From positions 11,511-75,510 of the IMG/VR virus record IMGVR_UViG_3300030060_002841: a DNA stretch of 64,000 nucleotides, one strand, 5' to 3'. The notes under the pieces were generated by a model, which saw nothing but the letters and a program-made list of their open reading frames with translations, made no database searches and was not told the origin of the DNA. Origin of the DNA: a virus. Below are positions 1 to 64,000 of this stretch, piece by piece. The position numbers were made by a program, and so were the translations under genes. How positions within the stretch are numbered: position 1 is the first letter of the stretch; every line of letters begins with the position of its first letter.

Positions 1-1
1 G

Positions 2-1252
2 GGTAATGATATATACGCTGTTAAAACTGATCTAATGGATGATAAAGGCACTATAGGATCATGCGGTTTATTTATTCCAGAACAATGGTCAATGCCTCCA
101 CATATAGATGATTATGGTAATTCATTAATTGATCAGGCATTAGAAGCTATAAAAAAAGAAAGAGAACAATGGAAGAAGGATCTTACACCAGAACAGTATC
201 AGCTAAGAATATCACAAAAGCCAATTGATATTGCTGAAGCTTTTGCATATAGAAAAGAAGCTATATTTCCTCAAAGTGTATTATCAAAACAATTAAAGAA
301 TATAGAAGATAAACAATATGCTTATGAATTTATAAAATTAGAAAGAGATCAAGAAGGTATTAAGTGGAGTGAAACAAATAAACTACCTATATTAGAATTT
401 CCAGTTGATAAGAAAAGAGAGGATAAAACAGGATCACTAGTTGTTTGGGAGAGACCTGTAAAAAATCCACAATTTAGTATGTATTATGCATCTATTGACC
501 CTGTATCTGAGGGTAAGACAACTACATCAGATTCATTATGTAGTATTTTTGTTTATAAGAATCCTGTAGAGGTAACTAGAGAAACTGCAAATGGCTTAGA
601 AAGATTTACTGAAGGTGATAAAATTGTAGCATCTTGGTGCGGTAGATATGATGATATAAATAAAACACATGAGCAGTTAGAACTTATAATAGAATGGTAT
701 AATGCTTGGACTATAGTAGAGAATAACATTTCTCTTTTTATACAACATATGATAGCTAGGAAAAAACAAAAGTATTTAGTTCCTAAGCAACAAATAGTAT
801 TTTTAAAAGATCTTGGATCTAATAGTACAGTATATCAAGAATATGGTTGGAAGAATACAGGTACTATATTTAAAAATCATTTAATATCATATGCTATAGA
901 ATATATCAGAGAAGCAATAGATGAGGAGTTAGATGATAATGGTGAGGTTATAAAACAAACACTTGGTGTAGAAAGAATACCAGATAAAATGTTACTTACT
1001 GAAATGATGCAATATTACCCTGGACTTAACGTAGATAGACTTGTAGCATTTTCTGCACTTGTTGCATTTGCAAAGCTACAACAAGCTAATAGGGGTTATA
1101 TTAAGCGTAAAGAAAGGGATAAGTCGGTGGATAACTTGGAAAAATCACAAAATTTGTATAAATTAAATATGAGGCCTTTTAAGAACATAGGTAGAGGTAA
1201 GAGTATAAAAAAAGGTGGATTTAAGAAGTCTCCGTTTAAAAACATTAGATAA
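2..1252 (+). CDS. terL: Large terminase subunit (TerL), C-terminal part, 5' partial
   Basis: The reading frame is open from base 2, so the gene starts before the window and the ATPase domain is missing. The visible 416 residues carry an RNase H-like nuclease domain, which cuts concatemeric DNA during packaging at the portal. An acidic first motif sits in YASIDPVSEG (Asp codon 497-499). A second motif is likely in WTIVENNISLF, and the third is the DRLVAFSALVAFAKLQ helix near base 1040. A basic, glycine-rich tail (KNIGRGKSIKKGGFKK) ends the protein. It lies directly upstream of the portal, as in many tailed phages and in crAss-like genomes. The internal ATG at 35 is not the true start, because the frame continues upstream. 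The nuclease assignment rests on motif order and gene context. Confidence 0.85.
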   Translation, partial: GNDIYAVKTDLMDDKGTIGSCGLFIPEQWSMPPHIDDYGNSLIDQALEAIKKEREQWKKDLTPEQYQLRISQKPIDIAEAFAYRKEAIFPQSVLSKQLKNIEDKQYAYEFIKLERDQEGIKWSETNKLPILEFPVDKKREDKTGSLVVWERPVKNPQFSMYYASIDPVSEGKTTTSDSLCSIFVYKNPVEVTRETANGLERFTEGDKIVASWCGRYDDINKTHEQLELIIEWYNAWTIVENNISLFIQHMIARKKQKYLVPKQQIVFLKDLGSNSTVYQEYGWKNTGTIFKNHLISYAIEYIREAIDEELDDNGEVIKQTLGVERIPDKMLLTEMMQYYPGLNVDRLVAFSALVAFAKLQQANRGYIKRKERDKSVDNLEKSQNLYKLNMRPFKNIGRGKSIKKGGFKKSPFKNIR

Positions 1253-1359
1253 TGAATAACTATTGGACAACAACATCAACAGGATTAACTGGATATTGGG
1301 TAACATCTTCATCATTTGGTAAACATTCCGTAAATTATATAATCAAAAAGAAAAAATAA
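1252..1359 (+). CDS. Small ORF of 35 residues between terL and portal, function unknown
   Basis: A 36-codon frame starts at an ATG that overlaps the terL stop (TAATG) and ends one base before the portal ATG, so it fills the gap exactly. The peptide begins MNNYWTTTSTGLTGYW, is rich in Thr, Ser, Gly and Trp, and ends in four lysines. The overlap suggests translational coupling to terL. No domain is recognisable and there is no independent evidence of expression. It could be a real small virion or packaging peptide, or a chance frame. Confidence 0.4.
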   Translation: MNNYWTTTSTGLTGYWVTSSSFGKHSVNYIIKKKK

Positions 1360-1360
1360 A

Positions 1361-4129
1361 ATGAGGGTACTGAATGCCTTACAACTTAAAAAGGGTGCTA
1401 AAACTGATAAGAAAGGATATCCTGCGTCTGCCAGTTTATCACAACCTACACAATTTTTATCTGCTAAAAAGAAAACAGATGACTGGTCTGCTTGGAATAT
1501 AGATTGGCTAGAAGTTCAAGGTATGGATTATCTTAGACATAATGCAAGAAAGCTTCTTAAGAATTATAAATTAGCTAAAGGTATTATTGATAAAAGAGAT
1601 TATATAGTTGAAGAAGATAATGAATATAAAGACTTAATGGATATATTAACTAAAGAAGATGAGTCTGCTTTAGAATTGAAATTTTATCCTATTATCCCTA
1701 ATGTTATTAATGTTCTCTCAGGAGAGTTTTCAAAAAGATTTTCTAAAGTTCAATTTAGAGCAGTAGATGATCTATCATATAATGAAATGTTAGAATCAAA
1801 AAGAAAGCTAGTAGAAGAAAACTTATTAGCTGATGCAGAGTCTAAACTTATGATGGAGATGATATCTATGGGAGCTGATCCTCAGAGTGAAGAAATGAGA
1901 GAAAAATTAGCACCAGAAAATATAAAGTCACTTCCAGAAATAGAAGACTTTTTCTCAAAAGATTATAGAAGTTTAGTAGAAGAATGGGCATCACATCAAC
2001 AGGTTGTTGATGAAGAGAGATTTAAAATGCAAGAACTTGAAGAAAGAGCATTTAAAGATATGCTTATATGTGATAGAGAGTTTTGGCATTTTAAAATGAT
2101 GGAAGATGATTATGAAGTAGAGCTTTGGAATCCTGTACTTACATTCTATCAAAAGTCTCCAGATACAAGATATATATCAGATTCTAACTATGCTGGTAAA
2201 CTTGAAATGATGACTGTAGCTGATGTAATAGATAAATATGGATATCTAATGACAGAAGCCCAGTTACATTCTTTACAAGAAATATATCCTGTAAAAAATG
2301 CAAACTATATGGTTGGTGGTAGACAGAATGATGGGTCATACTATGATGCTACTAAATCACACAAGTGGAATACTAATATGCCTTCATTAGCATATAGACA
2401 ATTTTTAACTGGCTGGGGTGGAAGTGCAACACAAGGTGGTGATATTGTAAATTGGATACTAAATGAAGGTGAAGATATATACAACTGGGGTGAATCTGAA
2501 ATGCTAAGAGTTGCAACAGTATACTGGAAAACACAAAGAAAAGTAGGACATTTAACCCGTGTATTAGATGATGGTGAAGTAGTAACTAAGATAGTTGATG
2601 AAGGTTTTAAGTTAACAGAAAAACCTGTGTACAATACAAATCTATTTAAACAAAAAACAAAAGATAATTTAGTATTTGGTGAGCATATAGATTGGATATG
2701 GATTAATGAAGTATGGGGTGGTGTAAAAATAGGACCAAATATACCTGCTACATGGCGTACAGAATCTACAGAAATAAATCCTATATATGTGGGTATAAAT
2801 GCAAGAAAGCCAGGTAGATTACAATTTCAATTCAAAGGTGATAATTCTTTATATGGATGCAAGTTACCTATTGAGGGTAGAGTATTTTCAGATAGAAATA
2901 CAAAGTCAACATCTTTAGTTGATTTAATGAAACCATATCAAATAGCTTATAATATGGTTAATAATCAAATAGCGGATATACTTGTAGATGAATTAGGTAC
3001 TGTTATAATGTTTGATCAAAATTCATTACCAAGACATTCAATGGGTGAGGATTGGGGTAAGAATAATTTAGCTAAAGCATATGTAGCAATGAAGGATTTT
3101 GGTATGATGCCATTAGATACTTCAATTACTAATACAGAAAATGCTACAAACTTTAATCATTATCAAACATTAAACTTGGAACAAACAGGTAGATTGATGT
3201 CAAGAATACAATTAGCTAATCATTTTAAGAACCAAGCGTTTGAAGCTATTGGTGTTAATCAACAAAGATTGGGTCAAGAAATTTCCAGGCAAACGGCAAC
3301 TGGTGTACAACAAGCAGTACAAGCTTCTTATTCACAAACAGAAACATATTTTATACAGCATTCAGATAATTTAATGCCTAGAGTACATAAAATGAGAACT
3401 GATCTTTCTCAATATTATCATAGTAATGTGCCTAGTGTAAGATTAAATTATATATCAAGTAATGCTGAAAAAGTAAATTTCCAAATAAATGGTACAGATT
3501 TATTGATGAGAGATTTTAATATTTTCTGTACAACAAGAACAAATCATAGAGCTATATTAGATCAATTAAAACAATTAGCAATGACTAATAACACATCAGG
3601 TGCTAGTATTTATGATCTTGGAAATATAATCAAAGCAGATTCAATTGCAGAAGTATCTGATATACTTAAAGATTCTGAAGCTAAACAACAACAGCAACAA
3701 CAAGCACAAATGCAATCTCAAGAGAAAATGCAACAAGAACAAATTGCAGCTCAAAAAGAACAGCAAGAAGCAGAAAGAGCATTTAGAGTAGAAGAAGCAG
3801 AGAAAGAAAGACAAAAAGATCTTATGGTTGCTGAGATACGTGCAGCTGGCTATGGAGCACAAACAGATCTTGATCAAAATCAGATGAGTGACTTTAGAGA
3901 TAGCATGAAAGAGATAAGACAAACTGAGCAATATAGAGAGCAAATGGACTTTAAAAAGGATGAATCTTTAAGAAGACAATCTTTAGATAATCAAAAAATG
4001 GAAATAGAAAGAGAAAAGATGATGAATCAAAGAGATATTGCAAATACACAATTAGAAATTGCTAGGGAAAATAAAAATAAATATGATGATCCTAAACCAA
4101 AAGAAAGGAAAAAGGGAGGAGAAAAATAA
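1361..4129 (+). CDS. Portal protein
   Basis: A 922-residue protein directly downstream of terL. As portal it would form the dodecameric ring at one capsid vertex through which DNA enters and leaves. The N-terminal 600 or so residues have a mixed alpha/beta composition with the crAss-like opening DWSAWNIDWLEVQGMDYLRHNARKLLKNY. The middle contains the polar helix region EISRQTATGVQQAVQASYSQTE. The last 150 residues (about 770-922) are a Gln-, Glu- and Lys-rich coiled coil such as KQQQQQQAQMQSQEKMQQEQ, which suits a long P22-type barrel. It is longer than the roughly 725-residue P22 portal. The 107-base gap after it is very AT-rich and holds no clear hairpin. The call rests on position and family resemblance. 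Confidence 0.85.
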   Translation: MRVLNALQLKKGAKTDKKGYPASASLSQPTQFLSAKKKTDDWSAWNIDWLEVQGMDYLRHNARKLLKNYKLAKGIIDKRDYIVEEDNEYKDLMDILTKEDESALELKFYPIIPNVINVLSGEFSKRFSKVQFRAVDDLSYNEMLESKRKLVEENLLADAESKLMMEMISMGADPQSEEMREKLAPENIKSLPEIEDFFSKDYRSLVEEWASHQQVVDEERFKMQELEERAFKDMLICDREFWHFKMMEDDYEVELWNPVLTFYQKSPDTRYISDSNYAGKLEMMTVADVIDKYGYLMTEAQLHSLQEIYPVKNANYMVGGRQNDGSYYDATKSHKWNTNMPSLAYRQFLTGWGGSATQGGDIVNWILNEGEDIYNWGESEMLRVATVYWKTQRKVGHLTRVLDDGEVVTKIVDEGFKLTEKPVYNTNLFKQKTKDNLVFGEHIDWIWINEVWGGVKIGPNIPATWRTESTEINPIYVGINARKPGRLQFQFKGDNSLYGCKLPIEGRVFSDRNTKSTSLVDLMKPYQIAYNMVNNQIADILVDELGTVIMFDQNSLPRHSMGEDWGKNNLAKAYVAMKDFGMMPLDTSITNTENATNFNHYQTLNLEQTGRLMSRIQLANHFKNQAFEAIGVNQQRLGQEISRQTATGVQQAVQASYSQTETYFIQHSDNLMPRVHKMRTDLSQYYHSNVPSVRLNYISSNAEKVNFQINGTDLLMRDFNIFCTTRTNHRAILDQLKQLAMTNNTSGASIYDLGNIIKADSIAEVSDILKDSEAKQQQQQQAQMQSQEKMQQEQIAAQKEQQEAERAFRVEEAEKERQKDLMVAEIRAAGYGAQTDLDQNQMSDFRDSMKEIRQTEQYREQMDFKKDESLRRQSLDNQKMEIEREKMMNQRDIANTQLEIARENKNKYDDPKPKERKKGGEK

Positions 4130-4236
4130 ACTTAGCTATATACTAGCATAAATTTAAAATTTTAAAAAAATTTTTTAGGTTTATTAAAAATATTATATTT
4201 ATATTATATATGTATAACTATTAAAACCAATTTGTT

Positions 4237-5514
4237 ATGGCTGATAAAACCGTTGAAACCAAAGTTGAACAAGTAGATGTCAACATAGATGAAATATTTT
4301 CTGGAGCACCTGGAGGAGACTCTATAACACTACCAGAAGAAGAAAAGAAACCAAACATATTTAGCAGAAAGGAACCAGTAGATATGGGTTTTGTTGATGA
4401 ACCTGCTAAAGAAGAAAAAGAAGAAGAAGTTAAGGAGGAAGTAGAAGAAGAAGTAGAGAGTAAAGAAGAAGCTCCTAAAGAAGAAAAAAAGATAGAACCT
4501 AAAGAAGAAGTTGATGTTGATGCGGTTTTAGGTTTAAAAGAAGAAACGGAAGAGGCTGAAACAAAAAAGCCTGGAAGAAAGAAAATAGAAGGAATAGCTG
4601 ATGTATTTTCAAAGCTTATAAAAGAAGAAAAGATATTAGGTTTTGATGATGAAAAAGATTTAAATGAATATTCGGCTAAAGATTGGGAAGAATTAATTCA
4701 TGCTAATTTGCAAGAAAAAGCAAATCAAGCAAGAAGAGAAACTCCTCAAAAGTTCTTTGAAAGTTTGCCACAAGAGCTTCAGTTAGCAGCAAGATATGTT
4801 GCTGATGGAGGTACAGACCTTAAAGGTTTATTTAGAACTTTATCACAAGTTGAAGAAACTAAAGATTTAGATCCAAAAACTGAAAAGGGACAAGAAACAA
4901 TAATTAGAGAATATCTAACTGCAACAGGTTATGGTGATGCTGAAGAGATAAATGAAGAAATAGAAGTTTGGAAAGATTTAGGAAAATTACAAAAACAAGC
5001 TAATAAGTTTAAACCTAAGTTAGATAAAATGCAAGAGAAGGTTGTTGAGAAGAAATTAAAGGAGCAAGAGTTAAAAAAGAAACAACAACAACAAGCATCT
5101 CAAAATTATATGAAAAACGTTTATGATACGTTAAAAGGTGGAAAGGTAGGAGAGACAAAGATAGATAGAAAAACACAATCTTTGTTATATAACGGTTTAG
5201 TTAATCCAGCATATCCATCTATAACAGGTCAAAATACAAACCTGTTAGGACACTTGTTAGAGAAGTACCAGTTTGTTGAACCAAACTATCCTTTAATAGC
5301 AGAAGCATTATGGTTGTTAGCAGATCCAAAAGGATTTAAAAATAAATTAATGCAAAAGGGTGAGGTTAAAGCAGTAGAAAAAACAGTTAGAAAATTAAAG
5401 ACTGCTCAAGCTCAAAAAGGAAATGCTTCAACAGGTATTGTAGAAAAAGAAAGCACACGGTCAGCTTCAAGAAAGAAGTTGCCGAGACAACAAAATATAT
5501 TTAAGAGGTTTTAA
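4237..5514 (+). CDS. Putative capsid scaffolding or assembly protein
   Basis: A 425-residue protein between portal and major capsid protein, the usual place for a scaffold. Residues about 55-110 are an extreme acidic tract made of Glu and Lys (repeats of EEKEEE and KEEV) and are probably disordered. The centre is helical, with a coiled coil near residues 265-290 that ends in KKKQQQQ. The C-terminus is strongly basic (SRKKLPRQQNIFKRF), which fits the basic coat-binding tail typical of tailed-phage scaffolds. I see no protease motif. It could instead be an inner capsid auxiliary protein. The function is inferred from position and charge pattern. Confidence 0.6.
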   Translation: MADKTVETKVEQVDVNIDEIFSGAPGGDSITLPEEEKKPNIFSRKEPVDMGFVDEPAKEEKEEEVKEEVEEEVESKEEAPKEEKKIEPKEEVDVDAVLGLKEETEEAETKKPGRKKIEGIADVFSKLIKEEKILGFDDEKDLNEYSAKDWEELIHANLQEKANQARRETPQKFFESLPQELQLAARYVADGGTDLKGLFRTLSQVEETKDLDPKTEKGQETIIREYLTATGYGDAEEINEEIEVWKDLGKLQKQANKFKPKLDKMQEKVVEKKLKEQELKKKQQQQASQNYMKNVYDTLKGGKVGETKIDRKTQSLLYNGLVNPAYPSITGQNTNLLGHLLEKYQFVEPNYPLIAEALWLLADPKGFKNKLMQKGEVKAVEKTVRKLKTAQAQKGNASTGIVEKESTRSASRKKLPRQQNIFKRF

Positions 5515-5558
5515 TATATTAATTAATTAGTAATAACAAATAAAAATAAGTTTAAATT

Positions 5559-7178
5559 ATGGCAACTCCAGTTTTAAATAATGGCTTGTTTCTCAGGGAT
5601 ACAAACTATAATGCGAGTTCACATGTTGATTCTTATCACTTAACTCAAATGCTTGGTTCTACTGAACCAATGGATATGGGTCCTATTGATATTTGGGCTA
5701 TGGCTCAAAAGGTAGAAATGCCTTTATATCAATTAGCGTCATTTGGTGGAAAGAATACAATCATGGTGGATAACGCACGTGGTGAGTATAAATGGCAAAC
5801 GGCTGTTAATCAAGATTTGCCCTACGTAGTAAAAGATTTAGAATCTGGTGCTGTAGGTGCAGATGGTTTAAAGTTCACCATAATGTTCAACAAACGTGAG
5901 TTTGGACATGGTGATATAATTACTTATGACAAGTACAATGGTGTAGAGCTTTACATTACTGCTGATGATATAGTACCAGCAGGTGATGGATTTATCTATA
6001 CTGTTCAACTTGTTAATAATTCAAATACTGCTACGTTAGCTGCTAAATACCGAACTGTAGGTACTAAGTACTTCAGAAAAGGTTCAGCACGTGGTGAGTA
6101 TGGTGAAAGATTCTCAGATCTTACAACTCAACATGGTTTTAGAGAATTCTATAACTTTGTTGGTGGAGCGGAAGCACATGTTCACTATTCTATTTCTTCT
6201 AGAGCAGACTTAATGCTTAAAGGAGGAATGAATGCTGATGGTACTGTTCCTGTTACAGAGATTTGGAGATCTTTTGATAAAAACATTGATCCTTCTGTTT
6301 CTTCATTAGAAAGTATGGTTGAGATTATGGGTAAAGACTATGTAAAGAGAGCATTTGATAATGGTAATCTTTCTAGAACTTTCCTTACTAATCTAGAAGC
6401 TTCACATCTTTCTAAGGTTGCTTCTGACATTGAGACATACTTAATGTGGGGACATGGAGGTAGAGTGAAACAAGATGGACCGGATGACATTAGAATGTCT
6501 GTTGGTCTTTGGAAGCAATTAGATAATTCATACAAACGTGTTTATAATAAAGGAAGCTTTAGCTTAGATATGTTTAAGAATGAGTTATATAATTTCTACC
6601 AAGGTAAAGTTGAATTAGAAGGACCAGATCCAAAGCGTACAATTGTTGTACAAACTGGTATTGGTGGTATGCAAATGGTTAACAAAGCTATCTCTTCTGA
6701 TGTAACTAATTCACTTGGATCTAACTATGTTATTAATGCTGAGCAGAACGGTATTGTTACAGGTTCTGGAATGGACTTAGGATATGGATTTGCGTTCACA
6801 TCTTTTGTAATTCCATTCTTAGCAAACTGTCAGTTTGTTCTGAATCCTGCATTTGATAACTTACATACTAATGATATTGAGAATCCAATGGTAGACGGAC
6901 GTCCATTAAGTTCTTATTCATTTATAATCTTTGATGTAACTGATGAAGGTAATGACAATATTCACTTATTGAAACTTTCATGGGATAATCAATTAAAGTG
7001 GTTCTATCAAAATGGAACTATGGATTATATGGGAAGAACTCAAGGATTTGCTTCTTCTGGTAACTTCAATGGGTATAGAGTTTATATGACTCAAACCATG
7101 CCTGCTGTATGGGTAAAAGACCCGACTAAAGTCTTGAAGATTGTTATGAAGAATCCAGTTACTGGAGGTTCATTCTAA
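5559..7178 (+). CDS. Major capsid protein (HK97-fold, crAss-like)
   Basis: A 539-residue protein without low-complexity tracts, placed after the scaffold candidate. It starts MATPVLNNGLFLRDTNYNASS. Its length is close to that of other crAss-like capsid proteins. Stretches such as FRKGSARGEYGERFSDLTTQ and the C-terminal SGNFNGYRVYMTQTMPAVWV look like capsid beta and N-arm elements. It has a separate AT-rich leader (ATTATG context without Shine-Dalgarno sequence) and is followed by a hairpin terminator, consistent with strong, separately regulated expression. The HK97 fold is inferred from known crAss-like virions, not read directly from motifs. Confidence 0.85.
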   Translation: MATPVLNNGLFLRDTNYNASSHVDSYHLTQMLGSTEPMDMGPIDIWAMAQKVEMPLYQLASFGGKNTIMVDNARGEYKWQTAVNQDLPYVVKDLESGAVGADGLKFTIMFNKREFGHGDIITYDKYNGVELYITADDIVPAGDGFIYTVQLVNNSNTATLAAKYRTVGTKYFRKGSARGEYGERFSDLTTQHGFREFYNFVGGAEAHVHYSISSRADLMLKGGMNADGTVPVTEIWRSFDKNIDPSVSSLESMVEIMGKDYVKRAFDNGNLSRTFLTNLEASHLSKVASDIETYLMWGHGGRVKQDGPDDIRMSVGLWKQLDNSYKRVYNKGSFSLDMFKNELYNFYQGKVELEGPDPKRTIVVQTGIGGMQMVNKAISSDVTNSLGSNYVINAEQNGIVTGSGMDLGYGFAFTSFVIPFLANCQFVLNPAFDNLHTNDIENPMVDGRPLSSYSFIIFDVTDEGNDNIHLLKLSWDNQLKWFYQNGTMDYMGRTQGFASSGNFNGYRVYMTQTMPAVWVKDPTKVLKIVMKNPVTGGSF

Positions 7179-7193
7179 TATGTACTGAATTTG

Positions 7194-7220
7194 AAAGGGG
7201 GATCTTAGTATCCCTCTTTT
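7194..7220 (+). terminator. Rho-independent terminator after the major capsid gene
   Basis: The arms AAAGGGGGAT (7194-7203) and ATCCCTCTTT (7210-7219) form a 10-bp stem with one G-U pair around the six-base loop CTTAGT. The last T's of the arm run into a short T tract. It begins 15 bases after the MCP stop. Confidence 0.65.
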
Positions 7221-7259
7221 AAATTTTAATAAACTAATAATAATTAAAAACCTTTTAAA

Positions 7260-8372
7260 ATGGCAAAGAAAAAAACTAAAACTAAAGATGTAGAAGCTGT
7301 ACAATCAATTGAAGAAGTTATAGAAACAGTTGAGCAAAAAGAAACAGTTGAACAAAAAGAAACAAGAGCTACAACTCTTATGGAAAAATATGGTTTGGAT
7401 AAAGAACAAACCATTGCAATAAGACCTTATTTTGATCCTAATTTTGAAAACATGGGATTAGAAAATTATGGGATGACACTACATGAAGGTGTTTATCACG
7501 TTGAAGAAATGTCTTGTTTAGAAATAAATGGAGTAAAGAGATACGTAACAGGTCTTAATGAGTTTGCTCCAGAAGTAAAAATGCTACCTCCTAAAGAAAG
7601 AGAAGCAAGAGTAGGACAGATAAGAGGTGCTGTAGCACAGTTAGAAGCTGAGTTAGCATCTAACATTATAGATCCAAAGGATCCTGATTTTTGGAATAAT
7701 GTAAGATTACTTAAACCAGATAATGATACTCTTTGGAGTAAGATTACCTTAAAGTTAAGTAACGAACCTGTTTACTTAGATCCTAAAACAGATCCTTATG
7801 ATTTAATAAAAATATTTAGTATTCAGGCTGGAGGTTTTTCAATGGTTGCTAAAAATTTAAATGAAGCAAAGACAGATGATAAAAAGAAATTTTATCTTGA
7901 CAAAATTGAAGAAACTGCAAATACTAGAACTGAAGGTACTAAATTAAGAAATAGAGCACTAGCTGCATTACAAAACTTGTATGATACAAATCCTACAAAA
8001 ATGTTTTATGTAGCTAAAGTTATAGATGTTGGTAGTACACAGTATGTTCATTCAACACCAAATGATATAATATATGAAAACATGGATGATTATATTATAG
8101 GACAAGGTCAAGAAAGAAATTCTGAGACAGCCGCTAAGAACTTTTTAAAAGTTTCTAGAGACAATTTGCAAACATTAAAAATTACAGCATTAGTTAAAGA
8201 TGCTAATTTTTATAACTTTTTAACTAGTGAACAAGGCTTTATTAAGGATGCTATGAGTGGTACTAAGTTGGGTAGAACAACTGAACAAGTTATTGAATAT
8301 TTAATGGATCCTTTAAATGAAGAGATATTAAATAATTTATTAATGAAAGTTGAAAAATATTGGAATAGCTAA
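7260..8372 (+). CDS. Conserved crAss-like virion-module protein downstream of MCP, function unknown
   Basis: A 370-residue protein. The first 40 residues are charged, with a VEQKET repeat, and probably disordered. The rest is mixed helix and strand (LNEFAPEVKMLPPKEREARVGQ, then a helical C-terminus ending LLMKVEKYWNS). No catalytic motif is visible. The place immediately after the MCP terminator and before the connector-like genes suggests a head auxiliary, capsid-decoration or head-completion role. It overlaps the next ORF through TAATG, so at least three genes (7260-9576) are probably co-translated. Confidence 0.6.
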   Translation: MAKKKTKTKDVEAVQSIEEVIETVEQKETVEQKETRATTLMEKYGLDKEQTIAIRPYFDPNFENMGLENYGMTLHEGVYHVEEMSCLEINGVKRYVTGLNEFAPEVKMLPPKEREARVGQIRGAVAQLEAELASNIIDPKDPDFWNNVRLLKPDNDTLWSKITLKLSNEPVYLDPKTDPYDLIKIFSIQAGGFSMVAKNLNEAKTDDKKKFYLDKIEETANTRTEGTKLRNRALAALQNLYDTNPTKMFYVAKVIDVGSTQYVHSTPNDIIYENMDDYIIGQGQERNSETAAKNFLKVSRDNLQTLKITALVKDANFYNFLTSEQGFIKDAMSGTKLGRTTEQVIEYLMDPLNEEILNNLLMKVEKYWNS

Positions 8373-8689
8373 TGTTTATAAAAGTTGAAAAAAGTAATAC
8401 AGAAATGTATATGCTAGATGTAGAAAGGCTATTACAAATTAATAGTCTTTCTAGAACTAGTATAGATTTAATATTTAATGATGCTTCTACACCTGCAACA
8501 AATGCTGTTATAGTTATTCAATTAACAATAACAGCGGATACACGGGATGAAGTAATTAAATGTATAAATACAAATATTGTTAAATCTGCAAAAGAATTTG
8601 ATTTTCAATATGCATTATGGGATTATAATGATGATTCAAGTAGATGTCCTCATATAACAGATATAACTGTAAGTAAAAAATATAAATAA
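8372..8689 (+). CDS. Small protein of 105 residues, function unknown
   Basis: The start ATG overlaps the upstream stop (TAATG), and its own stop overlaps the next start the same way. This indicates a tightly coupled cluster of three genes. The composition suggests a small alpha/beta fold (MFIKVEKSNTEMYMLDVERL, then VIVIQLTITADTRDEVIKCI). I recognise no motif. By context it is probably a minor virion or head-completion protein. Confidence 0.5.
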   Translation: MFIKVEKSNTEMYMLDVERLLQINSLSRTSIDLIFNDASTPATNAVIVIQLTITADTRDEVIKCINTNIVKSAKEFDFQYALWDYNDDSSRCPHITDITVSKKYK

Positions 8690-9576
8690 TGGATAATAAT
8701 ACTTTACAACTTAAGATAAAACAACGTTTAAATAAGCTAGCTAGTTTTGATTTTGATAATTTAGAGTGTTGGCAAATGATTGAAGCTTTTAATAAAGCTC
8801 AAGTATCTTGGTGTAGAAGACAGTTACATGGTACTAATACACGTGGTGCTGGTGATGAAGCATCTAAAAGGAGAGTTGATGATCTAGAAATATTACTTGT
8901 TCATGAACAAATGAATGGTAATGATGTACAATATGTACCAGTTCCAGTTAATCCTGGAAATCCAAATGAAGGAACTACAAGTGAATTTGGATATTATGAA
9001 GTTGATATAGCAGAAATATATGATAATACTTATTTAGAGTTTAAAAGGATTAAGTGTGAAGCTTTTAATGATTGTTGTGGTAAAGGTTTACCTGTTAATG
9101 ATGAACCAGAGGTTGATCGTCCACCACCACCACCTCCTCCTCCTCCTCATGAACTTTATGATCCTTCTACTAATCCAGAAGGAGTTTTAGGATATGCAGG
9201 AGATAGATCTATGACAGTATATTTAACAGAAGTTGCTAATATAGATTTAATACTTAGAGATCCATTGAAGAGACCTGATTTTGAATGGGGTGAAACTGTA
9301 GTAACATTACAAAATAAAAAGTTAAGAGTATGGAGAAGAGATTTTGAAATAGCTACTCCTATAACTTTTATATATTATAGAAAGCCTAGATATATTGAAA
9401 TAGATGGTTGTATTGATCCTTATACTGGTGAACAATCTTTAGAAAATATTGAATGTGAATTTAAGGATGATATTGTAGAAGTTTTAATTGATGACACTTG
9501 TGCTATAATAGCTGGTGATATTTCAGATGGAAATCAGTTTGCTAGAGGTGAAAATCAATCAGAGAAAAATAATTAA
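8689..9576 (+). CDS. crAss-like connector/ring-type structural protein with a polyproline insert
   Basis: A 295-residue protein. Its N-terminal pattern (LQLKIKQRLNKLASFDFDNLECWQMIEAFNKAQVSW, then a short basic stretch and a DDLEILL helix) matches a protein I know as conserved in crAss-like phages near the capsid genes, probably one of the ring or head-tail connector proteins. The C-terminal half is beta-rich (MTVYLTEVANIDLILRDPLKRP, then TPITFIYYRKPRYIEI). Residues 145-153 are nine consecutive prolines flanked by acidic residues, probably a rigid linker in a surface loop. The exact ring number cannot be assigned from sequence alone. Confidence 0.6.
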   Translation: MDNNTLQLKIKQRLNKLASFDFDNLECWQMIEAFNKAQVSWCRRQLHGTNTRGAGDEASKRRVDDLEILLVHEQMNGNDVQYVPVPVNPGNPNEGTTSEFGYYEVDIAEIYDNTYLEFKRIKCEAFNDCCGKGLPVNDEPEVDRPPPPPPPPPHELYDPSTNPEGVLGYAGDRSMTVYLTEVANIDLILRDPLKRPDFEWGETVVTLQNKKLRVWRRDFEIATPITFIYYRKPRYIEIDGCIDPYTGEQSLENIECEFKDDIVEVLIDDTCAIIAGDISDGNQFARGENQSEKNN

Positions 9577-9577
9577 T

Positions 9578-9703
9578 ATGCTAGAATTTATTAAGCATGC
9601 ATTTGGATTATGTGGTGAACCACACCTAAATGTTATAACTATTTTAATAAGTACACCTATTATAGGGTATTTTATTTATTATATAAAGAAGTTTATAGTT
9701 TGA
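9578..9703 (+). CDS. Membrane-associated peptide of 41 residues
   Basis: The ATG at 9578 follows the upstream stop by one base. The upstream in-frame ATG at 9515 lies inside the previous gene and is less likely. The peptide MLEFIKHAFGLCGEPH continues into a single hydrophobic segment (about residues 18-36, NVITILISTPIIGYFIYYI) and ends KKFIV. The only TGA stop seen in the window is here. One transmembrane helix and small size would fit a holin-like or other membrane peptide, but nothing identifies a function. Confidence 0.55.
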   Translation: MLEFIKHAFGLCGEPHLNVITILISTPIIGYFIYYIKKFIV

Positions 9704-9710
9704 TAATTTT

Positions 9711-9730
9711 TTGTATATTATATATATAGA
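9711..9730 (+). promoter_or_regulatory. Promoter-like motif copy 1 (GTATATTATATATATAGA)
   Basis: One of five close copies of a motif GTATATTATA(N)TATAG(A/T), here preceded by six T's and lying 41 bases before the ATG of the 491-residue protein. The other copies are at 11323, 12122, 17761 and 32066, each shortly upstream of a gene. Promoter function is inferred from repetition and position. Confidence 0.5.
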
Positions 9731-9771
9731 AACCAAATTGTTTTATTTATTAATTTTAAAAAATTTAAGTT

Positions 9772-11247
9772 ATGGGTTATTTTAATCACGCTTATCAAAA
9801 AGCGTTTTATATGGCAGACCATATAGTAGATAATACTAAAGGTCCTGCTGACTTGACTACTGCAGGTGATCTTGCATTAATCAATGTTGATACTTATACT
9901 GACATATCTGCTGCTGCTACAATTGCTGCTTACAAATGTATACCTGGTGCTACAGAAATATCTGAGTTAACAGGAGCATACATTGCTGCTGCTGATTTAC
10001 CAGGTGGTGCAGATGAAAGTGGTTACTTTCAAGGATCACCAAAGAAATTTTTAATTGCTCAAGGTTCATTTAGAAATGCATCTTCTGCAACAGTTAAAGA
10101 TATTTTAGGTGGCAATCCTTTACACGGTGGTTATTTAGAGTCAGTTAAGTCTAAAGATATTCAGTTTAGACATATTAATATGATGAAAGAAATTAACGGT
10201 AATGTTGGTACTTCACAAGTTGCAGAAATTGTTGTAATGTCTGCTGCTAACAATACAAGTTGTTTTCCTTGTGGATCTAGTCCACAATTACGTATTGACA
10301 TCAAAGGTGCTGATGCACTAAGATTGTTAGGGCATAATGCTTACAGAAATGTAATGTTTAGTGCTAAATGTGATTGTTGTAATGCTGCAGGTGGTGGTAC
10401 AGCTGCTAATGCTTACTTGGATGTTAAGAAAGTAGTTAATGAATGGGCAAAAGAAATTGCTAGAGATCCAATTTTATCAAAAATGATAGATACAACTCAA
10501 GCAGACTTTTTCTCAGTAACAACAAACACTGGTGGTGCTTGGACAGATTATGCAATTAGTACAGCTAATAATACAGCTACATCTGCATATGATTCTGTAG
10601 CATGTGAAACTGCTTGGGATGCAGCTGATGGTGCAAGACTAAAGTTATACATGGGTGTTGTAGATACTACATTTGGAACATGTTCATTTGATACTAGAGA
10701 CTGGTCTAATGTTGAACCATTATTAGTACACGCTGATATTCTTGATGATTCAGGAGATACTTGTGATATTTGTGAAAATGAAGAAATATTACTAACAGGT
10801 GATACTGTAAACAATGGTGTTGATCCAACTGCTAATGGTAAACTATTATTTAGATATAATGGTACTGCTACTGGTGGTGATCCAGCTACTGAGTCTGTTG
10901 CTCCTGTTCAAGAAATGGGTAATGGTGTTAAAGCATTGAATGACATTCTATTAACTGAAAATTATAGACAGAATCCATTTAGCCAAGGTGCTAGTAATTC
11001 TTCTAGAATTAGAGAGATAGAAGGTTCTAAAGATGTTTTAGACACATTTAGTTCAACTGCAAATTATTATCAGTTTAAACTACAGCACGTTGTGCCAAGG
11101 TTTAACAATCCTTCTGGTATGTTTGATAATGATCAATATTTGTATACTATCTATGCATTAGATGGTAATGCTGCAGATATTGGAACATTATCTGACATGT
11201 TTGATAGGATTGCGTTGCACGCGGGTGTAACCAATGAGACTGTATAA
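9772..11247 (+). CDS. Putative abundant virion structural protein, 491 residues, Ala/Thr-rich
   Basis: It begins MGYFNHAYQKAFYMADHIVD and is rich in Ala, Thr, Gly and Asp. There are Cys clusters (SCFPCG near residue 165 and CDCC near residue 202). The segment LRIDIKGADALRLLGHNAYR followed by CDCC, then an ILSKMI helix, resembles structural proteins I recall from large flavobacterial phages, but I cannot name its role. A head-fibre, auxiliary capsid or fibre-base protein is possible. The gene is monocistronic in appearance, with a promoter-like motif at 9711 and a strong hairpin terminator at 11271, which fits a high-copy virion protein. Confidence 0.55.
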   Translation: MGYFNHAYQKAFYMADHIVDNTKGPADLTTAGDLALINVDTYTDISAAATIAAYKCIPGATEISELTGAYIAAADLPGGADESGYFQGSPKKFLIAQGSFRNASSATVKDILGGNPLHGGYLESVKSKDIQFRHINMMKEINGNVGTSQVAEIVVMSAANNTSCFPCGSSPQLRIDIKGADALRLLGHNAYRNVMFSAKCDCCNAAGGGTAANAYLDVKKVVNEWAKEIARDPILSKMIDTTQADFFSVTTNTGGAWTDYAISTANNTATSAYDSVACETAWDAADGARLKLYMGVVDTTFGTCSFDTRDWSNVEPLLVHADILDDSGDTCDICENEEILLTGDTVNNGVDPTANGKLLFRYNGTATGGDPATESVAPVQEMGNGVKALNDILLTENYRQNPFSQGASNSSRIREIEGSKDVLDTFSSTANYYQFKLQHVVPRFNNPSGMFDNDQYLYTIYALDGNAADIGTLSDMFDRIALHAGVTNETV

Positions 11248-11270
11248 TACTTAGTGTTCTTATACTTAAG

Positions 11271-11300
11271 AAGGGGTAGAGTAAATTCTACCCCTTTTTT
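11271..11300 (+). terminator. Rho-independent terminator after the 491-residue gene
   Basis: AAGGGGTAGA (11271-11280) pairs perfectly with TCTACCCCTT (11287-11296) around the loop GTAAAT, followed by further T's. It is the clearest terminator in the window. Confidence 0.85.
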
Positions 11301-11322
11301 ATTTCTATATAGTTAATATTTT

Positions 11323-11342
11323 TTGTATATTATCTATATAGA
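11323..11342 (+). promoter_or_regulatory. Promoter-like motif copy 2 (GTATATTATCTATATAGA)
   Basis: Almost identical to the copy at 9711, including the preceding T run, and 21 bases before the ATG at 11364. It sits just after the terminator at 11271, so it would start a new transcription unit covering the 183- and 64-residue proteins. Confidence 0.5.
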
Positions 11343-11363
11343 TTTATATAAATAACAGATATA

Positions 11364-11915
11364 ATGGCCGCTGAACATATATTAAGCTTAGAAATTCCTT
11401 TAGTTGCAAACAAAAAAATATTTACTATTTCTGATACAAGTAGTTATGCAAGTGCTATGGGTGTTAATGATCCAGAGTTACTAATATTACCTCCTGGTTT
11501 TAGTTCTCCTGCATCAATCATGGTTGGTGCTGGTTTCAATATAAACTTTGATGCTTGTGATTTAGGATTACAAACTCAAAATTGTGATACACAACAAGAT
11601 GATCTTCCTGATGGAATATATGTTGTTAGATATAGAGTACAACCACATGATAAAGCTTATGTTGAATATAATCATTTAAGAGTAAGTAATATTCTAGCTA
11701 AGTATTATGATAAGTTATGTCAGCTAGATATAACTCCTTGTGAACCTACATCTGATAAAAAGTTTATGATATCTGAATTAAAGTATGTTAGAACTATGAT
11801 AGATGCAGCAATAGCAAAAGTAGAATATTGTCATAGTCCTATGGAAGGAATGAATCTATATAATTTTGCTTTAAAGAAATTAAATAAAATAACTTGTGAT
11901 TCTTGTTGTAAATAA
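11364..11915 (+). CDS. Conserved 183-residue protein of the fibre module, function unknown
   Basis: The N-terminal half is predicted beta-rich (EHILSLEIPLVANKKIFTISD, LLILPPGF) and reaches the motif DLPDGIYVVRYRVQPHDKAYVEYNHLR. The second half is helical (MISELKYVRTMIDAAIAKVEYCH) and ends in a Cys cluster (TCDSCCK). I recall the DLPDGIY...VEYNHLR pattern from flavobacterial phages with tail or head fibres, where its function is also unknown. Position between two structural genes suggests a fibre adaptor or assembly factor. Cysteines in pairs raise the possibility of metal binding. Confidence 0.55.
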   Translation: MAAEHILSLEIPLVANKKIFTISDTSSYASAMGVNDPELLILPPGFSSPASIMVGAGFNINFDACDLGLQTQNCDTQQDDLPDGIYVVRYRVQPHDKAYVEYNHLRVSNILAKYYDKLCQLDITPCEPTSDKKFMISELKYVRTMIDAAIAKVEYCHSPMEGMNLYNFALKKLNKITCDSCCK

Positions 11916-11917
11916 TA

Positions 11918-12112
11918 ATGGCTTCTACTGATCAAAATATAATAAAGAAAATAGAAATTAATCAAAAATTTGCTGATTACGTTTATAAAGATTTTTCTGC
12001 CAGAAGGTTTGGAATAACTTCTTGTTGTAGTTTGGATCAATTAGAAAGTGCTATTATAAAAAAGGAACTGTGTGATTGGCAGGATCTCAAGGAGTAAACA
12101 ACTTGGTTGTTA
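11918..12112 (+). CDS. Small ORF of 64 residues, possibly frameshifted near its end
   Basis: It starts two bases after the previous stop and reads MASTDQNIIKKIEINQKFAD, then YVYKDFSARRFGITSCCSLDQLESAII. From the A5 run at 12058-12062 the annotated frame gives KRNCVIGRISRSKQLGC. The -1 frame from that run gives a more natural acidic end, KKELCDWQDLKE, with a stop at 12094-12096. Either the annotated frame is correct, the run has lost a base, or there is a programmed -1 shift. The first 47 codons are supported by coupling to the upstream gene. The function is unknown. Confidence 0.45.
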
Positions 12113-12121
12113 ATAAATAAA

Positions 12122-12142
12122 ATTGTATATTATAGTATATAC
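12122..12142 (+). promoter_or_regulatory. Promoter-like motif copy 3 (GTATATTATAGTATATACT)
   Basis: It matches the copies at 9711 and 11323 in the first ten bases and ends TATACT. It lies 29 bases before the ATG of the large fibre protein at 12172. Confidence 0.45.
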
Positions 12143-12171
12143 TAAATTAAACTAGTTTAAAAGAAATAAGT

Positions 12172-15100
12172 ATGATACCTAGTAATACTGGATCAAATTC
12201 TAATAGTGGGTGTACGCCCATATCTTCAAATTGTGTAATTTGGCAAGGACCTAATATATCTTGTTTAGATCTTTGCACAGGTGATACCATTAGTGTAGTA
12301 ATTGCAACATTAGCAGAGAAAATATGTGATATTATACAGGGTGCTGTTAATATAGAGATAGGTGATATAGATGGTCAATGTGTGGTTGATGATATTTTAA
12401 ATCAAAATATTGACTTTGAAAATGGTGGTATAACTGCATGGATCCAAGGTATTATAAATGTTCTTTGTTCTCATGGTCCTCATGGGGGTGGAGGTGTAGA
12501 TGAAGATCATGATCATCCTCATGAACATGATCCTGTATCATTACCTGTTCCTAAATGTATTCAATCTTATCTTCCTGGTGGTACAACTACAATGCCTCTT
12601 ACAGGAGTTAGTATTGCATTACAGAACGGAGGTAATGCAGCTTTTTTAGCTGCTTTAGATGGGACACCTTCTGATGGTGTAGTTACTGGTTGGGGTGAAT
12701 TAATTGGAAATGCTATTTGTTATATACTTGACTTTTGTTGTCATAGTAGTGTATTACCTGATGGTATGGGTGGCGGAGGATTATCAAGTGGTAATGTAAG
12801 AGGTTTAGCTTCTAGAGTAAGAAAGTTAGAACAACAACCTGCTACTGTATATGTACCACCTAAAGTTACTCCTAAATATGTAACTAATAATGTAGGTAAA
12901 GCTCAAGATATGAATGTAGTATTAACTGCATTAGAAAATGAGTTTGGTATATTAAGAAAAGCAACAGGTTTAGCGGGTGCTATAAGAGAAGCTATTAAGA
13001 GACAACCTATTGCATTAAACGTAGAAGGAAGATTAAATGGAACAGGAACCATGTCTGCATTACCTGGATGGTATACACAACCAGCTACATTAGGAGAGTC
13101 TTTATCAAATTTATGGCTTACTACTACAGACATGAGAAATGCTATTAAAGATTTACAAAAAAATTCAACTAAGACACATTGTAGTGATATTGTATTTGAT
13201 TACAAAGCTTCTTTAGTTAAAAGTGGAGGTGGTACTGTAACAGGTATTAAATTAGATTTTACAGGATTAAGTGTACCTTCTACTTTTTCAGATATAGGTA
13301 CAGGTTCACTAATTACAATCAAAGATGCTTCTTTAAATTCTAAGACAACATATTTACAAACACACACTTACCAAAATACACAAGATGGATATACTATTGA
13401 TATTGGAAATTTAAGTGTTACAGAAAATTATGAAATAACGGTAGATTTTGCTTTTTCTGACGGGGCTTCAGAATGTGCTAAAAGTGTTGTAGTTGCATTA
13501 GCAAATAATGTAGCATTTCCTACTATTGCATTTAGTGATCAAACAACTTCTAGTTTTAGATATACAGCAAGTGGAATAAGCACTACTGCTGGTTATACAG
13601 TTCAAATAATAACAGAGTCACTTACAGGTGGTCAAGTTCAAGTTGATACTTATTCAAATCCTGGTGCTAGTGTAACAGCTGTAGTAAAAGGATTAGTAGC
13701 TGGTCAAACATATAATGTATTTAGTAGATTAACAGGATCAGGTTGTTCTGTAGCAAATGATTCTACAAAAAGTTCTGTTTCTACATTAACAGCAACATGT
13801 ACAAGTGTTAAAGTAATATCTGCTGATTATAAGACTGCAACTACAGATGTAAGATCTGGCGCATCAGTTTTAAGTTTATTATGTTATAATGATAGTGTAA
13901 ATACAACATATACAGTTGCTACATTTGATGATGATAATAATCCTATTGTTTATAAAGCAACAACAGTATTAAGTGGAATAACATGTGCTCCAGCATCTGG
14001 TGCTCAAACTGTTGGTGGTAATGCAATATCTATAGATCCCACATACATGTTAACATGTGGATCAACAGTATATCCTGCAACTGGATTTAGCACAACTACA
14101 CCTGGAGGTTGGAGATATGTAGATACAATACAAGGACCTGATGCTGTATCTTATTATGTATATGCATTATATGATGAAACAAATAAAGAAATTGATGAAG
14201 TAGTATTTTGTTGTGATTGTTCAGGTTTAACTGCTATACCAGCTTCTGAAGGGGACACAATATACTGTAAAACAGGAGGTTCAAGAACAACACAACTCGG
14301 ATTAAGAGGTTATACAGGGGGTGCAACATCTCCAACATGGACTAGAGTTTCAGAACCTTTATATGGAACATTAACATATAATTCAGCTCAAAGCACAAGT
14401 ACTGATGGATCATGGACATATACAAATACACAAACAGATGATACAGCTTGGACTGGAGATTCATTTACATTAAGAGCAACTAATGATTGTGGTACAACTG
14501 CTGATTATATTATATCAGTTCAAAAATCTGAAATACTTCCATTTAGAGATACTAATATGTTTGTATTTGTAGATACAACTTCTTTTACATCTACAGAAGG
14601 TGATGCTATAAAAACACAGTTTGAGGCTGCTAAAACACAATTAGCAATTAATTGTCCTACTTGGACTGGTACTATTTATTATATTCCAATTAATGGAAGT
14701 AATGCTGGAGACTATTTAAAAATACCAAAGGCATTAATTGATATGCATAATGGAGCTTCAGGTAGTGTGACAGTTGAAACACATGCTGATTGGAATTCAT
14801 TTAAATCATTACCTCCTTATTGGGTTGCTGCTACAAAGTCTGATACACCATCTTCTGCAGTAACATGGGTATTTACTAATACAACTTCTTTAAATGGTAA
14901 TTATGGTAATGCTTTATTATCAGATGGAACAACGTTTGCTCCTACATCAACTTATTTAGCTGATTACGAAGCATTGCAAGATATTAAGAATGCTACTACT
15001 AATTCAACATGGGGAGGTTCTAACATGCCAGGATTTAGACAATTTGGTACAACTACAGCTGCTGACTTTAATTATGTTCAAATTTTAGTTCCTAAACTTA

Positions 15101-15735
15101 CAGGATCTACAAATGAAAGTGCAGCAACAGTATTACAAATGGCAACTGCATTATTAGGTAAGAATGTATTACTTGCAGAATATAATGGTATAAAAGCAGG
15201 AAAAATAAAATTCCCAGTAAATCTTAAACCTTATATACTTGATGGAACTGCACCTGCTATACAACCTTATTCAGGCAATACATCAGCAGGAACAGCAATA
15301 GTTGGTTTAACAACTTTAAAATTTACTACAAACTTTACATTTGAACAAGATGATTCATTTAGTTCTAATATGATTTTAGATATAATTGGTAATGGACCAA
15401 ATCTATTTAACAATGGTTATGTATTAGATTGTCCTCCAGCTGATGCGCCTTGTAAAGTTATGACAAGTGATACAGGATCTACTGTATGGCGTTATAGTGC
15501 TTCAGGTGCTTCACATGCTTGTAGTAGTCCTAGTGCAACAATAGAGATATGGAACTCAACAGGTAATGTATTTGGAACAGGACTTGCATTTAAAAATCAA
15601 GGAGGATGTTGTACAAATACAGCAGCTCAAGAAATAGATACAGGATATTATGCAGCTGATACTGGAGCTTCAGGTAAAACAGTAGCTTTATATACAAAAA
15701 CAGTAGGATGGAGTGGAACAACAACTTGTCCTTAA
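12172..15735 (+). CDS. Large virion fibre or adhesin-like protein
   Basis: A 1187-residue protein. The N-terminal motif GCTPISSNCVIWQGPNISCL followed by a CTGDTISVVIATLAEKIC helix resembles the anchoring region of fibre-like proteins I recall from marine flavobacterial phages. Residues about 100-121 are a Gly/His/Asp-rich spacer (HGPHGGGG, then HDHPHEHD) that could bind metal. The middle and C-terminus (residues about 340-850) are Thr/Ser-rich beta domains resembling fibronectin-III or Ig-like repeats, for example SECAKSVVVALANNV and GLVAGQTYNVFSRLTGSGC. The C-terminal part (850-1187) has an alpha/beta segment and ends in a Cys-rich beta region. It probably binds host surface polysaccharide or protein, but the receptor cannot be inferred. 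It is likely co-transcribed with the Cys-rich protein at 15754. Confidence 0.65.
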   Translation: MIPSNTGSNSNSGCTPISSNCVIWQGPNISCLDLCTGDTISVVIATLAEKICDIIQGAVNIEIGDIDGQCVVDDILNQNIDFENGGITAWIQGIINVLCSHGPHGGGGVDEDHDHPHEHDPVSLPVPKCIQSYLPGGTTTMPLTGVSIALQNGGNAAFLAALDGTPSDGVVTGWGELIGNAICYILDFCCHSSVLPDGMGGGGLSSGNVRGLASRVRKLEQQPATVYVPPKVTPKYVTNNVGKAQDMNVVLTALENEFGILRKATGLAGAIREAIKRQPIALNVEGRLNGTGTMSALPGWYTQPATLGESLSNLWLTTTDMRNAIKDLQKNSTKTHCSDIVFDYKASLVKSGGGTVTGIKLDFTGLSVPSTFSDIGTGSLITIKDASLNSKTTYLQTHTYQNTQDGYTIDIGNLSVTENYEITVDFAFSDGASECAKSVVVALANNVAFPTIAFSDQTTSSFRYTASGISTTAGYTVQIITESLTGGQVQVDTYSNPGASVTAVVKGLVAGQTYNVFSRLTGSGCSVANDSTKSSVSTLTATCTSVKVISADYKTATTDVRSGASVLSLLCYNDSVNTTYTVATFDDDNNPIVYKATTVLSGITCAPASGAQTVGGNAISIDPTYMLTCGSTVYPATGFSTTTPGGWRYVDTIQGPDAVSYYVYALYDETNKEIDEVVFCCDCSGLTAIPASEGDTIYCKTGGSRTTQLGLRGYTGGATSPTWTRVSEPLYGTLTYNSAQSTSTDGSWTYTNTQTDDTAWTGDSFTLRATNDCGTTADYIISVQKSEILPFRDTNMFVFVDTTSFTSTEGDAIKTQFEAAKTQLAINCPTWTGTIYYIPINGSNAGDYLKIPKALIDMHNGASGSVTVETHADWNSFKSLPPYWVAATKSDTPSSAVTWVFTNTTSLNGNYGNALLSDGTTFAPTSTYLADYEALQDIKNATTNSTWGGSNMPGFRQFGTTTAADFNYVQILVPKLTGSTNESAATVLQMATALLGKNVLLAEYNGIKAGKIKFPVNLKPYILDGTAPAIQPYSGNTSAGTAIVGLTTLKFTTNFTFEQDDSFSSNMILDIIGNGPNLFNNGYVLDCPPADAPCKVMTSDTGSTVWRYSASGASHACSSPSATIEIWNSTGNVFGTGLAFKNQGGCCTNTAAQEIDTGYYAADTGASGKTVALYTKTVGWSGTTTCP

Positions 15736-15753
15736 TAATTAAATAATAAAGAA

Positions 15754-16386
15754 ATGGCACATTGTAATAATTGCAAAACACATATAACACCAGCTGGTTG
15801 CGGATGTAACACAGGCAGTTTAAGTATATCTCCAGAATATCTTAATAGTGCTCATCATTGTGATCTTCCAACTGATTGTTGTGAAGATGTGCAATGTTTA
15901 GAATGTGTTACAGATTGTCAATTAAGTAATCAATATTCAGTTGATTATGCTAATTCTACATTTAGTGTATTTAAAGGAGAATCATTAGATAGTATAGTGC
16001 AAAAATTAATGTTATGGAGTAATCCTACTAATCAAGCACTATGGAATTATATGGTTCCTTTATTTTATTTAAAAGGTGTTACTAGTACAAGTGTTACTTT
16101 AAGATGGGGTAATTTATTAATTAATCCTGATTCTGAAGATGGTAATCCTTATATTGAAACTATAACTGTTCAATATAAAAATGCAGAAGGTGATCCACCT
16201 ATTGACTGGACTCTTGTAAATGCAGATGCTTTAGATGCAGCAACAGTTTCAGAATTTACAGTTACAAATGTAATGGTTACATTAAATCCAGGATCAACAT
16301 ATAAGTTTAGATTAATGGCTAACTATGCTGGGGATAATCAAGATTCTGCATCAGTTGATTTATATGTGACAATACCTACAGAATAG
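15754..16386 (+). CDS. Cys-rich protein with a fibronectin-III-like domain, fibre accessory
   Basis: A 210-residue protein 18 bases after the large fibre gene. The first 60 residues are Cys-rich (NNCKTHITPAGCGC, HHCDLPTDCCEDVQCLECVTDC). The C-terminal 100 residues read like one fibronectin-III domain (TSTSVTLRWGNLLI, TITVQYKNAEGDPP, LNPGSTYKFRLMANYAG), a fold common in phage fibres and baseplates. Together with its neighbour it probably forms part of a host-binding appendage. It ends in TAG and is followed by a terminator. Confidence 0.6.
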   Translation: MAHCNNCKTHITPAGCGCNTGSLSISPEYLNSAHHCDLPTDCCEDVQCLECVTDCQLSNQYSVDYANSTFSVFKGESLDSIVQKLMLWSNPTNQALWNYMVPLFYLKGVTSTSVTLRWGNLLINPDSEDGNPYIETITVQYKNAEGDPPIDWTLVNADALDAATVSEFTVTNVMVTLNPGSTYKFRLMANYAGDNQDSASVDLYVTIPTE

Positions 16387-16432
16387 CGAGAAGTGGAGGT
16401 TTTTTGTTGGTTTTAACTCTACCACACGCTTT

Positions 16433-16466
16433 GAACCCTAGATATCAATCTGGGGTTCTTTTTTTT
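16433..16466 (+). terminator. Rho-independent terminator closing the fibre module
   Basis: GAACCCTAGA (16433-16442) pairs with TCTGGGGTTC (16449-16458), with one G-U pair and the loop TATCAA, followed by eight T's. It separates the fibre genes from the phosphoesterase. Confidence 0.85.
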
Positions 16467-16514
16467 ATTAACAATTTTTTATATATTAGCAACACTAATT
16501 AATATAGCTATCTT

Positions 16515-17723
16515 ATGAATTTAAAACAAAAAGTGAAAAATGCACTTAAATGGAAAAAAAATACAGAGTATTGCGCAGAAAGATTAGGGATAACAGAAGA
16601 AGAGTTTGACAAAATAAAAAAAGAAATATATGCAGAAGAAAGAGAAAAAAGAAAAGAAGAAAGAGACATGGGATATGTTACAGATGATTGTACATCATCA
16701 TATGACATTGAAAAAGGTCAAGGAAAAGTTACTGGAATATCACATACAGAACCTAAATCAGCAGAAGAAATTATACAACTATTAAATATTGATACAACAA
16801 AATGGAAGTTGTCACAATATTGGAATAAACAAATGTCAGATCACTGGCGAATATCAGCACTAATAACAAAGCTTAAAAATGATGATACAGCTCATATAGA
16901 GCAATTACTTGAGAATTGGCAACCTAAAACTTTTAAACCAGTTAAAAGAATTAAAAGCTCAAGTAAGAAAGATGTTTGTGCTATACTATCATTACAAGAT
17001 ATTCATTTTGGTAAGCAAGGTAATGAAACCATAGATAAAGATTTTGAAGAAACTATTATGGATCTTGTAGAAAGAGCACACTCAGGTCATAACTTAAAAA
17101 AGATATTTTATATTGTAGGAGGTGATTTAATGAATATGGATACATGGGCAGGTACTACTACTAGTGGAACTCCATTAGATAATTGCTCAACAGCTACAGA
17201 TGCATATATACAAGCTTTTAATGCTTTACATTGGAGTATTAATTTTATAAAACAATATTGTGATCAATTGCAAGTTGTATATATACCAGGTAATCATGAT
17301 AGATTATCTTCATTTCATTTAGCCCATGCTTTATCTAAATCTATAAATGACTCTAATATACTTTGGGATACTACATATCTTGAAAGAAAAGTATATACTT
17401 GGGGTGATAACTTTTTTGCATTTGAACACGGAGATGTAAATACTAAAAATTCACTTTTACTTTATGCTACGGAGTTTGCACAACAATGGGGTACTACAGC
17501 AAATAGAACTTTATTTACAGGTCATTTACATCATAAAAAGAAAGTAGAATATATAACTACAAATGAACGTACAGGTTTTATGTTAAAGATATTACCAAGC
17601 CTTTCTAGAACAGACTATTGGCACTATCATAACAAATTTGTTGGATCTAAACGTTCAGGTGTTATAGAACTTCATGATTACACTAAAGGTAATATATGTG
17701 AATTAACATATTCACCAGATTAA
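16515..17723 (+). CDS. Calcineurin-like metallophosphoesterase with N-terminal HTH-like segment
   Basis: A 402-residue protein with all motifs of the metallophosphoesterase superfamily: DIH (D162, H164), GDLMN (D204, N207), GNHD (N260-D262), HGD (H305-D307) and GHLHH (H337-H340). These residues bind two metal ions that hydrolyse phosphodiester or phosphomonoester bonds. The first 45 residues (NTEYCAERLGITEEEFDKIKKEI) look like a helix-turn-helix, suggesting DNA contact and a nuclease or repair role rather than small-molecule hydrolysis. The substrate cannot be told from sequence. It starts after the terminator at 16433, with a weaker AT-rich promoter-like element at about 16471-16490. Its place between fibre and tail genes is unusual for an enzyme. 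Confidence 0.85.
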   Translation: MNLKQKVKNALKWKKNTEYCAERLGITEEEFDKIKKEIYAEEREKRKEERDMGYVTDDCTSSYDIEKGQGKVTGISHTEPKSAEEIIQLLNIDTTKWKLSQYWNKQMSDHWRISALITKLKNDDTAHIEQLLENWQPKTFKPVKRIKSSSKKDVCAILSLQDIHFGKQGNETIDKDFEETIMDLVERAHSGHNLKKIFYIVGGDLMNMDTWAGTTTSGTPLDNCSTATDAYIQAFNALHWSINFIKQYCDQLQVVYIPGNHDRLSSFHLAHALSKSINDSNILWDTTYLERKVYTWGDNFFAFEHGDVNTKNSLLLYATEFAQQWGTTANRTLFTGHLHHKKKVEYITTNERTGFMLKILPSLSRTDYWHYHNKFVGSKRSGVIELHDYTKGNICELTYSPD

Positions 17724-17760
17724 TCTATCTGTTATAAAACTTTTATTAATCCTCTTTTTT

Positions 17761-17781
17761 TTGTAAATTATAATGTATAGT
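17761..17781 (+). promoter_or_regulatory. Promoter-like motif copy 4 (GTAAATTATAATGTATAGT)
   Basis: It matches the other copies with a single change in the first ten bases and ends TATAGT. It covers the ATG at 17773, which makes that codon doubtful and the ATG at 17785 the more likely start of the downstream gene. Confidence 0.45.
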
Positions 17782-18306
17782 AATATGATAAGTAATTTTA
17801 AAGCTCCAGATTTAAACAAACCTAGATACAGAGAAAAAACTTTAAGTTTATTAAATGTGGATCTTATTAATGATTTTAAAGAAAAGTATCCTATATATAG
17901 AAATATAGATAATACAAAACTTAAAAATATTATTAAGTTATATAATGAGAAACTTTGGAAAGAGGTAATTAATAATAGGAATGGTGTAGAATTACCAGAT
18001 TCTTTAGGTTATTTATTTATTGGTACTTGTCCATCTTCTAAAAGTGTTAATACAAATTATGCACTTTCAAAACAGTATGGTAAAGTATTACAAAATAAAA
18101 ATTGGGAAACTGACGGGAAGATTGCTAAAATATTTTATACAAACTATTCTACTAAATATAGATTTAGGAATAGAGAATTATGGCAGTTTACTGCAGTTAG
18201 ACAATTTAAAAGATCTGTAGCTCAAGAGTATCCGAAACAATGGAATAAGTACATTATTATGGAGAACAAAAAGAGAGTAGCAGAGATGTATAAAAATAAA
18301 AAATAA
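17773..18306 (+). CDS. Conserved crAss-like protein, about 177 residues, function unknown
   Basis: The pattern FKAPDLNKPRYREKTLSLLN, followed by LGYLFIGTCPSSKSVN, NWETDGKIAKIFYTNY and KYRFRNRELWQFTAVRQFKR, is one I recognise as recurring in crAss-like genomes next to tail genes, without a known activity. It is basic and mostly helical at both ends. A nucleic-acid-binding or tail-assembly role is possible. Two starts compete: ATG at 17773 (inside a promoter-like motif) and ATG at 17785 (giving MISNFKAP). I favour 17785. The stop is six bases before the next gene, so it is probably co-transcribed with the tail genes. Confidence 0.6.
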   Translation: MYSNMISNFKAPDLNKPRYREKTLSLLNVDLINDFKEKYPIYRNIDNTKLKNIIKLYNEKLWKEVINNRNGVELPDSLGYLFIGTCPSSKSVNTNYALSKQYGKVLQNKNWETDGKIAKIFYTNYSTKYRFRNRELWQFTAVRQFKRSVAQEYPKQWNKYIIMENKKRVAEMYKNKK

Positions 18307-18311
18307 ATAAT

Positions 18312-18983
18312 ATGACAACCATAGGTGATGTTGTATCTAGAGTTAGAAATCAAGTAAAAGCAGAAATAGAAGATGCTTTTGTAACTGATAGATATTTATA
18401 TAGTTTAATTCTAAAGTCAGCACAGGTTTTAATGAGAAGACAAGACAATGCTAATAAACTAATGAAATTTAATAGCATCTGGCAAACACTACCCTATGTA
18501 GAATTAGAGGAAGTAGATAAAATAGAAGCAGGTTGTAGTGGCATGAAAAGTGGTTGTACTATAATGAGAAGTAAACTTAAACTTCCAATATTTATGGAAG
18601 GTTATTGGGGACCGTTGATTAGAACAGTATCTTCTATAGATGGTTCTATAGAGCTTAGTCCCACACAACCTGGTACATATACTTCTATGTCAAAAACTAC
18701 ATCATTTAAATATAATAAGACAAAATATTTTTGGTGGTTAAATGGATATATGTATCTGCCTAATGTAGATTGGGAAGCAATAAAAGTTGAAGGTGTATTT
18801 GAAGGTGATATATCAAAATGGAATTGTGAGGAAGAAGACAACTGTATGCCTAGGTATAAACAACAGTTTTATGTACCAGAATTTTTATTTGCAGAAATAG
18901 AACAGCAAGTAATTCAACAATTAATGATGACACTGAAAGTTCCTTCAGAGGATTCAGATAACAAACAAAATGTAAATAGATAA
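18312..18983 (+). CDS. crAss-like tail/connector structural protein, 223 residues
   Basis: It has an N-terminal helical pattern (TTIGDVVSRVRNQVKAEIED, DRYLYSLILKSAQVLMRRQ) and a beta-rich middle with aromatic residues (TKYFWWLNGYMYLPNVDWEAIKVEG). This organisation, directly upstream of the tail tubular and muzzle genes, matches a conserved virion protein of crAss-like phages that is probably part of the ring or tail-hub assembly. It overlaps the next gene by TAATG. There are no enzymatic motifs. Confidence 0.65.
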   Translation: MTTIGDVVSRVRNQVKAEIEDAFVTDRYLYSLILKSAQVLMRRQDNANKLMKFNSIWQTLPYVELEEVDKIEAGCSGMKSGCTIMRSKLKLPIFMEGYWGPLIRTVSSIDGSIELSPTQPGTYTSMSKTTSFKYNKTKYFWWLNGYMYLPNVDWEAIKVEGVFEGDISKWNCEEEDNCMPRYKQQFYVPEFLFAEIEQQVIQQLMMTLKVPSEDSDNKQNVNR

Positions 18984-19876
18984 TGGGAGATAGTGTATCA
19001 CATAAATATAGAACTTTTAATCAACTACTGGAGGATGTAAGTATTGATTTCCGTACATATGCTTTAGAAGGTATGATAGAACCTCAGCAATTAATTAAAG
19101 TTGCAACTAGAGTTAATTATGATCTTGGATTAAAAATACATAGAACAAAAGAAGAAGTTATAGATGTTGATCATTTTAAATCTAAACTTCCAGATGATTT
19201 TGCATATTTAAACTATGCATGGGTTTGTGGAGAATATAAAGTATCTAATACACCACCATCTGGTACACATGTAGATACTACACATAAACAATATGTACCA
19301 AATCCTGATGGAGGTGATATAGGACCTTGTGATGATCCTACATGTAAAGATGTGTGTACTGTACAAAAATGTGATAATCAAGATGGATATATGGTTATAC
19401 AGTATACAGGTGGAGAACAATATAGAACATTTACAGAGTTTTTTCCATTAAGAATAAAACATAATAATTCTGTAGTTTGTGATTGTCCTAATTTAAGTGT
19501 ACAGTCAGCAGATATAGCACAAGTTAAAGATGGCTATTTATTAACTAATTTTGAATGTGGTAAAATTTATTTAAGTTATCAAGGAGCTATGGAAGATACA
19601 GAAGGTAATCTATTGGTATTAGATCATCCTTATTGTAATGAGTATTATGAATATGCACTAAAACAAAGAATTCTTGAAAACATGTTATTTAATGGTGAGC
19701 AAGTTTCTCAACAATTAGGATTAATTGAGCAAAAGCTTAGAGCTGCTAGGAATACTGCATTAGGTTTTGTTAATACTGGTAACTTTAAAGATTTCCAAAA
19801 GATTTGGGAAACAAATAGAAAAGCACAGTATCATAATTATTATAATATGTTTAAAAGTCATCCAACACTAAGATAA
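18983..19876 (+). CDS. Tail tubular / ring protein (P22 gp4-like candidate)
   Basis: A 297-residue protein just upstream of the muzzle gene, in the position of the crAss-like tail tubular (ring 1) protein. It begins with helices (KYRTFNQLLEDVSIDFRTYALE, PQQLIKVATRVNYDLGLKIHR). The centre (residues about 90-140) is a Cys-containing insert (GPCDDPTCKDVCTVQKC). The C-terminus is helical (NEYYEYALKQRILENMLFNG, then QKIWETNRKAQYHNYYNMFK). It would dock between portal and muzzle to form the head-tail connector. The fold assignment is by context and recalled similarity. Confidence 0.65.
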   Translation: MGDSVSHKYRTFNQLLEDVSIDFRTYALEGMIEPQQLIKVATRVNYDLGLKIHRTKEEVIDVDHFKSKLPDDFAYLNYAWVCGEYKVSNTPPSGTHVDTTHKQYVPNPDGGDIGPCDDPTCKDVCTVQKCDNQDGYMVIQYTGGEQYRTFTEFFPLRIKHNNSVVCDCPNLSVQSADIAQVKDGYLLTNFECGKIYLSYQGAMEDTEGNLLVLDHPYCNEYYEYALKQRILENMLFNGEQVSQQLGLIEQKLRAARNTALGFVNTGNFKDFQKIWETNRKAQYHNYYNMFKSHPTLR

Positions 19877-19882
19877 AGTATT

Positions 19883-22800
19883 ATGTCAAATAAACAGAAA
19901 GGCCATATACCAAAGCCCCCACAGTTTCAAAATACTTCTAATAAAGATACAAGGATCTTTGTTAAAGGTATGCAGAAAGATTTGGACCCTACTGTTTTAG
20001 GTAAAGATGTTTGGACACATTGTATAAATTGCATTAATAATACAAAAGCTGGTGATGCGGGTACAGTTTCTAATGAACAAGGAAATAAAATATGTGCAGA
20101 AATTCCTTACACTGTAATAGGTGGTATTCATTTATATGGTGATAAATGGGTTATATATTCTACAGATGATGAAGCAAGTGAGATAGGTTTATTTGATGAT
20201 AGTCAATGTACTTATGAAGCTATTGTAAATGATCCATGTTTAAGTTTTGATAAACGTTATTTAATTACAGGAGCGTCTAAAGAGAATTTTGATTGTTCTT
20301 GGCAAGTATATTGGGATGATGGTTTAAATCCTTCTAGAACGCTTAATTTGGATAATATACCATACATGCAGCAGGTAGCTAATGAAGGAGAAGATTGTGT
20401 AGAGTATGAAAACATATTACCATTACAATTAGATTGTGAAAGAATTAGATTAGCACCTTTAATTGAAACACCAACCGTAGTATTAGAAAAATCTAAAACA
20501 GGTGGTAAACTTCCTAATGGTTCTTATCAAGCATTTATTGCTTATGCTGTAAATGAAAATAAAATTGGAGATTATTATACTTCTAATGTTCAAGCACTAT
20601 TTGATCATGAGAGTCCATCTTCTGCTTTAAATATTAAACTTACAAATTTAGATACAAGATTTGAAGGTTTTAGATTAGTTATACTTTCAAATAATCAAGG
20701 TGTTCAAAAAGCTAAAGATATTGGGTATTATAGTACAGAGCAAGATTTTATTACTATAGGTAACTTAGAAGATATTGGTATAACTGTACCAAAAGAACGT
20801 TTGCCAGAATATAACCCTGTTATAGAGAGATCTGATAAGATGTTTGTAGTAAATGAATATTTAGTTAGAACAGGTCCTAGAGAAAATTTTAATTTTAATT
20901 ATCAATGTTTAGCAAATAAAATAAAAACACGTTGGGTTTCTGTAGAATATCCTGCAGATTATTATAGACAAGGAGGTCATAATCCTACGTTTATGAGAGA
21001 TGAGCAGTATGCATTTTTTATACGTTGGATATATAATACAGGTGATAAATCAAGATCTTATCATATACCCGGACGTGAAGCTACAGAAGATGATCTTGTA
21101 GGTCCTCCAGCAAGTGAGGTATTGAATGCATATACAGAAGATAGTTATTGGCAAGTTGCTAATACGGCTTATTACAATGCTGCACTTGATGTTGGTGGTA
21201 TAGTATATGATGGTGGTATAGTTAGAGCAAAAGGTCAAATGGGATATTGGGAGTCTACAGAGTTATATCCCAATGATCCTGTTAGATGGTGTGATTTATG
21301 TAGTAAACCAATAAGACATCATAAAATGCCTGATGAGCAAACTATGATAAACCAACCGGAAAATTATACTGCAAGAAGTTCTGCAGATAATAAAAGAATA
21401 TATGTTCTTGGTGTAGAGTTTGGTAATATTGCATGGCCTGTTGACAATGATGGTTTACCTATTCCTAATATTGTAGGTTATGAGATATTAACAGGAGACA
21501 GAACTGGATCAGAATCTATTGTATCAAAAGGTCTGATAAGGAACATGCAAAAATACAGAATACCTGATAATGAAAGTAAGTCTGGTAAAACATCAGAATC
21601 ACAAAGTGTAGAATCAGCTTTAGGAGTTCAAGGTTTATTTCCAAACTATCCTTATAATGATTTAGGAACAGATCCATATTTAAGTCAAACTGAAGTAGTA
21701 AAAGATAAAGATTTTGTTGGAATTAATGATTATTCTCATAAAATATTTACTTATCATTCTCCTGATACATCTTTTAATAGACCTTTTTTAGGAGCTCAGG
21801 AAATAAAACTATATGGACCAACAACTGGTTTTTCTCTTGGAAGATTTCAAACTTCTGAAGATCATCCTGGTCATAAGTTAATAAGAAATATTGGTGCTAT
21901 TATAGCTCTTGTTATTGGGGCAGGTTATGCAATAATGGAAATGCGTGGCCGTAAGAAGCAGATAATGAGAAATGCTACAGCTCTTTCTATTGGTCAAAAT
22001 CCAGGTCCTTATGCTGATACAACATTTGATACAGAAGATAAATATGATCTTAACACTTCAAGTAGTTCTCTTAATCTTGGTCCTTTTGGTGGAGCTATTG
22101 GAGGCTCATCTACTTCTGGTGTTGTAGATACTACTGGTGAAACAACAGAAGACGTAGCAACAGATGGATCAGGAAATGCATTAGATGGTGCAGCTCCTGG
22201 TGCAGCTGCAGGTTCAGTTGCAGCAGATAATGCAGCAGCAAATGCACAAGCAATGGAAGATGGACAATCAAATGTTGAACAATCAGATGGTATTAGCATA
22301 CCTCCAGCTCCTAATGTAAGTGCAGAACAGTTTCAAAATGTTTCTACTACTGGTGTTGTTATACCTGGTACTACACAAGATACAACAGATGATGTAAATA
22401 CTGCAATGAATCCTGTAATATCTTCTGCAATAAATGTTGATGGTAGTATACAAGCAGATCAAACAGCACAAGAAGAAGTTATTAAAAAAGTACCAGGTCA
22501 TATTGGTCCTCAAAAACAAGTAGAATTTGAAGATAGTAGATATAAATCTTCACCTGGATTTATAGGTCAGGTATTTAAAATAATGTCATTTTTAAATTTA
22601 ATGACTACAGGAGGTCAAGAAATTATTGACTTGATATATGAATTAATGAGTTTTCAAAATTATGCATTAAAATTTAACTCATATGGTTTATATGGAAATG
22701 AAGTACCAGTTGTTGGTAGATCAAGACATAGTTTAGTTCAAGCTAGATATTTAGCAAATAGTTTTCAAAACATGTCTGTAGGTGGTCAAAATTTTAGAAT

Positions 22801-25800
22801 AAATAACTTACAAAGACCTAGAACTGTAGTAATTAATAGTGAAACTAATTTACCAAATTTATCAGTAGCTGCTGTTTTACCTAACAATCTTCAAGATAAT
22901 AGTAAATTTATTTTAAGTCAAATAGGTGATGCTTGGGTATCTAGTAATTTTACTGCTCCTATATCAAGTAGAATTGCAGCTCACTATGTTGGTTTAAAAG
23001 TAGATAATCCTAATCAATATGGTAAACTAGATGGTATAAGGCAAGTTCCTTCAGGAAGACCTTTTATTCTTAAAAAAACAGATGAAGCTCTTACTGATGA
23101 TGTAGCAGAAAAAATATATGAAACAGGAAAAATTAAAAAAGATGATACAACAGAAGTAATATTTGGAGGTGATTCTTATATTGCTAGATATAGTGAGAAA
23201 GTTATTATGCCTTTCTTTTGGGACTTTTTAATGGGCCAACCAGATGGTTACAACTTTAATTATTTTTATCATCAAAATGTACCTTATGTAAGATTTTGGT
23301 ATAATAGTGATAGATATAATTTATCAGGTATAGTACAACCAATTACATCTTTATCATTTACTTGGGCTAATGATCCTTCTAATGCTGGTGTACCTTCTGC
23401 GTTACATAATTTAGATAGAAACCAACTTACTGATCTTAGTGAAGATAATACAGCAACTGAAGATGATCCATTTGGTGGTGCACCTGCTTTTGGTGGTGGA
23501 ACTACATATGATGGTCCACCTGCTGGTGATGGTTTATTTACAATCAAACACCGTTACATGTACACTCATTGTAATGGTGCAAATGACTTTTTTGTAGAGA
23601 CAAAAATAAATGTAGGTTATAGAGATTGGAGAGATGAATTAGGTAAGAGACATTATGATACAGATGAGTTTGCAGATCTAACAGAATTATTTCATGCAAA
23701 AATAATAAAGAATGGAAACTTTTTTAGATATGATAATTCACTACAAAAGGATCAAATGTTTACACAAAACATTTCTTATGGTTTTATACAGGATCCTACA
23801 TATGATCCATTTATAGCAGAAGAATGCTGGGTTCATTATCCTAAGAGACTTATATATTCAAGGCAAGCAATGCTTGATGCTACACAAGACATGTGGAGAA
23901 TTTTCTTGCCACAAGATTATGTAGATTTTAAAAATTCTATTAATACAATTAAACCTATTAATAAGACAGGAGCAATGATATTATTTCCACATTTAGCTCC
24001 AGTTATGTGGTCAGGTATAAATACTTTACAAGCTGGTCAAAGAGATATTATTTTAGGTGATGGAGGTCTATTTAATCAAAGACCTCAAAATGTAGTTAAT
24101 GCTGATCTACCACATGAATATGGATCTTGTGAAAGTTCACGTAGTGCAATTAATACACCATCTGGTTTATATTTTATATCTCAGCAACAAGGTAAGATAT
24201 TTCAATATACAAAAGGTTTAGTAAATATTGCTGAGCAAGGAATGAAGCAATGGTTTAATAAATATTTACCATCTAGACTATTAGCTGCATTTCCTGATAT
24301 GGAAAATCACGTAGATGTTGATAATCCTATTGCAGGTGTAGGCTGTCAGTCTGTGTATGATCCTAATTATGATTTAGTATATTTTTGTAAAAAAGATTAT
24401 GAAGTTATTAATGATGAGTGTTTAGAATATGATCCAGACACAGGAGTTGTTGTAAATGAAACAGAATGTTATGATGTAGAACCTATCTTATCATGTCCAC
24501 CTGATTATGAATTAATAGATGGTGAATGTTGTATAGATATAGTTAGAGATCCTATTTGGACTTGTACTACTGTAAATTCAACACAAGAAGATCTTACTGT
24601 TATAAATCCTAATTTTGAAATTGATGAACAACCTCCTGGTCAGATAGGTACATTATCAGTAGCTTCAGGTCTTACTCCTGGTCCATGGGTCCAATGTAAA
24701 AGGGGTCCTGGAGTTGGTAATTATAATCCAAGTGGTTTGGGTACAGGTAATTCAGTTATTGATGCTCCTCCTTGCTTTCCGACCGCTACGCCAACCAATC
24801 AGCAAACACCAGATACATTACCTTTTGAAGATTGTAGTATTGGATTTCCTTTACCGGGTGACTCTGGATGGCTGCCAGCTTATCAAGGTAAAACTTATAT
24901 TGGGATGACAATCCAAACAAATGGGATTGGACAGGTTACTACTTGGGGTCCTAATTATAATACATGGCAAGAAGGAGTATCACAAGAATTAAGTAGTCCA
25001 ATGACAGTTGGGACTACTTATCAAATGACTTTAGCTCTTACTCAGGGGTGGGAAGACCAAACACCTGATATAGTTGTTAGTATATGGGGAGGATCAGATC
25101 AATGTCCTTGTGAAGATAATGGACCTATGTCTTCTACTTATCTAGGATATGATAATAATACTCATAATAGTGAAATATTATGGACATCACCTGCATTGAC
25201 ACAATCTCCTCCACAATGGACTCTATATACTGCAACATTTACACCTACAAGTCCACATTCTCATATACATTTTAGAGTAGGAAGACTTAGCGGTGGTCTC
25301 CATATGACACTTCCTTCTACTACTACTAATGGTTATGTGTATATGGATGGTATAAGTACAATACAATCTACAACTGAAGTTCGTAAAACTTGTGAATGTC
25401 CTGAAGGAACTGATATGTATTGGACTGGCACAGATACACCAGCTACTGAAGAGGATTGTATAAACTGTATTAGCGGTGGATATAATGTTGATGAACCGTG
25501 TGTTTTTGCAGGATGTGTAGAATGTAGATTTGCAGAATGTATTCCGCCAGATGAAGAAGATGTGGTAACACCTATTGATTTAGATAATGAAGAATTTTTT
25601 AAGGATATATCTTGGACGGTAAGTTATGATCCTAAAATAAAAGCTTGGGTATCTTTCCATGACTGGCATCCAGAACTTACATTTCCAAGTTTAAATCATT
25701 TTTTAACTACAAAAACAAAACAGTTAGAAGTTCCATATTGTCCACCTCCATACATATATAACCCAGAAACAGGGATGTGTGAAAATTATGAGTGTCCTGA

Positions 25801-28393
25801 AGGTTCAGTATATCAAGATGGTCAGTGTTGTACAGAAGATAGACAGGATGTTGATACTATACGTTGTGATGAACATGATAATGATTGGCCTGTAGATCCA
25901 TCAGAAGCTATAACTTCTTTAGAAAGTGTTAGAACGCGGCTTATAAATAATCAAAAATTAGATTTACTTACAAGATCAGATAATAGTAAATTAACTAAGG
26001 CTATAAATATAACACGTGATGAAAATGACATGGTATATATTAAAATGGATCAATCTTTATATTCAAATATAAAAGATTTAAGACCTATTAAATTTAATAT
26101 AGACCTACCTTTCTTGGATAATAAAACATTGTCTTTATCATATGAATATGCTAATAATAAAAAGAGAGGTCTTAAGTTACTTAGAAATACAGAAGATGGT
26201 ATTATAGAAGAAAAATATGTACCAAAAGTACGTACATATAAATTAGTTGACAAAGAATATTCAGGGTTTTTAATGTTCTTAGAATCAAAAGACATACTGT
26301 ATGGAATACTAAAAAAAGATGATAAAGTATATGAGTTTATACATTTAGAAGGTGATACTTATGGTATATATGATACACAAAAATCAATACATGACATGCC
26401 TTCTTTTGAATGTGCTAATGATAAGGATGCTGTTAATGGTGTTATGGCTGCAGTTAAAAGTCAAAGATCTGGAAACTTAAGAATGAATGATGAGTTTTGT
26501 ATTAATCTTGGTGTAGATGTAGATTATTTTACATATTTAGATTTTGATCAAAATACATTTGCTGTTGCAGATTGGATTCAAACTATTATTGATTATACAA
26601 ATGATGTATATTCAAATGATTTAAATTGTACAGTAGAAGTAACTGTTTTACATATTTGGGAACAAACAATTTATGATGTAGCTGGTTCGACAACAGCTGG
26701 TGGAGTTATTACAGACTATGGTGATTTTGCAGAGTATAATTTTATTGCAGAAGGATTTTATGCTGGTCCACCTCATTGCGCAGATTATAATGTACAATGT
26801 CTTATAAATTGGAATGGTATTCCAGAATTAGCTGCAGAGTTAGTACCTGGGTTAAATTCAGTTGATATGCTTCATATGATAACTAGGAAACAAATAGGAG
26901 GTGGTATAGCTCATGGTATAGGGGGTTATTGTGAATTAGAAAATAATATGGTTGATAATGAATTTATGTCAGGTGGTGCTAAATCAGTTGCAGTAAGTGG
27001 TAGTTTAATTCCACAGTTTCCTTCATTTGAATATGGGCAAGAAATAACAGGGGACAATATGGGTGGTTGGATATATCAAGCAGTAATTGTACCTCACGAA
27101 ATGGGTCATGTTGTAGGTGCTTATCATTCACATAATTGCTTTGCATATAATGCTGATCCAACTTATAATTATGCAGGAGGCGCTTTAGATAATTGTGTAA
27201 TCACTGGTGAATCAGGACCTTGTAATGCTGGTAATGGAGTTTGTCCTCCAGATAATAATACAACATTTTATAATACTAATTTAGGCTTTGGTACATTAAT
27301 GAGTTATTGTCATGTTGGTAATGGTTGTAATGGTGATGTTGCTGTTCAATTACAGTTCCATCCAGTTGTAAAAGAACAAAGAATAATACCTTTATTAGAA
27401 GATCATGCTACTCCAGAGTGTTCTGCGTGTGTACCACCTCTTGGAGGATGTACTGATCCACTAGCAGAAAATTATAATCCTAATGCCACGTTTGATGATG
27501 GTTCATGTACGTATAGAGAAATTTGTGGATGTAAATGTGATACTGGATATACAATGGTTTATGCTGGTACTACTAATCCAATACCTGAAGCAATATGTAT
27601 TCAGTATGGTGGAACAAATACTGAATGTATATTAGTTGATTGTGAAGAATCACCATATGAACCTTTTCCACCTTCATATGAATTAGGGGGTATTTGGAGA
27701 CATAATGATAGATGTGATTTATATACAAACTATTATAATGAACAATATGGTTGGGAAATAGAATTTGTAGAATCACAAGGTCAAGTTGTAAATACATTAA
27801 GAAATGTAGAATATGAAATGGAAGCTTGGTTATATAAAACTCCTGAAGATACTAATGGTAATCCTTTAGAAGGTTATTCAAGTTGTGAAAATAAATATCA
27901 TGAATTAGATTTTAACTTTAATAAAGCTATTATTTATAATACAGAACAAGTATCAGGTTTATTAAATTTAGTTTTAGCACAAAAAAATAATGCTTGGTTT
28001 AATAATCAATTTCCAAATACAAATGGTGCAGTTTATAATATACTGTATAAAAAAGAAGAGCAGAAGTTTAGATTTAATCAATTTTGGGATACAACAAGAA
28101 ATAGAGGTGAGATAGTATTTCCAAATGGTGACTTTGATAGTAATATATTTACAGTTAAGGAACCAATATGGCATACTGAATTAGATGGATATACAAGACA
28201 ACTTAATCCACAAAATTTAAATTACTTTAAAGATCCATTAGAAAGAAAAAAGTTCAGACATTATTGGAACAAAATATTATTAAGAAGAGAGCCGCTATCA
28301 ATGATAGGACCTGCTGGCCCAATGTTAGAACCAGAAACAAGGAACATGATATTTAAAGTAGAAAACTCAAATATTAATTTATCATTTAGGTAA
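19883..28393 (+). CDS. Giant muzzle (tail stabilisation) protein with inserted metzincin protease and binding modules
   Basis: At 2836 residues it is unusually large. The N-terminus (FVKGMQKDLDPTVLG) and FMRDEQYAFFIRWIYNTGDK, then YHIPGRE, are typical of crAss muzzle proteins. So is the C-terminus (GGIWRHNDRCDLYTNYYNEQ, YNTEQVSGLLNLVL, FRFNQFWDTTRNRG, LERKKFRHYWNKILLRR). Residues about 670-688 are a hydrophobic helix (GAIIALVIGAGYAIM), followed by an Ala/Gly-rich linker (730-830). Insertion 1 (about 1508-1895) has Cys-rich units around a jelly-roll-like domain. Insertion 2 (about 1948-2600) holds a prodomain-like region, a protease with H2405, E2406, H2409, H2415 and Met-turn M2473, and a GCTDP repeat at 2522-2544. 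The muzzle forms the tail nozzle and would carry the protease on the virion surface. The start ATG at 19883 follows the upstream stop by six bases. Confidence 0.85.
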   Translation: MSNKQKGHIPKPPQFQNTSNKDTRIFVKGMQKDLDPTVLGKDVWTHCINCINNTKAGDAGTVSNEQGNKICAEIPYTVIGGIHLYGDKWVIYSTDDEASEIGLFDDSQCTYEAIVNDPCLSFDKRYLITGASKENFDCSWQVYWDDGLNPSRTLNLDNIPYMQQVANEGEDCVEYENILPLQLDCERIRLAPLIETPTVVLEKSKTGGKLPNGSYQAFIAYAVNENKIGDYYTSNVQALFDHESPSSALNIKLTNLDTRFEGFRLVILSNNQGVQKAKDIGYYSTEQDFITIGNLEDIGITVPKERLPEYNPVIERSDKMFVVNEYLVRTGPRENFNFNYQCLANKIKTRWVSVEYPADYYRQGGHNPTFMRDEQYAFFIRWIYNTGDKSRSYHIPGREATEDDLVGPPASEVLNAYTEDSYWQVANTAYYNAALDVGGIVYDGGIVRAKGQMGYWESTELYPNDPVRWCDLCSKPIRHHKMPDEQTMINQPENYTARSSADNKRIYVLGVEFGNIAWPVDNDGLPIPNIVGYEILTGDRTGSESIVSKGLIRNMQKYRIPDNESKSGKTSESQSVESALGVQGLFPNYPYNDLGTDPYLSQTEVVKDKDFVGINDYSHKIFTYHSPDTSFNRPFLGAQEIKLYGPTTGFSLGRFQTSEDHPGHKLIRNIGAIIALVIGAGYAIMEMRGRKKQIMRNATALSIGQNPGPYADTTFDTEDKYDLNTSSSSLNLGPFGGAIGGSSTSGVVDTTGETTEDVATDGSGNALDGAAPGAAAGSVAADNAAANAQAMEDGQSNVEQSDGISIPPAPNVSAEQFQNVSTTGVVIPGTTQDTTDDVNTAMNPVISSAINVDGSIQADQTAQEEVIKKVPGHIGPQKQVEFEDSRYKSSPGFIGQVFKIMSFLNLMTTGGQEIIDLIYELMSFQNYALKFNSYGLYGNEVPVVGRSRHSLVQARYLANSFQNMSVGGQNFRINNLQRPRTVVINSETNLPNLSVAAVLPNNLQDNSKFILSQIGDAWVSSNFTAPISSRIAAHYVGLKVDNPNQYGKLDGIRQVPSGRPFILKKTDEALTDDVAEKIYETGKIKKDDTTEVIFGGDSYIARYSEKVIMPFFWDFLMGQPDGYNFNYFYHQNVPYVRFWYNSDRYNLSGIVQPITSLSFTWANDPSNAGVPSALHNLDRNQLTDLSEDNTATEDDPFGGAPAFGGGTTYDGPPAGDGLFTIKHRYMYTHCNGANDFFVETKINVGYRDWRDELGKRHYDTDEFADLTELFHAKIIKNGNFFRYDNSLQKDQMFTQNISYGFIQDPTYDPFIAEECWVHYPKRLIYSRQAMLDATQDMWRIFLPQDYVDFKNSINTIKPINKTGAMILFPHLAPVMWSGINTLQAGQRDIILGDGGLFNQRPQNVVNADLPHEYGSCESSRSAINTPSGLYFISQQQGKIFQYTKGLVNIAEQGMKQWFNKYLPSRLLAAFPDMENHVDVDNPIAGVGCQSVYDPNYDLVYFCKKDYEVINDECLEYDPDTGVVVNETECYDVEPILSCPPDYELIDGECCIDIVRDPIWTCTTVNSTQEDLTVINPNFEIDEQPPGQIGTLSVASGLTPGPWVQCKRGPGVGNYNPSGLGTGNSVIDAPPCFPTATPTNQQTPDTLPFEDCSIGFPLPGDSGWLPAYQGKTYIGMTIQTNGIGQVTTWGPNYNTWQEGVSQELSSPMTVGTTYQMTLALTQGWEDQTPDIVVSIWGGSDQCPCEDNGPMSSTYLGYDNNTHNSEILWTSPALTQSPPQWTLYTATFTPTSPHSHIHFRVGRLSGGLHMTLPSTTTNGYVYMDGISTIQSTTEVRKTCECPEGTDMYWTGTDTPATEEDCINCISGGYNVDEPCVFAGCVECRFAECIPPDEEDVVTPIDLDNEEFFKDISWTVSYDPKIKAWVSFHDWHPELTFPSLNHFLTTKTKQLEVPYCPPPYIYNPETGMCENYECPEGSVYQDGQCCTEDRQDVDTIRCDEHDNDWPVDPSEAITSLESVRTRLINNQKLDLLTRSDNSKLTKAINITRDENDMVYIKMDQSLYSNIKDLRPIKFNIDLPFLDNKTLSLSYEYANNKKRGLKLLRNTEDGIIEEKYVPKVRTYKLVDKEYSGFLMFLESKDILYGILKKDDKVYEFIHLEGDTYGIYDTQKSIHDMPSFECANDKDAVNGVMAAVKSQRSGNLRMNDEFCINLGVDVDYFTYLDFDQNTFAVADWIQTIIDYTNDVYSNDLNCTVEVTVLHIWEQTIYDVAGSTTAGGVITDYGDFAEYNFIAEGFYAGPPHCADYNVQCLINWNGIPELAAELVPGLNSVDMLHMITRKQIGGGIAHGIGGYCELENNMVDNEFMSGGAKSVAVSGSLIPQFPSFEYGQEITGDNMGGWIYQAVIVPHEMGHVVGAYHSHNCFAYNADPTYNYAGGALDNCVITGESGPCNAGNGVCPPDNNTTFYNTNLGFGTLMSYCHVGNGCNGDVAVQLQFHPVVKEQRIIPLLEDHATPECSACVPPLGGCTDPLAENYNPNATFDDGSCTYREICGCKCDTGYTMVYAGTTNPIPEAICIQYGGTNTECILVDCEESPYEPFPPSYELGGIWRHNDRCDLYTNYYNEQYGWEIEFVESQGQVVNTLRNVEYEMEAWLYKTPEDTNGNPLEGYSSCENKYHELDFNFNKAIIYNTEQVSGLLNLVLAQKNNAWFNNQFPNTNGAVYNILYKKEEQKFRFNQFWDTTRNRGEIVFPNGDFDSNIFTVKEPIWHTELDGYTRQLNPQNLNYFKDPLERKKFRHYWNKILLRREPLSMIGPAGPMLEPETRNMIFKVENSNINLSFR
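24404..25567 (+). other. Insertion 1 in muzzle: Cys-rich units plus jelly-roll-like binding domain
   Basis: It interrupts the crAss-type sequence between YFCKKDYEV and FFKDISWTVSYDPK. It starts with two short Cys units (YEVINDECLEYD and CPPDYELIDGECC). A domain starting NPNFE at residue 1575 and ending about residue 1826 then follows, with the pattern of galactose-binding-like modules of marine Bacteroidota (aromatic strands, TLYTATFTPTSPHSHIHFRV, VYMDGIS). A further Cys cluster (CECPEG, DCINC) closes it. Carbohydrate binding is inferred. Confidence 0.6.
25724..27682 (+). other. Insertion 2 in muzzle: reprolysin-like (metzincin) protease module and GCTDP repeat
   Basis: It splits the crAss-type pair NHFLTTKTK and GIWRHNDRCD by about 650 residues. 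The order is: a Cys unit (CPPPYIYNPETGMC); a prodomain-like beta region (about 2000-2180, SGFLMFLESKDILYGILKKD); an EFCINLGVDVDYFTYLDF strand; a catalytic domain with HEMGHVVGAYH (2405-2415) and GTLMSYCH (Met-turn M2473); GCTDPLAENYNP with DGSCTY (2522-2544); and a final Cys unit (CGCKCDTGYTMVY). This is the domain order I know from secreted M12B-like proteases of Bacteroidota. Confidence 0.75.
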
Positions 28394-31300
28394 TGAAATT
28401 TAGTAAAGACGGATATAAGAAAAATAGTGAGGATAATCAAAAACCTTTTTTATTTATACAAGGGGGTGAAGATGGTACATCTATAACTATGGAAGATGTT
28501 ACAATTCCTGTAATGGGTATTGATAACTTAGGTTACAGTGAATTAATGACACCAGGCGGTGAATATAAATTTCCTGGTAGTACTGTTTTAGAGCTTCCAT
28601 TAAATAAAAAAGCATATGGTGGCCCAGGAGGTATGACTACTGTTCTAAGAAATAGATTATATGATAGGAAGAGAGATAAGCAGTTTGCTGAAGAAGGAAC
28701 AGAAGTAAGACCTACACCTATGATGCCAACACCTCCTATTATGGGTCCATATCAAGAATCTACTTTAACAGAGGATGAAATACAAATGATTACCAATTGG
28801 GTTAGTGAACTTAAAAAAGAAGAGGAAAGAAAAAATAAAGATGTTGTTTCTTCAGATAATTTATCAGAAGATTTTGAAGCTATTGATAATGATTTAAATA
28901 ATAGTGCTAATACTCAAGAAAATGAAACTAATATTTTAGATGCTAAAATAAAAAAAGATTTAGATCTTATAAAGAATGCTCCATCTAATTTAAAAAGTCA
29001 TACTGACTTATTAAGTACAGATCTTCCTGATTATAATGCAGGTAGTGATTTATATTTTGAAATAGATAGTACAGGAGGTTTAGGTCAGACTTTAAATATA
29101 ACTGATAAATATGATAAGTTAAAAAATAAAACAGCATTAGATTTAGAAATAGAAATAGAAAAATCTAGAGATCCAATTTCAGGTACAGATGTTTCTGAAC
29201 TTAGTGATATAGTTGTTAAATCAAATGTACAAGAAAGATTACATCTTGATAATTTAACTAAGAATTTACAAATAAAAGAAAGAAAGAAAGCAAATGCTAC
29301 AATAGATGATTTAGAAAAACAATATTATCAACAATATGTATCTAGTGATTACTCATTAGCAGATGCTGAGTCTGTAAGAAAAGTACAACAAGATGTTGTT
29401 GATGCTGGGTTAGGGCATTTACTAGGTAAGTTTGGCCCTAACAAAGATGGTATAGATGGTAAGTATGGACCTAAAACTAAAAATGCTGTAAGGCAAATGC
29501 TTGCAAATCAAATAAATTCATTGGGTACTGATTATAACTTTACAGAATTTTGGAACCCTGTAGAAGATGGTTATATATTTAATAATAGTCAACAATGTAC
29601 CTCTGAAGGTTGTGCTGATATGGTTATTAAAGATTTTCAAAATTCTGGAGTAGATGTAGAAAAAATTGGTATTTCAGGAAACAATGCTTGGAATATGTAT
29701 GATGCTTTGACTCATAATAATGGTATAAGTAAATATAACATTTTTGAAAATATGGAATCTCCAGCTAGTGTGGAGGATGTACGTAATAAAATGCATAATG
29801 CCATTAAAGAAGATCCAATATATGTTGGACCTAGAAAAGAAGATATTCAATCTCCACTTGAAAAAGGTGATGTTGTAGGTATATTTTTTCCTAACTCAAC
29901 TTATCAAGAAGTAGCTATTAATGAGGCTGGTGGACTTGGTGCTAGAGAAGGTTCTAATCCTACTTATAATAGTCATGTTGGTTATGTTATTGGACATGAT
30001 GTAGATGGCACACCTTTAATAAAACATTCTTTTGTTCCTGATAATCCTGAAACAGAAGTAGTAGAAGGTAGATCTGTAATTACACGTGCTGATGAACTAA
30101 AAGTAGCAGGAGTTGATAGTTATATTACTTGGGCTGTAGAACCAGCTAAATTTCAGTTAAATAAAACATTTGATAGATCTAATATTGAACCTGTTATTGA
30201 ACAAGATGAAATGGATCTTATGACAGATGAGTATCTTAAAAATTTAGAATTAAAGATAGAAAGGGAAATTACTGATCCTAATCATAAAGAAATGATAAAA
30301 TTTCAATATGAAACTATAACTAATTCAATAGGAACTATTGCTGACGAACTTGGTATAGTTGCACCTTATGATATTATTAGAGATGTACAATTAGGTATTC
30401 AAAATGTAGAAACAGGAATAGGAGGTACAAGTGTTAAGAATCAAAAGTTTATAGATATGCGTGGTGGTAAGGCTTCAATTGAAGATATAGTTAAGCTTTA
30501 TCAAGATGGAAAAATTACAGACAAAGATTTACTATTAAGTGGTGGTAATGAAGTAATTGATGTGGCTTTAAATAAAGGTATAATGGGTGGTGGCGGATTA
30601 AGTAAATTTAATTTTTTGTTTGGTAAAGATGATGATTATGAAACACCTTTTGAAGCTACAAATAAATTTAGAGAACCAGAGGATATATCAAGAGGTTTAT
30701 ATAATACTAAATTAAGTCAAGCAAGTCCTTTATATTTACACTATTATGGTTTAGATGAAAATAATATAGATAAAGTATATAATACGGATGGTAGTTTAAA
30801 TAAAGAAAATGCTGAATCTGCAATAAATTTTCAAACAAGTAGGTTATTAAGAAACTATGATTTGTTTAATTCTTTTAAGCAAAGATTTAATAATAAGTTT
30901 CCAAATGATCCTATGACAGAAGAAGATGTTATAAATATGATGATAATGAGTCATAATCAAGGAACAGATATACTTTTAAATTTTACTCAAACAGGAAGAA
31001 CACACGGTGCTAAAAATTCAGATGGAGATTATATACACACTCCTAAACAATGGGAAATAGAACAAGGTTTAGTTGATGGATCACCATGGGATGTAGAAGA
31101 TTATTTATTTGAGCTAAGAAGAATGTATAGAGGAAATGTTAAAGATTATACTAGCACTGATTGGAAACATCTTGATTCTATTAATCCAGGTTTAGGTAAA
31201 TGGTTTTATAATATAGATAGCCCAGATGGTCATGAATCATATATTAGTAAAGTTAAAAGATACGTGGATAACAAAAATGTTCCATGGACAGCTTATGAAC

Positions 31301-32040
31301 TCAATGAATATCTTTCAGATCTTGAAAGTAAAAGAGATGAAATAATATCTTTATCAACAGATCAACAAGATGGTAGATTAACAGAACTTTTAAATGAACA
31401 AGAGTTTGTTAATATGTATATAGACAAAAAAAGACTTGAACAAGATTTACCAGAAGTTTTAAGTATGTCAACTGAGCGTCAATTAGAATTTGAGGCAAGA
31501 GAACAATATGCTAAAATAAATTCTATTACTGAGAATATAGATCAAGTTAGTGCAATATTAAATGATTTAAAAAGTCAAGATAAATTAAATGAAAATCTCC
31601 TTACAGTGGATAACCCAGAAGATGATGATGAAGCATTAGCATCAAGAAAAGAAGGAGGTGAAATTAATTCAGAAAAATTATTTCCTGAATGGGATGGCTT
31701 ACAAAAAGATTTAGCAATGTATAGAGAGGGAAATGAAATATCAGATGAATCTAAAATGAAACTTGCAGATCTAGGGTTTGAACTTAAGCCACGTGATAAA
31801 TATGAAAACTATCCAACTGATATGATAGTTAGTTTTATAGATCTAAAAAACTTTAAACCTGGTGGAGATATTACATTAGATAGACAAGTAGATATATATG
31901 AAGATTATATTAATGGTAGATTAAAAAGCAATAAAGCAACTAAGGTATATGATAAATTAAATAGATTTTATTATTATGCAGCAAAAGGTAAAGAAATGTC
32001 AATCTTAGATTACATGAAACACAAGTTGAAACAATCATAG
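28393..32040 (+). CDS. Virion lysin: papain-like peptidase plus transglycosylase-like domain (ejected cargo)
   Basis: A 1215-residue protein whose ATG overlaps the muzzle stop. Its opening (MEDVTIPVMGIDNLGYSELM, TPGGEYKFPGSTVLELP) recurs in crAss-like virion cargo. Residues about 335-375 resemble a peptidoglycan-binding repeat (VRKVQQDVVDAG, DGKYGPKTKNAVRQ). Residues about 400-600 have a papain-like NlpC/P60 or CHAP arrangement, with candidate nucleophile C407 (SEGCADM), the GNNAWNMYDAL motif and candidate base H528 (SHVGYVIG). Residues about 655-860 resemble a lysozyme/SLT fold, with E673 in NVETGIGGTS and INMMIMSHNQGTD downstream. It would open peptidoglycan during DNA ejection. Glu- and Asp-rich linkers (130-330) join the parts. 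Catalytic residues are proposals from motif context. It ends in TAG. Confidence 0.65.
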   Translation: MKFSKDGYKKNSEDNQKPFLFIQGGEDGTSITMEDVTIPVMGIDNLGYSELMTPGGEYKFPGSTVLELPLNKKAYGGPGGMTTVLRNRLYDRKRDKQFAEEGTEVRPTPMMPTPPIMGPYQESTLTEDEIQMITNWVSELKKEEERKNKDVVSSDNLSEDFEAIDNDLNNSANTQENETNILDAKIKKDLDLIKNAPSNLKSHTDLLSTDLPDYNAGSDLYFEIDSTGGLGQTLNITDKYDKLKNKTALDLEIEIEKSRDPISGTDVSELSDIVVKSNVQERLHLDNLTKNLQIKERKKANATIDDLEKQYYQQYVSSDYSLADAESVRKVQQDVVDAGLGHLLGKFGPNKDGIDGKYGPKTKNAVRQMLANQINSLGTDYNFTEFWNPVEDGYIFNNSQQCTSEGCADMVIKDFQNSGVDVEKIGISGNNAWNMYDALTHNNGISKYNIFENMESPASVEDVRNKMHNAIKEDPIYVGPRKEDIQSPLEKGDVVGIFFPNSTYQEVAINEAGGLGAREGSNPTYNSHVGYVIGHDVDGTPLIKHSFVPDNPETEVVEGRSVITRADELKVAGVDSYITWAVEPAKFQLNKTFDRSNIEPVIEQDEMDLMTDEYLKNLELKIEREITDPNHKEMIKFQYETITNSIGTIADELGIVAPYDIIRDVQLGIQNVETGIGGTSVKNQKFIDMRGGKASIEDIVKLYQDGKITDKDLLLSGGNEVIDVALNKGIMGGGGLSKFNFLFGKDDDYETPFEATNKFREPEDISRGLYNTKLSQASPLYLHYYGLDENNIDKVYNTDGSLNKENAESAINFQTSRLLRNYDLFNSFKQRFNNKFPNDPMTEEDVINMMIMSHNQGTDILLNFTQTGRTHGAKNSDGDYIHTPKQWEIEQGLVDGSPWDVEDYLFELRRMYRGNVKDYTSTDWKHLDSINPGLGKWFYNIDSPDGHESYISKVKRYVDNKNVPWTAYELNEYLSDLESKRDEIISLSTDQQDGRLTELLNEQEFVNMYIDKKRLEQDLPEVLSMSTERQLEFEAREQYAKINSITENIDQVSAILNDLKSQDKLNENLLTVDNPEDDDEALASRKEGGEINSEKLFPEWDGLQKDLAMYREGNEISDESKMKLADLGFELKPRDKYENYPTDMIVSFIDLKNFKPGGDITLDRQVDIYEDYINGRLKSNKATKVYDKLNRFYYYAAKGKEMSILDYMKHKLKQS

Positions 32041-32065
32041 CTATTAGATTATATGCTGATTATTT

Positions 32066-32085
32066 AGTATATTATAATATATAGT
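32066..32085 (+). promoter_or_regulatory. Promoter-like motif copy 5 (GTATATTATAATATATAGT)
   Basis: It matches the other four copies and is preceded by TTTA. It lies 11 bases before the ATG at 32097, separated by GCAC and seven T's, which implies a very short leader. Confidence 0.45.
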
Positions 32086-32096
32086 GCACTTTTTTT

Positions 32097-35000
32097 ATGG
32101 GTTATAAAAACAAATACATATTAAACTATTTAAAAAACGGAGGTAGTCTACCAAAGTTTAATGGTGGTGGTATTCTTTCTGGTACAGATTTAGATTACTA
32201 CGATCCTAATTTGGTAAAAAATAAGTTTCCAGATTATGATGATAGTGATAATGTATATACTAAAATGAATGATCCAAAAAACAAACCAGGTAATAAAGCT
32301 GAAATGATATTTACCAATTTACAAAAAGCTGTAAAAGATGGTAGAATAAAACAATCACAATATGATGCTATATATTCTTCTTGGCAAGAATTAGGACAAC
32401 CTGACGTAAGAAATACTGGCTCATCATTAATGAGTGCACTAGCTACATTGGTTGGAGAAGGTCAAATGAGCAGTGATGGTAGAGATAGACCTTATACTTT
32501 ACTAACACATCCTAATACTATTTGGGTTGATATGGATGCTGATCCTAATATGATTATAGATGATATGGCAGAAGAGTTTATGCATATAAATCAAGCTGAT
32601 GAAAAAGGTTATCTTAAGTATGTTACACAAGGTGCTTTACTAGATGGAATTGCACAAAGACTTCCTGGTGCAGCTATTGGTGCTATATCAAGCATAACAG
32701 ATTTTTTTGGTTTAGATTCTACTTCAGATTGGATTGATGAAAATATAGCACCTACATTTGATCCATATAATAAAACATGGACATTGGAAGGTGGTCATAC
32801 TGTTGATGAGAATCCAAGCAATGAGTATTTAAAAAATCTTAAAGAAGAAATAAATAAAACTCCTGTGGTAGAAGAGAAAAAAGATTTTTCAGGAAAGAAT
32901 CCTCATGAGTATGGTACAGATGATTATTATGATTGGAACAAAAGAAAAAGACAAAATATGTTATATGGTAAGAGATACGGGGGAGCTTTACCTATAGCAC
33001 AAATGGGTGGTAAAGATTTTTTATTTAATTATACATCTGAAGGTTCTAGTTCTTCTGATAATACTTCTAATTTTGGACAACCTAATCTTAACTATATTGA
33101 TCCAAAAGATGACTTAAGTTTTGGTGTAGATCCAATGGGTGGTTTAGGACATTCTTTACAAAATCTTGCAGCTAATATTAAAATACCAGCTGGTTTTGGT
33201 CAATCTCCTACTGTTGAAGATCCTCCAGCTCCTAATTCAGATCCTGATGGTGACGGTATACCTACAGGTATTGATGCAACTCCAGAAGGAGATAGTGGTT
33301 CTAACTTTAATCCTCAAGAAGCTAGTGATGGCTCTGGTGGTGGCTCTGGTGGTGGATCAGATGGTGGATCAGATGGTGGAGATAACTCAAATTCTAATGG
33401 TAATTCAGGAGGAGATGAAGTTGTTCCTGGTAGTGACAATGATATTGATAATGACGGTATACAAGATGATAAGGAAGCAGCAGATGGTAAAATTGTTTGT
33501 CAACAATGTAATCCTGATGGATCAGGCCCAATAAGTAAAATGTTTGATGGCCCAGAGTGTCCTGCAGGATTTGAACCTGAAAGTGATATTAATCCTTGTG
33601 ACGGAATGAAAAAGCAAGAAGATCCTTCTGCAGAAACTGAAGATATTGAAAAAGTTAAACCGGGTTGGCATAGTCCTGATATTTATAGTATTCATCCTGG
33701 TTTAGATGAAACTGCATTAGGTGCATTAGCAGGATGGGTTCACGGTGCTGGTGTTGATTTTGGATTATGGGATCCAGGATTTAAAAGTGGTAAAGAAAAA
33801 GAAGAAATAGAAAAAGAAGTAGAAGAAAAAGAATTAGAAAAAGAATCTAAAAATAATGAACTTAGTGATTTAGAAAATGTAGATGAAAATAATGAAGAAG
33901 AAAATTTAGAAGATAGTTCACAAGATGTAGATGAAAATGAAGTTATAGATGATGGAGAAGGTTCATTTAGTGAAGTATTTGCTAAAAAGAGAGAAGAGCT
34001 TGGTCCTGGTAAAACATTTACTTGGAATGGTAAATCATATACAACTTGGTATGAAGGTGAAGAGGAAGCTAGCACAGGTAATGGAGATGGTAATGGAGAT
34101 GGTGATGGAAATGGTGATAGCGTAACACCTTCAGAAAATTTACAAAACTATAACCAAGAAATGGAAGAGTTATGGAATGATCCAAATGGAGATTCTGTAT
34201 TTTGGAGTGATGAACAAAGAGCAGAACATAAAAGCAGACATTTTAATGAAGATGGTACGCCTAAAACACAAGAACAAAAAGATGCTGAGGCAAAGCAAAG
34301 AGAAGAAGAATCTAAAAGTAAAATGTACTTTGATGAAGATACTGGTGAATACTATACTAATCATCCAAACATGTATGATGAAAATGATCAGTTATTGCCT
34401 CAATACCAAATGTTAGGTGGAGGTATACCAAAGTTTCAACCTGGAGGCGGAATACTATCTGGTCAAAGTGTAAAATATTCTTCAAATCCAAATAAAGCAA
34501 AAGAGTTAGATAAAGATGGTGATGGAATAATTGGTGTTGATGAATCTTTTAAACTATCTGAGGAAGATATGAAATTAAAAAAAGATGATGAGCAAACATG
34601 GTTAGAGTGGGCTGAGTCAGGATCACCTTTAAGAGAAGTAGGTTACCGTTCATTATCTAATTTTATAGATTTACTTACTATACCAGGTAAAGTTGTAGCA
34701 GAAACAACAGAAGCTATTACTGGAAAAGGTGATGGAGAATTTAATATTTTAGATGCTTTACCTTCAATGGAAGGAGAGTTTGGATTTAAAACTGCTGCAG
34801 GTAATCCATCAAAAACATTTTCATCAGTTGTTAATCCAGAAGGAAGTTTTATAGCAAATTTAGGATTAGATATTTTAACAGATCCTTTGACGTGGACAGG
34901 TGTTGGTGCAGCTTCTAAAGTAAACAAATTAGATGATTTAGCAAATATTACTTCAAAAGCAACTGTATTAGGAGATGATATAACAAAAACTGTTGTAACA

Positions 35001-37562
35001 GCATCATCAGATGATGTTTCAAATATATCAACTAAATTACCAAATAAACCAAAAGTTGTATCTGCTGACGCTCAAAAGTACTCAGAAGAATTTTTATCTA
35101 AACAACCTAATTTTAAATCTGAAAGTCCTTACTTAGGAGGTCTTGATTTTGAAAAGCTACCTGATAAGTATAAAAAAATATTAGAGGATCAACGTGCTAT
35201 AAATAGAACTGCTGTTAATAAAGAATATTCAACGGCTATAAATGATATAAGTAGTCCAGAGGGTATAAAAAGATTAAGTGATGATTTAACAGAACTATTA
35301 GTTAAAGGAGATAAAAAATCAGGTTGGGGAGGTTATTATCCTAATGCTAGTCTAATTCCAGATGGCATGGTAGATGATGCAGTAAATAATTATTTAGAGT
35401 CTTTAAAGAAAATAAAAGTAACAAGCAAACAAAAGAAAAGTGCTGGTTCAGCATGGTGGGAATTAGGACAGGATACACAATATATAGATGAAGCTTATGG
35501 ACCATTTGGAATGTTTACAAAACAAAAAGAAATTACTGTACCTTTTTCTCAACCTAGGATAAATGTAAATCCAGATGTACATCCAACATCTTTAAAGTTA
35601 TTAATAAATCATGAAATAGGACATCTTAATCAAGCTCTTCCTGCATTTTTAGATATGAAAAAATTTGATCCTAATAGATTTAAGAGTCTAAAAGCAATGA
35701 GTGATGAGCTTATGCAAACACCTCGTATGGATGAATTTGGAAGATTAAAATTAGATGATGATTGGAACTTTGCACAAGCAATTCAAAGTCTTGGTAATAG
35801 AAATCCTACTTGGAATAATGCAGGATATAGAGCTGAAAGTGCAATTGATAGAAGATTGCTTGATGATTTAGAGTTGGATTATAATATTGGAGCAAGACAG
35901 GGTAATCCTAATATAGAAGATATGTTTGGGCCAGCAAGTGCATCTCCAACAGCTGATGTAAGAAATATGTATCAAACAGCTCCTTTTGGTTCTTACAAGT
36001 ATTTTAGAGAAGGATCAGGAAGAGGAAAAGAAGCAGCTGCTTATCTATCAGAAATTAGATCTGATATGCTGCAAAGAGGTTTAATTAAAAATAGATATGA
36101 TGAAATAACTCCAGAGATGATGAGAAACTATAGCAGAATTTATGATAGTCAAAGAGGCTTTACAGCATCAGCTCCTAATCCATATTTTCAAGATGTAAGG
36201 TTAATGAATCTTATGAGACCTGAGTTTCAATTTAGATCTACGGATGAGTATATGAAAAATTTAAGTGTTCTATCTAAAAACTTAAATAAATTACCTGTTG
36301 CATTACCTTTTACTTTACCTTTGTTAAGTTTAGATAAAGAACAAGATGGTACAGAGTTACGTAAAGCACAAAGTGGTATTGATAAGTCAGACTATAGTGA
36401 ACAGATAAGATTAATGGAAATGCAAAACAGTCCTGATAATCCTGTTATATCTAATTCTGTAGTAAATAGCAATAACCTTAAAGAAGAAAATTTATTTAAG
36501 GGAATGCAATTACCTATAATTATGGGATCAGAAGGTTCTTTAGATAATATTAACTTTGATAATACAGCTGCTAATAATACTAGTTTAAATGAATCACAAA
36601 ATGTTACTGGTAGTGGGGATATATTTGGTGGATCTGGTGATGTTGATTTTGATCATTCAAATAGAAAAGAGCAATTTAGAGAGTTTACTGATCTATTTAG
36701 AAGAAAAGGAAATAAAAAAGCTTTAAAGAATCAAGAAGTTATTGAACCTAATAATGAGAGTGAAATACCATTTTTAGGTGCAGGGCCTTTTGATATTGTA
36801 GCAGAAAATGCAGGATTAGAATCTGACTTTAGTAGTATACCTTCTAGCCAAAGCACTAATGATATGAGTTTTAATTTAGGAGATATAGAAGATCCTTTAG
36901 CAGATGATGATGGAATAATGGAAGAGGAAGAAGAAATAACTATATTAGATACTAATCAAAATAATAATCAGAACAATAATCAAAATAATAATCAAAATAT
37001 TAATCAGATTGATAATCAAGGTGGTGATCAAGGTGGTGATCAAGAGCAAGGAAATCCTTTTAATACAGGAACAGGTGATGATGATCAAGTAGACTCTAGT
37101 TTTCCTGATGCGGATGGTGATGGTATACCTGATACAATAGATGCAGATAGTGCAGCAGAACCTGAAGAAGCTACCGTAGAAGGATGCCCTTGTGAAGATG
37201 GAACAATGAAACCTGAATGTTGTGAAGAGGAGGAAGAAGAAGAAACTCAAGAAGAAGAGGAGGAAGAAAAGAAAAAGAAAGATGATGATGTACATAGAAA
37301 TCCTTTTAGAGCTCTTGTACAAGCTGGACAGAAAGGTAAGTTTATAGCAAGACAACGTGCTGATAGAAAGTTTCAACAAGCACGTGTAAATAGAACAACA
37401 TCAGATGCTTTATATGGTGATGATGCTACATATGCTACTAATCAAGGTGTAGGTAGACCTGATGGAAATGTAACAGAGTTTTATGGAAAGTATGGTGTAG
37501 AAGTTGATGATGATGTATTAGGTGAATTAATTGCTGCAGGTGCGGATATAGAAATTTTATAA
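32097..37562 (+). CDS. Large ejected cargo protein, apparent tandem fusion with one intact and one degenerate zincin site
   Basis: An 1821-residue acidic protein. It starts GGSLPKFNGGGILSG (residues about 15-29). A near copy, GGGIPKFQPGGGILSG, appears near residue 774. Each half contains a zincin-like site: the first has AEEFMH (158-163), where the first His of HExxH is Glu; the second has an intact HEIGH (1172-1176) with a possible third ligand in EAAAYLSEIR (1312-1321). Four Ca-binding-like DxDxDG loops occur near residues 381, 448, 805 and 1670. Low-complexity linkers (GNGDGNGDG, repeated QNNN, EEEEEE) separate the domains. It probably belongs to the ejected proteins upstream of the polymerase. 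The protease substrate is unknown, and processing of co-packaged cargo or host periplasmic proteins is possible. Confidence 0.6.
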   Translation: MGYKNKYILNYLKNGGSLPKFNGGGILSGTDLDYYDPNLVKNKFPDYDDSDNVYTKMNDPKNKPGNKAEMIFTNLQKAVKDGRIKQSQYDAIYSSWQELGQPDVRNTGSSLMSALATLVGEGQMSSDGRDRPYTLLTHPNTIWVDMDADPNMIIDDMAEEFMHINQADEKGYLKYVTQGALLDGIAQRLPGAAIGAISSITDFFGLDSTSDWIDENIAPTFDPYNKTWTLEGGHTVDENPSNEYLKNLKEEINKTPVVEEKKDFSGKNPHEYGTDDYYDWNKRKRQNMLYGKRYGGALPIAQMGGKDFLFNYTSEGSSSSDNTSNFGQPNLNYIDPKDDLSFGVDPMGGLGHSLQNLAANIKIPAGFGQSPTVEDPPAPNSDPDGDGIPTGIDATPEGDSGSNFNPQEASDGSGGGSGGGSDGGSDGGDNSNSNGNSGGDEVVPGSDNDIDNDGIQDDKEAADGKIVCQQCNPDGSGPISKMFDGPECPAGFEPESDINPCDGMKKQEDPSAETEDIEKVKPGWHSPDIYSIHPGLDETALGALAGWVHGAGVDFGLWDPGFKSGKEKEEIEKEVEEKELEKESKNNELSDLENVDENNEEENLEDSSQDVDENEVIDDGEGSFSEVFAKKREELGPGKTFTWNGKSYTTWYEGEEEASTGNGDGNGDGDGNGDSVTPSENLQNYNQEMEELWNDPNGDSVFWSDEQRAEHKSRHFNEDGTPKTQEQKDAEAKQREEESKSKMYFDEDTGEYYTNHPNMYDENDQLLPQYQMLGGGIPKFQPGGGILSGQSVKYSSNPNKAKELDKDGDGIIGVDESFKLSEEDMKLKKDDEQTWLEWAESGSPLREVGYRSLSNFIDLLTIPGKVVAETTEAITGKGDGEFNILDALPSMEGEFGFKTAAGNPSKTFSSVVNPEGSFIANLGLDILTDPLTWTGVGAASKVNKLDDLANITSKATVLGDDITKTVVTASSDDVSNISTKLPNKPKVVSADAQKYSEEFLSKQPNFKSESPYLGGLDFEKLPDKYKKILEDQRAINRTAVNKEYSTAINDISSPEGIKRLSDDLTELLVKGDKKSGWGGYYPNASLIPDGMVDDAVNNYLESLKKIKVTSKQKKSAGSAWWELGQDTQYIDEAYGPFGMFTKQKEITVPFSQPRINVNPDVHPTSLKLLINHEIGHLNQALPAFLDMKKFDPNRFKSLKAMSDELMQTPRMDEFGRLKLDDDWNFAQAIQSLGNRNPTWNNAGYRAESAIDRRLLDDLELDYNIGARQGNPNIEDMFGPASASPTADVRNMYQTAPFGSYKYFREGSGRGKEAAAYLSEIRSDMLQRGLIKNRYDEITPEMMRNYSRIYDSQRGFTASAPNPYFQDVRLMNLMRPEFQFRSTDEYMKNLSVLSKNLNKLPVALPFTLPLLSLDKEQDGTELRKAQSGIDKSDYSEQIRLMEMQNSPDNPVISNSVVNSNNLKEENLFKGMQLPIIMGSEGSLDNINFDNTAANNTSLNESQNVTGSGDIFGGSGDVDFDHSNRKEQFREFTDLFRRKGNKKALKNQEVIEPNNESEIPFLGAGPFDIVAENAGLESDFSSIPSSQSTNDMSFNLGDIEDPLADDDGIMEEEEEITILDTNQNNNQNNNQNNNQNINQIDNQGGDQGGDQEQGNPFNTGTGDDDQVDSSFPDADGDGIPDTIDADSAAEPEEATVEGCPCEDGTMKPECCEEEEEEETQEEEEEEKKKKDDDVHRNPFRALVQAGQKGKFIARQRADRKFQQARVNRTTSDALYGDDATYATNQGVGRPDGNVTEFYGKYGVEVDDDVLGELIAAGADIEIL
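32139..32184 (+). repeat. Repeat unit A of the GG-P-K-F cargo motif
   Basis: It encodes GGSLPKFNGGGILSG near the N-terminus of the 1821-residue protein. The related unit is at 34417-34463, about 2.3 kb downstream in the same frame. Codon choice differs between copies, so the duplication is old or selected at the protein level. Confidence 0.6.
34417..34463 (+). repeat. Repeat unit B of the GG-P-K-F cargo motif
   Basis: It encodes GGGIPKFQPGGGILSG, matching unit A at 32139 in PKF and GGGILSG. It probably marks the N-terminus of a formerly separate cargo protein now fused to the first half. Confidence 0.6.
36949..37020 (+). repeat. Asn/Gln tandem repeat in coding sequence
   Basis: Imperfect 12-base units encode repeated NQNN, followed by two copies of QGGD and a poly-Glu tract near 37225. 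It is a low-complexity linker of the 1821-residue protein and is prone to length variation. Confidence 0.75.
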
Positions 37563-37564
37563 TT

Positions 37565-37813
37565 ATGACAGAAGTAAATTTAAATACAGAAAAAATAGTA
37601 GTAGTTCAAATGATTGGTTTACCAGAAAATGAAACTATTTTAAATTATGTTGATCAAGTAGATAGAGATAAAGTTACAATATATAGAACTCTTGGAGGTA
37701 AAGTGCAAGGATATTTAGTAAGACAAGATGCTATAGATGAATTAGAAAATAATGGAGTGCAGGTTATATTACCTAGAGAGTATTATCAGATAGTGGAAAA
37801 CGGAACAAGTTAA
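37565..37813 (+). CDS. Small protein of 82 residues, function unknown
   Basis: It starts two bases after the cargo gene stop and ends 12 bases before the next start, so it is part of the same operon. It is acidic and compact (EKIVVVQMIGLPENETILNY, KVTIYRTLGGKVQGYLV, GVQVILPREYYQIV), probably a small alpha/beta domain. I recognise no motif. It may be a minor virion component or a chaperone for the neighbouring cargo. Confidence 0.55.
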   Translation: MTEVNLNTEKIVVVQMIGLPENETILNYVDQVDRDKVTIYRTLGGKVQGYLVRQDAIDELENNGVQVILPREYYQIVENGTS

Positions 37814-37825
37814 ATAATTATAATT

Positions 37826-40396
37826 ATGGCTAAAATAAATTTAAAGAAAGGTTTACCAAAAGGTTTTAAAATGGAAGGCAATAAGATTGTTAAAGATACT
37901 AGATTTGCTCATGGTGGTAATACTGGTATTAGTACAGGTCAACAACGTGGCTATTCCATGGTTACTAATCCTTTTGGGTATGATGCAATAGATGAGTCAT
38001 CTTATGATTCTCCATATAATAAAGTTAATACTTCTATAAAATCTGTTCCTAGATCCCAGGCTAATATAGAAGCAGAAGGTGGAGAAACAATACTTACAGA
38101 TACTAATAATGATGGTGTATTTGAATTTTATGACATAGTTGGTAAAAGACACCATAAGGGTGGTGTACCTTTAGATGTTCCAGAACAATCATTTGTTTTT
38201 TCTGATACAGGTAAAATGAAATTGAATAAAGGTGAGATGGAAGAGATGAATATTCAATCTGATAAAAAATTAACACCTGCTAAAATATCTAAAAACTATA
38301 AACTAAATGAACATATAGCAACTCTTGATAATCCTTTGTCTGATAAAATATCAATAGATACTGCAGAATATATGTTAGATAAAAATAAAAAGAAGCTTTC
38401 TCAATTAGCTTTTTTACAAGAAGCAAAAAAAGGTTTTGAAGAAGGTGTACCTTTAGCTTCATATCCTTACTTAAAGGATAAAGGTATTGATCCTATTCAG
38501 TATTCAGCTGAGATACAAAATATATCTGAGCAAGAGGCAGCTGCTCAAGACATTGCACAAAGACCTGTTGATCAACGAGAGATGATAGAAAAGTTATCAC
38601 AGTTTATACAGCAAGCTGAAACTCAACAACCACAAATGGAACAAGGTCCAAATCAAATGGGAGCTCCAAGTGAAATGCAAGATCCAAATATGATGGCGCA
38701 AGGAATGCCACCTCAAGGTCAAATGGCTCCTCCTGCAATGGGGCAAGATCCTTTTGCTCAAAATCCTTTACAATCATTTATGCCTGGGCAACCATTACCA
38801 CAAGCACAAGAAGGATTTTCAGAAGAGCAAATTGCTGATCTTAAAGCTAAAGGTATTGAATGGAATGCAGAAACAAGCTCATGGAATGCACCTGCAGGAA
38901 ACTATAATGAAGGTCAAGCAGCAGCTTTAGCAAATCAAGTTAAACAAGGTAATACAGTTCTTACAACGCAAGGTCTTGGAGATGTTGGTATTGGAGATCA
39001 AAAAGGTAGACAAACTAAACAAACTGATGAGTTTGGTAATGTTTATTACTTACAAGGTGAAGGTCAATTTGATAAAGAAGATTTTTGGAGTAGACAAGGT
39101 ACGCTTATTGAAGGTATTAAAGATCCAGAAGGTAATCAGGTATATACAAAAGATAACTTTGATATGTACAATAAAGATCATATTGGTGCTTTTCAAAAAG
39201 AAAAAAATGCATACTTAGATAGATTATCTGAATCAGATGCTGATATAAAAGCTAAATATACTGTAGATGGTGTATTTGATAAAGATGCTTATTATAATGA
39301 TTATCATGGATATTTTGGTGAAGCAGGAAAAACTTATACTGCACAAGATAATATGCTTGGTGAGTATACTTATAGTGATCCAGGAATAATAGCTGCAGAA
39401 CAAACTTTAACACCAGAAGTAGTTATTAATGAACCTATTGAAGAGATAGAAGCACCAGAAGTTCCAGACTTTGAACCAGATATGGAAATGCCTGAGCCAG
39501 AGTTTTGGATACAAGATCAATTAAAAATGATGAATTTGATGGGAGCTAAAATGAATCTACAAAAACGTAGACCATGGGAGGCAACTAATCAAGCATATAC
39601 ATTAGATAAGCAAGTTGTTGATCCACGAGGTGAGATACAAGATGTGCAAGAGCAAGCTAGAATGGCTGGTGATACAACTGCATGGGCAGGATCAAAAAGG
39701 AATATGGCTGCTAAGTTAAGAGCTCAGGGTGTGGCTGGTAAACAGATATCACAAATAATGGATAAGTCTAATGAGGCTAATTTAAAGGCAGCTATACAAA
39801 CTGGTAATATGAATGCTACTATTCAAAATCAAGTTAATCAAAAAAATAATGCAATACATTCTAGATTACATGATAAGAATATAGCAGTAGAACAAAATTT
39901 TGATAATGCTATGGCGGAGTTAAATACTTTGTTAACAGATCAGTTAGCTAATTCATATACTAATATGGCAAATACATATAATATGAATACGCTATATCCT
40001 CAGTTTAATATTGATCCTAGTACAGGAGGTATGATTACAGATACTAATTTACAAAAGTTGTATCCTAAACCTCAAGTACCAGAGCAAAGTAAAACAGATA
40101 GATTTATTGCTAGCATGGATGAATTAAAAAAGAGAGGTATAGATCCAGAAAAAATGCCAGCAGGTACTATAAATCAACTTGCAGGATTATCAGCTGAAGA
40201 TGCAGATGCTGATGCTGCAAATCAAAACCCTTATGCACAAGCAAGTCCTTTTGCTAATACAATTGGTAATATTGGATATGGAGCACAGCAAAGTAAATTT
40301 GGAACGGAGAAGGCTAGAAAAAGATTTAGAATAGCTAGAAAAGGAGCAGAATTAAGAAAATGGTTCTCACCTTTACAGGGAAAATTTGCAAATTAA
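37826..40396 (+). CDS. Conserved crAss-like ejected cargo protein, 856 residues
   Basis: The N-terminal 200 residues carry ANIEAEGGETILTD and GKRHHKGGVPLDVPEQSFVF, a pattern I associate with virion proteins of crAss-like and other Bacteroidota phages. Residues about 270-335 are a Met/Gln/Pro/Gly-rich disordered segment (MMAQGMPPQGQMAPPAM). The region 570-720 is a long helical stretch (QARMAGDTTAWAGSKRNMAA, QKNNAIHSRLHDKNIAVEQN). The C-terminus is strongly basic (TEKARKRFRIARKGAELRK). No enzymatic motif is visible. It is probably packaged and ejected with the neighbouring proteins and may form part of a periplasm-spanning channel, by analogy with podovirus ejection proteins. The analogy is inference. 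Confidence 0.6.
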   Translation: MAKINLKKGLPKGFKMEGNKIVKDTRFAHGGNTGISTGQQRGYSMVTNPFGYDAIDESSYDSPYNKVNTSIKSVPRSQANIEAEGGETILTDTNNDGVFEFYDIVGKRHHKGGVPLDVPEQSFVFSDTGKMKLNKGEMEEMNIQSDKKLTPAKISKNYKLNEHIATLDNPLSDKISIDTAEYMLDKNKKKLSQLAFLQEAKKGFEEGVPLASYPYLKDKGIDPIQYSAEIQNISEQEAAAQDIAQRPVDQREMIEKLSQFIQQAETQQPQMEQGPNQMGAPSEMQDPNMMAQGMPPQGQMAPPAMGQDPFAQNPLQSFMPGQPLPQAQEGFSEEQIADLKAKGIEWNAETSSWNAPAGNYNEGQAAALANQVKQGNTVLTTQGLGDVGIGDQKGRQTKQTDEFGNVYYLQGEGQFDKEDFWSRQGTLIEGIKDPEGNQVYTKDNFDMYNKDHIGAFQKEKNAYLDRLSESDADIKAKYTVDGVFDKDAYYNDYHGYFGEAGKTYTAQDNMLGEYTYSDPGIIAAEQTLTPEVVINEPIEEIEAPEVPDFEPDMEMPEPEFWIQDQLKMMNLMGAKMNLQKRRPWEATNQAYTLDKQVVDPRGEIQDVQEQARMAGDTTAWAGSKRNMAAKLRAQGVAGKQISQIMDKSNEANLKAAIQTGNMNATIQNQVNQKNNAIHSRLHDKNIAVEQNFDNAMAELNTLLTDQLANSYTNMANTYNMNTLYPQFNIDPSTGGMITDTNLQKLYPKPQVPEQSKTDRFIASMDELKKRGIDPEKMPAGTINQLAGLSAEDADADAANQNPYAQASPFANTIGNIGYGAQQSKFGTEKARKRFRIARKGAELRKWFSPLQGKFAN

Positions 40397-40455
40397 ACTT
40401 AAAAAGTGTATTATGATAAATATGACAAACTATAAAAATTTAGTATCTTAGTATT

Positions 40456-43400
40456 ATGGCAACTTACTTACCAGGGATTAAACAATATATACCTCAGCTA
40501 AAGACATTTACGCCTGATTATAAATTTTTGCAAGATGTTTTACAAAAGAGACAAGATAGGTATACTACAAACTATAATGAATTAAATGATTTATATGGTA
40601 AAGTAGTGTATGCTGATTTGTCTAGAAAGGATAATCAACAAGTTAGAGATCAATACGCAAATCAATTAACTGAAAAGTTAGAACAAGTAAGCGGTACAGA
40701 TCTTTCTTTACAAGGTAATGTAGATGCTGCTAAAGCATTGTTTAGACCTTTTTATGAAGATAAGCATATAGTAAAAGATATATTATTTACTAAGACTTAT
40801 CAAGATCAACAAAGATATGCACAATCTTTAATGAACTCTCCAGATCCTAAAGTAAGAAAAAAATATTGGGACTATGGTATGGAAGGTTTACAAATGGATA
40901 TGGAAAAGTTTCAAAATTCTAAAAGAGAAGAAACATTAAATTTAGCAAATCCTACATATGTTGAAAATGTAGATTTAGTTAATAGAGGGATTGAAGCTTT
41001 AAAAGAATCAGATATGTCAATTACAAAAACTACTCCTGTAGGTAATTGGCTTGTAACAGTTAAGAATGGACCAAACTTAACTAGTCAAGTAGTTGGATAT
41101 GAAGAAGGTCCAGATGGCAAACCTGATAAATCTAAACCTATTACTAATTCACCTGCTATGGATTATTTACAGCAGACATTATTAGAAGATCCTTTAGTTA
41201 TTAGAGCTTATGCATTAAAAGCAAAAGTTGATGGTAATAGATTTGGTAAAGCAAATGCTGATAAGTTTGGTAGTTATGATGCTGCTGTAAAAGAATGGGC
41301 TAAAGCTACATTAGATAAATACAAAAAACAAGATGAAAAACTTTTAACTAAAGTTCAAGCTGATTTGGTTGGAGCAACTGCAGACAATAATTCTTGGGAA
41401 AGGTATAAACAAAAAATGGGTATAGTACCTGGCAGTAAACAAGAAGAGCAATTATTAAGAAAGCAATACAACAAAAGGCTTCTTAATCAAACAATGAATA
41501 TGAAAGTTAAAAATCATAAAGAACTTTCACAACCATCTACTAATTTACAGAACTATTTAAATTTAGCATACAAAGCACAGATGATGGGTGAACTAGGAGG
41601 TGATATGGCTTCAGCTGCTATAGCTTATAGTAATATAGATTATGAAGAAACTTTTGAAGCTAATCCTTTTATTGTTAAGCAGCATGAGCATTTATATAGA
41701 ATGAAAGAGAAAAAATATGCTCATGACCTTGCTATGATAAAACAAGCTGATAAGTATGCAAGAGAAGCTATTCTTAAAGATCAAGAAGAACAGAAAGCAA
41801 AAAATGGTGATGGTGTAATATTTGGTGAAAATGGAGTTACATATGGTGAAGATGACATGAGTGTAGAACTATCACAAATGAACTGGTTTGATCAACAAAT
41901 GGAAACTAAGAAGGGGGCTTATGATAAACTAAACAAAATGAATGTTGATTTTATCAAGACAATGTATGATGGTTCACAAAGTTTTTCTGATATAGTAAGA
42001 GATGGTAATCCTCCTGGTATGATTACTTATAATAAAGCAATTACAGATGACTTTGGTAACATATTAAGAAATGAGGAAGTAACTGGTAACTTTGAACAGT
42101 TTGCTCAAGATATGATGAAGTTTGAAAACAAAACTGAATTAGACAGAATATACCAGCATGCATATAAATTATATAATGCAGTAGATGAAGCCAATGATGG
42201 TACTAGTGTAAGAGCTAATGCTGACCGTTTATTAGATCCTCAATTTCAAAAGTCAGCTAATCAGCAAATAAGAGCTATTGATGCGTTTAAACAAAGAATG
42301 AATGTTGCAGATGAAACTCTTAACTCATCTGTTTATCAACAATACAGATTACTTACAGATGCAGAAGATCAAACAAATCAAGTTGGTGGTAATAAAGGTG
42401 GTTATGCTGGTAAATTTAAAGAGAAAGGTATAGGCTCAAGAGATAGTTGGCATTTGTTTGGAAGAGGGGAAGGTGTTTTACAAGAAGCCTGGGGTATGCA
42501 TCCTATAGTATTACCAGACAAAATGGTTGATGAGATGATGAATGGTATGTTATATAATGACATAAAAGGAAACTATAAGTATGATAAGTACAAAGATGGT
42601 AAAGATTTAGTAATGTTATCAGAAGATCAATATGTACAATCATTTATTAATTCTGTAGCTGGTCAACTTGATAAAGTAAAAACTGTTTCTGATAATCCAG
42701 ATAACTATAATCTATGGGGATTTAAAGAGCAGAAGTCAGATTTAATGTCTAATACTAATCCACAATTTTTAGATTGGGATAGTCAAAAGAGTTATGGACA
42801 AAGAGGGCAACCTACTATATTAGGAAAGTTTTGGGATTATGATAGTAAAAAAGGATGGTCATTTGATAAAGAAGCTGCAGATTATTATGCTAGAGAGTAT
42901 TACAGACAACAAAAAGGTTGGATGAGTGATAGAATGACAGCTGCAAATACAGGTGAAGGAGGTATGCCTACTGGTAACTATTATGCATTATTAAATGGTT
43001 TACCAGGAGGAGATACTGCAGGTGATGCAACCTTTAGAGGTAACTATGGTTTTTCTTATGATCATAAAACAAATCAAAGTGAAGCATCTCAATTAGCACT
43101 GCAAGAGTTAAACAATATGGTGCGTATAAATAATATGACAGATGATCTTTATACTTTTGATATAGGTAAGAAAGGTACAGATTTACCATTTGGAGAACCA
43201 TTTAAAGGTGATGATGATCAAGGAAAGAATTTAGGTAAATGGCAAAAGAATGGTGCTAAAGATATAGAGTTTTCACAATTGGTGTTTGATTATATGGTGC
43301 AAGAAATGGGTAGGCAAAATAAAACACAAGGTGCTCCGCAAGTTGACATAACACGTAGAGAAAATGTAATTGATGGTGGTGGCGAATGGGGTAGTTATGA

Positions 43401-43875
43401 AATGACACTTGGACGTGATTTTGCAAATAATTTTATAAAAGGTAGAAAGGAAGAATTAAAGCAAGAATATAAAGAACAAATGCAAGCATTTATAAATGAT
43501 CCATCTATTACTTATTACTTTAAAAGAGAAGTTGATGGATCTCCATATAAAACATCTGAAATAGAATATTCTGATATTAAGATGTTAATTGATGTAGATG
43601 GTGTTTACCATGATACTTATGATAAAGCTGGTAATTATAGTATAACTAGAAATAATTATGGACAATATGAAATTATTAGTAACCAGTTAAGGTTTGATAA
43701 TCAAACTGGTACATTAGTTCCAGGTCCTACAATAAATAAAGTATTAGATCCTAAGACTATGAATTTAGATATGGTTGTTCAAAACATGGATATTTATTTT
43801 GAAACTATACATAAACATAATTTAGCCAATGAAGTTAAATATAATAAAGCTAATGGTATAATACCTGAAGTATAA
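40456..43875 (+). CDS. Conserved crAss-like ejected cargo protein upstream of the RNA polymerase, 1139 residues
   Basis: The opening MATYLPGIKQYIPQLKTFTP, then DYKFLQDVLQKRQDRYTTNY and DLSLQGNVDAAKALFRPFYE, fits the cargo gene found directly upstream of the virion RNA polymerase in crAss-like genomes. It is mainly helical and strongly charged, with no membrane segment and no catalytic motif that I can see. It ends 10 bases before the giant polymerase start, so both are probably translated from one transcript. It could help carry the polymerase through the tail. Confidence 0.65.
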   Translation: MATYLPGIKQYIPQLKTFTPDYKFLQDVLQKRQDRYTTNYNELNDLYGKVVYADLSRKDNQQVRDQYANQLTEKLEQVSGTDLSLQGNVDAAKALFRPFYEDKHIVKDILFTKTYQDQQRYAQSLMNSPDPKVRKKYWDYGMEGLQMDMEKFQNSKREETLNLANPTYVENVDLVNRGIEALKESDMSITKTTPVGNWLVTVKNGPNLTSQVVGYEEGPDGKPDKSKPITNSPAMDYLQQTLLEDPLVIRAYALKAKVDGNRFGKANADKFGSYDAAVKEWAKATLDKYKKQDEKLLTKVQADLVGATADNNSWERYKQKMGIVPGSKQEEQLLRKQYNKRLLNQTMNMKVKNHKELSQPSTNLQNYLNLAYKAQMMGELGGDMASAAIAYSNIDYEETFEANPFIVKQHEHLYRMKEKKYAHDLAMIKQADKYAREAILKDQEEQKAKNGDGVIFGENGVTYGEDDMSVELSQMNWFDQQMETKKGAYDKLNKMNVDFIKTMYDGSQSFSDIVRDGNPPGMITYNKAITDDFGNILRNEEVTGNFEQFAQDMMKFENKTELDRIYQHAYKLYNAVDEANDGTSVRANADRLLDPQFQKSANQQIRAIDAFKQRMNVADETLNSSVYQQYRLLTDAEDQTNQVGGNKGGYAGKFKEKGIGSRDSWHLFGRGEGVLQEAWGMHPIVLPDKMVDEMMNGMLYNDIKGNYKYDKYKDGKDLVMLSEDQYVQSFINSVAGQLDKVKTVSDNPDNYNLWGFKEQKSDLMSNTNPQFLDWDSQKSYGQRGQPTILGKFWDYDSKKGWSFDKEAADYYAREYYRQQKGWMSDRMTAANTGEGGMPTGNYYALLNGLPGGDTAGDATFRGNYGFSYDHKTNQSEASQLALQELNNMVRINNMTDDLYTFDIGKKGTDLPFGEPFKGDDDQGKNLGKWQKNGAKDIEFSQLVFDYMVQEMGRQNKTQGAPQVDITRRENVIDGGGEWGSYEMTLGRDFANNFIKGRKEELKQEYKEQMQAFINDPSITYYFKREVDGSPYKTSEIEYSDIKMLIDVDGVYHDTYDKAGNYSITRNNYGQYEIISNQLRFDNQTGTLVPGPTINKVLDPKTMNLDMVVQNMDIYFETIHKHNLANEVKYNKANGIIPEV

Positions 43876-43885
43876 AAACCTGAAC

Positions 43886-46800
43886 ATGGCAGAAGAAAAT
43901 GTTAATATAAATAATGAAGAGTTAACAAATTCTAATTTGGATTTAAAAGACTCTGATCCAGTTGTTAATCCGACTAGTACACAGGAGCCAATAAATCCAT
44001 TATTGAATTTACCTAATGATGCTATTGTAAATAATCAGCCTGTTATAAATTCTGCTGATTTACCTACTGCAACAAGAGAAGCAAAAGATTTTACACTACC
44101 TAATTTAGATGTTCCATCTACAACAGATTATGCATATCCGCAGCTTACTCAATCTTCTTTACAAGATGCTATAAGCGAGATGGAAACAGATGGTTATTTT
44201 CAAAATGCTTATGGTACAGGTCAAATAACTCCTGCAACACTACAAGCTATACAAGAAGTTGAAGCTCCTATAAATCAATATCTTTATTCAGATTATGCAA
44301 ATACAAGTAGCCCTAGACCTAGTAGAGGTTATATAGATGATGATCCATATGGTCAAATGACTGGAGATTATGATTATGATTCTGATCTAGGTTTAGCTCA
44401 AGGTTTTGAAAATGCATTGTATCAAAGTATTTTAGATACTCCAAAAGAAAAGGCTCCAGGTCTTAAACCTCCTGTTGTATTTGGGGCAAGAGCTTATAAT
44501 CTAGATAGATATATGGCTCATCCTAAATTTAGTGATTTAGGTTTTCATCCTTTTAGAGATAATGAAGAATATTATAATGATGGAAGAACTACTAGATTTC
44601 AAAATGGTAGAAGAACATTTAATGCATTTTGGGATATGTTTTTTACTTCTGCAGGTGGTAACTATAGATCTGCAAAAGACGTAGCTGGTGGAGACTTTTT
44701 AGGAAGTGACATGATAGGTGCTCAATCTATGGAAGATGCTATGAGAATTGCTTCTTCTACAAGAGGTGGTTTAGGCGGTTGGATAAATGACTTTATGTTA
44801 AACTCAGCATATACATTTGGAACAATAGCAAGTATAGTAGCAGAAGAAGCAGCATTAGCTGCAGCTTTATATGGAACTAAATCACCTGCTGTTGCTAAGA
44901 CAGCTGCAGTTAGAACTGGTGTTAATCTTAGGAGATTAATGAAAGCTTTACCTGCAATGTTTGATATGAGAAAAGCTGCTGCTGCATCACAAAAGATATT
45001 AAATCAAATGAAGAACATCAATCTAGCAAAAGATTGGCGTAAAGCAGCAATGCTAACTGGAACAGGTGCTATCAATGGCTTTAAAAGGGTTGGTGGTTTT
45101 TTAGCTCCACAAACATCATTGGCAATGAAGAGATGGGCTACTGCAGCAAATACTGGAGAAAATATTTCATCATTAGCTAAAGGTGCAGATCACGTTGCAG
45201 CATTTTATAGAGATCTTAGAATGATAAATCTTGCACTTGCTGAAGGTAAGATGGAAGGTGGTATGGTAGAGATGAGAGTTAGAGAGGATTTATATAATGC
45301 ATTTGAAGAGAAGTATGGTGTAGCACCTACAGAAGATCAAATGAATTTTATAAATAATCAAGCTGTTACTGCTGCTGCAAATACTACATTATTTAATACT
45401 CCAGTTATATTTGCTTCTAATGCTATTGTATTAAGAAATATGTTTGGTGGCTTTAGACCATTGAATGAGTTATTAGAAGAAACAGCACAGGGTGCAGGTA
45501 GAAGAATATATAGAAATCCTAACTTTAAACCTGGTAAAAAAGTTTTAAACAAAGAGGGTAAAGAAATAGGAGAAGATGCTTGGTTTTATTCTGATAGCTT
45601 TTTTGGCCACATGAATCAACTGCGTAAGATGGGATTCAAAAAGGGTTGGGGTAAACATTTAGGTGCTGCTGCATTAAGATATACAGGAGCAAACTGGATG
45701 GAAGGTTTTCAAGAAGTGTATCAAGAAGCTGTTGCTGCTGGTATGGAACAGTATTATGCAGGTATGTATGAAGATCCTATTGCAACTGGTTTAGATATAA
45801 CAGCAGCTGGTATTTTAGAACCACAAATAGGTGGTAAAGCAGCAATAAGAGATGCTGCAATGAAAGGTATAAGTTCACAAATGAGTGGGCAAGGGGCTAG
45901 TGTTTTTATGTCTGGTTTTTTAATGGGGGGATTATTGGGACCTACTACAAAGTTTTTATTTCAAGGTATACCTAATGGATTTAAATACATTACTGACCGT
46001 GATGCATATAAACAATATCAAGCTGATAAGAAACAATATATACAAGATGTTGTAAAAACATTAAATGATATTTATGCTGATCCTGAGTTTTATACTAATC
46101 CTACAAAGTTAAATGCTATTATACAAAAGCAATTAAGCCATAGGATGGCAACTTCTACTATAGCAAATGATACTCAAGAGTTTCAAGATGCAAGACATCA
46201 ATCAATGTATAATGATATATACACTGCTATTAGTTTAGGGAAGTTTAAAGATATGAAAGAATATTTTCAAGACTTTGCTAAAATGTCTGATGAAGATATT
46301 AAAGGTGCTTTTGCTGATTCTAAAAAATCTCCAGAGAAAATTAGACAAGGGTTTGAAAAAGGTATAAAAAAGTTAGAAGAGGTTAAAGAGCAGTATGATA
46401 AATTTGATGATAAATATAGAAATCCTTTTGATCCAAGTAAATATAAAAAGGGAACAAGAGTTTATCAAGAAGAAGTTATAAGACAAAACGCATATCATCA
46501 AGCTAAGATGCTTTTATTATTCCAAAAGGATGCTATGAAAGATGCAACTACGAGAATGAATCAAATTCAAAATGAGTTGATATCTGGAAATGGAGCTCTT
46601 GCAAATGTTAAACATAATGATATTTTTGTTTTAACAAGTAGGAAAAGAATGACATCTGAAATAGATAGACTTTCAAAGTTAATAGAGTTTACTAAGGCTG
46701 ATACACCTGAATTAAAAGCACAAAAAGAAGGGTATAAAAAAAGATTAAAACATTTAGAAGATATTTATAAAGTTTTATTTGATCCTAAAAATCAAGTTAG

Positions 46801-49800
46801 ATCTGCAGGAGCAATGAAAGATTTTGTACTTCAAGATGAAAATGGAAAACCTATATTAGGTGAAGATGGTAATCCTATAAAGATAAAAGATCCAAACTCT
46901 CCAACAGGATTTAGACAAGTACCAGAAAATCAAAGAGATTTTATATTAGGTGGATATAATAAGCGTCCTGCTTATATGGCAAAACTTAAAGTACCCGTAT
47001 TATCCTATTTAAGATTTTTAGCTGAACAAAATAATGAGACTTTAGAAAATGATAACATAGATGATACTTTAAAAAAGTTAGTTGACTATGGACACTTAGG
47101 AAGTAGAGTTGGAGATTATTATATGGCTACAGAGATTTTATCTGATCCTAATACATTATTAATGACATCTTATAAGATTGCTGAAGTAATGAATAAGCAA
47201 TATAATAGATATAAGAATTCTCACTATAGAAGAGTAAAGCAATTTGTAAGTACACAAGAAAGACATGAGTTTTTAAAAGATTTAGCTAGAATAGGTGTAT
47301 ATCCAGATCCAGAACAAGTAAAAAACTTTTTATCTAAAAAGCAAGAAGATCTTACTATAGATGATATTCCAGATATGTTCTATACTGAAGAGGGTTTAAT
47401 TACAATGGAAGAAGATCCTGCAATGTTTGCAGAAGTAAGACAGATTGTTAAAAAGATGGAGCTAATTATAGAACCAGAACAAAAACCTAAAAAAGAAGAT
47501 ACACAGAAAGAAGAAACTGATCCTGAAAAACAAGTTGTTAATGTAAATCCAATCAATACTGAAACACCAGAAGAAGAAAAAGAGGTTAAAGAAACTCTTG
47601 TTAAGCTTGATGAATTTAAAAAAAATGATAAAGGAACTAAAATAATTTTAGATAGAGAATGGGAAAAAGTAAGACAACAGAAGTTTAGAGAAACAGGAGA
47701 GTTTCCAACTGAAAGTGATAAGAAACAATGGTTAGCCGATGGTAGTAAACAAGGGGGTTTAAGATATTTAGATGCTAGATGGAGAGCATTTAAATTATAT
47801 GAAAGCTCTCCTATGGAAGAGAAGCTTGGACCAGATAAAAAATTATTAAGTTTTGATGAATGGTTAGAACAAAATATTAGAGACAATAGAATTGCTAGAG
47901 ACATATCATCTAAATTAGGCTTAGGTGTTTATGATATACTTCCTAGAATAGTAACAGATCAAAAAACAAAATTAAACAACCTAGAAATAGATGGAGCTAA
48001 AATTATAAAAGCTTTTCCAAATCTTAATATGTATATTGTTGAGGTTCCAGGTAGACTTAATGAAGATGGTCCTGATGCAATAAAGAACTACCAACTTGTA
48101 GATATAGATAATAACTTTATAACAAGAAAGTATTCTGCAATAAGAATGCAACATCCTGATTTAAACTGGCGTGCTTCTTATCCTAATGCTGCTGAAGCTA
48201 TTTCTGCTGCAAAAGATATAGCAAAGGTATTACCTAGTTCTGAGGTTTTTAACTTTGATAATCAAGAATATAAGACTGGTGATATTGTTGTTGATACTAA
48301 TGGCAACAGGTGGTATATAGCATCTAATATAGCACAGGTTGATTCTGATGGTTATATTACTATAAAGGCAGTTGATTCAAAGAAAAGCAATAACAATAAG
48401 TTATTTAGTAAAATATTACCGGGAGATTGGGTAAATAAAAAATGGAAAAAAGAAAATATAAAAGAGGATAGATGGGATTTTGATTTGATTGAAGGTAACA
48501 TATCAAAGTTATCTAGAACAGAACCTTTAAACTTTTTTACTAATCCTAACTACAATAGGAAGATGCTTACAAAAAAGCAACTTCAAAAAATGTTAAATAA
48601 GCTATCAGCAAAAGATAAAGCTAAATTAAAAGTTCAAGTTAGTCTTAATCCTGCTTATGCTTCAGATAGTAAATTGAAGATAGAAGAGCGTGTTAATGCT
48701 TTTGCTAGATCAACAAACCAAACAGACATTAAAACTAATAAGTTATTAAAAAAGGCTGAACCAAAATATATTATTAGAATGGTTATGCCTGATGGTAGCT
48801 TTATACAATTGCAAGGAATAGATACTAAATTTGTAGATCCTAATAATGAAAAGGTTGAAATCACTCCTTTATCAATGAGTAGAGATCAATACTTAAAATA
48901 TTTTTATCCACCTAAACCAACAACTAATCAATCATTAGATGAAGCATATTTAGATACATTAAGAAGTTACGCAGCAACACAATTAATATATCAAGCTTTA
49001 GGTGATGCAATGGCATTTCTTAAACCAACTGATTCACAAATAACTTTAAATTTATTTGATAAAGAAAAGTTAGCTAAACAAGTTGAAAGTCAATATAGAG
49101 ATCCAGAAGGTAATCTTAAGAAAGATCAGCTATCTTTAAATTTATTAAAAAGACTTAATAAAATTCAAGGTATACTACGTCCTGGTGGAATGGATTGGTA
49201 TAAACCAAATGGTGAAAAGTATGAAACTCCTTTTGATAAGCTTGAACAAAAGTATATAACTGAGATTAATGGAGAGGGTAAGTATTATATTATTGATAAT
49301 AATAAAGGCACTGTAATACATAATTTTGATTTAACTGTACCAGAAGAAAAAACTGCGCTTACTGAGTTTCAACAATCATTTCAAAAAAGTAAATATAAAA
49401 ATGCTTTAGATAATTTAGGAAGGTATGTTCTTGTTATTCAACAAGCTAATGGTATAATAAGTTTAGCTGAATTAAAAGCAAGTGAGCTTGTTTATGAGGA
49501 TCAAGAATCTATATTAGCTGATCTTATAGCTTTACAACAAAAGACAAATAAATCACAAAAAGAAGGTGGTAATATTAAATATGTAAAGGGTAAAAAGACT
49601 GCAGTAGATCCATCATTTAATTTTAGAGAAAATGATAACTTAAATAGTAGATTTTATATTTCTGGAAAAAGTGGTGATATACTTAATATAAATGTAGGAC
49701 CACTAGGAGGTATAATAGTAAAATATACAAGAGATAAAGGTCTTGATACAGAAAGAACTGACATAGTTAGTATTACAGAAGAGCAATTAAAAGAAAGTAA

Positions 49801-52800
49801 GATAACTTATTTTTCAGACTTTTTAAGTCTTGTTAATAGTAAATGGAGTGAGAAACAGCAGAAAAAACAAGAGCAAGACAAAGATTATAAACCATTACAA
49901 TTAATAGATGAAAAAGGTTTAACCACAGATAAGTTTCGTACTGGTATACCAATGTATGCAGATGAAACTATAGTAGACAAAACAGTTGCTAAGATTTCTC
50001 CAGATTTAAGAAAACCTTCACTTGGTTTAAATTGGAGTGATATAGAAGGTTTAGATTTACTTATACAACAAGCACAAGAAATAAATGAACCTAATAATGT
50101 AGACCAATCTGATAATCAAAGACAAGAGGTAGAGCAAGATACAGTTCTTATTGATGCTGCATATGTTGATAAATATACAGACAAATGGCAGACAGTACCT
50201 AAACGAGATCTAGAACTACTAGCTGCAAAAGGTGGTGCAAATCCTGCAGATAATTTAACTGATTTAGAAAAAATTGTTTATGATAATACAGGAATAGCTC
50301 AAAAAATAAAAGATGGTGAAATTGTTATAACAGAGCAGTTTAACATTAACAATGATACTATAACGCAAACTGAAGGAGATGCTTTACAGATTGAAGATAA
50401 AATACAACGTAAGACATCTGAGATTAATAACTATAAAAGAAATAAATCTCAACAGATAGCAGATGATATACAAAAGAAAAGTACTTATACAGATGTAAAT
50501 GGTACATCAATTAATCTTGATGGTATGGATCAAGCAAGTAAGTCTTTGTTGATGGTTAATGAGTTAAATGCATTTGAGCAAAGAGGTGATGCTACATTAA
50601 ATAATTTACAAGCAGAGTTAAATGAATTAAAGAAAGAAGCTAAAAGAGTTGCAAAAGATGATCCACAATTTTCTGTTGTAGATCCTAAACAGTTAGATGA
50701 AAAACAAGTAGAAGATATAGATAAATTTATATCATTTATAAAGAGAGTTTTTCCTCCTGGTGTAATAACTGTATCAGATATAAATGATTTAAAGGCTAGT
50801 TTAAAAAATAATGGAGTAACATTAGGAGCTTTTGTTATGTCATTAGAACAGTTAGCTGGTGGTATAAAACAGTATCAAGGAAAAATATATACATCTGAAA
50901 CTTCTCCTGATAAGTATCATGAAGCTTTTCATGCAGTATTTAGATTGTTATTACCTGATGCACAAATAACAGAACTATTAAATATTGCAAGGAGAGATGT
51001 TAGAAAAGAACTTAGACAACAAGGTATAAGTTTGAAAGAAGCTTTAGCTAAGTTTCAATTAAAGTCTCCTATATATGCACAATTAAAAGGTAAAGAGTTA
51101 GAAGAAAGATTTTATGAAGAGTGGTTAGCTGATAAGTTTGAAGACTTTAAGATGAATCCTGGAGCTACTAAAGTACCTTCTGTAGCTAAAAGTTTTTTCC
51201 AAAAGATTATAGACTTTATAGTAGAGTTATTTACTAGAGCTGACAGAAATCAATTAGTAAATATATTTGAAGACATTGATGCTGGTAAGTTTAGCACTAC
51301 TCCTGGTGTTAACAGTAATACTTTTACAAGAAGGTTGGATCAAAAATTAGCTAGAGGAGAAGGTGTTGCATTTGATCAGGGTGTTAGTGTATCAGATGAT
51401 ATAACTTTTAGTATACAATTAAAAACAGGAGAGGTAGCATTATATGAAAATTATTATGATGATCAAAAACAAGGATGGAAAAAAAGACTAGTTGATAAAG
51501 ATGTTTATATGAATGCTGCTGATGTTAATACATTAATCAATAACATAGGTGCTTTATATTTAGATAGATTTATGAGAGTTAAGGGTGAGTTTTTTCCACC
51601 TGCAATGATTAGAGCAACAGTTACAGATTATATAGAGATGTATAATCCTAGAAGAAAGTTTTATGCAGATGATCCTAATGTAGCAAACTATGTAGTAAAA
51701 CTTAATACAAAGTATAATAGTTTATTGCAAAACCAGTCTGAGATAGAAGATGGTGTTACTAAGTATTTAGAGCTGTTTGATATGAAGATTAACATGGAAG
51801 ATCTTGATATTAATGCTGATTATCAAAATGAATATGATGATTTATTTGATCAAAATGGAATACCAAAAGAAGGTAATTGGGAAGCAGAACCCCAAGGTAT
51901 TGGAGGTTTTAGATCTTTAAGTAAAGCATTGCGTATATTTATTGCAACAACAACTTTACCTGATACAGATTCATTTCAAAATCCTAATGAGATACCAACT
52001 AATATTTACATAAATGATGATATGCAAGAAAGGCATATGGTTAGTGTTAACTATGTAGATGCTTATAATGGGTTATTAAGAGCTGTTAAGAATTCTAAGA
52101 GTGAAATGGAGATGTTGCAAAAAATGGTAATGTTTAAAGATACTAGCACTCATGCTGCTGCTGTTATAGATAAGTTCTTTAGAAAGATGGGTATAGCTGA
52201 TCCTCAAGCATTATTACAAGAAGAAGCTGATTTTCCAATAGCAGAAGTTGAGGCTACTGATCCAGTATTTTTTAACCAAGTAATAAAAGGATTAAATCAA
52301 TATGTGGTAGACTATCTGTTTATAGAAAAGTCTGGTAAAGGAAGTGACACACAACAAGGTACAATAAGCATATATGAAGCTAATACTAAAGATGACGCTC
52401 ATGAGCAAATTAAAAGATGGCAAAATGTTTATTTAACTAAAGCTCAAAACTTAAGAGATCCTTTAAATTCAAAAGATAGAATTGAAGCTGCTACAGTTAT
52501 TAATGAATTTAAAAGTTATTTAAGCACAACTAGAAAAGCTATTAATGATAATGATACCTACTCTAATGGAGAAGTATCAAAGATTGGTGTTGATACTATT
52601 TCAAAAAATTTATCATTAGATATATTTAAACATACAGGTATAAAGCTTAGTGCTGGTTATATAAGATTTAGCATTATAAATAATATTAATGAAAACTTAA
52701 TAAGAACAGGTTCAAATAAAAAATTATCTAACAAGCAAAGATTAATACTTGCTAGTAATGAAACGTCAGAGCCAATAACACTTGCAGATTTAGAAAACTT

Positions 52801-55800
52801 TGAAGGTTCTATAAGTAAAGGAGAAGATTTATTTGCTAGAATAAATAATGACACAGCAGACCAAATTACTGCTAAAGAAGATATACCTTTAAATAGAGCA
52901 CAAAGAAAAGTGGTTAAACCAGAGAATGTAGGTATTGAAGCAAGATTAAAGAAGTTTGCAAGAGGTAATGCTTTATTTGATGAAACTGTTGGAACTACAG
53001 TATTTAGAGATCCAGAAGGTAATCTTATATACTCTCACCAAATGCCAACCTTTCATTTAGAAAAAGTTGCAGAATTAAATAGTGAAGAAAAAATAAATGG
53101 GTTATTAGAAGATGGATACTTGAGCAAGAATGCGTTATTAAATGACCCTAGGTTTTTAGCTTTATCTAGATCTGGTAATCTTAGAGTACTTAGATTATCA
53201 GGATCAAAAGAATCAGCAGTAAAGAAAGATGAGGTTAGTGGTAAGTTTTATGGTTCAGGTAAAGGTGCTGGTGTAACATATGGTGACTCAACACCATCTG
53301 ATTTTATTTCTTCTTTGATTAATTTATATCTGCATGATTATAATCCTATAAATGGAAAGGTTTCTAAAAGAACTTATATAGATGAAAATAATGATGTTCA
53401 GGATTTTGTTACCGCACCTTCATTGTTAAGAGTAATTGAGGCTGCTAATACAGGAGACTTTGTTGCATTACCAGTACGTAAGACTGTTGAGTATAATGCT
53501 TCTGATAAAACATCTAAGATTACAGATGAAACATTAGAATACTTTATAGAAGAGTTAAGAACATCTTATGACACTATAAGACAAAATGTTGCAGAGCTAA
53601 ATAACCCAAGTGATGCAAGTAGAACTAGTACAGTATATAACGGATATAATGATATTATTTCATTAGATGAAATCCAAGATTATGAATTAAAAGAAGATGG
53701 AACAAAAGATCTTACTAAGCCAATTGAAGATAAACAAAGAGGTTTTAAATTAGGATCTGCTGGTAGATATATTATTGTAGACAAACAACTTGAAGATGGA
53801 AGTATAGAAAAAAATAGATTAGTTCACGATAAATTACAAGACTTAGCTAGACAAGGTGACGTTTCATTTGACAATGCAATAAAACAAGTATTTAAAAACA
53901 CTGATGTACTTAAAACTGCTATAGAGAGAAGATTAGAAGCTGATTTTACAGAGTTTAATGATATATTGTTTGATTTAGGTGTGTTAAATATAGCGGAAAA
54001 AGGAGGAGCTATAGAAGTGTCAATGATAAGTACTGGTTTTCAAAGTGGTTTAGTAGATGTTAATGGACAATCTACAGAAGATGTTAAAGCCTCAATGGTT
54101 GCTTTAAATCTTGAAAGCAATTTAAATCACAATTTAAAACAAGTATTTTTAAATGATCTTATAAATACAAGATCTATTAATCAAGTTTTATTAGGCAATC
54201 AAGCTATTAGTTTAAAAAATGCTATTGATGCTATTAAAAGAGCTAAAGGTCAAAATGGTGCAGGCCCTTCAGTTAAAAGTATAATAGGCTGGAAGAAGTA
54301 TGGTATAAATGCATTTAGTGAGTTAGATGGATTCTTTCATGATGATCCTACACATTTATCAGAGTTTACAGTAGGCACAAAATTATTAGGTGAAGAAATA
54401 ACAGAAGATACTATAAATCAAATTACAATGCAACCTGATAATGTAGCTAAAATACTTTCAGGAGAAAAAACTACTACATTAAGAAGAAAAAAATTTCCAA
54501 GTGGAGTGTATAATATTGGTGGACAATTATTTAGTTTATCTAATAGAGGAAACTTAACAGTAGAAGAAGCAGGTGGTGTAGAAGCTATAACTAAATCAGA
54601 AGCATTTGCAGAAACAGGTCCTAAATTTTCATCAACAAAAAAATGGCTTAAAGGAGAAGGAAAACTATATGTGTATGATATTGCACCTGTTAGTAAAACT
54701 ATTACTGAAGCTGGTCAAGAAATAGATCCTAATGATACTCAAGACTCTATGGATGCCATGGTGCATATAACATTAAATGGCTTTAAGCATACTGAGTTTG
54801 GTATAGGACAATTAAATGAATCACAAGCAGATATGATTCAAACAATGGAGGGTGAGGGTGCTGCTGTTAACTATAGAGGTGGTAGAGATTCAACTAATAA
54901 TGAATGGTTTGGTGATCCAAACTTTAATACTAGAGGGCAGAAGGATAGGGATGCTGCAATTAATTCTAGAAAGTATGTATATTTTGATGGTAAGACAATG
55001 GGTAAAATGTCTGTTGTAACATTAATACCTTCTTATACATCTTTAAGAAACCCTGATACTGGTGAATATGATAGACCAAGACCGGGTCATGAAAAGTTAC
55101 ATAACTTAAGAATAAAATTAGAAGCTCATGAAGCAAAGACTGGAAGAATAGCAATGTCATTTCCAAAGTCAGCTTCTAAGATGATGAATATGTTTTTAGC
55201 TAATGCTGAAACAGCTTTTGATAGTACACCAATAACCTCAGAGAATGGTACACAAAATTGGAGACCTAGAGTTTTAGATGCGAGTATGTTAAGGCTACAA
55301 CAGGTTACACCTTCAGGAAAAACTGTAGTTGTAGATCCTAGACAAATAAAAATGCTCATAACCAGTGAGCAAAATTTAAATGCTGAGGTAACAATACCTT
55401 GGTTAAATGGAGGTAAGCCAACAAGAATAGGAGATGTTATATCTGAATATGACAAACTAGTTGGTGGTAGAATGGCAAGAAAGTTTGCAGATAAAAGAAA
55501 CTTATTATTTGAGTTTAAAGAAAAGTTTGGAAAGCAGACATATGCAAGCATGCTATTGCGTAAAGTAGAAAAATTAAAAGCTGAAGATATAAATGTTGAT
55601 ATGACAACATTCTTAAAGTATGCTGTTGCTGGTTTAGAAGCAGGTAAAACAAAAGATCAATTAACTGCATTCTTTAAGCCAGATGCTAATGGTAAGGCAA
55701 GAAATTTAAATAATCCGCTTACATTTAAACAGTTTCAAACATTATACTTTTCATATTGGAAAGATGTATTAGGTGAAAGACAACCCGGTGTATCTTTAAC

Positions 55801-58800
55801 ACTAAGATCATCTGTTGGAACTAAACAACTTAAACGTGCTGGTAAAATTGATAAAGAAACAGGTCAGCCTATACCAGGACTAGCTAGTGTAATAACATAT
55901 GCTGAGCAAGATCAAATGCAAAAAAATGGAGAGCTGTCTGCTATCCTTAACAATATGACAGATGATCAAAAACAATATGTAGATAAAACTGGTAATCAAG
56001 AGTTTTTACAAGAGAACGGTAGAGTTAATCCTATATATGACAGTAGAGATCAATTGTTTAGAAAAGGCTCTATAAAAGAAGGGGATTACTACTATGATGA
56101 TTTAAGATATGATATAGATGAATATAAAGACGGAAAGAAAACAGGCCAAACTTATTCTGAGTTTATGATGCCACCTCACTTTCAATCTATATTGGAAAAC
56201 TGGAAACCTGGTACACCAATACCTGATGCTATTGCTAAAGCTTTTGGTATACGTATTCCTACACAAGATAAGCATTCAGCTATTAATTTAAAAGTTGTAA
56301 ACTTTATGCCTTTGGTTTTAGGATCACAAGGTATATTTCCAAGACAACTTATTGAAGTATCTGGAGCTGACTTTGATATTGATACATTATATACTCAAAT
56401 TAAAGAGCACTTTGTACAAAAAAGAGTTATAAAAACTGCAGAACAAATAGAAGCAGAGTTTCAAGAGTGGGCAAGCACAGAGTCATATTCACCTGAAGTA
56501 GAGAGAGCTACAAACGGTGAGAGAACTACATTAAATAGAATGGAAACATTTGGAGAAAAGTTTGATGAACACAGAGCAAGAGCTGAGTTTGCTGCCATAG
56601 AAGAGAATAACTATCCTATAAAAGTAAGAAAGAAACAAGTTGTTACTGAAGCTACAGTGGATAAATCAAAGAGTCTATCAGATTTAAAAGATATGATAGA
56701 TAGAAAAGAAACGCAAGTTGAGGTTCAATTTAAAGATTTGACTGAAGGTACAATAAAAGAATACGGAGATGCTAGTACAATAGAAGAAGAATATTCTCAG
56801 TATTTAAGATACATGTTAAAAGAAGCATCTACACCAGGTTCAGCTATGAGTTTGTCAATAGATAAATTTTTAGATAAGAATTTACAATACCTTAAAGGTG
56901 ATGGTACTATTTCTAAAGAAGAGTTTAGAAAACAACAGTTTGATTTTGTTAAACAACAAAGAGATTTATTATCATTAGTAAATCAAAATTCTTTAGTATC
57001 AGAAATTAATGATTTATATAGTGTAAGTAAAATTTTAAATGCAGCATTAGAACAATTAAAGCTACCAACAACACTTAAAGAATATAAGGAATGGAAGACG
57101 GATCAGAATGGTAATGACAATGTTGGAGGTAATACACCATTTAGTGCACCATACAGCAATAAACTTTTAGATGTTAAGTTTGCAATGCTTGGTAATAATG
57201 GAATGAAAGATATTAAAAATGAGCCAGCTGTAACAACACCACTAGAAGAATATTTATCTGATATAGAAAAAGAACTACCTGAGTTTTATGAATTAATAAA
57301 AGAAGCGGGTGTTGATGTAGATAGCTTGTTTGGTAAAACTGTTTCATTCAAAGCCAATAAAGAAGGTGCAAGAAATATTGGAGGTGTGGTTGTAAAAAAT
57401 AGTGCTGTTAGTTTCTTATCTCAACATAATGTAAGTTTAAGAGTTGTAAAAAAACCTAACGGTGAAGTAGTTGTTGATCATAGAATAGTGTTTAATGATC
57501 AAACATTCTCTGAGTTTAATCAAAATTTAACAACTAAAGGTGTAAGAACTCAATATGTTATATCAGCTTTAATTACTGCAATGACAGATAATGCTAAATT
57601 AAGATTAGCAGATAAACTTGGTTTAAATAGAAATGCGCTAGGTGTAGTAACCTCAATGATAGCATTAGGTATGGATACACGTACAGCACTTGATACAATT
57701 AATCAACCTCTTGTAAAAGAAATATATAAAGATGTTGCTGCAGGTGCACCTCTTAGTATAACTTTAGGACAGTATATAATGGATATGAGCTTAGCTATAC
57801 AAGAGAAAAAAGAAAACTTAGCTTCAAGAACATCTCCAGAAGCAGCTGATAAAGCTGAAAAAGAGTTAATGATTAATTTAAAAACAAAAGGTTTAAGTCC
57901 TGAAAGCTTAAGAAAAAATCTAGAAGTATTTAGTAAAGCAGATAAAAAAATTAATTCACCTATACAACCTGAATTCTTAGAAACTTTAACTCTAGATGAG
58001 ACTGTAAATGCTTATGGTGGTCTTATATTATTTTCTAAGGGTTACAATGTATCTAAATATATTGGTAACATGGCATCCTTAACAACATTGTTAGAAGGTT
58101 TTGGTAGAGACTTGACGGATCTAGAGGATAGAGATATTTCTTTTGGTAAGTTGGGTTTATTAGATGCTTTAGATAAAAATGCTCCTTTTGATATAAGACA
58201 TTTAATACTAAACAAAAAAGATTTTGATGAGGCTAAGTTGCAGTATGGTTCAATACAGAAACAAAAAGAAACAATATTAAGCCATTATTATTATGCAAAC
58301 AAAGAGTTTAAACAACTTTTACCTAAAGTATTCTTAGCCTATACAGCACCTTTTAATTTAATTAATAGACATATACTTAGGAATTATACAAATAGCTCTT
58401 TTGTTATGGATGGTGCAGAGTTACAAAAGATTAATACTGAGACAATTAGTTATTTAATGTTAAAGGCTTATCAGCATCAGTTGTCTAATGACGTAAGAAT
58501 AGCAGGATCATTAAGTAATGGTATAATGTATGATCAGGTAGAAGGAAAAGAATTAACTAAATATGTTAAAGAATTAAAAGATATTCTTGAAAAGAAAAAT
58601 AAAAGAAATAACTTTATTGATGATTTCTTGTATGTTATGGATACAAAAAATTCAGAAAATAAGAAAGGATATGTCAGAGGTATTTCTAATACATGGATTA
58701 CAGTAGGAGAAATGCAGCAGATATTTAATCAAAATAGTTTCTTAGAATTATTTAGTGATGATGACACAAGACACTATGCTTATGATTTAATGCATTACTT

Positions 58801-60298
58801 ATTAGTAAAAGATGGAATGCAGTGGCAAGTTGATACATTTATAGATTCTATACCTGTTCAAATTTTTGATGGTCCATTAGCAGCTGTAAATAAAGTACAT
58901 GAAGTATTTGCTGAAATAAATAGTTATGAAGATTTACAAAATGCAGATGATAAAATAAAAAGTATTTTTGGTGTAGATTTTAAAACTTTAGTTACAGATA
59001 TGGAATCATCTTTTATAGCATCAAGAGGTAATTATAGATTAGTTAAATTAAAAAAACCAAAAGCTAAAAATATTAAAGCACCTACTGCAATTAAAGACAA
59101 TAGAATGGTTATTAATCTACTTGCTGGTGTTGCACCATTACAAGAGTATACTGATTTAGAAGGAGAAGTTGTTAGAAAAGTTAAGTCAGATCAAAAAATT
59201 AGTACTGATATATTAGAAGAAACAGGTGAAATTGCTGAAAAATTTAAAGCTAATATAAATTATATTTCTAATATGGGATTAAAATATAATCCTGCAAAAG
59301 TTGTAGAAAAATCAGGTGCAAGATCTGTAGTAAAAGAATATCCAATGTATGATTTTCCTATTATTGTAAAGAGGTCTATAAAAAGTTATAATCCGCAGTT
59401 AGGAAAAAACACATACAAAGAAAAGATATACTATTTAGAGAAAGTATATAATCCATTTTTAGAAAGTAACTCTAATGATCTTTATGATTTAGCTTCTAGT
59501 GATGCTAATGTATCTACAACAAGGGGTGTTAGAGCTGATTATGTAGAATTACAAAGTGGACTTTTAGGGACACCTGATCAGTTTGTACATGGTCATATGT
59601 TTGGTCCTCAAGTAGCTGAGAAAGATTTAAGAACAAATAAAAAATCTGTTAGCTCTAGTACACCAAATAATGAAATGTCTGAAGCTGAAAGAAAAAGCTA
59701 TGAAGAATCTCTTAAGAAACAGGTAGAAGAAATGGATGCAAGAGAAAGATCACAATACAATCCAGACTCAATGCAGAAAATAAATATTACAGATGGTGGT
59801 CCAAATAATACTGATGTAAACGTTACTAACTCAGAAGGTAAAACAGATAATCCAGCAAATATGACTTTAGAACAAAAAGGATTTAGACAAGAAGGTACTA
59901 AGCAAGAAGAATATATTCCAGAAGCAGAAGAAGCAGATAGGTTAGCTAATGAAAAATTAGGAGAGCAGGCAGAAGAGAAAGGTGGTGGAGCAATCAACAT
60001 CTTTGATGCTCTTAAAGATGATGAATCAACTACTATAAGTAATGAATTGAATGAAACTAAAAAAGGTAAGGTTGATTATTGGACAAAAGGTGCTAGAGTT
60101 ATAGCTGAATGGTGGGATACATTAACAGAAAAACAAAAAATAAAAGTTGTTGAGAAAGGTAACTTTAAGTCAGGACATCAAAGTTTCTTTAAATTTTATG
60201 ATGAGGTGTACAATGATTTAAAGGGTGGTCCGTTAGAAGGTTTAAATACAAAACAATCAGGTGAAGCAGTTGTAAAACAATTAACATGCTTACTTTAA
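43886..60298 (+). CDS. Giant virion RNA polymerase polyprotein (crAss-like, 5470 residues)
   Basis: One frame of 16.4 kb. The beta-prime-like centre has RIPTQDKHSAINLKVVNFMP (from R4123) and SGADFDIDTLY (DFDID at 4162-4166). The 39-residue spacing compares with 35 between R425 and D460 in E. coli RpoC, and the three Asp would bind catalytic magnesium. Upstream, GRIAMSFPKSASKMM (3753-3767) resembles the beta-like barrel with conserved Lys. Further known-type segments are KEGARNIGGVVVKNSAV and TDNAKLRLADKL (near 4566). Extra modules: N-terminal hydrophobic helices (about 295-330 and 671-690), a zincin site HEAFH (2345-2349) with EEWLADKF about 65 residues later, and an ASCH-like segment (about 3505-3610). 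The C-terminal 250 residues are disordered. It would be packaged, ejected unfolded and transcribe early genes. It may be cut into subunits. Confidence 0.85.
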   Translation: MAEENVNINNEELTNSNLDLKDSDPVVNPTSTQEPINPLLNLPNDAIVNNQPVINSADLPTATREAKDFTLPNLDVPSTTDYAYPQLTQSSLQDAISEMETDGYFQNAYGTGQITPATLQAIQEVEAPINQYLYSDYANTSSPRPSRGYIDDDPYGQMTGDYDYDSDLGLAQGFENALYQSILDTPKEKAPGLKPPVVFGARAYNLDRYMAHPKFSDLGFHPFRDNEEYYNDGRTTRFQNGRRTFNAFWDMFFTSAGGNYRSAKDVAGGDFLGSDMIGAQSMEDAMRIASSTRGGLGGWINDFMLNSAYTFGTIASIVAEEAALAAALYGTKSPAVAKTAAVRTGVNLRRLMKALPAMFDMRKAAAASQKILNQMKNINLAKDWRKAAMLTGTGAINGFKRVGGFLAPQTSLAMKRWATAANTGENISSLAKGADHVAAFYRDLRMINLALAEGKMEGGMVEMRVREDLYNAFEEKYGVAPTEDQMNFINNQAVTAAANTTLFNTPVIFASNAIVLRNMFGGFRPLNELLEETAQGAGRRIYRNPNFKPGKKVLNKEGKEIGEDAWFYSDSFFGHMNQLRKMGFKKGWGKHLGAAALRYTGANWMEGFQEVYQEAVAAGMEQYYAGMYEDPIATGLDITAAGILEPQIGGKAAIRDAAMKGISSQMSGQGASVFMSGFLMGGLLGPTTKFLFQGIPNGFKYITDRDAYKQYQADKKQYIQDVVKTLNDIYADPEFYTNPTKLNAIIQKQLSHRMATSTIANDTQEFQDARHQSMYNDIYTAISLGKFKDMKEYFQDFAKMSDEDIKGAFADSKKSPEKIRQGFEKGIKKLEEVKEQYDKFDDKYRNPFDPSKYKKGTRVYQEEVIRQNAYHQAKMLLLFQKDAMKDATTRMNQIQNELISGNGALANVKHNDIFVLTSRKRMTSEIDRLSKLIEFTKADTPELKAQKEGYKKRLKHLEDIYKVLFDPKNQVRSAGAMKDFVLQDENGKPILGEDGNPIKIKDPNSPTGFRQVPENQRDFILGGYNKRPAYMAKLKVPVLSYLRFLAEQNNETLENDNIDDTLKKLVDYGHLGSRVGDYYMATEILSDPNTLLMTSYKIAEVMNKQYNRYKNSHYRRVKQFVSTQERHEFLKDLARIGVYPDPEQVKNFLSKKQEDLTIDDIPDMFYTEEGLITMEEDPAMFAEVRQIVKKMELIIEPEQKPKKEDTQKEETDPEKQVVNVNPINTETPEEEKEVKETLVKLDEFKKNDKGTKIILDREWEKVRQQKFRETGEFPTESDKKQWLADGSKQGGLRYLDARWRAFKLYESSPMEEKLGPDKKLLSFDEWLEQNIRDNRIARDISSKLGLGVYDILPRIVTDQKTKLNNLEIDGAKIIKAFPNLNMYIVEVPGRLNEDGPDAIKNYQLVDIDNNFITRKYSAIRMQHPDLNWRASYPNAAEAISAAKDIAKVLPSSEVFNFDNQEYKTGDIVVDTNGNRWYIASNIAQVDSDGYITIKAVDSKKSNNNKLFSKILPGDWVNKKWKKENIKEDRWDFDLIEGNISKLSRTEPLNFFTNPNYNRKMLTKKQLQKMLNKLSAKDKAKLKVQVSLNPAYASDSKLKIEERVNAFARSTNQTDIKTNKLLKKAEPKYIIRMVMPDGSFIQLQGIDTKFVDPNNEKVEITPLSMSRDQYLKYFYPPKPTTNQSLDEAYLDTLRSYAATQLIYQALGDAMAFLKPTDSQITLNLFDKEKLAKQVESQYRDPEGNLKKDQLSLNLLKRLNKIQGILRPGGMDWYKPNGEKYETPFDKLEQKYITEINGEGKYYIIDNNKGTVIHNFDLTVPEEKTALTEFQQSFQKSKYKNALDNLGRYVLVIQQANGIISLAELKASELVYEDQESILADLIALQQKTNKSQKEGGNIKYVKGKKTAVDPSFNFRENDNLNSRFYISGKSGDILNINVGPLGGIIVKYTRDKGLDTERTDIVSITEEQLKESKITYFSDFLSLVNSKWSEKQQKKQEQDKDYKPLQLIDEKGLTTDKFRTGIPMYADETIVDKTVAKISPDLRKPSLGLNWSDIEGLDLLIQQAQEINEPNNVDQSDNQRQEVEQDTVLIDAAYVDKYTDKWQTVPKRDLELLAAKGGANPADNLTDLEKIVYDNTGIAQKIKDGEIVITEQFNINNDTITQTEGDALQIEDKIQRKTSEINNYKRNKSQQIADDIQKKSTYTDVNGTSINLDGMDQASKSLLMVNELNAFEQRGDATLNNLQAELNELKKEAKRVAKDDPQFSVVDPKQLDEKQVEDIDKFISFIKRVFPPGVITVSDINDLKASLKNNGVTLGAFVMSLEQLAGGIKQYQGKIYTSETSPDKYHEAFHAVFRLLLPDAQITELLNIARRDVRKELRQQGISLKEALAKFQLKSPIYAQLKGKELEERFYEEWLADKFEDFKMNPGATKVPSVAKSFFQKIIDFIVELFTRADRNQLVNIFEDIDAGKFSTTPGVNSNTFTRRLDQKLARGEGVAFDQGVSVSDDITFSIQLKTGEVALYENYYDDQKQGWKKRLVDKDVYMNAADVNTLINNIGALYLDRFMRVKGEFFPPAMIRATVTDYIEMYNPRRKFYADDPNVANYVVKLNTKYNSLLQNQSEIEDGVTKYLELFDMKINMEDLDINADYQNEYDDLFDQNGIPKEGNWEAEPQGIGGFRSLSKALRIFIATTTLPDTDSFQNPNEIPTNIYINDDMQERHMVSVNYVDAYNGLLRAVKNSKSEMEMLQKMVMFKDTSTHAAAVIDKFFRKMGIADPQALLQEEADFPIAEVEATDPVFFNQVIKGLNQYVVDYLFIEKSGKGSDTQQGTISIYEANTKDDAHEQIKRWQNVYLTKAQNLRDPLNSKDRIEAATVINEFKSYLSTTRKAINDNDTYSNGEVSKIGVDTISKNLSLDIFKHTGIKLSAGYIRFSIINNINENLIRTGSNKKLSNKQRLILASNETSEPITLADLENFEGSISKGEDLFARINNDTADQITAKEDIPLNRAQRKVVKPENVGIEARLKKFARGNALFDETVGTTVFRDPEGNLIYSHQMPTFHLEKVAELNSEEKINGLLEDGYLSKNALLNDPRFLALSRSGNLRVLRLSGSKESAVKKDEVSGKFYGSGKGAGVTYGDSTPSDFISSLINLYLHDYNPINGKVSKRTYIDENNDVQDFVTAPSLLRVIEAANTGDFVALPVRKTVEYNASDKTSKITDETLEYFIEELRTSYDTIRQNVAELNNPSDASRTSTVYNGYNDIISLDEIQDYELKEDGTKDLTKPIEDKQRGFKLGSAGRYIIVDKQLEDGSIEKNRLVHDKLQDLARQGDVSFDNAIKQVFKNTDVLKTAIERRLEADFTEFNDILFDLGVLNIAEKGGAIEVSMISTGFQSGLVDVNGQSTEDVKASMVALNLESNLNHNLKQVFLNDLINTRSINQVLLGNQAISLKNAIDAIKRAKGQNGAGPSVKSIIGWKKYGINAFSELDGFFHDDPTHLSEFTVGTKLLGEEITEDTINQITMQPDNVAKILSGEKTTTLRRKKFPSGVYNIGGQLFSLSNRGNLTVEEAGGVEAITKSEAFAETGPKFSSTKKWLKGEGKLYVYDIAPVSKTITEAGQEIDPNDTQDSMDAMVHITLNGFKHTEFGIGQLNESQADMIQTMEGEGAAVNYRGGRDSTNNEWFGDPNFNTRGQKDRDAAINSRKYVYFDGKTMGKMSVVTLIPSYTSLRNPDTGEYDRPRPGHEKLHNLRIKLEAHEAKTGRIAMSFPKSASKMMNMFLANAETAFDSTPITSENGTQNWRPRVLDASMLRLQQVTPSGKTVVVDPRQIKMLITSEQNLNAEVTIPWLNGGKPTRIGDVISEYDKLVGGRMARKFADKRNLLFEFKEKFGKQTYASMLLRKVEKLKAEDINVDMTTFLKYAVAGLEAGKTKDQLTAFFKPDANGKARNLNNPLTFKQFQTLYFSYWKDVLGERQPGVSLTLRSSVGTKQLKRAGKIDKETGQPIPGLASVITYAEQDQMQKNGELSAILNNMTDDQKQYVDKTGNQEFLQENGRVNPIYDSRDQLFRKGSIKEGDYYYDDLRYDIDEYKDGKKTGQTYSEFMMPPHFQSILENWKPGTPIPDAIAKAFGIRIPTQDKHSAINLKVVNFMPLVLGSQGIFPRQLIEVSGADFDIDTLYTQIKEHFVQKRVIKTAEQIEAEFQEWASTESYSPEVERATNGERTTLNRMETFGEKFDEHRARAEFAAIEENNYPIKVRKKQVVTEATVDKSKSLSDLKDMIDRKETQVEVQFKDLTEGTIKEYGDASTIEEEYSQYLRYMLKEASTPGSAMSLSIDKFLDKNLQYLKGDGTISKEEFRKQQFDFVKQQRDLLSLVNQNSLVSEINDLYSVSKILNAALEQLKLPTTLKEYKEWKTDQNGNDNVGGNTPFSAPYSNKLLDVKFAMLGNNGMKDIKNEPAVTTPLEEYLSDIEKELPEFYELIKEAGVDVDSLFGKTVSFKANKEGARNIGGVVVKNSAVSFLSQHNVSLRVVKKPNGEVVVDHRIVFNDQTFSEFNQNLTTKGVRTQYVISALITAMTDNAKLRLADKLGLNRNALGVVTSMIALGMDTRTALDTINQPLVKEIYKDVAAGAPLSITLGQYIMDMSLAIQEKKENLASRTSPEAADKAEKELMINLKTKGLSPESLRKNLEVFSKADKKINSPIQPEFLETLTLDETVNAYGGLILFSKGYNVSKYIGNMASLTTLLEGFGRDLTDLEDRDISFGKLGLLDALDKNAPFDIRHLILNKKDFDEAKLQYGSIQKQKETILSHYYYANKEFKQLLPKVFLAYTAPFNLINRHILRNYTNSSFVMDGAELQKINTETISYLMLKAYQHQLSNDVRIAGSLSNGIMYDQVEGKELTKYVKELKDILEKKNKRNNFIDDFLYVMDTKNSENKKGYVRGISNTWITVGEMQQIFNQNSFLELFSDDDTRHYAYDLMHYLLVKDGMQWQVDTFIDSIPVQIFDGPLAAVNKVHEVFAEINSYEDLQNADDKIKSIFGVDFKTLVTDMESSFIASRGNYRLVKLKKPKAKNIKAPTAIKDNRMVINLLAGVAPLQEYTDLEGEVVRKVKSDQKISTDILEETGEIAEKFKANINYISNMGLKYNPAKVVEKSGARSVVKEYPMYDFPIIVKRSIKSYNPQLGKNTYKEKIYYLEKVYNPFLESNSNDLYDLASSDANVSTTRGVRADYVELQSGLLGTPDQFVHGHMFGPQVAEKDLRTNKKSVSSSTPNNEMSEAERKSYEESLKKQVEEMDARERSQYNPDSMQKINITDGGPNNTDVNVTNSEGKTDNPANMTLEQKGFRQEGTKQEEYIPEAEEADRLANEKLGEQAEEKGGGAINIFDALKDDESTTISNELNETKKGKVDYWTKGARVIAEWWDTLTEKQKIKVVEKGNFKSGHQSFFKFYDEVYNDLKGGPLEGLNTKQSGEAVVKQLTCLL
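54400..54715 (+). other. ASCH-like segment within the virion RNA polymerase
   Basis: Residues about 3505-3610. The pattern is QPDNVAKILSGEKTTTLRRK (GEKTTTLR at 3526-3533), FPSGVYNIGGQLFSLSNRG, then KLYVYDIA, which fits the PUA-like ASCH fold with its G-x-K-T-x-T-x-R signature. It lies between the zincin site and the beta-like barrel. Function is unknown; ASCH domains are generally linked to RNA. Confidence 0.45.
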
Positions 60299-60308
60299 AA
60301 ACTAAAAT

Positions 60309-63300
60309 ATGAGTTGTTATAATAAAAATACAAATGAATATAAAGCATTAAGAGACGCTTTAAAGAGTGATATTGCTGTAGATGTAACTATAGATGCTTG
60401 GCAAAAGATGAATAATTCAGATATTATTCCTAGTGTAGATCAAGTAAATCTTATGAAAGAAAGAATGAATCAACAGTTTTCTCTTGAGACTAAGGAGTTT
60501 GCAGATATACTCATGGCAAATTTATCTAGATCTAAAATTATTAATAAATATAAAAATACTTATTGGGTTAATAGTAGTGCTAAAAAAGGGTTTGCTTGGG
60601 CTAAGTATGATGAAAGAGTTTTAAATGACAACATAAAAAGATTACAGTCAAGATTAAATATGTGGGGTATACCACAGAATGCTGTTACGTTTAAACAAGT
60701 TCAAAAATATAATAAAGAAGAAAATCAGTTTCAAACTTTGGTTACTGTTCAGTTTAACAGAAATGCAATTGGACCAAATGATTTACTATTAAAAGATAGA
60801 GATAAGGACATGACTCACATTGGTCCTATACTAGATCACCTAAAGTCTGTTTTTCCACAGGTTAAGGTAACGGTTATGGATGTTGCTAGTGCAAAGAATT
60901 TACATGATAGATTAACAGCAGGATATAAAAAAAGACCTGCATTTAAAGATGTAAAGAGTTTTTATTATAACGGACAAGCTGTATTAATAAAAGGTAGAGT
61001 TACATCTGAAACTGCAATAGAAGAAGTATTGCACCCTTTTATTAACCATCTTGCAGCTGATAAACCCCAGCTGTATGATAAATTAGCAAATGAAGCTGCA
61101 AGAAACTTTCCATTATTAACACAACAGATAAATGATGCTTATAGTGATAGAAGAGGTTTTAATAATGAAGACAGAAAATTAGAACTTGTAACACAATCAT
61201 TAAGTAGACATTTTAAGAGAGAGTATGAATCTACTCCAACACAAAGTTGGAAAGACAGTGTAATGAATTTATTAAAGTGGCTTTCAGAATATATTAAAGA
61301 TATATACAACTACATAACTAATGGTCAATTGACCTTATCACCAGGTATGATTAATGACAGAGCAACATTAACAGATATTGCTAAGCTGTTGAATACAGGT
61401 GATATGTCATTTAAGTTAAATCTTGATCCATCACTTAATACTAATAAGATACAATACAAACTAAGTGATGACAAACAAGCTCTTATAAATAAAATATTAA
61501 AGAAAGGTACAGCAGAACAAAAAGCTGTTGTAGCAAGATTGACAAATGATATTGTAAAAGATAGTAAAACATATGATGAGATATCAGCTAATCCTTTTGA
61601 TCCAGATATTAAAACAGGTTTGGTATATATAAATTCTGAAACACATACTTATGCAGATGCTAAGGGTAGACCTTATGCTTCTACTACAGAAAAAATAAAA
61701 GGTAAGTTAGATTCAAACGAGTTTCAGTTTAATATAGATATAGGTAATGATTTTGATGCTGTATTAGAAGAGGTTGTCTTAGGTAAAACTTGGGAGCAGT
61801 CTAAAGATGTATATAATTATGATCGTATATCAGAAGAACAAATGAAATACATACACACAGGTTTAGCTGCTTATACTTCAGCATTAATAGCAGATGGCTC
61901 TATTCTTTTACCGCAAGTAATAGTAAGTGATCCTGATACTATGATTGCAGGAACAATTGATCTATTGCTTATAAGAAAGGATGGATCTGTTCAAGTTATA
62001 GATTTAAAGACTAGTAAGAATAGTGTTCTTAGACCTTATTATTTTGGTAAAGGTAAAGGTAGTTCAAAAAAAGCACAAGGATTATTTCCGGTGAAAGAAG
62101 GAAGTGTATTTTATGATCCTAATAAACCATACTATATGTCTACTGCTACTCAACACAGTATGCAAGTTAATGTATATAGAAGAATGTTGTATAACATGGG
62201 TTATACATTAGACTCTACCAGTGATGCAGATAATACACCATTTACAATACATTTAAAAGTAGATATAAAAGAAAAAGATGGTAAGAAAATATATATGGGA
62301 TTTACATATGAAAAAATGCAACCCCATCCTATTAGTGCTAATAAAGAAAAAGTTGATAAGGTTGTTCCTTATAGTGTTGATGTAGAGGCAAAAAATAAAC
62401 TTAAAGAAAAATTTAAAAAGGGATCTAATTATAGTTATGTAAATGATCCTGAGTTTACAGAAGCAGCTGAATCATTACCGGAGTCAGAATTAATACAAAC
62501 AAGAACTTATGAGAATATTTATGATTCACTAACTGAGTTTGTTTCTAAGTTACTTACTAGAAGACAAGCAATTGAAAGGATGAAAAATTCTGCTAAGCTT
62601 ATTAATAGTAAAGAAGAAGTTTTACAAAATATAGATTATACTATCTCTGCAATAAACACTGCATTAAGAAGTGGGCAGGCTGATATTGTTTTTACAGAGG
62701 TTTTACAAAAAACACTAGAAGATATAGAAGAGTTTGAAGCTTATATTAATGATGATGCAAATGCATCTAAACCAGAATACATATCTAAAATAAATAATTT
62801 TCAAGGTTTAGTTGATTCAATGAGAGGTTTAGCAGGATTAAAAGAAACAGAAGGTTTAAGTCCTAGACAAAATAAACTTATAGTTAAGCTACAAGGTAAA
62901 CTAAACGATCTTAACGGTGTTACAACTGAAGGTGGTTCTTTGGTTAAGCCTGGTATAATTAGTGATAAAATAAATTTATATGTTGCCAAGTTAGTTCAAA
63001 ATGAATCTAATAGAAATTTTACAATGGATGATCTAATAGGTGAGGATGGATTATTAAAGTTTGGAAAAGATATAGGTTATATTGCTAGCTATGGTATGGA
63101 TCTAGCAACACAGTCTGATACTCTTTTACAGTTAATGGATAAGATATATAAAAGACAAAGGCAAATTTTATTTGATAAAGTAGATGAAAGGAACAGAGAA
63201 ATAAGAAGGGTTACAACTAAACTTGCCTATCTATCTAAAGATAAAAATAAAATTGATTATTCTTTTATGTTGGTATATAAGAATGGAAATTTTACAGGCA

Positions 63301-64000
63301 GGTATGTGCAAAGAACTGGGGCTAATTATTATAATAAAATAGATGAACTAAGAGAACCTTTATATGATGAGGAAGGTGTATGGAAAGAGTATATATATAA
63401 TGCAAACGGTAGATATACTGATACAGAGATAAAATATAATAAAGAATTGTTTGAAGCTAGAAAAGAATATAGAACATACTTGCAAGCAGAAAAATACAAT
63501 GTAGATACAGGTCAGTTAGATAGTGGTGAGTTTCATGAATATGATCAAGAATATATAGATGCTAGAGATACGCATGAAGTTTTTGTACCATTTGCTAATG
63601 GAAAAGGTGGTAGATGGCAAAAGAAAGACACAATAACTGATCAAGAATATGAAAGATTTCTAGTAAAGTATAAAGAGGTTAAAGATTATAAGCAAGCTTT
63701 ATATGATAACAATAATGAGTTTAGTGGTAGAGTTGAGCCTCAGTCAGACTTTTTTGTAAAGAGAAAGTATGTTAGGGTTAAGAATCAATCTACTAGTGGT
63801 GTTGATTTAGTTGATCCTAAGTATAGAGCTTTGATGATGAAAGATACAGCACAAATGACAGAGTTAGAAAAAGCTCAAAAAGAATTTTATGAAATGTATA
63901 TTAAGTTTTTTGAGAATGATCTTCTTAAAAAATTACCTCCAGGTATAATGGATGCTATGCAAGGAAGAGTGCCTGTTATAAGAGATACAATGACTAGTTC
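60309..64000 (+). CDS. Second giant virion-type protein with PD-(D/E)XK nuclease, 3' partial
   Basis: It starts with ATG 10 bases after the polymerase stop (MSCYNKNTNEYKALRDALKS) and stays open to the window end, over 1230 residues. Residues about 540-625 carry a full RecB/Cas4-type PD-(D/E)XK signature: GTIDLL (D551), VIDLKTS (D565 and K567) and QVNVY (Q619, Y623). This predicts a metal-dependent DNase. Near residue 238, EEVLHPFINHLA is a degenerate zincin motif with Glu in place of the first His, followed by helices like those after HEAFH in the polymerase. The rest is long charged helix. It is likely co-packaged and ejected with the polymerase, and may degrade host or competitor DNA or process phage DNA. 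The C-terminal half is outside the window. Confidence 0.7.
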   Translation, partial: MSCYNKNTNEYKALRDALKSDIAVDVTIDAWQKMNNSDIIPSVDQVNLMKERMNQQFSLETKEFADILMANLSRSKIINKYKNTYWVNSSAKKGFAWAKYDERVLNDNIKRLQSRLNMWGIPQNAVTFKQVQKYNKEENQFQTLVTVQFNRNAIGPNDLLLKDRDKDMTHIGPILDHLKSVFPQVKVTVMDVASAKNLHDRLTAGYKKRPAFKDVKSFYYNGQAVLIKGRVTSETAIEEVLHPFINHLAADKPQLYDKLANEAARNFPLLTQQINDAYSDRRGFNNEDRKLELVTQSLSRHFKREYESTPTQSWKDSVMNLLKWLSEYIKDIYNYITNGQLTLSPGMINDRATLTDIAKLLNTGDMSFKLNLDPSLNTNKIQYKLSDDKQALINKILKKGTAEQKAVVARLTNDIVKDSKTYDEISANPFDPDIKTGLVYINSETHTYADAKGRPYASTTEKIKGKLDSNEFQFNIDIGNDFDAVLEEVVLGKTWEQSKDVYNYDRISEEQMKYIHTGLAAYTSALIADGSILLPQVIVSDPDTMIAGTIDLLLIRKDGSVQVIDLKTSKNSVLRPYYFGKGKGSSKKAQGLFPVKEGSVFYDPNKPYYMSTATQHSMQVNVYRRMLYNMGYTLDSTSDADNTPFTIHLKVDIKEKDGKKIYMGFTYEKMQPHPISANKEKVDKVVPYSVDVEAKNKLKEKFKKGSNYSYVNDPEFTEAAESLPESELIQTRTYENIYDSLTEFVSKLLTRRQAIERMKNSAKLINSKEEVLQNIDYTISAINTALRSGQADIVFTEVLQKTLEDIEEFEAYINDDANASKPEYISKINNFQGLVDSMRGLAGLKETEGLSPRQNKLIVKLQGKLNDLNGVTTEGGSLVKPGIISDKINLYVAKLVQNESNRNFTMDDLIGEDGLLKFGKDIGYIASYGMDLATQSDTLLQLMDKIYKRQRQILFDKVDERNREIRRVTTKLAYLSKDKNKIDYSFMLVYKNGNFTGRYVQRTGANYYNKIDELREPLYDEEGVWKEYIYNANGRYTDTEIKYNKELFEARKEYRTYLQAEKYNVDTGQLDSGEFHEYDQEYIDARDTHEVFVPFANGKGGRWQKKDTITDQEYERFLVKYKEVKDYKQALYDNNNEFSGRVEPQSDFFVKRKYVRVKNQSTSGVDLVDPKYRALMMKDTAQMTELEKAQKEFYEMYIKFFENDLLKKLPPGIMDAMQGRVPVIRDTMTS

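What the first reader, a model, noticed from the sequence alone, without database searches (positions are those of the whole stretch)
56252..56383. RpoC-like active-site stretch in a single-chain 5470-residue virion polymerase
RIPTQDKHSAINLKVV to SGADFDIDTLY aligns by pattern with the RpoC stretch RAPTLHR to NADFDGD, including spacing (39 versus 35 residues). The DxDxD reads DFDID, so the usual Gly is Ile, as I recall for some crAss-like polymerases. Having both barrel-like parts in one chain with at least two extra domains makes this an informative variant for how crAss polymerases are built.
Basis: partly seen in the sequence, partly recalled or inferred. Interest (0 to 1): 0.7.

Follow-up and report, generated by a model that had tools for sequence, protein, structure and literature searches.

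The report
crAss-like virion polymerase with roaming domain
The stretch is the catalytic centre of a giant, probably virus-injected RNA polymerase of a known type (crAss-like phages); the less expected part is that this protein also holds a peptidase domain and a small RNA-enzyme-like (ASCH) domain that a nearly identical phage lacks and that turns up at different places in related phage polymerases.

Summary
R4123 to DFDID (4162-4166) lies in one intact 5470-residue ORF, and the family is a genuine two-barrel virion RNA polymerase (vRNAP) of the phi14:2 gp66 / crAss001 gp50 kind. Profile E-values are 8e-36 and 1e-48 against shuffled or reversed controls of at least 0.27. A predicted fold has the gp66 structure 6VR4 as the only significant PDB match (E 1.5e-17). 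DFDID and the 39-residue spacing are the same in gp66, and two barrels in one chain are already known, so those points are not new.

Zincin and vRNAP in one chain of about 4300-5700 residues is the rule in this environmental clade; elsewhere they are adjacent genes. (2) About 110 residues (3499-3610) form a YqfB-like ASCH domain. A 98%-identical sibling lacks it, and a 95%-identical (nucleotide) copy sits in the C-tail of a vRNAP only about 31% identical. Nearly all its viral relatives lie in giant transcription-block proteins, at varying positions. I read it as a mobile injected effector domain carried by the polymerase. Packaging, peptidase activity and ASCH activity are inferred.

The parts
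43886..60298 (+). Single ORF, 5470 aa: giant virion-RNA-polymerase polypeptide
   Evidence: ATG ORF, no stops; family profile matches gp66, crAss001 gp50 and other crAss-like RNAPs
44975..46789 (+). N-terminal module, residues 364-968, shared with a 1552-aa protein of Leptolyngbya phage Lbo-JY46 and (residues 608-806) with the protein encoded just upstream of the RNAP in Dulem virus 41
   Evidence: blastp 22% over 627 aa, E 4e-9; Dulem_a E 0.003
50732..51295 (+). Zincin-type metallopeptidase region (residues about 2283-2470; HEAFHAVFR at 2345, EEWLAD downstream)
   Evidence: HE[AG]FH present by selection in all 58 representatives; EExxA[DE] downstream in 56 of 58; matches the C-terminal region of the Dulem protein (E 3e-4); the Carjivirus counterpart is annotated as fused to a zincin protease. 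Fold not tested
54382..54716 (+). Inserted ASCH-like domain (residues about 3499-3610; core 3511-3603), putative active-site residues K3528, T3531, R3533, possibly E3572
   Evidence: absent from the 98%-identical sibling L001 and from all other representatives at this site; AF2 pLDDT 91.8, leading PDB fold matches are ASCH/YqfB structures; K-x2-T-x-R as in YqfB
54968..55465 (+). Probable beta-like double-psi barrel region (residues about 3695-3860) with invariant K3707 and K3765
   Evidence: invariant in 48 homologues; aligned with crAss001 gp50; barrel assignment by homology and model
56252..56383 (+). The finding: R4123-x-P4125 ... G4160-A-D4162-F-D4164-I-D4166, beta'-like barrel motif
56369..56383 (+). 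DFDID, the putative metal-binding triad D4162, D4164, D4166
   Evidence: identical in phi14:2 gp66 1361-1365
57545..57685 (+). Bridge-helix/trigger-loop-like region (residues about 4554-4600, RTQYVISALITAMTDNAK...), conserved with gp66
   Evidence: invariant R4554, S4560, D4568, K4571 and gp66 alignment; naming is inferred
59603..60298 (+). Variable, probably flexible C-terminal tail (residues about 5240-5470); in relatives this is where ASCH domains most often sit
60309..64000 (+). Next gene, cut by the window end (at least 1230 aa): second transcription-block protein with a PD-(D/E)XK-like stretch, in the position of crAss001 gp49 and phi14:2 gp65
   Evidence: Pfam PDDEXK_1 E 0.008, below cut-off; position as

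Best explanation
The ORF encodes a single-chain two-barrel RNA polymerase of the gp66 type. Three Asp of DFDID bind the catalytic Mg2+ and invariant Lys of the first barrel complete the active centre. By homology it is packaged in the capsid, injected with the DNA and transcribes the first phage genes. The same chain carries, upstream, a virion-protein module and a zincin that most likely processes the giant chain or host targets after injection. An ASCH domain of the YqfB type has recently been inserted, in frame, between conserved elements upstream of the first barrel. Because this domain is sporadic, sits at different places in different vRNAPs and moves between phages, it is most likely an injected RNA/nucleoside-acting effector that uses the vRNAP as its packaging and delivery vehicle, not a part of the transcription mechanism. 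Shown here: homology to gp66, conservation of catalytic residues, fusion, ASCH fold prediction, presence/absence and transfer. Inferred: packaging, catalysis, processing, effector role.
For: RNAP: tblastn to annotated crAss RNAPs; profile E 8e-36 to gp66 and 1e-48 to crAss001 gp50 against at least 0.27 for shuffled or reversed controls; hhalign to gp66 prob 98.9 over 690 columns; invariant K3707, K3765, R4123 and DFDxD in 48 homologues; Foldseek 6VR4 E 1.5e-17. Packaging by homology: gp66 and its neighbours are annotated as virion proteins from MS/MS and crAss001 gp47/49/50 were found in virions (PMC10172136). Fusion: HEAFH 1460-1820 aa upstream of DFDxD in the same ORF in nearly all the family; ORFs of 4285-5718 aa in 44 of 48 contigs; separate adjacent genes in Dulem virus 41 and Carjivirus. 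ASCH: absent in the 98% sibling; 95% nt copy in the L122 C-tail, where portal genes are 80% identical and the vRNAP about 31%; 3 synonymous differences in about 69 synonymous sites; fold match to ZmASCH prob 1.00 and YqfB 0.95; in the 16-locus set most copies share a chain with an RNAP core and the others lie in other giant ORFs of the block or an unassigned one. NADAR, another effector-type domain, also occurs at different ends of vRNAP chains.
Against: No experimental data for this phage. The AF2 model is of moderate overall confidence (pLDDT 70.8, pTM 0.75; TM to 6VR4 0.40, rmsd 14). The PDB sequence search with profile A2 did not report 6VR4, although 6VR4 is in that library; the local unfiltered search did. 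The ASCH match is below the Pfam cut-off by sequence (15.2 against 21.2 bits) and its best Foldseek E-value is 0.012. The zincin fold was not tested. Only about three vRNAPs of the clade carry a clear ASCH.
Confidence: 0.8

Rival explanations
1. The ASCH domain is part of the transcription machine, for example binding nascent RNA or reading modified template bases, and not a separate effector.
For: PUA/ASCH domains bind RNA and modified bases (PMC7641849); it is found in vRNAP chains and neighbouring transcription-block proteins; in L128/L155 it sits between the regions aligned to the two barrels.
Against: Sporadic (clear in about 3 of 49 of this clade), lost or gained between 98%-identical phages, position not conserved, sometimes on a neighbouring protein.
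Confidence: 0.25
2. The ASCH insertion in the window is an assembly chimera.
For: Both records are metagenomic; short repeats (GAAGAAATA / CAAGAAATA) flank it; the 245-kb donor-like contig holds two portal genes, so it is itself a joined or concatemeric assembly.
Against: Exact in-frame insertion of one complete domain; the copy differs from L122 at 16 of 309 positions, so it was not drawn from that contig; no Ns near the sibling junction; an independent clear ASCH exists in the L025 vRNAP tail.
Confidence: 0.08
3. The zincin is the effector that cuts host proteins, or is only needed for encapsidation, and does not process the chain.
For: Iyer et al. 2017 discuss self-processing, host targets and encapsidation; N4 vRNAP, also fused to a zincin, is packaged unprocessed (PMC5512222).
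Against: Conserved across a chain too large to be convenient for ejection; processing is the leading suggestion for polyvalent proteins. No direct evidence either way here.
Confidence: 0.4
4. The motif is a chance pattern or a dead relative of RNA polymerase.
For: No Pfam or PHROG match; no significant direct match to RpoC or RpoB.
Against: Profile, conservation and fold evidence; all catalytic residues kept in 48 homologues.
Confidence: 0.03

Closest known systems
[quoted passage not shown]
   Same: Two barrels in one chain, DFDID, 39-residue spacing from R to D, collinear 690-column profile match
   Different: 2180 aa without a zincin motif or ASCH in the chain; HExxH found only in the neighbouring gp65-position protein
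crAss001 gp50 and the Carjivirus RNAP (4091 aa) with a neighbouring 'RNAP associated protein fused to zincin protease'
   Same: Same RNAP family; in Carjivirus the same gene order, with giant fusions and a zincin already annotated
   Different: Zincin and catalytic core are in separate ORFs there; in the window clade they are one chain; no ASCH found
Phage polyvalent proteins / N4-type vRNAP (Iyer et al. 2017, PMC5512222)
   Same: Giant injected protein combining a polymerase, a zincin and swappable enzyme domains
   Different: N4 vRNAP is of the T7 type, not a two-barrel polymerase; ASCH does not occur in the main text of that paper
P23-45 gp96, tail-tape-fused two-barrel vRNAP (PMC10770324)
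   Same: Two-barrel vRNAP in a chain of about 5000 residues
   Different: Fused to a tail tape measure protein; reported closest to gp64 of the same phage; reads DFDGD
E. coli YqfB (ASCH, N4-acetylcytidine amidohydrolase) and ZmASCH ribonuclease
   Same: Predicted fold; K-x2-T-x-R of YqfB kept, and a Glu at +50 in the copies without the 9-residue deletion
   Different: Embedded in giant virion proteins; substrate unknown; the window copy has the Glu at +41

Membership tests
crAss-like single-chain two-barrel virion RNA polymerase | DxDxD in the beta'-like barrel with the upstream RxP motif | tested here: met
   DFDID at 4162-4166, invariant in 48 homologues
crAss-like single-chain two-barrel virion RNA polymerase | Sequence homology to gp66 across both barrel regions | tested here: met
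   profile E 8e-36; hhalign to gp66 residues 953-1670
crAss-like single-chain two-barrel virion RNA polymerase | Fold like 6VR4 with the Asp in a double-psi barrel loop | tested here: inconclusive
   Foldseek 6VR4 E 1.5e-17, prob 1.0; coordinates of the Asp not inspected
crAss-like single-chain two-barrel virion RNA polymerase | Encoded by a phage with crAss-like structural genes | tested here: met
   TerL, portal and major head protein match PHROG families; portal relatives are Lbo-JY46 and crAss-like phages
crAss-like single-chain two-barrel virion RNA polymerase | Packaged in virions and active early | not testable with these tools
   inferred from gp66 and crAss001 gp47/49/50
Zincin metallopeptidase | HExxH plus a downstream Glu ligand | tested here: met
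   HEAFH and EEWLAD; EExxA[DE] in 56 of 58
Zincin metallopeptidase | Zincin fold / proteolytic activity | not tested
ASCH domain (Pfam PF04266) | Sequence match above the curated cut-off | tested here: not met
   15.2 bits against 21.2; so it is called ASCH-like by fold, not filed as a Pfam member
ASCH domain (Pfam PF04266) | ASCH/PUA-like fold | tested here: met
   AF2 pLDDT 91.8; ZmASCH prob 1.00, YqfB 0.95; E-values 0.012-0.03
YqfB-type amidohydrolase | Lys21-x2-Thr24-x-Arg26 and Glu74 | tested here: inconclusive
   K/T/R aligned; Glu at +50 in eight copies but +41 in window and L122; alignment in that part ambiguous
Polyvalent (injected multidomain effector) protein | Several unrelated enzyme domains in one virion protein, often with a zincin | tested here: inconclusive
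   RNAP, zincin motif and ASCH fold in one ORF; virion location only inferred

The most novel reading that the evidence does not exclude
crAss-like virion RNA polymerases are delivery vehicles for exchangeable counter-defence or host-takeover enzymes: a YqfB-like ASCH domain (and, in other phages, NADAR) hops between phages and between positions in the chain, is injected with the polymerase, freed by the built-in zincin, and acts on host or phage RNA or nucleosides in the first minutes of infection.
Probability: 0.3. Interest if true: 0.75.

Novelty: new variant of a known kind. Interest (0 to 1): 0.48.

Why it matters
The catalytic motif itself only adds a member to a known enzyme family. The architecture adds more. 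In a large uncultivated clade the peptidase and polymerase that are separate genes in gut crAss phages are one chain, so the question of whether giant injected polymerases are cut by their own zincin becomes testable. The ASCH domain is a natural with/without pair in almost identical phages, plus a very recent transfer between divergent polymerases, which is a clean case of effector-domain exchange inside an essential injected enzyme.

Tried and rejected
Direct RpoC/RpoB profile match: not significant. PDB sequence search with the A2 profile: no 6VR4 reported. Pfam and PHROGs on the ORF: nothing reliable; the Spectrin/ELM2 matches are below cut-off. phi17:2 gp058 as a stand-alone ASCH virion protein: rejected, no K-x2-T-x-R and weak score. 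L017, L022, L024 and L067 as clear ASCH carriers: downgraded to degenerate or possible, so the '6 of 48' count overstates clear cases, and the naive chance product printed rests on that count and is not used. A joint ASCH+zincin fold on L126: alignment mixed the two domains, not submitted. The sibling's shorter ORF (5132) as a biological N-terminal truncation: rejected, its assembly has unreadable bases there. ASCH in bacterial genomes by pattern scan: none confirmed, which is a weak negative. csAssE-Sib, phi17:2 and Lbo-JY46: no match to the catalytic core in six frames.

Full report
Observation. The motif is unique in the chain apart from an unrelated DYDYD near the N-terminus and was never produced in 2000 shuffles of the protein. 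R to first Asp is 39 residues in the window, in phi14:2 gp66 and in crAss001 gp50, and 35 in E. coli RpoC.

What it is. tblastn with residues 3900-4500 finds annotated crAss-like RNA polymerases (crAss001 E 8e-8, cr128_1 3e-7) and an unnamed relative in Dulem virus 41 (6e-8); phi14:2 is at 0.06. A six-member alignment recovered at least 476 relatives in viral contigs. A profile of 58 of them from the zincin to the C-terminus matches gp66 at 8e-36 and crAss001 gp50 at 1e-48; shuffled and reversed controls give at best 0.27. The match covers two blocks of gp66, 682-1004 and 1317-1912, and hhalign with the core alignment gives prob 98.9 over gp66 953-1670. Invariant in 48 sequences are K3707, K3765, R4123, P4125 and the DFDxD Asp. 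An AlphaFold2 model of residues 3448-4640 has 6VR4 as its only significant PDB match. The two Lys as beta-barrel catalytic Lys are an inference from conservation and order.

Is it new as a polymerase? No. gp66 is already known to hold two double-psi barrels in one chain (PMC7886860; PMC10770324) and reads DFDID too. Fusions of crAss vRNAPs to large proteins are mentioned in PMC10770324 and annotated in Carjivirus. Direct sequence comparison to RpoC is not significant, so the RpoC analogy is correct in substance but rests on gp66 and fold.

Architecture. Upstream in the same ORF is HEAFHAVFR (residue 2345) with a downstream EEWLAD. The representatives were chosen for having HE[AG]FH; of these 56 of 58 also have the downstream EExxA[DE], and without that selection the motif is in the same ORF in nearly all loci that reach far enough upstream. 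In 44 of 48 contigs the vRNAP frame is 4285-5718 aa. In Dulem virus 41 and Carjivirus the zincin protein and the RNAP are adjacent genes in the same order, so the window clade has the two genes as one. The N-terminus (364-968) resembles a Lbo-JY46 protein. Similar design, with a T7-type polymerase, is known for N4 vRNAP (PMC5512222).

The ASCH insertion. A sibling contig 98% identical over the vRNAP lacks 330 bp that the window has. None of the other representatives has this domain at this site. The segment has 95% nucleotide identity over 310 bp to L122, where it lies in the C-terminal tail of a vRNAP about 31% identical to the window's, while portal genes of these phages are 80% identical. 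Differences are 3 synonymous and 13 nonsynonymous codons, so the transfer is recent. Gain in the window lineage is the simplest reading; a gain followed by loss in the sibling, at the 9-bp repeats, is not excluded. By sequence it is below the Pfam ASCH cut-off, but the predicted fold (pLDDT 91.8) has ZmASCH and YqfB as its leading PDB matches, and the catalytic K-x2-T-x-R of YqfB (PMC6972931) is kept.

Where the domain occurs. Searches with three and ten members gave 10 and 16 loci. Of the larger set 15 loci were examined (L162 is a near-duplicate of L161): 12 lie in a chain that also matches an RNAP core (the L155 chain by its gp66 alignment, the others also by the motif); L149 resembles virion proteins encoded beside the RNAP, L151 resembles the window's downstream protein, and L153 is an unassigned 1534-aa ORF. 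Positions: C-tail (commonest), upstream of the core (L150, L159), between the regions aligned to the two barrels (L155/L128), and upstream of the first barrel (window). In this clade clear copies are in the window, L122 and L025; L017, L022, L024 and L067 are degenerate. A second effector-type domain, NADAR, is above the Pfam cut-off at the C-tail of L156 and L163 vRNAPs and at the N-terminus of the cr126_1 RNAP. These facts favour a passenger effector over a transcription part.

Mechanism. Shown: homology, fusion, conservation, domain gain and transfer. Inferred: packaging (from gp66 and crAss001 virion data), injection, early transcription, zincin processing, and an RNA- or nucleoside-directed role of ASCH.

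Limits. The Asp positions in the model were not inspected; the zincin was not folded; metagenome contigs may be imperfect (the 245-kb contig holds two portals); the pattern-based collection scans miss distant copies; the claim that an ASCH/vRNAP combination is unreported rests on a small set of open papers. The family profile includes the window sequence itself among its 58 members.

Noticed in passing
L156:11069-11641, L163:9443-10000, L015:5615-6304: NADAR domains (Pfam E 5e-12, 2e-13, 4e-15) inside vRNAP chains, at the C-tail in two and at the N-terminus in cr126_1; a second roaming effector-type domain.
   Followed up: partly
G049 (contig of L122), portals at 21574-24324 and 148802-151564: 245-kb record with two portal genes about 81% identical to each other: two related phage genomes in one record, a concatemer or a chimeric assembly.
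   Followed up: partly
window 1361-4129 against 43886-60298, compared with G049: Portal is 78% identical in protein between these phages but the vRNAP only about 31%: the polymerase evolves far faster, or is exchanged.
   Followed up: no
L016 and the whole csAssE-Sib record: No match to the vRNAP catalytic core in any frame, although a 2024 paper (PMC11054128) reports a vRNAP by HHpred; its 2208-aa protein resembles the N-terminal module of L131 instead.
   Followed up: partly
L005 and the whole Lbo-JY46 record: A Leptolyngbya (cyanobacterial) phage has the closest portal in the phage collection (34%) and a relative of the N-terminal module, but no vRNAP core was found.
   Followed up: partly
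L017 (residues about 2595-2678), L022, L024; site near window residues 3243-3346: Weak ASCH-like stretches without the catalytic residues, all at one site: possibly decayed older insertions.
   Followed up: partly
window 19883-28393, 28393-32040, 32097-37562: Further very long ORFs (2836, 1215 and 1821 aa); the 1215-aa one has a weak endolysin match (PHROG E 1e-4). The 1215- and 1821-aa proteins were only PHROG-scanned; the 2836-aa one was not examined.
   Followed up: no
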